Of a stretch of 64,000 bases of DNA, positions 1-64,000 are shown in pieces; the first letter of the stretch is position 1; each line of letters starts with the position of its first letter. The stretch spans positions 13,593,701 to 13,657,700 of the forward strand of contig OX387607.1 of assembly GCA_947568835.1 (NCBI GenBank), read 5' to 3'. The notes beneath the pieces were generated by a model that searched no databases, was not told where the DNA came from, and saw only the letters and a list, made by a program, of their open reading frames with translations. Origin of the DNA: Protonemura montana (lineage: Eukaryota > Arthropoda > Insecta > Plecoptera > Nemouridae). The position numbers were made by a program, and so were the translations under genes.

Positions 1-504
1 GCGTGTGTTTTGCACAATAGACTGGCGCTTCTGGCAAACTTTTTACACCTGAACCGAGTCTATAAATCGTACAAAATCGCAAAACCCGTCAGCCGAGCGA
101 TCAATCTATCGAACGTGAATGTTTATAACCTCAAAATGTGACAGAACTGGCAAAGTGCACGCGGAAAAGCACCACCAGTTGCTTTCGACGCGGTGACAGG
201 TGACGTGTACTGACCGGCTGTATGCGCATGCTCACGCACAACGTCCTGCCTGGTATGCGAACCCGGTATTCGCAGATTAATCACGTAGAGGGTCCCTGGA
301 TATTTTTAGACCGAGTCAATTTCAGGCGACAATTTAAAGATGGCTTCCTGTGGTGGGATATGACCTCGTTGTGTCATCCTGGGGTCAAATTGTTTTTGTG
401 GATCGTTTTATTTCTCTTTTATCGATTTCAAGATAACATATTTTGTAAGTTTAAACTGACTAAAACCATTGAATGTATGAGTATCGTCAGAGTCCCAGCG
501 CTAC

Positions 505-770
505 GGTTGAGCGTTCTGTTGAGCAAACGAGGCCGGCAACACGTGGTAACTGTAGGTGCCACCTGATGGCGCTCGCGACCGTCCATTTTAACAAAACCTT
601 TACAAATAAATAATTACGACTCACCACATCAATAGTTAATTTTAGCATTAGTCACGATTGATTGAACTTAAACCAGTTTTAAATGCGAGCAATCTGCGTG
701 AAATGGCAAAATTAAATTTAACACTCGAAACGACGGTGACTTCACCTGGTAGCGGCCTCCATTTGTAAAA
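505..770 (+). repeat. Dispersed repeat family A, copy 1
   Basis: Starts with the motif GTTGAGCAAACGAGGC followed by a GCCACCTGATGGCGCTCGCGA-like block. It aligns along about 260 bp with 12085-12370 and over its first part with 5785-5955. Parts recur in reverse at 18130-18365 and 37390-37500. No coding capacity or terminal repeats are visible. It is probably a SINE or MITE of unknown class. Confidence 0.7.
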
Positions 771-1444
771 ACAACAACAATTTGAAATCCAAATCATTTT
801 TCCTGCTCATAATAATCTTGACCTCAGTGAAATCTTTTTCTAAATTTCAAAAACCTTGTGATGAGCAAAGTATTTTGTAACTCTGAACAAAAATAACCAA
901 TTGTGCACCATTTTTGGTGCCTATTACCGAACTATTGTCCATTTTATGCATCAAAATTATACTCAAAAAATTGATTTTTTTTTTTTAACCCTTTCCGGTG
1001 CACTAACAGCAAAATATATTATTTTCGAAATATAAACAATAATCACCTTATTATTTACATTTTAAAACTAAAAAAAAAAAATCCGTGAAAGCATTCGCCA
1101 GTACGTGCATTTTAGCTATAATAAAAAAAACTAAAAAAATTCTTATGACATTCGACAAAGCACCACTAAGGGTTGATAATAAAATCTTGACCTCTCCTCG
1201 TAGACCAGTCGCCACCTGCAGCAATAACTCTTCTCTCAATTTGATGCGCTGCCGTGCTATTATACACTCTACTTAGTTGATAGCATTTTTATTTATAGCC
1301 AAAAAAAAACGCTACCTCGTCTCCAATCAATTTCCTTCGTCGTAAGAGTAACGACATCAGGGAGAAACGCATAAAAGAAAAAATACATAAAGTTCACCGT
1401 TTTCTAAGGGTGATACCCTGAGCAGACCTCGTGTTCGGATTGCG

Positions 1445-1504
1445 TGACGTCACGGGCACCACCCGAGACTGGAACGGAAGTGTCCCGGAAACTTCCCGGA
1501 AGTG
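1445..1504. promoter_or_regulatory. CRE plus clustered ETS-like sites, candidate promoter
   Basis: A perfect palindromic TGACGTCA lies at 1445-1452. It is followed within 60 bp by three GGAA-core sites near 1475, 1486 and 1497, the last reading CCCGGAAGTG. The surrounding 150 bp is more GC-rich than its neighbourhood. CRE and CCGGAAGT elements are typical of animal housekeeping promoters. Assigning it to the ankyrin/SOCS gene 4 kb downstream is inference. Confidence 0.35.
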
Positions 1505-4179
1505 TACCGGGATTTGACGAGGGTGCTAAACGCGTGTGAAACGGCCGAACAGGTGAACTAACCGACGTCGTAATCACGATGATCGGTCGTTAATCAAATG
1601 CAGGCCACTTGCAGCCTCTTCTAGAGTGTTTACCTGGCGGCTTGCTACCAGTTTACAGGTCATTTAGGGTCAATGAATACTTCCCGTCGTGTTGACCTGT
1701 CATCGCGCTTACCGTGAGACGTTCATGAAGTGATTGCGCCAATCCGTCCAGCGGTTTACATGCTATTTTATCGAATGTCTTCATCTTTGCAGAATTCGGG
1801 ACGCTGCAGATTTAAAAGTTTAGTTCTTGACCATTATCCCGTCGCCATTTCAATTAATACTTACCAATAACTATGTTTTGTGCCAACTGACCGAACTCTC
1901 GTGAAAACGAGATAATAATGCTTCATTTCTACAATTTTACATTGAAGTTCAACAAGCTAATTATTAAGCCTGCGTTAAAAAATCATGCCCAAAATGTTCT
2001 TTCATCTTTGAGGGTAGTTTTTTGTTTATGAAATAGGCAACAACTTTTAAACGATGAGACTGGTTTGGCTTATCATAGTTTAAAATGATTCGTTTCTTGT
2101 ATTACCACTAAAGCCAGAAACTCCCTTAGCTGCATTCAATATTCGCTAGCTATCTAAGACTCCCCAAGGCTACTAGCCATCCAAGGCTACTAGCCATTTA
2201 AGACTCCCCCTATAGTCTCTGATCACGCAACGAAGCGGTTAACGCTCTGACTTCGCCTGGTACCGAACGCCCGTGATTTTGCGCAGAAAGAGCAATGACA
2301 CGGCGCCGCTGGTCGCAGGCAAATCGCCGAAACCTCTTGGATCCGTGCCCGTCCCAACTCTCAACTGACAGGTCACGGAAGGTCAGAATGTCAGATTTTC
2401 ATTGCACGCTAACCTGCAAGGGTAATGGGACCGTCGTTCTGTGTATATAACGCCCCCTAGGGGCGGAAATTTAGAGGTTTTTTACCCCGTGGACGACCTG
2501 AAAGGTAAAGTTGATCAGATTTTTGCGGTGGGCCTGTCAGATTTTCACTCTGGCTGAATAAGAATAATACAATTTTAGTTTTTAACAGTGTTTACCGCGA
2601 GAAATAACAATAGTTTATATTGTCGGTTAATTTCTTGTTTACTGTGGCCTTTTTCCATCTATACACATCATACATAATAAATTGTTCTAAGATTCAGTTA
2701 AAAAGCATCTAAAAGTTTAATTTATATGTCTACACCTGTTGGCGGCTAAGAAAAGAAGTTCACTTATACAGATAAGAGAAGTCTTGGGGCAAAGTGATCC
2801 CAGCGGCTTTCTGTATTTATCTAATGAGAGAAAACAAATTAATTGCTACAAATTTGATTGAGAAATCCCGTAGCAGGATTCACAAAACAGATAAGTTTAA
2901 CCCCGGAACTTAAACATAATCATCCAATCACAGACGGTTTTTCCAGATTTTTAGAGGTTTTTACGATGGTGATAACAAATTTACCCCAAATGTATGGAAG
3001 TTATGCCTAAACTCTGATATGAGGATCCAGATCTTTCAATCCTCATTGCGGTGGGCAATTTTTACCCATAGTAAAATCATGACCTCCAATAACGGGTCAC
3101 GACCGGTCTTTCCAAACGACCGTCAATATTTCAAATCAATCAGCTCGTATACATAGTTTACACAACGTGTCGGTACATTTTCAACACAATCCCCCTCAAG
3201 CCTGCGAAGAACTAATCGACATAACTGCGTATCGTCGCATTGCACGCCGAGAGTTCAATCCCTTCGGTGATTGATTTCGTATTAGAGCCGATTTCTGCGA
3301 TGATGAGAGATAATTCTAGAGGCTGACTCTTTTATTACTGATACCGCTCGCCGGTCCCGGAAGCCATTCGGTAATCTACGCATTGCGTGCGAAGCCTACG
3401 CACAAATTACACCAGCAATCGTTGGCTGGCAAGTGGCAAGTGGATTGACGCAAGTTTTATGTGTAATAGTTTGGTAAATTATGTCTTGGCTCAGGCTGGC
3501 AGCTGGCATTGCTAACGTAGCAGTGTCTGGTCATACGGTATGTGTTAGTTAGGGTAGGTACAGTACATTAACATTGGCGTGGAGAATTTACCGAATTGAT
3601 CAAATTGTGATAAACAGACCAATTTTTGGGCAATTTTTATTGGATTTATGTGTTGGAGACCTAATGTAAATTTCAAATAATGATTTTTGAGTATGTTGAA
3701 AAAAGAGTAAATGTAGGTTAGACATTTTTTCTCTTTTTAGCCGACAGTAAGCCCCTAAAAAGCTTTATTTTGTATCAAATTTAGGATTTTTTTTCTACGA
3801 CAGAGAAATTATAATGCCACAAAATAGCTAATGTTCGACTCAACTTTTGTCTACAGTATACTAGGGCATTGACACAAACGGTAGAAACGTAGTTTGCCTA
3901 ACAAATTTTGATTGTTTTTAGAATTTCCTCTAAAATATAAATCTAAATCAAATATGCCAACTTTTCAAAAAGTCTGAGTTCGATTTCCAAGAAGTTAGCC
4001 CAAGAGAGCCAGGTGGTCACGATCGAATCATGCGGTTCGTTTTCTAATCTCAATTCAACCTCACTACCGCCGGAAAATGTTGAGAACCGGAACCGGAATC
4101 TCGACTTTATTTTATTCGTATGGTGCAGCCAGCAAAATGCGTTACTTTTTTGAAGCCACAATCATCAAAGACGTTCAAC

Positions 4180-4310
4180 ATGCCGGCACTAGGTTTCCCC
4201 TCCTCCCTTCCAGACATGATTCATCATCTTCCTCATCATCATCCACTCATTCACCGACACCATTAGTCTAGTGCCGCAGGGCCCGTTGCCAAAACCATGC
4301 GTCAATAAGC
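4180..4310 (+). mobile_element. 5S-headed SINE, 3' tail fragment
   Basis: Only the distal part is present: the block after the GCCGGCACCGGGTTTCC motif, the CATCATC-rich linker, the CATTCACCGACACCATTAG block and the GTGCCGCA...GCGTC terminus. The same order is seen in the full copies at 9010-9405 and 22455-23065. Confidence 0.7.
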
Positions 4311-4744
4311 TCTACAAATCAATCATTCAATCAAGCCATCAATTATTCAAATATCATATCCAGGACTAATTTACTCTCGCCCGAACTGTTTTACCAATAT
4401 GCGGTCTCTGAGCAGATTAAATATGCATTCTATTGTACCTATGCATTACCTGAACCTGTCTACAGTAAATATTGAAATTAAATAATGATTACACTGTCAA
4501 ATATTAATTCAGTGATTAGCCAGTGAATGAAAATTATTTGACCCATCCAATAAAATGTGCTTCGGCAGTCAGGCTTAACTAAAACGTCTCCAATCTTCCA
4601 AGTCTTCTTCAATCTTCGTTAATCTTTCGTTCGTCTTTCATTCGTCTTCGTCAATATTTTAATCTCCTCAGTGACAATTTGACGGATTTTTAAATACCAA
4701 GTATTAAAACTGAGAGATTAAATTTTTATTATTATATTATTTGT

Positions 4745-5290
4745 GGTGTTTAACGACGCACTGTTTCAACATCTGGCCATGCGGCACTGGTCTAATGGCG
4801 TCGGTGAAAGAGTGGATGATGATGAGGATGTCGATGAACCTAATCTAGACTAGAAGGACGGAGGGAAAACCCGGTGCCGGCACGTAGCCTACTCCTGTTG
4901 AAGAGCACCAAGGGGACCACCGGCTTAACGTCCCTTCCGAAGGACGGTACAACTCGAACAGCAGGATTCCTCCACAAATCCATGCTGTCGAGAGGTTGAT
5001 AAGCAAGGCGAATGAAGTTGCTGTACTAACTTGCATCCCTCCAACCTCTCTCCAGAACAGAACTGGTCATGTGTATGATTGTCACCCATCCAATACCTGA
5101 CTCAGCGCAGTGTTGCTTTACTTTCATCCCTCCAACCTCTCTCGCGAACAGAACTGGCCATGTGTATGATGGTTACCCATCCAATACCTGACCCAGCGCA
5201 GTGTTGCTTTACTTTCATCCCTCCAACCTCTCTCCCGAACAGAACTGGCCATGTTTATAATGGTTACCCATTCAATACCTGAGAGAGATT
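4745..5290 (-). mobile_element. 5S-headed SINE, full copy with tandem head
   Basis: On the minus strand this reads as a 5S-like module (AGTTAAGCAACAC...TGGATGGGTGACC) in nearly three tandem units of 91 bp, seen by the spacing of AACCTCTCTC at about 5043, 5134 and 5225. A body containing ACCGTCCTTCGGAAGG and GCCGGCACCGGG follows, then a CATCATC linker and a terminal GCGTCGTTAAAC block. Its translation gives a spurious 63-residue ORF. Confidence 0.8.
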
Positions 5291-5385
5291 AAAGACCTGT
5301 TCCTAGCAGTGCACTGCTTGTCTCCGGATTGCGTTCCAAGCTAACTCTTTGTGTTTGTTTGCTCCTGTGCAGGGACAGTAGCGAC

Positions 5386-8300
5386 ATGTTCGGCAGTCTG
5401 CAGCTTTTGCGCCTCGAGCTGGACGTCAGGCCGGACGCTACGCCACTGAGATGTATCCAGCAGCCAGCGGATGGACGATGCAAAGGAGGCAGCGCCAGCT
5501 ACCACCATCAGTGTCCAGGTACCAGGATCAGTGTTGAGTTTTGTGACGCCTGCAAGGGGCAATGTATTTTATTAATATAGGAAAACTGATAACCTCTCAA
5601 TAATTGGTTAGAGCAATACCCGCGACAGGTGGAAATTGGGGTGCGAGTCACCGTTTGGGCGTAAGGATCAATGTTTAGTTTGCCGCAAGAGGACTTCAAA
5701 TTCAATTTTCATGTTTCCACTTCCAAAACCCTAGTTTGACGTTGCAATTGCAATAGAACCATTGCGTTGAAGTTAATATTTCTGCTGAGCAAACGAGCCG
5801 GCAACACGTGCTAACGGTAGGTGCCACCTACTGGCGCTTGCGGCCCTTATTTTCACTTTTAATTATTTTGTTTTAATAATTACGATTCAGTGTATCGATA
5901 CAAGTATAAATCTAATGGTGAAACCTAGTGATGATTCAATTGAAACGTATTTAGTTGCCCCTAGAAAACTAGTGTACAACGATGAACGCTTTTCCAGCTT
6001 TAAGCCCCAGCAAGGTTTTTGCCAAAATCGTGCCCCTAGTCAGCCAAATGCTAAAAAAAAAACTGAAAAACTGAGTGGTTGAAATGTTTTCTGGTTGCCA
6101 AAATTGAGTGCTGATGACGCGCACAACGCTCAGGTCCAATTATCTGCCAGAAATTCGCATTTTTCTATCTAGAAGGGAAATAAAAAAAAAAAAAATGTAT
6201 AAATTCTTCCTTGCAGTTGAAATCTCCAAGTGAAAATGACAGTTACAACCAACATCCAATGAAAACTCCAGTCATAAAGTCACTATTTCACGAACAAATT
6301 TGAAGGGTATGGTAAAAAGTAAAGTTTTGGCAGCTTTCGCTTCCTTCCTTCGCCAACTCTCAAGCAACGCTATCAACTGGATCACCAATGAAAATCAAAT
6401 CTTATTGAATCAATCTCTAAGGATATAAAGACCTCTCGGCCCCCCGCCACACGCCCCTTTGGCTCGACAAACCCGGAAACCGTTTGTCACTTTCCTCGAG
6501 AAGCTCGCGATAATCCATCCCCGTCGCCGTTTTATTGAACTAACTCCATGTGATCAAATTCTAAAAATAACAAAATCGGCACAAAGTTGAGAGAACTCGC
6601 GACCAAAAACTGGCAGTTGATTGTGAGAATTCTTTGTCTCGTCTAAATTTAATTTGCAAGATACCTTTTCATAACACGTAGGTAATTATAAACCGTTGAA
6701 CAGAGCGAATAACCTCTTGGAAATTTGAATGAATCGCGTAAGATATTTCATCGTTGGGACCGAACAGCTGAGCTCTAGCGCTCACCCAGTGGAGCTGCAG
6801 AACCCCAACTTCACTTTCAACTTGCACGCACTGAGATTTTCTTTGAAAATCATGAAATAAAAATCCCTCGACGCCAGCAAAATAGAAATAAATGAGATTT
6901 CATTTCGTTTTCCTTTGTATTTTGCTACCAGTGAAATTTCAATAGTCCTTGACTGCCAGAGGTTTTAATAATTCCAACGTGTTATGGTGCAGTTCTTTAA
7001 TTAAAATGTCAATGGCCCACGTTTTTTCAGCATCGAGAATATTATATGCCGTTGCCTTTTCCCCGTTTGTACGCCCATTCCGTCTGCAAAATATCACAGT
7101 CGTCAAAAGACCAGTGCAGTAATTACTGTCATTAACGCTGTACGTGCCACTGTAAGCCCTTATCCCCCCGTGCCCCACCCACTGGCCCTAAGGAGAGCAG
7201 AGCGAGAAAAGCTCAGAAGAAAAGCCGTTTTCCTAGACCCTTAAAGCCAGCCAGCTACGCGAAGAAAGCAACCACACGTTCTTACAGCGCAAGCATTTCC
7301 AATATTTGAACGAGCAAAAGTTGACACTTTACTTAAAAAAATTCATCCAAACAACGCGACAGTTCTAATTAGGCCCTGTTGAAAATATTTTCTCAAAGTT
7401 GCACTCGGTTTTTGTCCCCGTTGAGTTATTACAACTCATGCCAAAAAACTCGGTGATGATATCGAGAAAATTTTGAGGTCCATATCATCTCGCCAGATGA
7501 AACTGAACAGAACCGTATTACGAAAGGCATATCAAATTAAATCCCTCTCGTTGTAAATTTCACACAAAGAACGATCTTGCAAATCGTTATTTCTGCGTTC
7601 AGAAAAGAGAGGCATAAATCCTTTCAAAATGTATCCTAACTACAAAATCTCTATAAATTATAACAGAATCAACACACAATTAACAAACTAGTCCCGCTAT
7701 CCCTGAGGTTCCCGTCACATTTCAACGAGCGAATATCTCGCAAGCCAAGTCTCCCCCTGAACAAAGGCCATACGGTGCAACTGCAAAATGCAGCCTGCCC
7801 AGCGGAGCCCCCTTCTCCCACAGAGGGATGGGTGGGGGGTTTTGGGCGCACTGAGCGGTAGTCCTACTAGCGTATCGATCGCGGGGGCGTTGAACCAAGC
7901 TCTGTCTCACTCGCTCTCACGCTATCTTTACGTAGCACACTTCCCGAAATACTATAGGTTACGAAACGTAAGCAGTAATTACAGTTTTGCTGTCGTTTGG
8001 GCTTGCACCAACTCGAAAGTGTAACGGGTGATGTGTTTTTACGAGATTTCGTGCTGACTTTTCAGTTTTGTTTCGTTCACAAGCTAAATTCTGCGCCTAA
8101 AATTGCGTGTTTTTTTTTTCTTAAGGGTACAGAGTTGGTATATATGGTGGAAATGGCAAGACTTAAACGTCTCTTGCACACTGGGCTCACAAGGAACAAT
8201 CAACGCCGTCCGCTGCCAATTTGGAAGTTTGTGAAAAATTGTTGATAGAGAAAATCATTTCCTGACAATTTAATTGCCGATTGATTGAGTTTTCAGAATA

Positions 8301-11300
8301 CTATTATCTATTATTGTCTTCGACTAACTTTGGTGGTCTCGTCTGAGTTTTTTTTTATGTTGTTATCAATCCAATAGTCCAATTGGTTGCTTGAATCAAA
8401 TCAACCAAGGTGACTCTTTAAGGCTATTACGGTCATAGAAAATGTTTTGATTTGGTTTGAGACATTAAAGTTTTCTCCTTCTATATATATATTTATTTTA
8501 ATTAAAAAAAAACAAGTCCGAGGCTTGTTCTGTTTTTGATGCCGCATTGTCTTTCATAATAGATAGCTCCACTCATCCAAGGTGTATTTCAAATTGTGTT
8601 AGCAAAACCTTCTTTTCCATAGATATGAAATAAATCTCACTACCTGTCTCGATTCATCTTCTATTTTCAAATAAACCTCCTGCCTGATCACGTTTTCTCG
8701 CCGCCCAAATTCTCACTGGCTCCTTCTTACAGAACCGAAGAGTATCAGCGCCATGCTGCAGGACTGCATGTCCTGCGAGAATGTCCCGATGGCCGTCAGC
8801 GACCTCCTGCTGGCCTCTTCGACTCATCTCGACCACCACGAGCTCAAGACCAGATGCCAGGTACCAGCCGCAGTTTTACTGAAACGTCAGCTAAATAGCC
8901 GACCTCACCGTTGTCCATACAGATTCATGTTGCAGGACAGCAGTGAGGTCGGTCATTTAATTGGTCATTTAAGGAACCTTATTTAAAGAGAGCAGGCCGA
9001 ACGGTTTAGCGTGTTAGAGACAGTCATTCTTGATGGGATCACCCAAGTTAAGCAACACTGCGCTGGGTCAGGTATTGGATGGGAGACCATCATACGCATG
9101 ACGTTTGGGAGAGAGGTTGGAGGGATGCAAGTTAGTACAGCAACTTCACTCGCCTTGCTTATCAACCTATCGGCAGCATGGATTTGTGAAGGAATTCTGT
9201 TGTTCAAGTTGTACCGTCCTTCGGAAGGGACGTTTTGCCGGTAATTCCCTTGGTGCTCTTCGACAGGAGTAGGCTACGTGCCGGCACCGGGTTTTCAATC
9301 CTCCCTTCTTGGCTAGGTTAGGTTCATAATCATCACCATTATCACCGTATTATCACTGTCACCTTCGTCAAAACAGTGCATCGCCAAATACAAAAATCAA
9401 TTAATTGAGAGAGAAGGCAAATTTTGGAAAAAATTTTGGGGCGAACAGTTATTCCCAGTAGCGAAAATATTGCTCAATATTTACAACATAGTGCAGTTGA
9501 ACGGATTAAAATTCGCTCTTCAATGGTAACTAGCTCGATTCTGTTCGGCCTTGCGCCTTGTACAATAAACGCAACCCGCAGTGCATCAAGCGAACCAGGC
9601 TCCTCCACCACCTCTTGTCCACCTCTCAGGGCCGAGTTCAGACCTCAACAGTTGAACCCATTACTTTCTCTAGGGTCAAACTTCAAACCTTTCACCGATA
9701 TGCGATCGCTGACTGACGATGAAATTTTATATTTTTTGCCGAAATGTGAACTCACTTTGACTGGTTTGCCGTTTATAATGCATAGCCATGAGAAGAATTC
9801 GTGACAAGGATGATCTTGTATTAGCCTGGCCTTGTTTGCTAATTCCTATAGAGGAGCACCGTGGTATCACCGAAGTTAAGCTGGTTTAGGTGCTGGACGG
9901 GTGACCATTCACTGCGTGACCATGACTTATGACCATGTTCTGTTCAGGATAGAGGCTCAAGGGATTGGAGTTAGTACAACAACATAACTACCCTGCTTTT
10001 CACTCCTTCGATGGCATGGATTTGTGGAGGAATCCTGTAATTAGCGTTGTACCGTCCTTCGGATGCGACGTTACTCAGTTGATCCCCTTGGTGTTCTTCG
10101 ACAGGAGTAGGCTACGTGCCGGCACCAGGCTTCCTCTCCTCCCTTCTACGCTATGTTAGGTTAATCATCATCGCCGTCATTATCCACTCATTCACCGACA
10201 CCATTAGACCAGTGCCTCAAAGCTTGATATCAAAGCAGTGTGTCTTTAAACACCAAATCAATCAATCAAACGAGACGGTAATTTGTGCGATGACACATTG
10301 CCCGATTTTATGTCCTCACTTTGTGTTCTAACTTCGAACCGATTGCCAACAGAAGTACGGTGACACGTCATTGTCGGCATCTGCGTCGCTACACATAACA
10401 TACGCCTCGACATCGCCGTTGTTCCAGCGCTTGCGCCCTAGCGTCGGCGACTTTGGCAGGCTGAGCTCCAGCATCCAGTTGCTGCTGACGGGTACGTATC
10501 TGCCAGAGTCAAGACTTTCCAGGACCAGGACCCTTTTATGACCATTCCAGAGCCTGCGAGGGCCTTACCTGGGTTCTAAACGGACTCTTTTTAAGTATAT
10601 GGTGATTCCGGGGCTGTCTCTGTTAAGCTGTCTGGAAACTGAAACTATGTTGGTACCGAATTCAAGAATGAAAATTAAAACTGACCTCCTGTTGAATTAT
10701 GTGTTTGGTTTAACGACGCACTCTCGTGTCAATTGGCAACGGCGCTTTCAGCTTGGAGCATGCCGAGTTGAGATTTGTTAGTGCGATGAAATTTTACGAC
10801 ACCAATGAAATGAATTCATTGGCAAAGAAGGATTGTGAAACACCATGAGCAGGACTTGGCTTAGGTGCATAAAACTGCAGATGAAATTAAATGGGTGCTG
10901 CGTTTTGATGGTCAGAAACATTTAAGTTTACGGTACTAAATTGTCATCGTCTTTTGCGAAAACAAACACCTGACCGAAGTCCTGACCTAAGTTTCGATAT
11001 CCTGGACTTTTTTAACCCGTCCCTATTCCCTTACAGGCGACCTCCAAGGCAACTGGTCGACGGTAATCGAAGCCGTGAAACGCCTTCCCACATCGCATCG
11101 AGAACGCGATCGCCACCCTCTGCTATCCGTGACCGACGGCGAAGGCAACACAGCCCTGCTAATCGCCGGACGCCGTCTACTGAAAGAAGGTGCATTTGCT
11201 CGCGCAGCCCAACTCGGTAACCTTCTGCTACAAGCCGGCGCCGACCCTGATGCCGTCAACGCCGAGGGACGTTCCCTGCTCACATACGCCGTGCACCACG

Positions 11301-11731
11301 TAGACGACGGCGTCGAGCTGACGAGGGCGTTGCTCAACGCTGGAGCGTCGGTCTGGCCGCTGGCGGCTACCGAATGCTCTGCTTTCACTTGGTTTCTACG
11401 CGCTATCATTCGACGAAGACGTCTCGACGAGCGTTGTCAGGCCACTCTGCATCTGTTAAGTGAGGTTATGGGCGAGCAGCCAGTGCGTATGCACGGCCAC
11501 GTCATGAGAACAATGTTCAAGCATGCAAAGTGCTACAAAGTGCTGGGACCTGTGTTCTACCAGCTTAAGATGGCTATGATGGTTTATTGGAGTCAACCGC
11601 AAGGGCTACAGTTTTTGTGCAGAAAGGCCGTGCGATCGGCGATGAGTGTCAAGGATGGGAAGAGTGTGGGGGACCAGCTAAGAAGTTTGGGTCTTCCGAA
11701 TAGCATGCATCAGTATCTGGTTCTTGAATGA
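5386..11731 (+). CDS. Ankyrin-repeat protein with C-terminal SOCS box
   Basis: Four exons join in frame: 5386-5518, 8733-8860, 10353-10491 and 11037-11731, giving 364 residues. Residues 165-241 contain ankyrin-type helices (DGEGNTALLIA..LLLQAGADPDAVNAEGRSLLTYAV..ALLNAGA, shown here in pieces). Residues 322-364 form a SOCS box whose BC-box has the LxxLC spacing (LQFLCRKAV), followed by a GLPNS segment where the Cullin-5 box would sit, and end in YLVLE. SOCS boxes bind Elongin B/C and Cullin-5, so the likely role is substrate receptor of a ubiquitin ligase. The N-terminal 160 residues carry no domain I recognise. The start is the first ATG after a splice acceptor at 5371-5372, so a 5' untranslated exon upstream is likely. 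Which ASB-type subfamily it belongs to is not resolved. Two SINE copies lie in its introns. Confidence 0.85.
5585..5680 (+). repeat. tRNA-like repeat family B, degenerate copy
   Basis: Contains the family signature TTGGTTAGAGCAATACCCGCGACAGG preceded by AACCTCTCAA (given here in parts) and a weakened B-box. It is homologous to 47420-47545 and 63005-63150. Confidence 0.65.
5785..5955 (+). repeat. Dispersed repeat family A, copy 2
   Basis: Shows CTGAGCAAACGAGCCGGC, GGTGCCACCTACTGGCGC and the downstream TAATAATTACGATTC block, as in the copies at 505 and 12085. Its 3' half is more diverged. Confidence 0.65.
9010..9405 (+). mobile_element. 5S-headed SINE, full copy with single head
   Basis: The head carries one 5S-like internal promoter module (AAGTTAAGCAACACTGCG, then GGTATTGGATGGGAGACC). 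The body has ACCGTCCTTCGGAAGGGACG and TACGTGCCGGCACCGGG, and the tail has a CATCACC linker and AACAGTGCATCGCC. It lies in intron 2 of the ankyrin/SOCS gene. Confidence 0.8.
9850..10265 (+). mobile_element. 5S-headed SINE, diverged full copy
   Basis: Same order of blocks as the copy at 9010. The head is diverged (CGAAGTTAAGCTGG, GCTGGACGGGTGACC) while the body and tail are intact, ending in a CACTCATTCACCGACACC block and a T/A-rich terminus. It ends about 90 bp before exon 3 of the host gene. Confidence 0.75.
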
Positions 11732-13875
11732 ATGTCTGTAACGCTTCCGTGATCTTCCCCTTTCCGTAGAGATGCTGCAGTATGGTGTGGTGGTTAGTTG
11801 ATTTGGTGGGCAACGCGGTAGTCGAGTATAGGATATTCAGCAGCGACCCAAACAGTATTAAAGGAAGAAAGCTTGTAGAAATTGTTGGACCGGTTTAGCT
11901 AAAATATTATGAGAGTCTATGTGAAGTGACTTGTGATATTAGTTAGCTTAGGATCAAGCTGCGGTTTGCTTAGCTCACCGTTTCCTCCCTCTCGACTTTG
12001 AAAACGTATGTAGATTGTTGCCCATCATATTATTTCACAAGCTTTAGCGTGTGGTTTCTGGTTAAGTCAGAGTTTCAGTGTAAACGTTAAACTTTCTGTT
12101 GAGCAAACGAGGCTTGTTGTAATTGAAGCCGCCACCCGATGGCGCTTGCGACTGATCTTTAAAAAAAAACCTCTACAATTTAATAATTACGTCTCAAAAT
12201 ATCGATACATGTTTATTAATCGTTGAGGTTAGCTTTGATAAATATTAATTGAAAAAAAAAACAGTTTTAAATGCGAAAAATCTGCAAGAAACAACGAAAT
12301 TAAATTGTAAAACTATCAAAAAGACGGTGACAATACCTAGAACTACTTGGAGACAAATTGGTAATTTTGGTTCAGAAAACTTCAAATTTAAACCTTTTTA
12401 GTCGATAAGTCGAGTCCAGTATGCGATTCTGTATGACTAAATCAACGAATGAAATACGTTGAACACTAGCGCTGAGACTCTGCCTAAACCTATCGACCAA
12501 GTGGTTACAATAAGTAACCGATAGCAACGTGGTATAGAAGATGCACGATAATTCAGAAACGAATAAAAATATTAATTTTAAAACCAATATTCAATATTCA
12601 ATACTCAAATCTCATTTGAAGTTGTATGTAAAAGTTTGTCGAAAAAGCGTACTGTTTTTGATGAAGAGAAAAAAAAAATAGTATGTAAATTATATTTATG
12701 CCTATTACATGCTCTGGCTTCGTCGCAATGACTCGAAATTACAGATAATTGTAACTTAAAGCCACCTCTTGCCAATTGCACCTTTACACAGGTGCCAATC
12801 TATCAAATACCAATAATCCTAAAATACGTAAGCAAGATAAAAGAAAGCCAAACTGAGACAATGTGTTCATTTTAATGTGACTACGTGTTTTTTTGTGTGT
12901 TCGTGTGAGCGTGTTTTTTTTGTTGTTGTTGTAATTTAGAAATACAATTGAAGACAATTTATGTATGTTGGACATTGTAAAGGCTGTGATAAGAAGACAA
13001 ACCGATTTGAGAAAGATGCTAATTGAGAGAATGTTTTGAATATGAAAATGTATCTTTTTTTTTTAGAGTGTGTTTGGAGCTGGGATGCTGTCCTCATCAT
13101 CCAAAAGCGAATGGTTCAGATGGATTGCCATGCTAAATAGAATGATTAACTGATTTATTTTACTAATAAATCTAACATAGTTTTCGAATTAAGAGTTGAT
13201 TTGTATAAGAAAATTGTTGATTTGTAATTGTATGTCCCAAAAACGCATGTGCATCGAGTTTTCTAACAATGAGTATTTGTTCACACATTTTTAGAAGTCA
13301 ATATTTACCTCTGAAACGTGTTTGTTGTCAAAATTTATGTATTGGTCTGTGCTGTCGAATGATTCTACTCCCGAGGGTACATCCCAAGTACGCGGTTTTT
13401 GCAAATACCACTGATTTAGCCGTCTGGAAAAGGTTGAGGTAAGTAAGTGAGTTGGCAACTCATCTTAGATGGTCGAGTCGAGACGGGTTAAAATGTTGAC
13501 TTGGAGAAAGATGAACATGAATCTAAAAAATACCCTTCTAATTGCCATCTTGTAAAGTTTAAAACCTAATGCACCTGTATTTTTGGGATACACCATAACT
13601 ATGTCTTTTTGTAGCCTCGAAGAAGTGATTCTTCATTCAGGGTAAAATAAATATCGTAGGTCCGGAGAGTGTCCGGTATCAGCTGCGTAGACATATTGGT
13701 AAGCCAAAAGCCCAGAGAGTGTTTGTATTCTATTTCTAAGCGATACATTCCTCAAATAAAAGGCCTAAAAATACAATTGTAAGAACTTATTGTACCCAAC
13801 CCTTTCCTGTGCAGTATACATTATTTTCTATAGGTCTATGTGTAGCTAAAAACCTGGGCCCGAGTACCTACACAG
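11732..13875. other. 3' flank of the ankyrin/SOCS gene
   Basis: Probable 3' untranslated region followed by AT-rich spacer. AATAAA hexamers occur at 12562 and 13163, but I cannot say which is used. It includes dispersed family A copy 3 (12085-12370). No other exon was recognised. Confidence 0.5.
12085..12370 (+). repeat. Dispersed repeat family A, copy 3
   Basis: Aligns with 505-770 over the whole length: GTTGAGCAAACGAGGC, CCACCCGATGGCGCTTGCGA, TAATAATTACG, AGTTTTAAATGCGA, AATCTGC and GACGGTGAC occur in the same order and spacing. Confidence 0.7.
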
Positions 13876-14408
13876 AGCAGAATTTAAACTTAATTCGGGG
13901 GTAAAGTTGGTAGATTAAGTTGGTAAAGTTGGTTAATACCCTAGATTTCAATTTTGATCAGCTAGCTGGGTCCTGTCTACTTTCCAAGTTATTTGAGATC
14001 AGCTGACTGGATCCTCTGCTCTATCCACGTTATTTGAGATCGGCTGGCTTAATCCTATGCTCTATCCAGATTATTTGAGATCAGCTGGCTGGATCCAATG
14101 CTCTATCCAGGTTTTTTGAGATCAGCTGGCTAGATCCAATGCTCTGTCTAGGTTCTTTGAGATCAGCTGACTGAATCCAATGCTTTATCCAGGTTATTTG
14201 AGATCAGCTGGCTGGATCCTATGCTCTATCCAGGTAATTTGAGATCAGCTGGCTAGATCCAATGCTCTATCCAGGTTATTTGAGATCAGCTGGCTGGATC
14301 CTATGCTCTATCCAGGTTATTTGAGATCAGCTGGCTGGATCCTATGCTCTATCCAGGTAATTTGAGATCAGCTGGCTAGATCCAATGCTCTATCCATGTC
14401 ATTTGAGA
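13876..14408 (+). repeat. Left terminal inverted repeat with 41-bp units
   Basis: Unique outer part at 13876-13955, followed by about eleven direct units spaced 41 bp apart (for example unit starts at 14079 and 14120). The unit carries CAGCTG and GGATCC. Confidence 0.85.
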
Positions 14409-14599
14409 TCAGCTGGCTTAATACGGTATTAAACGATATCCCTAGCAATACTATGTGTGTACAGGGCACTTTCGGAAAACCTATAAGAAGACATCGAACA
14501 GGCACTGCATCTGATAACACAAAAGGCAGGGGTGGCGGTCATAATGTTAACTGCAGATCTGGATGTCTGCGCAATGAAGGAATCCCCAGCTAAACATTT

Positions 14600-15545
14600 T
14601 CTGGTCGACTTGTTTAACACATTCGACATGAGGATGATGATACAGAAACCTACATGAGAAACCAAAAATGTAAGCACCTGTATTGACAACATCGTTACAA
14701 GCATACCTCTAAACAAAGTTAAAACAGAGGTAGTAGACCTGGAAATATCAGACCACTACTTCCAGACAGTGAAGATCATGCAGGAAGAAAGACAGGAGTG
14801 CAGAGAAATATATTAGATCAAAATGTGTTTCAAAAGAAACCAGGCCTAAGATTTTGTATTGGCATTGAGCCTGTGCAAATGGGACAAAGTTTATGATGGC
14901 CTCACAGTGGACCAAATGTGAAAGGAGTTTATGAATGTTTTTCATAGAGAATTTGAAAAAGCTTTCTCATGTCGAAAAATCTAGATCAAGACGATGGAAA
15001 CGAGAGGAAACAATTGGTTCACCAAAGAAGTAGAAGGAACTAGGGACTGAGTCAAGAAAATGGGTGAATATTTGAAAGAAACGAAAAGCGAACGAAAAAA
15101 TAATTCAAAAAGCGGAAAATAAATTAAAAGCTGCATGGAAAATCATTGAGGGGAATAAGAAAACACATAACAAACATAATGGCATATCACAACTCAAGGG
15201 AGATGATAATCTGATAATCGTTGAACCTCAGCAGATAGCGAACTCGTTTAGCGAATATTTTGGCCGCGCTGCAATTAACCTGGTGAGCACAAGGCCGCGA
15301 GCTGGACAGACACAAATAAACCAAAATAAACCTCGCTGTTGACGCGCCTATAAACCTCGCTATTCCTTCCTTCCTTTCACAAATAAACACGGAACTCAGT
15401 GGACGACCCAATAAGGTAATCTTCATGTCACCCGTTACCCCGACCTAATTCTAAAATATTGCGGGGGAAGCGTGCAAGAAAACTTCGGCCGGAATAGATG
15501 GAATATCGGGAAGAATTCTTAAGCATGTATTGGTACAAATTATGC
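14600..15545 (+). mobile_element. Decayed LINE: endonuclease end and RT beginning
   Basis: The translation, with several stops and frameshifts, shows an endonuclease-like STCIDNI and SDHY, a WFTKEV segment, a linker with GDDNLIIVEPQQIANSFSEYF (shown as the family-like block) and the start of a reverse transcriptase, TSAGIDGISGRILKH. The order fits the endonuclease-to-RT junction of Jockey/CR1-like non-LTR retrotransposons. It lies in the loop of the fold-back element. Confidence 0.7.
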
Positions 15546-15567
15546 AACCGATGACATACATGGCCAT

Positions 15568-15880
15568 GGACATCCAATACCTGACCCAGTGCAGTGTTGC
15601 TTAACTTTCATCCCTCTAACCCCTCTCCCGAACAGATCTGGTCATGTGTATGATAGTCACCCATCCAATACCTGACCCAGCGCAGTGTTGCTTAACTTTC
15701 ATCCGTCGAACCTCTCTCCCGACCAGAACTGGTTATGTGTATGATGGTCACCCATCAAATACCTGACCCAGCGCAGTGTTGCTTAACTTTCATCCGTCGA
15801 ACCTCTCTCCCGAACAGACCTGGTCATGTGTATGATAGTCACCCATCCAATACCTGACCCAGCCCAGTGCACCGATGTTT
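15568..15880 (-). mobile_element. Tandem 5S-like SINE heads
   Basis: Between three and four direct units of about 91 bp on the minus strand, each holding AAGTTAAGCAACACTG and GGTATTGGATGGGTGAC. The SINE body and tail are absent. Confidence 0.75.
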
Positions 15881-16699
15881 CCAGCACGCCTAATCGTTCG
15901 GTTGTGAGCCACATTAGGAACAAGCTGTGTGATACTTAGAGTAATTTTAAATGATCAATGCGTGTAAGTCACTATCAACTGCAAGCGAACTAAAATTGCA
16001 TTCCACTGTACCTGTCGCGAGAAATGCGACAGGTCTACCTCAATTCTCTAATGCGATTATATAAACTGTTCTAGCCACAAGCTACAAAAAAAATTTGGCT
16101 GAAATAATTTTACCTATTTTTTTTTATTATTTTTTTTTATACTAGATAATGTCGCATCTATATGGAGGTGGAAACGGACCTTGAATTAAACTGAATTATA
16201 AATGAATGCCACTAGAACAGTGTTACCCAAACTTTCCACATCTGTGTACCCATTCTATAATTTTTTTAAAACCGAGTAGTACACCTCATAAAACATCACA
16301 AATGGGTCATTCTATGTCAAATCTACACACAAAAATCTTAACCTAACAAAATTTAAATCTGAACAACTGACATCAAATAAATAAAAAATGCCTAGATCAG
16401 GGAAAAAAAAATCAAAATTTTATCTCGCATCGTTCATATGCAGTAGGCCCCCGGGCTTGAAGCTAACGATCTGTTAACGATAAAGAAAAAATAAGACCAG
16501 AATTTTTATTATTATTTATTTTTTTCAAGTGAAGATAGAACAATGTTATGTGAAGTATGGGATCAACAAAATATTAAAATAGTTAAATAGTAAAAATAGT
16601 AAGAATGTCACAAGAACATCCATGAAGGATCCCAATATCACTCGAGTTTGGCAAAAAGATATCACAATATCAGTGACAATTCGTACAAGCAACACATAT

Positions 16700-16965
16700 A
16701 TGCGTTTGGTCATTTTATAAAATATTTACTTAAGGTATAAAAATAATTTTTCATTAAATACAGTTTAAGTTTACTTTCAAAAAAGGATTGTGAGTCAATA
16801 ACACATTTAATATTTGCAGGTAATTTGTTAAAAATAATCGGACAGACTCCACTGGCTTGTTTATCAAATTTTGTCATTCCATGATTATCCACATGAATAT
16901 CTTACACTTGCCTAGTGTTGTATGCATGGACATCGCTACTTAAAATAAATCTAGTTTTGTTCTTA
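16700..16965 (-). mobile_element. LINE reverse-transcriptase C-terminal remnant
   Basis: The minus-strand translation gives HAYNTRQ, a stop, then NHGMTKFDKQASGVCP, FNKLPANIK and a final FESKLKLYLMKNYFYTL. This matches the typical C-terminal end of Jockey/CR1-like LINE ORF2 (YNTR..., YNKLP..., FYS). It is truncated and lies in the loop of the fold-back element. Confidence 0.65.
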
Positions 16966-17196
16966 AAAACATATAAACAGAACAGTCATAAATATATCGT
17001 GAAGCTAGTGTAAGAAAGTCTTGGTTGATCATTGAAAAGCTTTTAAAATTTGGGTTAGTTACAGGCAGCAAAAATGCATGGAAACTTTAAAATTTAATTC
17101 GTGGCGTTGCCCATGCTTAAATTCAAGAAATCTATTTCATGAATGTGTCTACTAGCTCTCCAGAAAGTTGCTCTCCAGAAAGTTGCTCAAATGACA

Positions 17197-17722
17197 TGGA
17201 TAGAGCATTGGATCTAGCCAGCTGATCTCAAATAACCTGGATAGAGCATAGGATCCAGCCAGCTGATCTCAAATAACCTGGATAGAGAATAGGATCCAGC
17301 CAGCTGATCTCAAATAACCTGGATAGAGCATTGGATCTAGCCAGCTGATCTCAAATAACCTGGATAAAGCATTGGATTCAGTCAGCTGATCTCAAATAAC
17401 CAGGATAGAGCATAGGATCCAGCCAGCTGATCTCAAATAACCTGGATAGAGCATAGGATCCAGCCAGCTGATCTCAAATTACCTGGATAGAGCATAGGAT
17501 CCAGCCAGCTGATCTCAAATAACCTGGATAGAACATAGGATCCAGCCAGCTGATCTCAAATAACCTGGATACAGCATAGGATCCAGCCAGCTGATCTTAA
17601 ATAACTTGGAAAGTGGACAGAATCCAGCTAGCTGATCAAAATTTAAATCAAGGGTATTAACCAACTTTATTACCAACTTAATCTACCAACTTCACCCCCG
17701 AATTAAGTTTAAATTCTTGCTC
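17197..17722 (-). repeat. Right terminal inverted repeat with 41-bp units
   Basis: Inverted counterpart of the left arm, of nearly equal length (526 against 533 bp). It has the same unique outer block and the same divergent innermost unit. Confidence 0.85.
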
Positions 17723-17814
17723 TCCAGAAAAGTACAGCGCGTACCCCCAGTAATCTCTTCCCGTATCCCAGGGGGTACGCATACCACACTTAGGGAAACA
17801 CTGCTCTTGGTTAA

Positions 17815-18390
17815 ATTATTGCATGCCATGGGCACCATAATTAGGTTCTGCACGGACAGGCGAAAGATTTAATTTTGAGCCCGGAGGTTTAATAATTTAG
17901 CTCATGATTAGCATACGTAATTGCAAAGATCACATCTCCCAACGACTTTTACACCATGAAATTAGCAGTGGTACAGGCGTTTTTTTTTCGAAGTCAACAA
18001 CTAGGCTCCAGCACTAGGTCGAAAGCAGTTCGCTTACCTCTCCGTAGGTGTCGTTCAGTTCGTTTTGTTGAATTGTACCATTGGTTTTATAGTTCCAGTC
18101 AGAGGCTCAACGCTAAAGTTAAACTATCTGCGCAAAAACTGCCAACCGATGACTACTTTACCGACAAAAATTGAGAACAAAAATAAATAAAAACTATTGG
18201 GTTGAGTCACTGGCATTTTGAGTGTTAAGAAATGTGTTATTTAATATGTTATTTCTCGCAGATTTTTCGCCTTTGAGAAATGCTTAAGTTGAAATAATAT
18301 CTAAATACTAACATTAACGATTAATATACTTGTAGGTTTGAGCCGTAATTATTTCATTTTAGTCCCGGTAGGATAATAAGGTAATTTAAA
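17815..18390. other. Spacer with reverse family A repeat
   Basis: No gene recognised. Around 18130-18365 the minus strand contains AAATCTGCGAGAAATAAC and ATTAATCGTTAATG blocks that match dispersed repeat family A, in opposite orientation to the copies further left. Confidence 0.55.
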
Positions 18391-18915
18391 GAAGCTCTGT
18401 CAGGCGATCTCAGCATCTCCATGGCTACCAAACGTTGAATCTACCATCGAACCTCCTATGCTAGGCCATGATATACCCGTGGTAACATAAGATAGCAGAA
18501 TTAAGAAGCTCTGTCAGGCGATCTCAGCATCTCCATGGCTACCAAACGTTGAATCTACCATTTAACATCCTACGCTAGGCCATGATATACCCGTGGTAAC
18601 ATAATATAGCAGAATTGAGAAGCTCTGTCAGGCGATCTCAGCATCTCCATGGCTACCAAACGTTGAATCTATCATTGAACCTCCTATGCTAGGCCATGAT
18701 ATACCCGTGGTAACATGAAATAGCAGTATTGAGAAGCTCTGTCAGGCGATCTCAGCATCTCCATGGCTACCAAACGTTGAATCTACCATTGAACATCCTA
18801 CGCTAGGCCATGATATACCCGTGGTAACATAAGATAGCAGAATTGAGAAGCTCTGTCAGGCGATCTCAGCATCTCCATGGCTACCAACCGTTGAATCTAC
18901 CATTCAGAATCTACC
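18391..18915 (+). repeat. 114-bp satellite, left part
   Basis: Direct copies start at 18391, 18505, 18619, 18733 and 18847, exactly 114 bp apart, each beginning GAAGCTCTGTCAGGCGATCT. Units are nearly identical. The fifth is interrupted by a LINE insertion. Confidence 0.95.
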
Positions 18916-19721
18916 AGCACTCTGGACTGGGCGAGACATGTGTCACATGTGGCGGCAAAAGTAGCCAGCGGTTGTTTCCTTGTGAAGAAAATGATGAAAA
19001 TAGTAAACATAAAAGCCGCAAAACTGGTGTACTATACACATGTACAGTCGCATCTACAATACGGGGTAATTTTATGTGGTGACTCGCGGTACGCCGGTAG
19101 ACCATTTAAGCTCCAAAAACGAGCAATCCGCACGCTGGCAGGAGCAAGCTGGGATCCCTGTGCCACAGTGTACTATAAGGACTCGTGTCGACCATTTTTT
19201 AAACAATTTAATGTTCTACCTCTGCCTTGCCTGTACATCTTCTACTGTATAATGTTCGTCGTACAAAATGATTGCAGATCACAAGCAAGTCAGAAGAGTA
19301 GAAGTACCCGGCACACAAATGTATTAACCTTGCCGAGGTATAGACTAAAAAAGGTGACAGAAGGGCCGTTATATGCAGGCGCTAAACTTCTAAACGCCCT
19401 GCCTGAACGCATTAAAGTAATACAGGATCGGTCCTTCAGGACGAGACTCAGAGAGTTTTTAATGGACAACTGCTTCTACAGCGTAAAGGAATTCTATAAT
19501 TTCTAGACTTGTTATTTTAGATGTACCTATTGTAGATGTACTTACTTATTTATTAGTATTTATTATTATTATTTTTCTTTTTTTCTTTTGTATTTTCTTT
19601 CTATTTGTAAATGTTTATCTTTGTAAATCTTTGTAAATGTAACACACCATGAACATCATGACTGTCTATATATCCCTAGGGACAAAAACCGACAATAAAT
19701 TATTATTATTATTATTATTAT
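18913..19721 (+). mobile_element. 5'-truncated LINE inserted in the satellite
   Basis: One open frame begins TLDWARHVSHVAAKVASGC, continues through a YTHVQSHLQYGVILCG block, LQKRAIRTLAGA, KDSCRPFFKQFNVLPLPC and ALPERIK, and stops at 19506 after FYSVKEFYNF. These are the conserved C-terminal motifs of Jockey/CR1-type ORF2. A 3' untranslated part follows, ending in a run of ATT triplets. The 5' truncation and short tandem 3' tail are typical of LINE insertion. The remaining reading frame is uninterrupted, suggesting a fairly recent insertion. Confidence 0.85.
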
Positions 19722-19860
19722 TGAACCTCCTATGCTAGACCATGATATACCCGTGGTAACATAAGATAGCAGAATTGAGAAGCTCCGTCAGGCGATCTCA
19801 CCATCTCCATGGCTACTATACGTTGAATCTACCATTGAAACTCATATGCTTAATTTTTTT
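19722..19860 (+). repeat. 114-bp satellite, right part
   Basis: Resumes at GAACCTCCTATGCTAGACC, the position in the unit just after the point where the LINE interrupts it, and runs one further partial unit before degenerating. Confidence 0.9.
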
Positions 19861-19961
19861 TCCATGTTAATTAGAACAAAATTACCTTAGAAAACTTGGA
19901 TTATAATGGTTTGTTAAAAATAACTACCACAAGCTAGGAGGTAGTTTTGCTTGTGACTGGT

Positions 19962-20320
19962 TTAATATTTGTAATTTATTGCATGTGTAGACGAGAGCTT
20001 TTGTTGGGTCGCATACAATATGACATGAGAGATATAAAGGCCAGTAAGTGTCAGAATTTTTAATGACTTAGCATATAGAGTTCTGCAGTTCTTTTTCCAG
20101 ATTACTGCACATAGATTTGGGCTGGCTTTGGCCATGAATCTAATCGACCTCTTCTGCATTTTAAACAGTCGCTGCACATTGGTTGCATTGCCCCACATGA
20201 TGATTCCGCACCGAAGCTGAGATTCTATACAGGCAAAGTAGCTCATTTTTGGAGTCTCTAATGATGATACCTCGGTTAATTTTTTTATCAGGTAACAACC
20301 AGATGCTATCTTTTTACAGG
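19962..20320 (-). mobile_element. LINE reverse-transcriptase C-terminal fragment
   Basis: The minus-strand translation gives KKIASGCYLIKKL, a YFACIESQLRCGIIMWG block, LFKMQKRSIRFMA and NCRTLYAKSLKILTLTGLYI, homologous in layout to the LINE at 18913 but diverged. The terminal NKLP part is missing. It lies in opposite orientation about 240 bp from the satellite. Confidence 0.75.
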
Positions 20321-20788
20321 TGCATGTTAAAAAATAAAGTGAGACGATTACTCAGACACGGTAGAAAAAGGTAAAAATAGACTTCAATAGTGTGCCAATA
20401 GTGTGTGCCATTTAAAGACGATTAAATTTCATTTTCCGGACTCGCCCCGGGGACCCCAACCAGCCTCCTCAACGGTGTCGTCTCATACTGTAGAATAATA
20501 AAACGTCGAAACCCTTTCAAAGATCTGGGTTTGTTGTGTTAGCAGATTTATAAAATTTTGAATCCACATCTGCCACGGAACCTTAGGTGTTTTACTTTTG
20601 AAAAACACCAGAAAAACTACTTGAACAGGCGATTTTACAACGCGTGTAACTATTGGAATAAATTATATTTTCAAATTTGAAAATCGTCAATCTGTTTCCG
20701 ATAGTGTAATGAGTCGCCCAGTTTTTGTTTCGTCGCGATCGGACAAGTGGTTTGGTCGATTAGTTGTATCCAGTAAACCTAGATACAG

Positions 20789-21532
20789 ACCTGAGTAAGC
20801 TCCCACTCCAATAGACCTAAGCAAGCTCCCACTCCAATAGACCTGAGTAAGCTCCCACTCCAATAGACCTAAGTAAGCTCCCACTCCAATAGACCTGAGT
20901 AAGCTCCCACTCCAATAGACCTGAGTAAGCTCCCACTCCAATAGACCTGAGTAAGCTCCCACTCCAATAGACCTGAGTAAGCTCCCACTCCAATAGACCT
21001 GAGTAAGCTCCCACTCCAATAGACCTGAGTAAGCTCCCACTCCAATAGACCTGAGTAAGCTCCCACTCCAATAGACCTGAGTAAGCTCCCACTCTAATAG
21101 ACCTGAGTAAGCTCCCACCCCAATAGACCTGAGTAAGCTCCCACTCCAATAGACCTGAGTAAGCTCCCACTCCAATAGACCTGAGTAAGCTCCCACTCCA
21201 ATAGACCTGAGTAAGCTCCCACTCCAATAGACCTGAGTAAGCTCCCACCCCAATAGACCTGAGTAAGCTCCCACTCCAATAGACCTGAGTAAGCTCCCAC
21301 TCCAATAGACCTGAGTAAGCTCCCACTCCAATAGACCTGAGTAAGCTCCCACTCCAATAGACCTGAGTAAGCTGCCACTCCAATAGACCTGAGTAAGCTC
21401 CCACTCCAATAGAACTGAGTAAGCTCCCACTCCAATAGACCTGAGTAAGCTCCCACTCCAATAGACCTGAGTAAGCTCCCACTCCAATAGACCTGAGTAA
21501 GCTCCCACTCTAATAGACCTGAGTAAGCTCCC
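20789..21532. repeat. 26-bp minisatellite, about 28 copies
   Basis: The unit is ACCTGAGTAAGCTCCCACTC plus CAATAG, repeated head to tail with few substitutions. Because 26 is not a multiple of three and the minus strand of the unit has no stop in any frame, the array gives three overlapping minus-strand ORFs (up to 273 codons), each with a 26-residue period. I see no start context, splice signal or signal peptide, so I treat these as artefacts. Confidence 0.95.
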
Positions 21533-21539
21533 GATACAA

Positions 21540-22450
21540 CATAGGAAAGATTCCTAGTAATTTCAGACCAATTTTGACAGACTTTTCCTGGCCGCACCGT
21601 TGAAGTTAGAATTTTAGAAATCTAGTACATTGTAGACAAAGAATTGAACTTTGTTCGACCAAGTTTTGGTCTTTTGTCTACAACATGCTCGTTTATTATT
21701 TTTCTTAATTCAAATATGGGGCCAAGAAGCGTCTGCTCAGTTTAGTATGTTTCTTGACGTGTTCACTCCAATTCGCGACTTTGTTCTCCCTGAAATTCAC
21801 ACATCGCCGATAAGCGTGAGCCAACATGTGCGACTGCAATTTGTTGACAGGTTGCAATCAAGATAATTAAAATTGATTCAAAATTTTGTAAACTTGCTGC
21901 ATTAAGAAACAGACTTGACGCTGGGATGGACTAAATTCCGCAAATGTCACTTAAACTTAGATTGAAGCTTGTTGGTGATTTATTTGGCTAGACTAACTCA
22001 AATTGATAAGTTTAAATAGAGAAATAATCAATCAGGTATCTTATTGTAATCCTCTAGAACGTTTGCCACTAAGCATTCTCTCGGAAAGCAGGTTACAATG
22101 AGTGGAGCATTCACCCATAGAAATTGTATCACCCCTTGACGTCGTTTTTACTCAAGCAAAGTTTCAGTCACATAAACAAAGTAAAAAAACTGCAAGGATC
22201 TTGCCCCTTAAAATAGGGTCGCAGGTAACGTGATTAGTTTTAGCAATTTACCAGCTTTGATAAAGGAGTTAATTTATCGATGGTACCAGCGTAATCAGGT
22301 GACAATTACCGTTACCACCTGTAGCGCTGTGACTCTGACTAGCTATAAAGCCAATGATCGTACCGTAAACTGTAAAATATCCTTCAATGTTAGTGACATA
22401 TTTTTTTCATTTATGTTATACATTAATGAATAACCAGTTCTTTTCCAAAG
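21540..22450. other. Spacer without recognised features
   Basis: AT-rich sequence between the minisatellite and the SINE. Short ORFs at 21651-21866 and 22230-22433 resemble nothing I know. Confidence 0.5.
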
Positions 22451-22454
22451 AGTG

Positions 22455-23065
22455 TTGGAAACACCGGCGCTCATCAGATCACCGGAGTTAAGCAACACCG
22501 TGCTGGGTCAGGTATTGGATGGGTGACCGTCATACACATGACCAGTTCTGTTTGGGAGAGAGGCTAGTGGGATGAAAGTTAAGCAACAATGCGCTGGGTC
22601 AGGTATTGGATGGGAGACCATCATTCACATGACCAGATCTGTTCGGGAGAGAGGTAGGAGGGATGAAAGTTAAGCAACACTGCGCTGGGTCAGGTATTGG
22701 ATGGGTGACCATCAAACACATGACCAGTTCTGTTTGTCAGAGATATTGGAGGGATAAAAGTTATAGTTAAGCAACTTCATTCGCCTTGCTTATCAACCTC
22801 TCGACAGCATGGATTTGTGAAGGAATCCTGTTGTCCGCGTTGTACCGTCCTTCGGAAGGTACGTTAAGCCAGTGGTCCCCTTGGTGCTCTTCGACAGGAG
22901 TAGGCTACGTGCCGGCACCGGGTTTCCTCTCCTACCTTCTAGACTAAGTTAGGTTCATCATCATCCTCATAGTCATCATCATCCACTCATTCACCGACGC
23001 CATTAGACCAGTGCCGCATGACCAGATGCCAAAACATTGCGTCGTTAAACACAATAATCGATCAA
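22455..23065 (+). mobile_element. 5S-headed SINE with three head units
   Basis: AGTTAAGCAACA occurs at 22496, 22577 and 22668, so there are three head modules at 81- and 91-bp spacing, each with GGTATTGGATGGG(T/A)GACC. The body (ACCGTCCTTCGGAAGGTACG, TACGTGCCGGCACCGGG), CATCATC linker and terminal TGCGTCGTTAAACAC are complete. This is the best full-length copy in the window. Confidence 0.85.
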
Positions 23066-23365
23066 CGATTTTTGTATTTATCATCAAATCTGCGTTCTAA
23101 ATAAGCCCAGGGCTTACATTTTAATGAGAAAAAAAGGCCTATAGTGATGTTCGACTACAGTGCCGTTTAACTATGAAGCAATTCGGCCGTCTTTTCAGAT
23201 AGCAGGACATTTTAAACTCGAGGAGAAATGACTTGCTCTGGGTGAACCACAAATGCTTCCTGCTGCTCACATTCAGCCAGCGTCTCGACTGCAGAGGATC
23301 TTGAACGTAACTTGGTTCACGGTCATTGGTAAAACGCTTCTTACCAGTACAGCTCGAGGAACGTC

Positions 23366-26300
23366 ATGGCAGCTTGGGACTTCAGACTGGCTGGGAAGGT
23401 GAGATCACTTTCCGAGACAACAAGCTTGGAAAACCATTAAAAAATCTCCGTCTAGTGACGTAGTTACAAATGAGCAGTTAATTAAAAATGTTTGTGCGAA
23501 GAACTCATCCGTTAATATCAGGTCTCTGACTTCCTCTTTTTTAGCAAAATTATGCGGCGATTTATGGCTCTGATATGCTTTCGTCTTTGACGTCGTAACT
23601 TAAGACGGTGAATGACGTACGTGATGTTTAGATTCCTCGCAAGCAAGAAAGAAGTGTTGTTAATTACCAATTAACATATGAACCTCCAATCAGAAAGACT
23701 CTAGCTAGCACCAAACCAAACAAATCTAGGTTATGCCATGGGTTATACCTACGCGCGAATTTTTGACACTTGTTCAGACAGTCTCTGAATCGGCCATTTC
23801 ATGTGTTCTTCGACTTTGACTTTGACTTTTGAGTCAAGTTTTGACTTTGTATCCATGTGTTCATGTGTGCCTCAACGACAAACGTGCCAATTGTCCGAAA
23901 TAATGGCGATCAAGTAAACAAGACCACGAGTACACAAGACTAAGCAATCGCGGAGTCTTGATCTTGACGATTTGCTTGGTAGATAACGGGAGCGGAAATC
24001 GTAATTTGGCTAGAAGTTAAAGTTACATGTGTATGTATTTGCGCCAAATTAAGTCACCGAAACCAAAAAAAAACAAGACCAATTGATAAAATCTCATCGC
24101 TTCGATTCATTTTCTATTCACACAAATTGTGTCGACTAACACCTAAGTAACACCTAAGTAACACCTAGTAATGCACACCTTGAGAGAGGAGAGCTTATGA
24201 AAATATCATCCGGTGACGAAAACTAAAACTGTGTAAACCTCTATGCAGAACCAGAAAGCGTATCACCCAATAAAATATAGCCCTACTATTTGCTTCACGT
24301 TTTGCAGGTGGTTCTACTGGGCGTCGCTTGTCTGCTGTTGGTGGGTGTGGGCGACGCCGACGCCGACGCCAGGCGCCGGGCTGACGATGAAGTACGCGAC
24401 GGAGCCCTAGTGCGCTCTCCGAGGTACTACACGGGGTACTGACTCACTATAATGGCCAAGGGGTGTCAGGGTTGAACGTCTAACCATTGTTTTCACACAG
24501 AAATTGTGGTTTGGGGCTTATCCAACATTCTTCAGAGGGTTGTAGTGCCTCAATCTTATTTTTCTGGGGAACCAAGGGGAAAAATTTGTTTTTTAAATTC
24601 CTTATTTGGGGTGGGTGTAAACTGGTTCATTAACTGAAAACATCATTTTAGTGCAAATTTTCGTGGAAAATCCAAAAAAAAAAAATTAACTGCATAGGGA
24701 CTATACTGTAAACTGTATGTACCTACTAATAAGGGAGGTTTTTCAAAATTTTCGACTTTTGTATTTTGGTATTTTTATTAGATTGAACAAATTTGGGATC
24801 CACAGCTGCTACGATTTTCAGCTTCAGAAAAATAGATTTGAGATGAAAACAATCATATACTTTTGACGTTCCGACCGCCACGTACGTTCCACCCCACCAC
24901 GCGTTAAGTTTGGACTGATGACGACATCGCGACACATTCTCCGGCTATAGCGTCCATGCCAAGCCAGTGCTTGTGTATCGATGACGACATCGCGACACAT
25001 TCTCAGGCTATAGCGTCCATGCCAAGCCAGTGCTTGTGTATCGATGACGACATCGCGACACATTCTCCGGCTATAGCGCCCATGCCAAGCCAGTGCTTGT
25101 GTATCGATGACGACATCGCGACACATTTTCCAGCTATAGCATCCATGCCAAGCCAGTGCTTATGTATCGATAACGACATCGCGACACATTCTCCGGCTAT
25201 AGCGTCCATGCCAAGCCAGTGCTTGTGTATCGATGACAACATCGCGACACATTCTCCGGCTATAGCGTCCATGCCAAGCCAGTGCTTGTGTATCGATGAC
25301 GACATCGCGACACATTCTCCGGCTATAGCGTCCATGCCAAGCCAGTGCTTGTGTATCGATGACAACATCGCGACACATTCTCCGGCTATAGCGTCCATGC
25401 TAAGCCAGTGCTTGTGTATCTATGACGACATCGCGACACATTCTCCAGCTATAGCGTCCATGCCAAGCAGTGCTTGTGTATCTATGACGACATCGCGACA
25501 CATTCTCCGGCTATAGCGTCCATGCCAAGGCAGTGCTTGTGTATCGATGACGATATCAGTACACATTCAACGTGCAGGAGGGGAAAGGTGCGGGTTGCTC
25601 AAAACGAGCATACCGTTGATTGTTTTTGTCTAAAATCTTATTTTCCTGATGCTGAAGGGTGGAAAAACGTGTTGTGTGTCCCGAAGAAAATCATTGTAGA
25701 TGGCTTAGGGGAGGTCCAGAAATGTAGTTAATCCGCGTTAAGTCTTGCGGTTCTCGTTTGGGATTGAGGGTGCTTGGTCAGGATGGTACCGCGGAGGGAA
25801 GGGTGCAACGGATAAGTTCGTTCTCACTGGCTGGGTGTTGGTCGGATGTGTATGAGTGACATGCACGTCTTTTGAATCGTGGTTTACGTGAGAATGATTC
25901 GTACTTTCAAAAATGCTGTTACATTTTTGACCGCATGTATTTTAATTGTTGTCGCAGGAATCTTGGGCCAAGAATTAAATTCGCGACGAATCACTTCGCA
26001 TATGGTTGAGGTTGTGGCCTTAGTGATCTGATTGATCTTATGCATTGAGAATTTCCGCAATCTGGAAAGTGAACAGAAATTTTAATGAATCGTTGGAAAA
26101 ACCTTCTGCAGCCAAGACTGAAAAAGCTGCACTAAGATCGAGTGACCTTGGAACTAGTAGCTCAGTTATTTGAAACGTATCTGGATTGTAGAGACGAATT
26201 TTATTTGTGTCTCCGATTACGCGATTACAAACGGTGTAATTAATTAACTACATCAAGTAGCATCATCTCATGTCCTCCATATTTTAGGTATAAGGTCAAC

Positions 26301-27719
26301 TTGTCAATCTTTCAACAACGTATCGAGCCCACCTTCAGAGTAAGATGTTAGGATTAGGTCTCTCTCAGATTTCCATCAACTTCCCACCCATGTGGGAGCA
26401 TCTTCGAAGAGGTTCAATTATCTCTGTCAGATATCTATCAATTTGATCCAGAGGTGACAGGTGTTCTTCGATAACAACATGTAACACTCACCTCGGTGTT
26501 CGCATGTTTATGGTTTGCTACGCTCATACGAAATCCACTAGATTTTCGTTCAAAATCACGTGATTCGAAGAATTTCAGCTTTGTCTTTTCGTTGTTGCTT
26601 TTGTCGAAACGAGAGCTTATCAAAATTAGATATTACAGCCCGTCATCATACTCTGTAAGTAGAGTATCATAAACAGTTGCTATCTCGCTGAATGCCGCAT
26701 ATCAATCAATTACTTGTTATCAAACTTGTTTGAGTTGAGTGAACCAATCCGGTGCTAAATGGTGGACCTAAAACGGACCTGTTTTCCAGTTTTCCAGTTT
26801 TCTGGTGCCTTAAAGGTCAATAAACCCGTAACAATTTCAGCCATCCACCCAATCCAGCGTGAAACGGCATTCTTTATCTCAATTTCAAAATACCACAAAG
26901 CGACTTTTGTTTAAGGTCATTCCAAAATTAGTTTTCTAGCATCCGTTCATTGATTTCGATTTAAGAAGAAATTCAAGTTCGCATGACCCAATAGCCCTGA
27001 TATAAATAGAAACAACAACAAAAACACAGACATAAAAACGTGAAGATCATTTCAACGATCCACGACTTTTAGAGGATTAATTTTTTTTTCTTTCCAACTT
27101 CAGCGTGGCTTCATCAAAAGTAATCCGACCAACAGCTGTGCGACGCACAAACGCAACGAGAGTCCAAACCGCCAACGCTCCCGCCAAACCCGTCACGACC
27201 AAACTTCCGTCACGAGGTCAAAAACAACCGCAGTCCAACAACAACAAGGGTCAAGAAAGCATGATCTACCCTGCTGAAGACTCACCTCTTTACGTGACCT
27301 CCACGGAACAACCGGAATCAATCACTCCACCAGAACTCTCACCGACGCCATCACTAGGAAGCAAGATCCAATCCATAGCCGCCAACAATTTGCGTCCATT
27401 TGCAAATTTGTTTCAAGTCGCCTCAACATCGACTACAATTACGGGGCGTCCCTTGAATAACCGTCGCACGGCGACAGCTGCCCTTTCTTTGGTGGTCAGC
27501 ACTGTTACTGCTTATTCTATTACTACTGTTGGTCAGGTGGTTTTCCAGCCGACTTTTGTGACCCAAACGTTGACTGTTAGAAGCACTTTCACTACCATTG
27601 TGGTGGTACCTACCGTTTCCACCTCCACCAACGTGATAATCACCGTTGCTTTCAGTACAGTGGTGGTGCCGATCTTTTCGACCACTATCATCGTTATTCC
27701 AAGAACTATTCGAGTCTGA
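23366..27719 (+). CDS. Secreted Thr/Val-rich repeat protein 1
   Basis: Three exons: 23366-23398, 24308-24423 and 27104-27719, with introns in phases 0 and 2, giving 254 residues. The first exon encodes MAAWDFRLAGK. The second continues directly into a hydrophobic VVLLGVACLLLVGVG core ending in DADADA, a good signal peptide split by an intron. Residues 50-175 are basic, Pro/Thr/Asn-rich and low-complexity. Residues 178-254 are almost entirely Thr, Val, Ser and Ile, with repeating units such as FTTIVVVP and FSTVVVPIFSTT and few charges, which suggests alternating beta strands. I recognise no named domain and no cysteine framework, so function is unknown; an extracellular or cuticle-like structural role is a guess. 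The neighbour at 30561 is a paralogue. A 63-bp minisatellite occupies intron 2. Confidence 0.75.
23399..24307 (+). other. Intron 1 of secreted protein gene 1
   Basis: Begins gtgaga and ends tttgcag, phase 0. It contains local direct repeats of CTTTGACTTTGACTTTT near 23815 and three copies of ACACCTAAGTA near 24140, and nothing else recognised. Confidence 0.6.
24424..27103 (+). other. Intron 2 of secreted protein gene 1
   Basis: Begins gtacta and ends aacttcag, phase 2. Apart from the 63-bp minisatellite it is AT-rich with no recognised exon. Confidence 0.6.
24917..25565 (+). repeat. 63-bp minisatellite, about 10 copies
   Basis: The unit starts GATGACGACATCGCGACACA and ends AGTGCTTGTGTATC. 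Its length, 63, is a multiple of three, so several frames on both strands stay open as 21-residue repeats (for example MPSQCLCIDDDIATHSPAIA). A one-base deletion near 25466 shifts these frames without any other change, arguing against coding. The same unit forms an array in opposite orientation at 55051-55446. Confidence 0.95.
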
Positions 27720-27947
27720 GCGTACAATTGTCACTTGTATTTCGAAACTATATAAACACTACTAATTACAATGCATTACTTATTAAGTAGCTTCACAATC
27801 ATATATTTATATTAATTAATTTAAAACTTTTTATTGAATTCTGACCACGTGTGTTAATTTAAAGTAACGGTTAGAGGCATTATTTATTTTATTTATTCTT
27901 TTTTCTAACATGTGTTGTATTTATTTATAGTGGATTTTTTATAAACA

Positions 27948-27953
27948 AATAAA
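27948..27953 (+). promoter_or_regulatory. Poly(A) signal candidate of secreted protein gene 1
   Basis: AATAAA, 229 bp after the stop codon of secreted protein 1, in AT-rich 3' sequence. No better hexamer lies closer. Confidence 0.5.
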
Positions 27954-30560
27954 ACGAGAAATGTTAAATCATTTTACTATGATGTTTCTTTAATTTGAGG
28001 TTGTTTGTATTGGGCAAGAACCGCTTCTTCGTCGTGTTCATCAAGTCCCATTATTTCGAAGAATGCTCCCATAACAAGTTGCCATAACCAGTTTGATATT
28101 GATGTTAGCCACTCAATTATCAATTAAATCGTCTTCGTCTAAGTTCAAGGAGAAAAAATAACAACATTTCTGTGCGGTAAAACGTCTTTACTGCACCCAG
28201 AGGTGCGTATACTCGATTGCACCACACACCGAGCGGTTTACCAAACACTTTGAGTAGTTTTTTGGACCACAAATAGCCTCAAATATACTTTAAACGTGTC
28301 ACGTTTTTCATAACCAATTTACCATAACTCACAATAAACATTAGGCCCTTTGCTTCAGGTAATGTGACCCTTTATCCTATAGCCACACATCCTTTCACAA
28401 TCAAACTGTATGCAAGGTTCTGGGCAATTTATGACATCAAGTACGGCATGGGCAATCTTTTCTAACCCGCGGGGGATGTTTACTGTTTTAGTCCCAACAT
28501 TTTTTGGTTCCTCGTTGGACAATTCAGTGTGATGAAATCAAGCATGACATGTAATTCTTGCGTTCAACGCTGGGAATGTTGGAAGACTTTGAAGATTGGA
28601 GATTGAAATTTTTGGTGGCCCTGGGCCTGGTGAGCGAAATTCGTCTGTGTTTCCAGCTATTGAAGCCAGGAAGGCTGAAAGATTTCCAAAGGAATCTATA
28701 AGTTAATTCACTCAGGTTATCTTCGTTTCAGAGTTAGACATTTAACTGTACTTTTTTTATCGGTTTCAAGTTTCCGCATTTCGGGATACAAAGAAAATTT
28801 GTGTTTATAAAAAAGATTCTCAAAAAAACAAACAATATAATTTTTTTTTAGACTTCCATTCAGTGTTCTATTGGTCTACGAACCGAACCGTCACCGTGAC
28901 TTAGTGACTTTTTTCATTTTAAATCGAGTAAATTCTAGCCCTATCGTTAATAAATACAGCCAACAAAATGTATCAAGTGCCATTGACGCGGTCAGAGGTC
29001 TCTAAAAACGGCACCACCAATTTTGGCTCCCAGAAACTAAACCTGATTTCCTAACCTCATGCCAAGAGGCGCGCTTCTTTCCAAGTGTCTTGAGAAATTG
29101 TTTCTAAATTACCTATCACTCATGGTCGTAAAGATCATCTCGATAATATTTTATCGCTTAATCATCCTTAATAATCTTTCCATTTAAGCGAGTTCGATCG
29201 TGTTGTTGACCAGCACACCATTACGACATATACCTATTACTAGACTTAGATCCACAAAGTAACGGATTTTCCCGTCAGCAGGCTCAATACCTTCAAATAT
29301 TATAAATGTGTAAAGTGCATTGTTTATTATTATTTCGCCGGGAGCTGGTCTCTAGATTGCATGTTTTTATGCTACTCCTATGCTCTCCCTTGCAATTGGT
29401 GTTGGACCTGATGGTAGGCGGTATTCACTAAGGTGTAATTACGAGATAAACGTACGTCCGATGAACAAGCCACCGTGAACACGCTCCGCATTATTTTTCA
29501 TTACAGTGTAAATTGAGATGAATATTCAAGTAGGAGATAATTTTTTTAATTTGAGTGTAGGTACCTTAATTTACCAACTACTTGACTAAACAATGTTTAA
29601 TAAGCATGATGCCAAAAATATACGGGTTTCTTTGATATGAGTCCAATGTATCTACTTCTTGCCTCGGTAGTATAAAATGCATGCTAAATTTTGCATTACC
29701 TAAATATTGTCACGTACCATTTATTTTATGAGGCGTCTAAGTACCGCAATTTAAAGAAAACACATTTATCATTAGTGGTTTATGCTTATAGTCTTTAGAA
29801 AGTTTCCAAAGAAATACGACTTTATTACCTAATACTTGGAATGACACTATTAAAAAATGAAATAAAAAAGCTCAGATTAATATTAATGAACACTCAATTC
29901 ATATCTACCATATATATATTAATATGTATACTCAAATCAATAGGACAAACACAATTCACCATATTTTCATAAAAAAAAATCAGCAATAGCAAAGCCCAGT
30001 GCATTTCAAAGCTAATTTTTCCAAAACAACCTCGAACTAGAAAAACCTATCACTGATATATAAAATAATGAGCAGCCTGAAAAATGTCGACAGTTGTCTT
30101 GTTATTTTGTATAAACAATTACAATAAATGTAGGTGCAATGTTTAAATGTGAGAAGTCATACTCTGAACAGATTATTGATGTGTTCCCCTCTTAATATCA
30201 GTGATTATAAACTTTTGTTTGCCGGTAGCATGACTATGTTTTAATATAATTGCCTATGACCAAGCAAATTCCACGGACAATTAAAAAAAAAATACATCCG
30301 AGTCCTGAGTTCCTCGCAGATGTGTAACACTTTAGCTACAAAGAGATACCAAAAACTCACAATTTCTTCGATGGGTCGCAATAAACTATAGCTAAACTAC
30401 ACTACTAGCAAAACTATAATCATGCGTGAGCTCAGAAAACTAGGTTACACTTAGAAGGGGGGGGGGGGGGGGGCCAAACCTGTTCTAATCGCCGAAAGAT
30501 GGGAAAAAGTAATAAGAAGGCAGAGCCCGCTGGTCGACTGTCAGTTGTGTGTGAGGCAAT
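27954..30560. other. Spacer between the two secreted-protein genes
   Basis: No complete gene recognised. A short exon-like ORF at 28576 encodes MLEDFEDWRLKFLVALGL followed by gtgagc (see findings). A run of 17 G lies at 30457-30473. Confidence 0.5.
30457..30473 (+). repeat. Run of 17 guanines
   Basis: Uninterrupted G17 about 90 bp upstream of the start codon of secreted protein gene 2. It can form G-quadruplex structures on the plus strand. Its exact length should be regarded as uncertain because homopolymers are error-prone. Confidence 0.9.
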
Positions 30561-32859
30561 ATGAGTGGAGGCTGGGTGAGTTTTGCGTTTATTAATTTGC
30601 TGGTCGTGAAACAATTAATCACAATCACACAAGAAGCCGAATTGTTTAATTTTATAAAAGATTATCTACATGTCCAATTTAATACGACGTGTTAAATTAT
30701 ACGGTCATAATAGTTTCTAGCGTGTGTTCTGTGACGGTATTCGCAGTTGTGTCGTTATATTTTGGTACGGTTCTGCGTTTAAAAATGCTGTTGGTGATTT
30801 CAACGCTGGGAGTGTCAAATTTCTGATAAACTGTGTTGCAAAATGTTTTTAATACTGCGGTGAAGTCTTCTGGAATTTTATATGTTACACTAATGAAAAA
30901 TACGGAATCTTTCTGTCCTCGAAATTTTAGCCTTAAGCTTATAATTATTAGGAACAGTTGGTTCTTCCCACTAGGATCTATTCTTTGGAGATTCGTCATT
31001 CTAATCTAATACGCAAAATTCTTCTCAAAAATTATAATTCCAAGGAGGTCAATCTGTTTAAGTAACTTCCGCGACAGGCAGAGATCGGGGTTAGAATTTT
31101 TTAGAAGTTATTAGTGCCCTAATAACAAAATACTTAGCGCTTTGCAGGCGTTTGCAATGTATATCATAGCCTGAAGCTTTTTTATTAAATTGCGTATGGA
31201 GTAGCAGCGATTAAATGCGGCTAATTAGATCGATGTTGTGTTCACAGGTAGCTTGTCTGGGCCTTGTGCTCTTGGCACATTATTGCTGTTCAAATGCAGA
31301 TCACATACAACCATCAAAACCCGCCATCTCATCCGAAAGAGCTGTGTAAGAAAGGTGTTCTTACTCCTTATCAAGTTCAAATAGCGTTTTCATCAATTGA
31401 AACTTAAAAGGTATTTTAATTTGCAGCACGCCGACGCTCCCGACGAAAACAGGGGAACCATCAAAACGGGGAAGAAATATCAACCCTTTCATGCCTTTCT
31501 TCAGCCATGACCCTAACGAACCTGACTTTTCCCGAAACATGCCCCCTGTCAACCCTTCCGCCTTTCTCAACTTCAACCCGTTTATGTACATGTTGATGAC
31601 GATGATGATGAACCCACAGAACCCGTTTAATATGGATATCCTACGGGGAGCCGGTATGGCCCCTATACCAAGGACAGTGATCACCACTTCTGTGGTAAGC
31701 AAAACGTTGCATCGTTTGACCATGGTCTGGCCTTGAATTAAAGGTCTAATTGTTTTGATTGGTGGCGTGGACCGTTTTCTTTCAATCCAGAAAATCCCAT
31801 TCATGGGAATGAGATGCATGTAACATATATATATATATAGGAATGGGATACACGGTATAAGTACATGGAATATACGAGAATCGGATACATGGAGTTCATG
31901 GATGCATGGAATTTGCTGGATTTATATAAAAACGTCTGCGTTGTTTGTGCGTTGTGTTGTTTGTTTTTTCGTCTGTGTTTTGTTGTAAATATGTCCGACC
32001 TACAAAAATGTGTATTTTTTTAAAATATGTCCGACAGCTTAAGAGTTTTTGACATCAAAATCGGACTTACAACTGAAAAACTACGTGCTACCACAGATTG
32101 TGCTACCTAAGCATGGGTAAAATCTTCGATGTAAAATGCAACAAATTTAACTGTGTTTTTGAATGGTGCGTAAAACGACGTGGATTCCTGACGTTGCGTG
32201 ATTTAAACCCTGCTACTTGAGACGTACTTGTGACTCTTCTACGATAGCAAACAAATAAAAACAAATGATTCTATTGTTTCAAAACCCATAGTTTCTCACC
32301 GAGTATAACATAAGCTTTTTAAAAGCGAAAAAAGCCAAAAACAGGTATAGCTGGAGTTCTTTTCTTGGCGTTCGGCCATTTTTTTCTGGCGGTTCTTATA
32401 CTGAATAGATTATATTCAATACATTATATTTCAAAAGAAAATTATGTCCCTTAACAAAAATTATAGATTTCCATAATGCTCCCTAGTGGAAACGCCAGAA
32501 CAACCAAAAAACCATGCAAACAAATGTTTTTTTTTTCTTGTTAGATCCAATCCACAATAACCGAGACGATAACGCAGACTTCAATCACGCCATTCATCGA
32601 AACAACCACGATCGTCATCCCATCAACATCGACGTCAACGATCGTGGTCCCTGTTTACACGACAGAAATGTTTGTTGTGACGGCGACATCGACCTCGACT
32701 ATTGTCGTACCGGAATACAGCACGACCACCATCCTAGCATACACCGGCAACCAGAATTATCAGCAAAATTTAAGGGGAGCTCCTGAGGATGAATATTTCG
32801 AGGAAAGGCGAAACAATCGGCAAGCTAGAGTCCCGAATAATTTCAAGACAAAGAACTGA
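30561..32859 (+). CDS. Secreted Thr/Val-rich repeat protein 2
   Basis: Four exons: 30561-30575, 31248-31345, 31427-31694 and 32545-32859, 231 residues, introns in phases 0, 2 and 0. The five-codon first exon MSGGW joins VACLGLVLLAHYCCSNAD, a short signal peptide, exactly as in the neighbouring gene at 23366. Residues 38-127 include a Phe/Met/Asn/Pro-rich stretch (NPFMYMLMTMMMNPQNPF). The last exon starts with about 68 residues of Thr/Ser/Val/Ile repeats. A duplicated unit of about 20 residues, TSTSTIVVPVYTTEMFV and TSTSTIVVPEYSTTTIL, is clear, and the exon ends in a charged Asn/Gln/Arg-rich tail. Shared intron phases, signal-peptide layout and the TTIVIP/TIVVP motif make it a tandem paralogue of the upstream gene. 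Function is unknown. Confidence 0.75.
31055..31175 (+). repeat. tRNA-like repeat family B, diverged copy
   Basis: Has CCGCGACAGGCAGAGATCGG, a decayed B-box, then GAAGTTATTAGTGCCCTAAT and AAAATACTTAGCGCTTTGCA, the tail order of the copy at 47420. It lies in intron 1 of secreted protein gene 2. Confidence 0.65.
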
Positions 32860-34611
32860 TAACTGGTTGTAATTTAAGAATAACATGTCTTGCCATGCAA
32901 TGTATTGGCACATATTCTTAAGATAAATACACACAGTAACCCAATAATCTGTTACTGAGCCTCACGGGGGTGGAATGATATGAAAAGAACCAAATTTCTG
33001 ATAAAATATCAGGATGGCACCAAATATTTAAGACTCTAATTCACAGTAGATAAAATGGGAGTTGAATCAATTGCCATGGCTACAACTAATCGCATGCAGT
33101 GCACGTTAGCTGTTTCTGTGAGTTGTAACTTTAAAAGCTGAAAAATATTGTAATACTGGGATTTAGTCGATCGTGGCAGCAACCAAAGAGACTACAGCAC
33201 CAATATTGCCATCACTTGCATTTCACAACAAAACATGGCTAAAGGACGCTGAATCTGGTCAAAGATCGGCCATCATCACTTATTCAAAACGAATCACATC
33301 ATAAAATTGTCAAAGATATTTATTATTTTACGTTATATACACATTTTGTTTATTGGCTGTTTGTTTTATTTGGCAATTTTTATTTATGAAAGATGTATTT
33401 ATTGTTATTTATTGTAAGCTAGATGCAGTTGAGGTTTTTTTTACAAATTAAATTATTATTTATTACACAAATATTATACCTGCGGGAAATGGTCTCACCC
33501 ACAATAATAGGAATCTATGCCCTAGAGACGTCTATCCAAATCCTATCCTTAAACACCAAAATATTAAATATCCATTCTTGCAAACGTATGGCTTTAAAAA
33601 AGCAATGGACTCACAGAATGTATTGTTGTGAACTTGAAACAACGTCTGGTATATTAAGGATCCAAATGTAGCTTTCAGTAATTGCAACTACATAATTATG
33701 CTTATTTATTTCTCAATCATCAACACACGATTTCATCTGTGACTGTAAAACGTTTCTCTATGACATTACAGTTACACTTTTTTTCCCATGATTCTTTGCT
33801 TCACTTACTTTAGGTACCACAGCGTATAACATAATTGAGCCATCCCAAAAACAACATTCAAGCCTGACTTACACTTAGTACAAATCTTGCCCTAGTTACA
33901 AGACAAGGTAAGACCTAATTAACTTGATTGGTCAAATAATATCATCAAGAGTCACTACGAGCACACTAGTAGCAAATGAGCTTTGCTTGGGTTCATCTCA
34001 ACCAATACAGCATTACAATAACATTAACATTACATTAGCATAAAATTAATCTTGTAACTTGGATTTCTGAAAGAAAAACAAACAATAACACAAAGTACAA
34101 CTAAAAATTACAACAAAAATAAGAACATAGCATTAAGCAGGCACAACGTAAACGTAAAATGTACCAACATAAACTTTTTGATTACGTCTAAATTCTTTCT
34201 ATAAGCCAAAGCCAATCAGATTTAATATCAATCAATCTCCTTGAAGTCACCAACGTATTTGATTGGCTTACCGTGAGACACTATGTTCAAAACGGAACCT
34301 TAACGTTGAGATTAAGTAAATTTAGCCTTTACTCTATTATTATTTTTACAGACAAAGAACATCTTTTTGTGGGCACAATACATTCAAAATTTTCTACTTA
34401 CTTTTCTGGAATTTTCCACGCCATTTTCACATCTCTTTGTTCCTGAGTAAATCAATCAATCCAAAAGGCAATACGTACATTTACTGTGTCTGGAGGTAGA
34501 TTTGATTACGGTGCCAACAGATTAAAGGCAAACATTTTGTAGATCTACAATCATCTACAATTACCATTGTGGAACATGTACGGAACAATGAAGAAGGCTT
34601 GTTTTGTAGAG
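32860..34611. other. Convergent intergenic region
   Basis: Between the stop codons of secreted protein gene 2 (+) and the SANBR homologue (-). AT-rich with no recognised exon; it presumably includes both 3' untranslated regions. Confidence 0.5.
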
Positions 34612-42013
<7,402 letters not shown>

Positions 42014-42049
42014 ATCCAGTTGAACACAATTTTGTGAAGGCCACAAGAT

Positions 42050-42713
42050 CTGAAAGATTTCGTCGAGTATAATTTCATTCTTTATTCTATATTTAAATCC
42101 TCATTGATGTAACTAAGATGCAAACTATATGGCATCTGTCACTCAAAGGTTTATCTTACCTGACATATGTTACCAGGCGGTTAAGATATAGTATAATCAC
42201 AGGTATAATATAATATTATTTTCATCTTACCTTCAGTATCACTTATTTGAGAGGACCACTAGAAAATTTTGCAAAATGAATTGATTCTAAGAATTACTCA
42301 CAAGAATTTTGAACTAAAGGTAGAAAATTGAAGACCCGACTGGATTCAGTCTTGTTTATGGATGGCTTGAGGCCCCCTACACCTTGTAACCTAGCAACCA
42401 TTCTTGTACCAGCCATTTGAAGTGGTGGTAGTACCATGGTACAAAGTTTGAGCTCCTATTACAATAATTGCTTTCTGAAAGTTATTGCTAGGCCTAGATC
42501 ACAACCCCTCTCAACAAGTCAACAACCTTTGACCTCAATAAATCACTTAGCACCACTCACAACCAAAGTAAAAGCTACATAAAGGTATTGACAAAACATT
42601 CCCCCTTCTCACATTAAGGAAATGGATTCAAAAGGAAACAAATTCACAATAAAACCAAAAGAGATTGACTCTCAAAACATGTATTGTTCAAGTATAATTA
42701 TATTTCGTAACAC
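42050..42713. other. Spacer between the RPL6 stop and SANBR exon 1
   Basis: About 660 bp separating two genes on the same strand. It should contain the RPL6 3' untranslated region and the SANBR promoter or leader exon. I found no further coding exon that joins SANBR exon 1 in frame. Confidence 0.5.
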
Positions 42714-45572
42714 TTAGAACGCCATACGATGGGGGTATTGGCTAGAGTGGAGGCCAAACATGTTCTTAAGGTACGCGTAGAAAGTGTACCTTTCCTTCTT
42801 ATGGAACAACTTTCGGATGACATCCGAGCACAGCTTGTCGACAATCTTCTGGTCAGCCTTTCGCTGTGCCGAAGGGGTGTACTTGGTTTTCTTCTTGTTG
42901 AAGATGTCGCCATCTTCCTTCTTCGGCCGCTTTTCACGGATCCTCTTGAAATACTTGTCGTCGATGTTCGCTGGGATCTCGATGCTGGAAATATCGATCT
43001 AAAAAAAACAAGAAAACAGAATAAGCGACGTTTCCTAATTTCTACTATCAGTGAGGATTAGAGATTAGAAAGCAGTGGTACTTAACAAGGCAAACATGGC
43101 TATGGCTGGCCAAATCATATCAGGCGATTGTTGCCAACAGGGTACATTTGCTAAAGACAAAAACCATTTAAAATTGACAAAATGAGTCTCAACTATTAGC
43201 AAACTCCTTAAGAGAACTGAAGCAAACAGTGCAAAGATGACGCAAATTGCCAATTGCGAATGATTTAGAGAATGGTCCTACTGCTGCCTTAACGCAGACA
43301 ATGCAGCGGCGGAAACATTATAAGTTATAACTCTCTACACACGTAGGAACTAGTTATTTTAATTTGCCAAGTTACATTTTCTTTCATCGGTCTTTGTTCA
43401 TATATAGGCACCCTAATTAACTTGAAGATAATTTAAATTGAAGAAATAAAATGAATTTTTAGATATTTTTCGTTGGTTGAGTAAGCGTTTAAAATAGATC
43501 CTACAACCACTACAAAATCTTTGGAGAGCCTCTAGCTTGTGTAGCGTGAAATTATTCTTTTAACAAGATTAAATTTACTTAGTAATAAACACTTAGTGTT
43601 CGTTCTAAATACACACTGGCGGTGAATCAGCGATACTGTGAAAATGGCACATGGAGATGTTTGTTTGCAAAGAGATGAGAAATGTTATTTGTCAGAACCT
43701 AAAATTGTGAAGTTAACTGTTCCAGTTATTCCTCAAGGTATATGCAGTTTTGGCAGAAGCATACCAAAACAGCACAGTAACATGCAAAAGAGACATTCTG
43801 CTGTTTATAAAACCAGGACACATTAATGAATGGCTTTCAAGTTTAATTGTAGAGGAAGTTGGTACTTAAATCTTGACAAATCTCTTGTGGCAAGGGAAAT
43901 CTGCACTAAAATAAATCTGCTTAAAAACTGGTTTATTGTGATAATGAAGGAAAGAAAGGCCAAATGTAACTTAACAGAAAAACTTGAAGTCCCCTGACGC
44001 AGTTTTCGAAAAAATACTGCATTTATTGAGAATTGTAATGTTTACTTCTCGAAAAGTAACAACTCGCTAAAATATTTCAACACTGAATTCGCGAAAATTT
44101 TCCACAAGTACACTAAGCAACGCCAATTTTTTCTCTCCAATTCGTCGCGGCTCTCTTCCCCTTTTTCACCACAGCAAATTCTTTAGGGACCCTATTTGAA
44201 TTTAAAAACTGTCGAGACAAATAAAAAGAATAGGTACCTTGGTCTTGGTGGCGATGACAAAACTCTGCTGCACACGTCGTAGTGGGCACCTGTTAACCTT
44301 CATCGGACCGTTGACAAGCAAAAGACCGCTGGCAAGCTGTTTCAGGAAGATGACTCGCTTTCCCTTGTGTGCACCATTCAGCAGGATGACAATGGTGCCA
44401 GGGGTGAGTGACTTGCGAAGGGAGCGTTTGTGCTCGGAGAACTTCTTCTTCGAGGGTCGATTAGTCATCCTTGAAAAAAAATAGCTTTCATTAGTAAAAG
44501 ATATTCAAGCTAATGTCAGGTGTTTTTAACTGAAATTCTGTATTGGAACTAACTTTTCCGCAGTCGGGAGATGAGGGCGCCTCTTCTTCAGGTACACAAT
44601 CCTGGTACCTCCATTTTTCTCTCCTCCGATGGGCTTCACAACAGTCTTCGGTTTCTTGGGGAAGACCTGTAAAAAATAAATAAAACTAGTTAACCTCCAG
44701 TAATTAATATAAATCATCAAAATTGCGTTTGCTTTATCGCTCAGCGAAGCTGAGGGCTAGGACCATAGAGAGTAATGATTCTGTTATTTTTAAGTCGTAA
44801 CTCTTGCGAGCTGCTGCCAACTACCTTAAAGTCTTGCAGCCCATATAAAAGATTAGAAAATACAGGGTCCGTGCTGCACAGCCACAGATTACTTCTGCAA
44901 TGTTTGAACCTTGCACAGGACAACTACATAAATATATGCACTTGACTTTCACAACTAAACCATAATAACTTATTTATTTGCTAGAAATAAGACGATGCTT
45001 GATATCGAATCTATTGAAAAGCAGATATAGCACTCAAAAAGTTTCCTACCTACCCAGGGATTGAGGCATATTTGGAATGCAGCACATGGCAAACTAGTGT
45101 GGAATATTTACTACTGCTAGCATAGGTACAAACAGACAGCAGGACAACTGGATAGTTGCAAACATTGCTCTTTCTAGAAGCGCTAGACTTTTAACAAAAT
45201 CCTTTGCTAGGAATGGGACTAAATCCGATGCTCATATTGCAGTTACAGCTACTCGAGAAGGTTCCTACCCAGTGGTTATACTTCCATTAACATAAAATTA
45301 TGGCAGAACAAAGTTATCAAGAAATTAAATAGACCATGCAAATTAAATGCACTTACAGGCTTCTTCTTCTTCCTGAAGGCGAATTTATACAGAGCCGTCT
45401 TGTTTTTCTTCGAATTGTACAAGTAAACTCCATTTCCAAGCTTGAAGTTCTTACGCCTGTATATGGTTTTCTTTTCGCCTGGTACCTTAGGTACTTTCGC
45501 CTTCTTGACTTTTCCCCCTGCTAACTTTTCCGGCTTAGGCTTTGCCTTAGCGGGAGCTTTGGGAACAACCAT
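42714..45572 (-). CDS. RPL6: 60S ribosomal protein L6 (eL6)
   Basis: Four coding exons: 45572-45357, 44666-44554, 44469-44238 and 42998-42714, 281 residues, within the usual animal size. The basic N-terminus ([17 protein letters not shown]) precedes conserved [19 protein letters not shown]. These are followed by [55 protein letters not shown] and a C-terminal [12 protein letters not shown], ending in PHRMAF. It is a structural protein of the large ribosomal subunit in the cytosol. The ATG sits directly at the acceptor of the first intron, so the leader is a separate non-coding exon near 45818-45845. The gene is head-to-head with TPC1 and followed on the same strand by SANBR. Confidence 0.97.
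42999..44237 (-). other. Last intron of RPL6 (1.24 kb)
   Basis: Ribosomal-protein introns often host snoRNAs. I looked on the host strand for C/D and H/ACA boxes and found no convincing candidate. Otherwise AT-rich without recognised repeats. Confidence 0.5.
44667..45356 (-). other. Intron 2 of RPL6 (690 bp)
   Basis: On the host strand, near 44920-44860, a stem formed by GTCCTGTGC and GCACGGAC is visible, but a full H/ACA layout is not. No other feature recognised. Confidence 0.4.
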
Positions 45573-45817
45573 CTGGAAGAAAAATACAAAATCAAGACTT
45601 CACCAAAACAAATATCCACGTAAGGCCTGCAAGGCGCCAGACACGCCGCATATGAGTACGGCTTTAATAGAAAGAATCTCAAATATTTGACAATATAATT
45701 GCAGCCATTTTCACAATAAATATATAGCAAATTAATTAAACGGCACGTATTGCTTAATTAGTTTAGGATTATCGAGGATTCCACTGATAATTTACGAAAT
45801 TTTACTCCGAATCTCAC

Positions 45818-45845
45818 CTTGTCCCACACTGATGTACAGAAAGGC
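45818..45845 (-). promoter_or_regulatory. RPL6 leader exon with TOP-like start
   Basis: On the minus strand CCTTTCTGTACATCAGTGTG is followed by GGACAAG and a gtgaga donor, giving a short non-coding first exon. A start at CCTTTCTG fits the 5'-terminal oligopyrimidine rule of ribosomal-protein mRNAs, which couples translation to growth signalling. Just upstream lies TTCGCGCGAA, an E2F-like palindrome. The exact start site is inferred. Confidence 0.6.
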
Positions 45846-46279
45846 CTGATCGAACTTACGGAAATGTACGTCGACTGCAGCGCTACCTTCGCGCGAAAAT
45901 ATAACCCATTCGAAAATATGTCTCATGAAGTTGAAAGAACGTGAAATGTGAAATGTTGAATTTCAATTTTAAATGCATTCTTACTTAAAAATAAACATGG
46001 TGGAGGTATAAGTATTTTCATACTTTCTGTTTCAGCCCCAACTGCATAGCAATTCGCAGATCAGAGATTTTCGAAGCAGTCAACTCTAATGTTTTTATGT
46101 TTTTCTGTTAAGGCATTCTCGAGGTGGCTAAATTCAGGATATATTATACTACGCGTTTTCTTATCTGCTGTACGATATTTCTCTTTAGGTGATTCTTGAA
46201 CTAAGATATTTAAGATTTATATACAAATATATTTTGTTGGCGTGGGTGGATTTGAAATGTCAATTAATTTATGTTTTAA
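45846..46279. promoter_or_regulatory. Divergent promoter region RPL6 / TPC1
   Basis: About 435 bp between the inferred RPL6 start (minus) and the TPC1 start codon (plus). It includes the E2F-like TTCGCGCGAA near 45890 and must hold both promoters and the TPC1 leader. No repeat is inserted here. Confidence 0.55.
46271..46279 (+). promoter_or_regulatory. Two-codon upstream ORF of TPC1
   Basis: ATG TTT TAA ends on the base directly before the TPC1 start codon ATG at 46280. If the leader extends past it, ribosomes would meet this minimal ORF first and could reinitiate immediately. Its presence in the mRNA is not shown. Confidence 0.4.
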
Positions 46280-49200
46280 ATGGCTTCCTCCAGAGACGGA
46301 GGATCCGCAGCAGATGGATATTCTCGATTTAATAATGATACGGGGAATGGAGACGAATCTTACCAGACAAATAGCTTAAGTAAGTGTTTATACGTAAAAT
46401 TTCAAAACTAAACTTCATTTCGTTCTCATTTAAAGTGTGTGTTTGTCTAATTTACACTGTCAGAAATCCTGTGGTTAACCTCACTCTTAGTTGTCAAATA
46501 TTAGTGATATGATAGCATTGATTACAAAAATGTCGACAGGATTAAAGGTTAAAATTTACAATGCCTTTACGTGTAGATAAGATAAGGACTCTAGTTTGTA
46601 ACAATGTTCGAGAAGAACACTTATCAACCTGTTTCTGTCGGTAGTAATTTCTTTCTTCTTACCCCAGAACACACACAACGCACTCGTCAGACTAGTGAAG
46701 ACTTCCCTAATGAGATAGGAAGCACTTCGAGTCTCAATCGAGAGTTGTCGGAGAACTCGGTTGAGCTCATGAGACCCGGTGACACTTCACACATTGATGC
46801 CGAACAACATTGGGAGATGAACTTCCACGAGGCTGCCATATTCCTCGAGGTATATTGTTACTCCTTGGATTGATACATGCTAATGTTTTACTTACTTACC
46901 ACTGCTTCAATGTTTACTTTAAATTTTCCAAAACAACTAAAATGTACATTTTTTTCTCATTTGAAACCACAATTGATGAGTTTATGAACTCATTGTATAA
47001 ATGACATGAACACTCCGTTACAGGAAGGGCAGAACAATGAAAAATTTGATTCGCATCCTCACAACTGTGAAGCATTACCAGCATACCTACTGGTTCACAA
47101 CAATTGGTACTATGGACTTGATTTGGTTACGTCATTACTCTTACTTGGCCTTGCCATTGTTGAAGAGCCAGCATTTCCACTTTTTAAAGTAAGTTCAAAA
47201 TTTGAATAGGTACCGATGGGTACCTAAGTACATTTGGGAATTGCAACTTTTTAACTGGAATAAATATTTTATTTATGATGATCTTGTCTAGGGGTATCAT
47301 TTGATGCCACTAAATTTATAATAAAAAAAACGGTAAAAGCAGTTCAAGAACGGTTTATAACTGTCATTCTCATCAAATACGCTTAAATCGTCTCAAAAAG
47401 TATGTGTCCAAGTACCTCAATGGGTTTAGAGCAACATCCGCGATAGGTGAAGATCGGGGTTCGAGTCCCCGTTTGGTCATCAATTTTTGAGACAGTAGTA
47501 GAGGTCATAATAATAAAATACTCCGCGCTTTTCGTTTTATGCAATACAATTTAAATAAGATTTGAAAGGTTTATAACCTAGTTTTCTTCTAGTTGCCAGT
47601 TGGAGCTCACAGCTCCATCGAACTACTTTGCCTCTCAATAATTGGAGTGGAACTCCTACTTAAATTGAGATGGATAGGATGGAAAACTATTCTGCAACAC
47701 AAACGCACCATGCTAAAGGTAAAGAGAGCTGCAAAAATTTCAATCAAAGTTGCCAAATTCGAGCCACATTTAAGATCCTCATTCCTACGTATCGTACTGT
47801 TTCAGTGCATGACACTAGCTATCATGCTAGTCGAGGCTGTGACAGTCCTCGTGCGGCAGTCGTCTCACTTCCGAGCGACGCGAGCTCTTCGCCCGATATT
47901 CCTCGTGGACACGAGACATTGCGGTGGCGTGAGACGCTTCATTCGCCAGATCTTGCAATCGATGCCGCCCATTCTAGACATGCTCGGACTCCTGCTTTTC
48001 TTCATCTGCATCTTCGCTTTGCTTGGCTTCTTCTTGTTTTCTGGCGACCCTCGCGATCAGTATTTTACGACGCTTATGGATAGTTTCGTCAGCATGTTTG
48101 TGCTGCTCACCACTGCAAAGTAAGTCATGTTATTTTGTCAGGATTTGATTACATTTCAAATAACCTCTAAATAATGAAAACTTAGGACTGAAGCATTCTT
48201 CAAATGAATGTTCTCAAATTGGTTTTGATTGATTTGTTGCATTTAACGACACACTTTTTTGGCAATGGGCCCTGCGGCACTAGTCTGATAGCTTTGGAAT
48301 GTTCGCAAAAACGTAATCTAGTATCAAAAAAATAAGAATCATGTGTCCTATGCAAATATCTGAGAGTAAAAGTGGCTGCAGCTGGTGACTATGCCTCCCG
48401 TTCCAGCTTCCCTGACGTGATGATGCCTGCGTATGCTCGGTCGAAATGGTACAGCGTATTTTTCGTCTCGTACCTGTGCATTGTACTCTACGTTTTGATG
48501 AACTTGGTTAGTATATTTTCAATGCTTGGTTTTCTTTTTTTGTGGTGAAGAAGGAAAGAGAGATGGATCACAATAACTGGATAATAAAATTAGCTTCGTT
48601 TGAGAAATTTCTAGATTTTTGAGAATTTTAACATTTTGGCAAGTTGCAAGTGATTTTACGACTGATTTTTTAGTGTTCTGCTGGTATCAGGTGAAGGGGT
48701 ATGGATGGGTAATGTGAAAATGAGAGGGGGTAAGTTGGTGCCTATGGGATAAAATATGTGAGTCAGCCTTCATTTGTTCCATTGTTAGCATATAAAAAAA
48801 TTGCCTATTTCATCTCATTTCATTAAATTCCACTGAAAAAAATGCATAATCACTAATCACCCTCTAGGAGAGTTGTTGAGAAATTAAATTAAACTTTGGC
48901 TGGGATCAGCGTGTATTTTTATGCTTGGTTCGTTAGAAAAAAGGATCGTCAGTTAATATTAGTGAAGTAAAATCAGATGACGTGGACTTAGATTGAGTTT
49001 ACGATGAAATAAAGGTGCGATATTTTCCAAACAGTTTTCTCGGTGTCCAACAGATGCTAGCCGTGGTCTACGAAACCTTCACCCGGATTGAGCGCGACAA
49101 GTTTCGTAAACTGCTGCTGCACAAACGCAAGGCGTGCCAACACGCCTTCCGTCTCCTCGTTTCCAGACAGAGTCCAACGCAGATGCGCTTCAAACATTTC

Positions 49201-52200
49201 GAGGGTCTCATGCGTTACTACGCACCAACCAAATGTGAGGCTTTACCGAGAATTTTCATACGTTTCAAACCAATTGCCAGGACTTCAGTAACTTACGATA
49301 TTATACGGACATTTTTCTAAGAAAGGCTCTTTCGTTGCGTACTTAGATAATGAAAAAATATTTAGCATAAGAGGATGAAATCTTATTTAAATTGCAAACG
49401 CTTGCAATACACGGGGTATTTTATTATTATCAACACTATAACCGTCTCAAAAATTGATCCCTGTTCGGACATCAATTTTTGAGACGGTTATAGTGTTGAT
49501 AATAATAAAATATTTAGCATAAGAGGTTCAACAACAGAATCAATTCTTGGTAGCCATGGAGATACAGAGATCGCCTGGCAGAGCCACCATTGGTAGCATA
49601 TTATCAAGCAATTTACAGCAAACTCTTTTGATTTAGAAACATAGTTCCTTATTTGTTGGTTATTATAATCTTCCTTTTATCACCAACCCTATTTTTATCA
49701 CCCAACCACCACTCACTACCATCAGACTTTTTACAATAACCACTGTTTTTATTAGTATTTATTATTTTGACCTTCATATAAATGGTTCATATAACAGTCG
49801 TGTAAATGTTTGTTGCCAATAAACATAACAAAAAACTTCTGTGGCTTCATAATGAGATTCAGATTAAAAAAAAAAAAATTGCTGATTGTGTAACCGTAAA
49901 TATAACCATGTTATATCAGGCAAAGAAAAACCCCAAAATAATTTGAACAATTTTTCTCGCATGATTCCGCTAATTTAGTCGTACCATCGAGTCCAGGTTG
50001 ATAACAAGACCCGCACTGGTACTTTGTTCCAGCTCCCCGCGACACGGTACTAATGTTCCGTCAGCTGAACGTATCGTCTAGCGGTCGGCTGTCCCTGGAC
50101 GAGTTCTACCAGGTTTACGACGCAGCTTGCCTGCGATGGGAGGCTCAGTTCTCGCAGATCCCATGGTTCCACACCACGTGGCCACCGCTACAGACGCTCT
50201 GCCAACTTACCCACGACCTCGTCACCTGGCGCTACTTCGAACACGGAGTCTGTAAGCCAACCTCGATCACACATGTCACGTAGAGCTTCGTTTGACAGTT
50301 GTGAGCCAGGTCATGAATCTGTTCATTCGCGCTTTGGGCAGTTTTGTCAGCTGTAATACAAAATAGAAATAACTGGAAGTTCTAGGGTGGCTAAAAGTGG
50401 CGAAACCAACCATTATTTCTAACATCAAAATAAAACTGGACATAAGATTTCCATTTTTTAAACTTGTTACTATTATTTTGATGGAGGTACCTTCCTCTAT
50501 CAGAAACCTGTTCCTAGCTTTGATTTTTTTTTTTTTTTTTTTTTATTTTATTCTTTTAATTTTACACAATTTTACAGATATTTTAAACATATAGAATGTA
50601 AACAAAATTGAAGAAGTGAAAAATCCCACATAAGATAGTCTTGTGTGTGGGCTTGTCAAAAAAAAAAAATACATTTGTGCTACCAGCTAAACTATACTAT
50701 ATTACTATACAGGTTACTATACTATATACTAATATCAATATTAAACAACATTAATTTATAGTTTATTAGAATAGAAAGGATGGAAAGGATTGATCTTTTT
50801 TGATTATAAATTCAGTAATTTTGACTTTGTACTTATTAAGTCTTTATTATTGCTTAGTAGGAGTGGAAGGCTATTAAAGAGCTTAGGCGCCAGGAAAATA
50901 GTGTGTTGCTGACCAAGAATCTTATCATTCTTTAACACGCCCTTTGTGGTCCACGGGTTTGGGAAGCAGCTCGATGGATAGAAAATGGAAATGAAGCTGA
51001 TTCAAACTCATCAATCGTCATCTGATAGCCCAATGATCTCAGTTCTTAATTCAGTTATTTTTTCTGGGTTTTCCTTGTTTGATTTACCTTCTTAAGTGTT
51101 ATCATCATTCACCTTAGCCTTTGCAACGATGAGTTCTTGGCGTAGTTAATCAACATGTCAAAAATATTGATGCATGGGAAATAAGTCCAGATCCGAAGTG
51201 TTTGAAAGAATAGGTTCAATTCATGTAAGGCACTCAAATAATCGTAGTTGTGTGGTCGTCATTTCAGACGGATTGATCGTATGCAATGGAGCAGCGATGG
51301 TGATTCGCATCTTTGGCTTCACGGAAGATTTGGAGCAAACTGCGCTGAATTTCTGTGGTTCCTGGGACACCATTCTGTTCGTTGGCTGTAAGTTAACAGT
51401 GAAATATTTTGATCTGCTTGTTCATATAATTGTCAATCGTATGTTTGGTAGATTTCCTTTTTTTTCTCGTAAATAAACGAGTGTTTTGTGTCAGTTGGGC
51501 AAAGCAATTCCTTCTGTGTAAGAAAAGTTTGACTCTGGATTGAGGGTGCAGTTAACAAGAACCCATAGCAGCTCTTTGAAATACTAGAAACTAGAGTGCT
51601 TACTAATATCTGATACTTCTAATTCTAGTATTCCTACAGAAAAAAAAGCAAATATAGCCAAGTCAATTTAAATTAGTATTCTTGACCTCAAGCTTTTGCA
51701 CAAAAGTAGTCTGCCATGGTTTTTTGATATCTATCTGGGTATTTAGGTTCATGGATTTGAAGTATAAACAATCTAATACTTCTAGGTGACAAGACAGCAG
51801 CTAAATGTGATTTTACGCTATAGAATCTCGATGCCTCTCAAAAGAATTATCGTTAGATGGCCTGACAGTTCATATCACTTAACCTTCAAGTTGAATCACG
51901 TAACCTGAAATTCTTACGTTTTCCCCGCAGTGTTTGCGCTGGAGGCAATGCTGAAAGTCGTCGGCCTCGGCATTTCGCGTTACTTTGCGTCAGGCTGGAA
52001 CATTTACGACTTTGTGGTGACGCTGGGGGCGCTGATTAGCGTGGGTATCATCCGCTTGTCCCCTTCGTTCATCTACGTCGTGGTATTCCGCCCGCTGCGA
52101 CTGCTGCGGCTGTTCAAGCTGAAGAAACGCTACCGAGACGTGTTTGGAACTCTAGTCCTCCTAACGCCGCTCATGTCCTCCACGGCCATGGTCATGCTGG

Positions 52201-54883
52201 TGCTCTATTACTTCTTTGCCGTCATTGGCATGGAGCTGTTTTCGGCCTACGACATGCGGAACTGCTGCGTGTGAGTTAAAAATCGGACAAATTGTGTGAA
52301 TTATTGGATACGTTTTAGATTTTTGCCTTTTGCCCATTGAATTTGCTGGGGGTAGCAACGTTAAAGGTTAATTGAAATCCATCGGCAAAGAAATATGCTT
52401 GTATTGCATAGAAATTGGAATATAACTGTTGTTTTTAATTATTAGATTTAATTCCTTTTTATCTAAGAAAGGTTCTGTAGGATTTTCCCATGGAGACTTG
52501 CCCCCCTTGCTAAATTTAAGCTTTGTGAAATTAAATTAACTTGCACTTTTACATTACAAATACATACAGTGTATGTGTTTTTGAGGCTTAGGTATCCATT
52601 CTTTTTCCTAGGTTGGCAATTTATCTGTGAGTATTTACAAAAAACGCATCGACACTAGCGGAGTTTTGAGAAATAGCGAGTTTTCGTTTGAAAACTGTGA
52701 AATCTAATGAGCAAAACGCGACTTATATCCAACCGTGACCACTCCCCAATTTTTCAGCAACACAACCGTGGAAGACTTCTACAAATTCAGCCAGAACGGC
52801 ACCTCGGTGCTGGGCTACTACTACTTGAACACCTTCGAGAACCTAGTGACCAGCGGGGTGACTCTCTTCGAGCTGACTGTAGTCAACAACTGGTTCATCT
52901 TGATGAACGGCTACGCCTCGGTGGCGTCGCAATGGAGTCGAGTTTACTTCATGGCGTTCTACGTGTTCACGATGATCGTGCTTACCATCGTGGTGGCCTC
53001 GGTGCTGGAGGCTTTCCGCTTCCGCATCCAGTACAAGCGGCAGACAAGCAAACGAGAAGGTGAGTGCAGTGTTCTTACGTTGTTTTCTAACCAGTCGAGC
53101 TTTCCGTACAGCTTATTTTGTATGCGTTTTTGAGGATGCTGCACATTGTCTGATGGTACCAGCTGATTTTCTTTAAGATCCAAGATTTTGCATCTAATTA
53201 CCTAGTTGGGTAGTTCTTTACTTTTTTGTTTACAAAGCATTGCATCAAAGGTCTCAAGCATCAGGGATCAGAATATTTTATTTTAGCAATCTTTTTAGTT
53301 AAAAATGAGAATTAATGTTTAAAATTTAAATCACAGTTGAAATGGTGTTTCTTGTGGTGAACAAGGAAAGAGAGAGGGAGCGTAACGTACCGGAGAAGAA
53401 AATTGGTATTGCGTGGTGCACTTGTCGAGAAATTTCAACGTTTCGGCCTTTGTCACTGTTAGAGACTGATAAAGTACTCTTGATGGAGTAACTAGTACAC
53501 AGAAATTTTTGGAACCTTCATCCAGTGTTCAATACCCACTAACTAGAATACCCACTATAAACTATGACTAGTTTTTTATGTTCATGCTCAACAATTTCCT
53601 TTCGCAGAGGAAAAGATGCTGCACGAGGAGGTGGACTTGAAGTGGGAAGAGCTTCAGACCTGGGTGCAAGACTTCCAGTTGTTGGAGAAGCTTCGTTCGG
53701 AACTTGTCGTGGGCGTAAGTTGTCGTCGCAAAGTTCAAGCATGCTTACATTAGCTTTGTTTGCAAGCTATGAATCAGTTCATTAGTGCAGTGTTCAATTC
53801 TGTCTGCGGTTTTCTAGTGATAGCATTGGGTTACACTTTTCCAACCAATTCTAGAGCCTGTGTTAGTGAGTGTGGGAACTTTTGGAACTTGCAAGGCTAA
53901 CAATCACCGGTGAAGAGAACTAGAACTTGTTTTAGGTTACAGACGACATGAATTCAGAATGTGTCATGACAAATTCAATATATGTATTATCACAGCTTAT
54001 AATTACAAAATCAACAACATGCTCATGTTCAAATTGAATTAGCTGTTGAATTTTCTAAATTATTATTATTATTTTAGTGTAAAAAGTGTGAAAAGGGAAG
54101 AGCTGTCAAACTGACCTAAAGTTATTCCAAGTTTTTTTCACCACTATTCACCTTCCATCAGCTCTGATCCCTACATTCGAATGTAGCTAGCCTGTTTTTC
54201 ACCAGGGAACTGCAACGTTCATTGGATCCAGACCCAGGAACCGTGAGGTCCTCCAGAGAAGGATGTACCGCTCGGAGATCGAGGACTGGATGACGGAGGC
54301 TGACATTGCAGAGAAGGTGGAAGGAGTCGAGAGACAGATGGGGAGGAAGGCTCCGTCGGAGCAAGATCAGCTGATGACTGCTAGCACCGATCAGGTAGCT
54401 CATCAAAAACAACTTAATCTAGCTCCCAATGTTTTTTTTTGTCTCAAAGCCAGTTTTCCCAACGTTTCAGTTCTGACACAAGCTACATAGGTGTTTAATT
54501 GGTTCATTGGTTTAAGGCTGGACTGAGTCAGTTATGTGGTTTTTTACAAAATACTTACAAACAAAAATGGTTCAGGGCTTATTTAATTTACCTATTGACA
54601 CTGTGTTTCTTCTGCAAAACATATGATAACATGTGGGTAGCAAAATTCTTGGTTAATGGTCAACAGGGAAAAGCTTTAAGGTAACTCTCCACATGTTAAG
54701 TGGAGTTATGGTTTGTAACATTTTCTAAATTTATTTTGTTCCTATATTTTAAAATTTTTTCCCAAGGAGAGCACCACAGTCCAAGTTCTATCAAAACTAA
54801 TTTAAATCTATTGTCTGCAGGTGGTTCTTGGTGATGCGAGTGAAGGTTATCAAAGATCTATAGACCTCACAATCGACTCGTAA
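46280..54883 (+). CDS. TPCN1: Two-pore channel protein 1
   Basis: Fourteen exons join in frame to 835 residues: 46280-46379, 46668-46849, 47024-47188, 47593-47718, 47806-48119, 48407-48506, 49054-49234, 50033-50251, 51268-51387, 51931-52270, 52758-53059, 53608-53714, 54206-54394 and 54821-54883. Two six-helix repeats are present. Repeat I has an S4-like [20 protein letters not shown] and the filter [12 protein letters not shown] linker with an EF-hand-like [12 protein letters not shown] follows. Repeat II has the S4 arginine series [14 protein letters not shown] and the filter [13 protein letters not shown]. These match animal TPC1, an endolysosomal cation channel gated by PI(3,5)P2 and voltage and linked to NAADP calcium signalling. 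Length is close to the human 816. The C-terminal tail is Glu/Lys/Arg-rich. Ion selectivity cannot be read with certainty. Confidence 0.95.
47420..47545 (+). repeat. tRNA-like repeat family B, copy in a TPC1 intron
   Basis: Contains a tRNA B-box (GGTTCGAGTCCCCG), CCGCGATAGG upstream and ATCAATTTTTGAGACAGTAG downstream, then ATAATAATAAAATACTCCGC. Outside the core, CGTCTCAAAAA to the left and TTTTTGAGAC to the right form short inverted flanks. Confidence 0.75.
48225..48295 (-). mobile_element. 5S-headed SINE, terminal fragment
   Basis: On the plus strand it reads TTGCATTTAACGACACAC, then GCCCTGCGGCACTAGTCTGA, the reverse of the SINE 3' end. It lies in a TPC1 intron. Confidence 0.6.
49394..49530. 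repeat. Perfect palindrome from inverted family B tails
   Basis: Arms at 49417-49458 and 49471-49512 are exact 42-bp reverse complements around a 12-bp centre, CCCTGTTCGGAC. Each arm matches the tail of the tRNA-like family B (ATCAATTTTTGAGACGG, ATAATAATAAAATA). The left flank continues with TTGCAAACGCTTGCAAT, the reversed family terminus. So two copies face each other. It lies in a TPC1 intron. Confidence 0.9.
49555..49600 (-). repeat. Fragment of the 114-bp satellite
   Basis: TAGCCATGGAGAT followed by GAGATCGCCTGGCAGAGCC is the reverse complement of the start of the 114-bp satellite unit at 18391, with a few changes. Confidence 0.6.
50252..51267 (+). other. TPC1 intron between exons 8 and 9 (listed order)
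   Basis: Contains a long T run at 50525-50544 and A/T-rich sequence. No exon or recognised repeat. Confidence 0.5.
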
Positions 54884-55050
54884 GCCAATTTCAAAAACCT
54901 CTGCGTTGGTTTCTCATTGTCGAGCTGAGCCCATTCTTCTTTCTCCAATGTCTACGGGAACACATATGTCTTGACACGTCACCTTACTTTTAACCTCTAA
55001 AACTTTTACAAACAACGGACATAAGTTAATGATTAAAAGGGCACACAACT

Positions 55051-55446
55051 CGATACATCGATACACAAGCACTGGCTTGGCATGGCCGCTATAGCCGGAG
55101 AATGTGTCGCGATGTTGTCATCGATACACAAGCACTGGCTTGGCATGGCCGCTATAGCCGGAGAATGTGTCGCGATGTTGTCATCGATACACAAGCACTG
55201 GCTTGGCATGGCCGCTATAGCCGGAGAATGTGTCGCGATGTTGTCATCGATACACAAGCAATGGCTTGGCATGGACGCTATAGCCGGAGAATGTGTCGCG
55301 ATGTCGTCATCGATACACAAGCACTGGCTTGGCATGGGCGCTATAGCCGGAGAATGTGTCGCGATGTTGTCATTGATACACAAACACTGGCTTGGAACGG
55401 ACGCTATAGTCGGAGAATGTGTCGCGATGAAGACATCGCGACATAT
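55051..55446 (-). repeat. 63-bp minisatellite, about 6 copies
   Basis: Same unit as the array at 24917-25565 but on the opposite strand; here the minus strand reads the CTCCGGCTATAGCG form. Several frames on both strands stay open with a 21-residue period. It ends with an inverted bit of the unit: CGCGATGAAGACATCGCG. Confidence 0.95.
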
Positions 55447-57549
55447 TCTAACTCAGTGTGGCGGAAGAACAAAAGCGTTACAAAAGCGCATTGTTTTTGT
55501 TAGAAAATTCGAATACTTGTTTTGTGCCCTTTTAATAACTAGACTTCTGACAAGCAGCTTATCATTTAGGTATTAGGATATTTAAAAATGAATAATAAGT
55601 GACTGAAATGTTAGCTAAGGATTAAGCATCCAAACAGAAGATTTGTAAGGCAGTGAAACTGGAGTATGGAAATAGGAATCATGTCAGGCAATTCCATTGG
55701 TTTGTTGTCACGATTCAAAATCAAAACTTTTTTTGTGCTGATTAGTGACTGATTAGGATTAATGAACACAACTCAAGCGCTTCAATGAGCACTAGCAAGA
55801 ACAATGCAAGGCGAAAAAATCGTAGCCTGCTTTAATCTTTGACGTAACATGGAATAAATGCTGCTAGTAAGTCAACAAACAATGGGCAATCATAACAAAT
55901 AGTTGAGAAGAGCGTAGGCTTCTTGATAAATAATGCAGAACAAAATATTTAAAACTAATATTGATAGTAATAATGACTGAGACCAAGATGAACCGTGATA
56001 AACAATTTTAGGTATTTGCTGAAGAAAGTGGTTAAAGTAATTGAAATTGAATCAAGAAGATGGTAAAGTGATATGAATAAATGTCTAGTTACTTGCCTCA
56101 GTTCTTTATAATGATTCCCTTTTGGGAAGATACAGTAGCGTGCAGTGAGGTAAAGACGTGGGTATACTCGGAAATTATGTCCGATTGTGATTAATGATTA
56201 TACACACCTTCGACTACCTTGACTATCAGCATCTTGGAAACACCTTGGTAACCTTGGAGTGGGTATACCCAGTCCTACCTTTACTGCACGCCCCTGGGGA
56301 CATGGTAAGATCTGATAAAAATATGTTGGGATCGGTAATTTTACATTCCGTAATGAGCGTTTAAATAGGGCTAGAGGCAAGCGTAAAGAAATACCTTCAA
56401 CGCGAAAATAACAAGTATTACAATGTTGCATTTATATAATCGCATAGTTAAAATTAATTAATTTCAAGTAGATACTTACAAAGTTAGAAAAAAAAGTTGC
56501 CACCTGAATTGCTTTGCGGCACAAGATCAAAGTAACTATAACGTAGTTCTGTAGGTACGATAATTTTAATGATTGAATGGATACTATAGTTAATTTAGAA
56601 TAACATATCTTAGATGCAGGATCAATGGGCCATATTTTACTTTGTGCAGCATAGTTTTAGCAACAAAACCTTAAATGCATAGCGTAGATGTAATATGTTT
56701 ATATTTGACTGAAATCGGATCTTTCCTGCAAGGCCAAGGAAGTACATAATCTACTTATTAGAACATAGCTATATTAACTTTGTTGAGTGAAGACCCAAAA
56801 TCTACAAATGGAGACTCGACATTTAACCTCCAATTCTTGATGACCACAGATAATGATAGAAAATTGAATCTGTTGCTGAAAGATAGAATAAGCTGTGTAG
56901 CAGAATTAGAAGTGGAATTACTGTTTACACTTCCTGAAATAATTTCAAATATTACTTCATGGTTTCTAGGGACTATGAATGCTACTAAAACACGCCTAAT
57001 GCAATTTAGATTATGTTTAGTAAAGTACTGTGCGCTCTAAAAATTTTGTGTTTCTATCAAGTTGTTTTGACACTGTGATTTTTGGCTTGCAGATGACTGT
57101 CTTGATGTAGCTAAGCTTTCTGACCCAAAGATATTATTTTGATTTATCAAGATGTTACAGTAGATTTCTGAGCCACTTGCATGTTAGTTGTTCGATATTA
57201 CACTGTTTGTAAATAATATTTAATATTTATGTTACATACTTACAAAGAACAACTGTATACCTATTATATTTGCATACCTTACTATTTATTTTAATTTTAC
57301 TATTTAATATTTTAATGTTTTGTTTATTTTTCGTTGCCATTTATGCATTCCGCTCCTCACATGATTTAGCTTGATGTAATTTAAATTGTTTCGTTTGAGG
57401 GCAAAATCGTTGCCCTAATCGTGGGCAATACCTATGTTGTGTTTTAAGATTGTACCTTTTACTTTGAAATTTTGCCACAAGCCTTTTATTAATAAAATTA
57501 TTTTTAAACCAAAGACCTAGATTAAATTATTTAATTATGGAAAGAGTGA

Positions 57550-57840
57550 TTTCTTGTGTCTTCATCCAAATGTAAGTAGTATGAAAGTAGCCTTGCTTAT
57601 CAACTTCATGGATTTTTTGAGGAATCCTGTTGTTTGTATTGTACCCTCCGTCAGAATAGACTTTAAGCGAGTTGTTCGTTTGGTACTCTTTGACAGGCTA
57701 CGTGCCAGACCAGGTTTCCTCCTCTCTCTTCTAGACTAGGTAAGGTTCATCGTCATCATCCACTCATTCAACAAGGCAATTAAATCAGTGCCGCAAGGCT
57801 GTCAAAACAGTGCGCCGTTTAACCCCAACATCAATAAATT
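57550..57840 (+). mobile_element. 5S-headed SINE, body and tail
   Basis: Lacks the 5S-like head. It keeps TTGCTTATCAAC, GAGGAATCCTGTTGT, GTACCCTCCGTCAG, GGCTACGTGCCAG, the CATCATC linker, CCACTCATTCAAC and AGTGCGCCGTTTAAC in order, with more divergence than the copies to the left. Confidence 0.7.
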
Positions 57841-57918
57841 TAGCAAATTTATATACTCATGGTACCGTCAACAATTTTTGGTAGATAAGAATTGATAGGT
57901 AAGAAAGATGTTCAGACA

Positions 57919-57924
57919 TTTATT
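57919..57924 (-). promoter_or_regulatory. Poly(A) signal candidate of the coiled-coil gene
   Basis: AATAAA on the minus strand, about 130 bp after the stop codon at 58057-58059. Confidence 0.55.
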
Positions 57925-58056
57925 TCACGAGATACAGATAGGTTCTGGTTTGACTTGGCAAAAACAAAATATCAGTTTTTTTTCTATCACAAACAGTACA
58001 AAATTTCCAGTAAAAAATTTGCCAGTATGTTGAAGCCATGTTGATAATGAAAGTTT

Positions 58057-60760
58057 TTACTCCTCTTCTTCATTTGAGATTGACAAATGCGTGCTGTTTT
58101 TGTCAACTGAACTGTCCACCGTGCTTGCTGGCATGCTATCATAATCAATTTGTTTGAATGTGGTCGATAAAACAGTTGTGCTCTTAGGCCGGTGAATCTC
58201 TATCTTTCTGTACGTGGTCGCTGTTGAGTACGATCGGTTGGAATCTATACTCAAGTCATGGTCAACGTAATCTGAGAAAACTGTAGACACTACCATGCTC
58301 CTAGGCATGGTATCTTCTTCGACAGTTGCAACACACCAGGAAGGAATCACTGCTAACGGTGGGGTGGACAACCAATTTGTTCCATCTGTTATTTGGGTTG
58401 AGCCTAGAAAAATAATGTACCATAAGTATATTATAACCAAGGTTACATTAGAAAACAGATTCGAGGAGTTCAGTCTGGCAATTCAGCATCTTCATGGCTA
58501 TCAAAAGTTGAATCTACCATTTGAATCTCATATGCTTGATATTCTATTATTTTAGCATTGGCAATACAAATTACTATCTTAGATTAATTCCAATAGGAAA
58601 AAGCAAACTTTCAGGTTGGGGAAATGTGCACACAACAAAAGTTTAATCATATCCCTGAAAAGTATCTATGTTTCCACAACAGATTTAAATGTTCATTATT
58701 ATGGATAGGATGGAAAATGACCTTTCTTACTGAAAGGTCTCTTGATTGGAGTACAGAAACGGCTAGGAGGATCTCTTGCTTTTGGCTCCGATACTTCCTT
58801 TACAACTTCTTGAAGTTTTAAGTTTTCATCAACGACAAAGGAATCATCAACGCTGTCACAGGTAGAGTTGTATGCGTTGCACAAAATACTACTAAAATTG
58901 TCTTCAGCTGGATCAACAACAAAACACACAAATACTTTTTGTTAGAATTTGCATTGCAGTGAAACTTGTTAATAGTTTGGCTCATTAAAAGCTATTCTTA
59001 CAGAAAAATTCCTTTGATCCATAAACATAAAATAATGGGTTAGGTTTCAGGGCATCCAGTTTTCTAGAGAGCCGCCGTTTATCAATCTACAGAAAGAACG
59101 AATAGAGCATATTACAAAAAATACTATCGACAGCAAAGCTTGATTCAAGTTGGTTTGAGGAAAGAAATGTGTGCACCTTACCCAAAGCTCAGTGTTAGTT
59201 TTTTCTAAAGCAGAGACCTGAGACATCAGAGTCCCTATCTGGTTAGCCAACTCCACTTTACTGGAAAAGGAAGATATTAAAATTTAAATAAATTTAACTT
59301 GGCTGAGGGATGGTTACATATATTTTTTTGGATAAGAATTGTTATCTTATGACAGCTGAAATGTTCACTGAATTTCTTCAGCTATTTTATATTTCTGAAT
59401 GTTCCAAGATTTTAGTCTAATTAACTAAGTATGTTTTACTCACGATTTTTTTTCTAAAGTGGTAAAAAATATCGCGTCTCTTGACTTTTTCAATTCCCTG
59501 AGTTCTAGTTCAAGATATTCATTATCACGTGTCAGGATTTCGCATTTGTTCTTCATTGCTTCGAGCTCAATCAATTTCTTCTCCAAAAAATTGATTCTCT
59601 TATAAAGTAAATCATTTCTTTTATCTGCCAGCTGCTTTTGCTGTAATACTTTTTCACATATTTTCAAATATGAAGGAGCCATACTAGCTGCCATGAAAGT
59701 ATAAATTTGAAACAACTGTATATTTGTTTGAAATTTAAAGATTGCCCAAACAACCCTAGAAAATTATCTAGTAGGCTGTTTTTCATCTTAAAAATTTGTT
59801 TATGCATCACATTTCATCCATGGAAAGGAGGCTGGAACCTAGTTATTATTGTTGTTGTTGTCCGCAGAAAAAAAATATGTCAGCGGGACATACGGAACTA
59901 TCAAGCGTTAAAGCTCTATCGATTTCATAGGAACGGGAATCAACATTCAGTCACAAAGGATTGGCATTTCTTTGATTGTTTTTTGGTCGCTTTAACTTTA
60001 GAAAAAGTGCAGCACTGTTAGCGGCAATGTACAGCACAGCACTATCAAAACAAGGCAACAATATCGGTAATAAAATTGTTCTGTTACTGTTTAGTTGTAA
60101 TAGATCTGAAAGATTCGGTTACTTTTGAGCTAACACAATATATCTAATCCAGAGATGCAATAGCACCAGAGTGAACCTAAGTAATGTTAAAGCTACCGCA
60201 AATGAGCGGACATCAGAATATTGATTGTAATCTGTGATATTTGTAAAATGTTTACCAGTTTCAGGTACCTACCTACCGACAGGTACCTACATTTAGCATA
60301 AATCACTGTCAAATAGACTTTTAGGCAAATTTAATTTCATTTGGAACGTATAACAGCATATGGCGTATGGTCTATATTCTTTCATCGTAATACCTTCTTG
60401 AAATACTTCTTGAAGGCACGAATTATTATTTCTCTAGTACATCAAGTTTCCTTACCAGTTACCTCGATTCTTTTGGAGTCACCTCCGTGGCTTGCTGGAC
60501 TTCTTGTACTCGCGGCTTTTTTGGGGAAGGCATAATTATTTCACCGTCATCAGATCCATCTCCCATTTCCAAAATATGCTGCAAGGTTGGTAAATCATTT
60601 GATTATATTCATCATTAACGAAGTAATCTGTAGTGATGTTTGTATTGCAATCGTAAATAAAACTAAATTGCATGTTATTTTAGTAACAAAGATTTGCACT
60701 CACCTTTATTATCTTGTCTAATATTTGAACATCTTTCTTGGAAGACGGTGCATAACGCAT
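58057..60760 (-). CDS. Unrecognised coiled-coil protein
   Basis: Seven exons on the minus strand join in frame: 60760-60704, 60578-60463, 59683-59444, 59260-59182, 59086-59002, 58907-58731 and 58403-58057, 366 residues. Residues about 36-43 (PSPKKPRV) look like a nuclear localisation signal. Residues 61-175 are rich in Glu, Lys, Leu with heptad spacing (KRINFLEKKLIELEAMKNK, YLELELRELKKSR, ANQIGTLMSQVSALEKTN), a long coiled coil. The region 193-252 is acidic then ends in FCTPIKRPF, resembling a Ser/Thr-Pro kinase site. The tail is Ser/Thr-rich and finishes in SISNEEEE. No signal peptide or membrane segment. I do not recognise the family; a chromatin or cytoskeletal scaffold is a guess. Exon 3 can only be entered in frame through the ctag acceptor at 59684-59685. 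Confidence 0.75.
58465..58550 (+). repeat. Diverged solo unit of the 114-bp satellite
   Basis: GAGTTCAGTCTGGCAATTCA, CATGGCTATCAAAAGTTGAA and TCTACCATTTGAATCTCATA follow the order of the satellite unit at 18391, at lower identity. It lies in an intron of the coiled-coil gene. Confidence 0.6.
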
Positions 60761-62480
60761 TTTGAAGTATAAGTTATAACAACAAGGTTTGAAACAAGGT
60801 TTAATCTGGTATCTGAGCAAGTTAATGTATTTTGTTGGTCAACGAAACGTCCGTACTTCCTCTTGCAGCTTGAAGAAGTGCACTTCGATCTCAGATCAGG
60901 TGCGGGTTCAAAATGGATGACAACAATGTCTTTAAACGATAGACATTGGGAATGTGTCGCAACAATGGGACGTGTAATGCAAGTCGACATACTTCGTTAC
61001 TGACGAATTAAAGGCACAACAATCTGCAGAATTTTGTCTGTGTTTTATCAGAACTAGATCCATTTTTGTTTGCAAATCTATTCAAAAGTTACTATAGTAT
61101 TCGGTAAATTTTTAGCTTAGGCTCAGCGAACGCAATTCGAGTGGAGTTTTAGAAGACTGAATTGAATCTTGTCCTTTATTTTTCTTTGAAAAATTCCATT
61201 TTTGGGTACCCACTTATACTCTTTCGGCTTAGAGTAGATTAGAGAAAGAAATAAGCTTGTAGGTTTTTAGCTAATTCCAATGCTATTTTCGGGTCGATGG
61301 AGGTGCCATGCTTTCCGACTGTCTCTTAAATAACATTTTAGAAATTTCAGCGCCTGCTGGATACACTTCTGCACGTGGGTTTTGACTTTCTTTGAATTAC
61401 AAGTCCACAGAAAAAATGACTTGAACAGGTAAGATGCACCAGGGCTTCCTCTGTCCCTGGACAGGAACAGTATAAGCTTAAAAAGCTTCGCCGGCACTTG
61501 GTTTACTCTCTTCTACCTTCTTAGTTGCCAAGACCCATCAATCCTCAGACCCAGATCATCATTCGTGTCATCGGTGTCATTCAACGTCGGCGTAGCAGTG
61601 CAGGGAAAATAATTCGACAAAAAAATCCCCGAAGCAGTGCTTTAGCATATGTAGGTATACAATGCATGGTCGCATGAGGTACTACATGAGGTACAACGCA
61701 TGAGGTACAACGCGAATGCCAAAAATGCAGTTTTATTCCGCAGAGTGAAATTTCATAGCAAATCTCTGCTCATGTTGCAAAAACTGACCTAACTGATATT
61801 GTCTGAATATGGCTTCGTGCCGTGAAAATATACACCACATCTTAATGGACCTAACTAGTTGTACACACTGAAACCTTGGCTTGATTTATAACTAGGAAAT
61901 AGTTGTACAAATTGTCATTCAAAATAAATAAAATAAATACCACACATTTTTTCGTTACTTACCATCTGAAATTTACCTCTGACACACATTTTTAGAGTTA
62001 TCGAAATGAAAATACTATCAAACAAATAACAAAATGAATACGTATTGGGAATGGCTGAAACCAAAGTCGCTACTGTAACGCAGGGTTATTATTATCATTT
62101 TATTACCCGGTCATCTGCATTCCATGAAAGGCTAGACCAAAGAGGCTAGACTTTCTACCCTAGACGGTCTTTGCTCTCTAGTGTCTAGACTCTGGGTAGA
62201 CGTGTTTATGTTTGAAATAGGTCACGTGTTCATCGCACTGGTGGGGTGGTCTCGTTAGTAACCTTGAAGCCAGCTGAAAGCAGTCTATGATTGCTGCTAT
62301 CACACAAGATACTCAGTCTCATTACCAGTCTGTCTTTTGGCATGGTTGTCTCGCCGTTAGACAGGGAGCGGGAAGTTGAATTCGGATCTCTGGATGACTT
62401 GTTCGGGATAACTTCTTCACTTCGATATTGGAGTAAAACATTGTTGATTTTGTGTTGAAATTTCAGTTGTAATCGTAATT
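60761..62480. other. Spacer right of the coiled-coil gene
   Basis: Promoter side of the coiled-coil gene. A weak SINE tail fragment is visible at 61480-61650 (GCCGGCACTTGGTTTACTC..CATCGGTGTCATTC). At 62130-62210 there are five TAGAC motifs including the palindrome GTCTAGAC. No gene recognised. Confidence 0.45.
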
Positions 62481-62525
62481 CGTAATTCCTTTAGTTATGG
62501 TTTCATTCAATTGGGTCCGCGAGTT

Positions 62526-62619
62526 ATGCTCAAAAACGTTGCGTTCACAGTTCGCGATTTTGCCAAAGGGTGGCGCGCGGTGCCAGATTTCAAAGCCATG
62601 AAGATCATCACTGCGCAAG
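62526..62619 (+). CDS. Candidate first coding exon of a gene leaving the window
   Basis: ATG at 62526 opens MLKNVAFTVRDFAKGWRAVPDFKAMKIITAQ, running to a gtttgt donor at about 62620. The sequence is basic and amphipathic at the start, as in mitochondrial targeting peptides, but no family is recognised and no following exon is seen in the remaining 1.4 kb. It could be chance. Confidence 0.3.
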
Positions 62620-62699
62620 GTTTGTCAGTCTTTCATTATTATCATTATTCATCATCAATTGTCATTGTAAATTTCATCAGTTTTAAGCAGTGGGTTTAA

Positions 62700-64000
62700 A
62701 ACAATGCTCCTGAAAAGAAAAGAAAAAATATATTTTCATGGTTTTTTACGGGATCTATGGTAGTGGGGGTGGTGACGGCGACGGGGGATATTAAATTTTT
62801 ACATACATAATTATAACGGTCTAGTTGATCATGATAAAAAATGAAACCTCGACTTCCGTGATTAAACAGGATCGTCTATATAACCACGAAAATAGTCTCC
62901 TCACAGTTTGAAAATTATATTTTGTTTAATATCTTTCTTACTAAAGCACTGAAATACATAAACTGAAATAATGCTCATCTTCTATTATTAGGAACACTAA
63001 AAACCTCTCAAGAATGTGTGCCTCAATTGGTTAACAACTTAACACCCGCGACAGGTGGAGATCGTGGTTCGAGTCCCCGACTGGGCACCAATAATCGAGA
63101 GGTTATTAGAGATCCTAGAAACAAATTACTCTGTCCATTGCAAATATTTGCAATTGTAATAGTACTTTACAACTTACGTTCTATTTGACGGCTCATATGT
63201 AAGGTAAACCTATAAAACATTAAATGAAAAGGATGCAAAGGTGGAATAACCATTTGGTAAAGTAACATAAATATTTTTATCTATAGAATCATTTATTCGG
63301 AAATTCACATAAATACACCTAAAATTACTTGTAATAAGTACATTATTTATCAGTGAATTTTGGTAGTCACGAGCTGCCGAATGAACCATTTTTATACAGA
63401 ATAACTAGTAGAATTTCCCTAAATAAATAGGCCTGCAAAATGTATATAACTATCTATATTTATATAGAGAGAGATTTGTCAGATGGGTTTGTTCATTTGA
63501 AGAAATATTTAAGTACACAATATCAACACTATGATAAGATTCCGATGAGCTATGAGATGGAATATTTACGATCGAATTCCGGCTCCTGAGATACAACATC
63601 GATCTTTGACCTGACTTGCTCCCCCTGGGATCACTAAGTTATATTAGGTAATACTTGGTGCACCTAATACTAGCCGCGCCTGGACTCGTCAAAAGTTCCA
63701 CTCGAAAAATATGGCATTCCTGGGTTGGTTGGATTTCGAACCAGTACACAGGTTATAAGGTTCTGAGCACTTAAACATAATATTAAATTTAATGTGTCTA
63801 TACTTCGTACTCTACGGTTCTGATAAACTAGTTTCCAATGACATGAGTACCGAATGGGTTTGTTATGTTATTTTATGTTATGCTATCATTCCAAGGACTT
63901 AACAATGGTCATTTGACCCAAATCCAGACCTTTTTGATGGCTTTACACAACAATATCGGGAGATCTGATAGATATTGTTGTCTTATTGATCGACTTTTGA
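62700..64000. other. Right-end spacer
   Basis: AT-rich with one intact family B repeat (63005-63150). No exon recognised. Confidence 0.5.
63005..63150 (+). repeat. tRNA-like repeat family B, best copy
   Basis: The core from GTGCCTCAATTGG to CTGGGCACCA has a D-loop-like A-box, CACC/GGTG anticodon-like stem and perfect B-box GGTTCGAGTCCCCG, but a non-tRNA base at the U33 position and only a partial acceptor stem. It is flanked by AACCTCTCAA on the left and TCGAGAGGTT on the right. The tail resembles the 47420 copy. Confidence 0.75.

Follow-up and report, generated by a model that had tools for sequence, protein, structure and literature searches.

Within a 64,000-nucleotide stretch of the genome of the plecopteran Protonemura montana (C5:13593701-13657700, in the following the window), two neighbouring genes raise the question of which kind of protein is formed by a hydrophobic N-terminus, a low-complexity middle and a C-terminus consisting almost exclusively of Thr, Ser, Val and Ile. 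From the gene architecture and composition of these two genes, here designated A and B, and of two relatives, C and D, found on other contigs of the same assembly, we favour, at a probability of about 0.45, the reading that the four encode a small insect family of secreted structural proteins of the cuticle or another apical extracellular matrix.

Gene structures and the C-terminal repeat

Gene A encodes 254 aa in three predicted exons spanning 23366-27719 and gene B 231 aa in four predicted exons spanning 30561-32859, both with a frame open to the stop codon (window positions):

23366..23398, plus strand: gene A exon 1, MAAWDFRLAGK, 33 nt, ends in phase 0; predicted from the sequence
24308..24423, plus strand: gene A exon 2, hydrophobic signal sequence by eye, ends in phase 2
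27104..27719, plus strand: gene A exon 3, stop TGA; encodes a low-complexity, basic middle followed by the ten-residue repeats of the C-terminus
27486..27716, plus strand: gene A repeat block, some seven units of ten residues, last residues PRTIRV
30561..30575, plus strand: gene B exon 1, MSGGW, 15 nt, ends in phase 0; predicted from the sequence
31248..31345, plus strand: gene B exon 2, signal sequence by eye, ends in phase 2
31427..31694, plus strand: gene B exon 3, encodes a middle rich in Met, Asn, Pro and Phe; ends in phase 0
32545..32859, plus strand: gene B exon 4, ten-residue repeats and polar tail, stop TGA

Judged from the sequence alone, the exons and intron phases of the original prediction hold, with open frames and GT-AG borders in all five introns, among which the donor after exon 2 of gene A (gtacta) is weak. 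Gene A has two introns, in phases 0 and 2, and gene B three, in phases 0, 2 and 0, the last of which had gone unmentioned. This third intron, present also in C and D, is missing from gene A, where it was either lost or never present. Secretion, likewise proposed earlier, is suggested by N-termini resembling signal peptides by eye. Scanning 400 bases on each side, an initiator-like TCAGT was found 20 bases 5' of the ATG of gene B, with GATAAA variants only past its stop, and an AATAAA 229 bases past the stop of gene A, upstream of which TCATT is present and TCAGT absent. Intron 2 of gene A harbors 10.4 copies of a 63-bp minisatellite (24917..25568, plus strand), outside the protein; the same minisatellite recurs 30 kb downstream (55056-55429), by eye in opposite orientation.

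As originally described, the C-termini are made up nearly completely of Thr, Ser, Val and Ile, amounting to 71% of 78 aa in A and 76% of 71 aa in B. The beta-branched residues Thr, Val and Ile account for 60% in A, 63% in B and 51-63% across the blocks of all four members, with 0 or 1 Gly apiece. The unit of the family can be written as approximately P-[TS]-x-S-T-[ST]-T-[IV]-V-V. When periods from 5 to 30 were compared with shuffled sequences, ten ranked top and twenty second in each of the four members, and the repeat of 18-20 residues initially proposed is therefore rejected, this length corresponding to about two real units. Identities summed at lags 10, 20, 30 and 40 reach 52 in A, 61 in B, 46 in C and 55 in D, sums attained by 2, 0, 0 and 0 of 10000 shuffles, respectively. 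Counted over the last five full units per member (20 units in total), position 5 is Thr in 17 and position 7 in 15 units, position 1 is Pro in 12, and positions 9 and 10 are Val in 12 each. The window contains two 50-codon stretches in which Thr, Val, Ile and Ser make up at least 68% and Thr is found at least 10 times, compared to none in 30 resampled windows of similar trinucleotide make-up; a six-frame scan of the window for sequence rich in these residues returned the two known stretches and no further copies.

Elsewhere in the window, three 91-bp tandem arrays (5029-5282, 15571-15869 and 22486-22763) have a common unit by eye and may derive from 5S rRNA, since Rfam matches the latter at 22444-22557 with a score of 38.9, barely above the cut-off of 38. 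An exon at 10991-11731 bears ankyrin repeats and a SOCS-box, and an open frame at 18895-19506, with no Pfam match at E 0.001, looks by eye like the end of a non-LTR reverse transcriptase. Exons of ribosomal protein L6 are located on the minus strand at 44202-45599; the two exons as query gave 81 PDB matches, and among the best 60 of these, two start at residue 9 or 12 and 58 at residue 66 or later, the former two chains presumably being from Drosophila. Two exons with Ion_trans Pfam matches (47593-52271) resemble a two-pore channel.

Relatives elsewhere in the assembly

When the four repeat blocks and a typed consensus were searched against the assembly (258,480,905 bases, 34 contigs), at least four family loci emerged, these counts being lower bounds: A and B, gene C on contig C12 and gene D on contig C4. 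A fifth row, obtained with the consensus query at E 1.42, contains an internal stop and was not counted. A hand-made scrambled query of nearly the same composition, differing from the consensus by one residue in each of F, S, T and V, yielded 0 first-look candidates, an empty answer which by itself proves nothing. The predicted exons of C and D are the following:

C12:12708121-12708218, 12707155-12707404, 12705948-12706184, minus strand: gene C, predicted exons
C4:23644766-23644866, 23639816-23640509, 23638322-23638579, minus strand: gene D, predicted exons

About 500 bases upstream of these exons of gene C lies its candidate first exon, MATTVKFLVK, the sole candidate by a simple rule in 5.8 kb, and for gene D the one beginning with MSVG was chosen from two candidates. 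With these candidate first exons, the exon lengths give intron phases of 0/2/0 for C and D, like in B, and the predicted pI values are 10.67 for A, 6.83 for B, 10.67 for C and 6.28 for D. The middle of D carries four N-x-S/T sites and its tail is His-rich. Used as genome queries, the N-terminal part of D matched only D's own two exons and the middle exon of B only itself. A 41-bp minisatellite at 13956-14418 and 17186-17637 of the window is by eye the same one that fills intron 3 of gene C. In the same assembly, contig C34 (15,885 bases) reads as an insect-type mitochondrion with long table-5 frames including COX1 and the order I-Q-M before ND2 (tRNA-Gln found, tRNA-Met as motif, tRNA-Ile by eye).

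For the repeat blocks, the genome search gave identities of 56% over 55 and 54% over 69 positions between A and C, and of 46% over 72 and 52% over 60 positions between B and D; in the ungapped register of 67 positions, the values are 40% and 51%, respectively. The C-termini of A and B align with a local score of 112, compared to 65.7 ± 7.9 for shuffled sequences, 0 of 2000 of which reached 112, and with a BLASTP E of 5e-7 in a single pairwise comparison. Along with the shared intron phases, this alignment supports the duplication origin assumed before. In all six pairs, the local score lies above all 2000 shuffles. When shifts of 0, 10, 20, 30 and 40 residues both ways were compared, the shifted comparisons spanning fewer positions, the substitution score was best in register in five of six pairs, the exception being C-D with 53 versus 67 at -30 and 62 at -10. 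Judged by percent identity, the in-register alignment comes out on top in three of six pairs, whereas shifted comparisons are superior for A-D (24% versus 34% at -30), B-C (37% versus 39% at +20) and C-D (27% versus 34% at -30).

Differences at first, second and third codon positions number 25, 9 and 41 over 56 codons in A-C and 19, 19 and 40 over 60 codons in B-D; this third-position excess of change is what a constrained reading frame would show. Between A and C, the middles resemble each other (score 54, reached by 11 of 2000 shuffles), and those of B-D and A-B do not rise above shuffles, with their scores being reached by 1137 and 670 of 2000, respectively. By these comparisons, the four predicted genes form a small family that divides into two branches, A/C and B/D. 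Since identities within the branches exceed those between the branches, the tandem duplication leading to A and B is probably older than the splits within the two, a dating read from identities. The closest relatives of A and B being located on other contigs, the tandem pair therefore looks like the older duplication.

Proposed role and competing explanations

Pfam searches returned 0 families, both for A and B (E up to 10) and for C and D lacking their first exons (E up to 1), and PDB gave 0 matches for A and B. One PDB profile row, an enterovirus 2C chain at E 0.27, and one row for the four blocks in the bacterial and archaeal library NCBIfam, matching TraE at E 2.4, were taken as chance. 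Hence, no named family credibly matched the predicted proteins among those checked in Pfam, PDB and NCBIfam, in agreement with the original prediction, which could name none for this architecture. Among the papers that word searches listed, titles and abstract openings held no description of this family, and those obtained with motif strings are unrelated by title. AlphaFold2, run on the last exon of gene B with a four-row alignment, gave a model with pLDDT 40.1, pTM 0.14 and two strands of three residues each, a prediction that neither supports nor contradicts a beta fold. The beta-rich or fibrous nature suggested originally is plausible from the content of Thr, Val and Ile given above, while the stacked beta structure expected from prediction did not come out as a usable model.

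The matrix-protein reading is proposed because of the N-terminus, the tiny first exon, the low complexity and the beta-branched repeats, and placement in the cuticle because tiny first exons split the predicted signal peptide. Such first exons are common in cuticular protein genes, though not proof of membership. Counting against the favoured reading are the 0 Pfam families for all four, the low-confidence AlphaFold2 model, the C-D blocks scoring better out of register, the 0-1 Gly per block and the poorly conserved middles of B-D and A-B. In the mechanism envisaged, the N-terminal hydrophobic stretch of A-D would serve as signal peptide, each ten-residue unit would contribute one beta strand and a proline turn, and the repeat block would fold or self-assemble into a stacked beta sheet. 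The low-complexity middles, which vary among the members, may serve for spacing or binding. After secretion, the proteins would be deposited in the cuticle or a different apical extracellular matrix, where basic A/C proteins and near-neutral B/D proteins may be combined into a single material. Rather improbable in its full form is the bolder version, an unnamed insect extracellular family that builds a Thr/Val decapeptide beta material by co-assembly of basic A/C and near-neutral B/D proteins. If true, a Thr/Val decapeptide class would be added to the insect structural proteins, with a repeat simple enough to be synthesised and assayed for assembly. At present, A-D stand as an uncharacterised gene family of well-defined anatomy, the intron layout of which offers a thread to relatives where low-complexity sequence fails.

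Mucin-like proteins of the gut lining or elsewhere, with O-glycosylated Ser/Thr-rich stretches forming part of a luminal coat, would account for the Thr and Ser content (33/71 in the B block, 27/78 in the A block) and for the N-x-S/T sites in the middle of D. Val and Ile, however, make up 28/78 residues in A and 21/71 in B and recur in a strict period, unlike in an open mucin stretch, and A-D are free of peritrophin or any other Pfam domain, so that this explanation is regarded as unlikely, even with a Ser- and Thr-rich secreted gut protein known from Rhodnius (PMC3886914) and a Val-rich secreted midgut family from Lepidoptera (PMC3843731). The beta-branched content of the four blocks (51-63%) would also fit a silk, egg coat or adhesive, in which beta blocks form a fibre or glue from gland or ovary, and the His-rich tail of D would suit a cross-linked or metal-bound material. 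Silks typically carry long repeat arrays, in contrast to just about seven repeats per member here. Caddisfly silk glands do make the Ala- and Thr-rich AT24 of unknown function, which is, however, called nonrepetitive (PMC11092239), and an origin of the family as silk, coat or glue appears unlikely.

With the gapless register scoring best in five of six pairs, the copy number seems fixed, like in a folded domain, and the repeat block might thus be a small beta domain with a binding instead of a building role, ice binding being an extreme case. We consider this distinctly unlikely: AlphaFold2 did not provide a fold (pLDDT 40.1), a regular Thr-x-Thr face is by eye not kept across the units, and PDB is without match for A and B. 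The poorly conserved middles would also be compatible with chance low-complexity open frames or decayed genes, yet open frames at four loci, shared intron phases and the excess of third-position changes make this highly improbable.

Comparison with known systems

The favoured reading of secreted cuticle or matrix proteins invites comparison with the cuticular families. CPR proteins are secreted and of low complexity outside the R&R domain, traits in which the predicted A-D proteins would be similar. A-D differ from them in lacking the R&R consensus (PF00379) chitin-binding domain, in line with 0 Pfam families, and Pfam domains of Tweedle, CPAP and others, which we take to be the other cuticular families having a model, were likewise found 0 times in A-D. 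In gene structure, A and B resemble CPR: among the Anopheles CPR genes with introns, 86% are described as having the signal peptide split by an intron, the first exons measuring 3-36 nt, and genes A and B possess first exons of 33 and 15 nt and an intron in the predicted signal-peptide region, a feature frequent in CPR and not defining it (PMC2259329).

A review on cuticular proteins describes these as Gly-, Pro- and Tyr-rich, unlike the Thr/Val-rich blocks of A-D, and names none of the 13 groups in its table for threonine (PMC12426002). In the same review, the CPLC groups (CPLCG, CPLCA, CPLCP and CPLCW) are low-complexity cuticular proteins, each named for the residue that marks its conserved region, this being Gly, Ala, Pro or Trp and in none of the four Thr (PMC12426002). 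The blocks of A-D differ in composition from this description, with 0-1 Gly and 51-63% Thr, Val and Ile. Threonine is mentioned there once, for the Ser/Thr-rich P-F repeat of Dumpy, an extracellular insect matrix protein that has Pro-rich repeats as well and, in contrast to A-D with 0 Pfam families, is composed of EGF-DPY-EGF units, a transmembrane stretch and a ZP domain (PMC12426002). The lepidopteran Vmp proteins, a small secreted family with 19-31% Val, have repeats described as Gly-rich and Ala/Pro/Val-rich (PMC3843731), a description that differs from the repeats of A-D; richness in Val and, by prediction, secretion are common to both.
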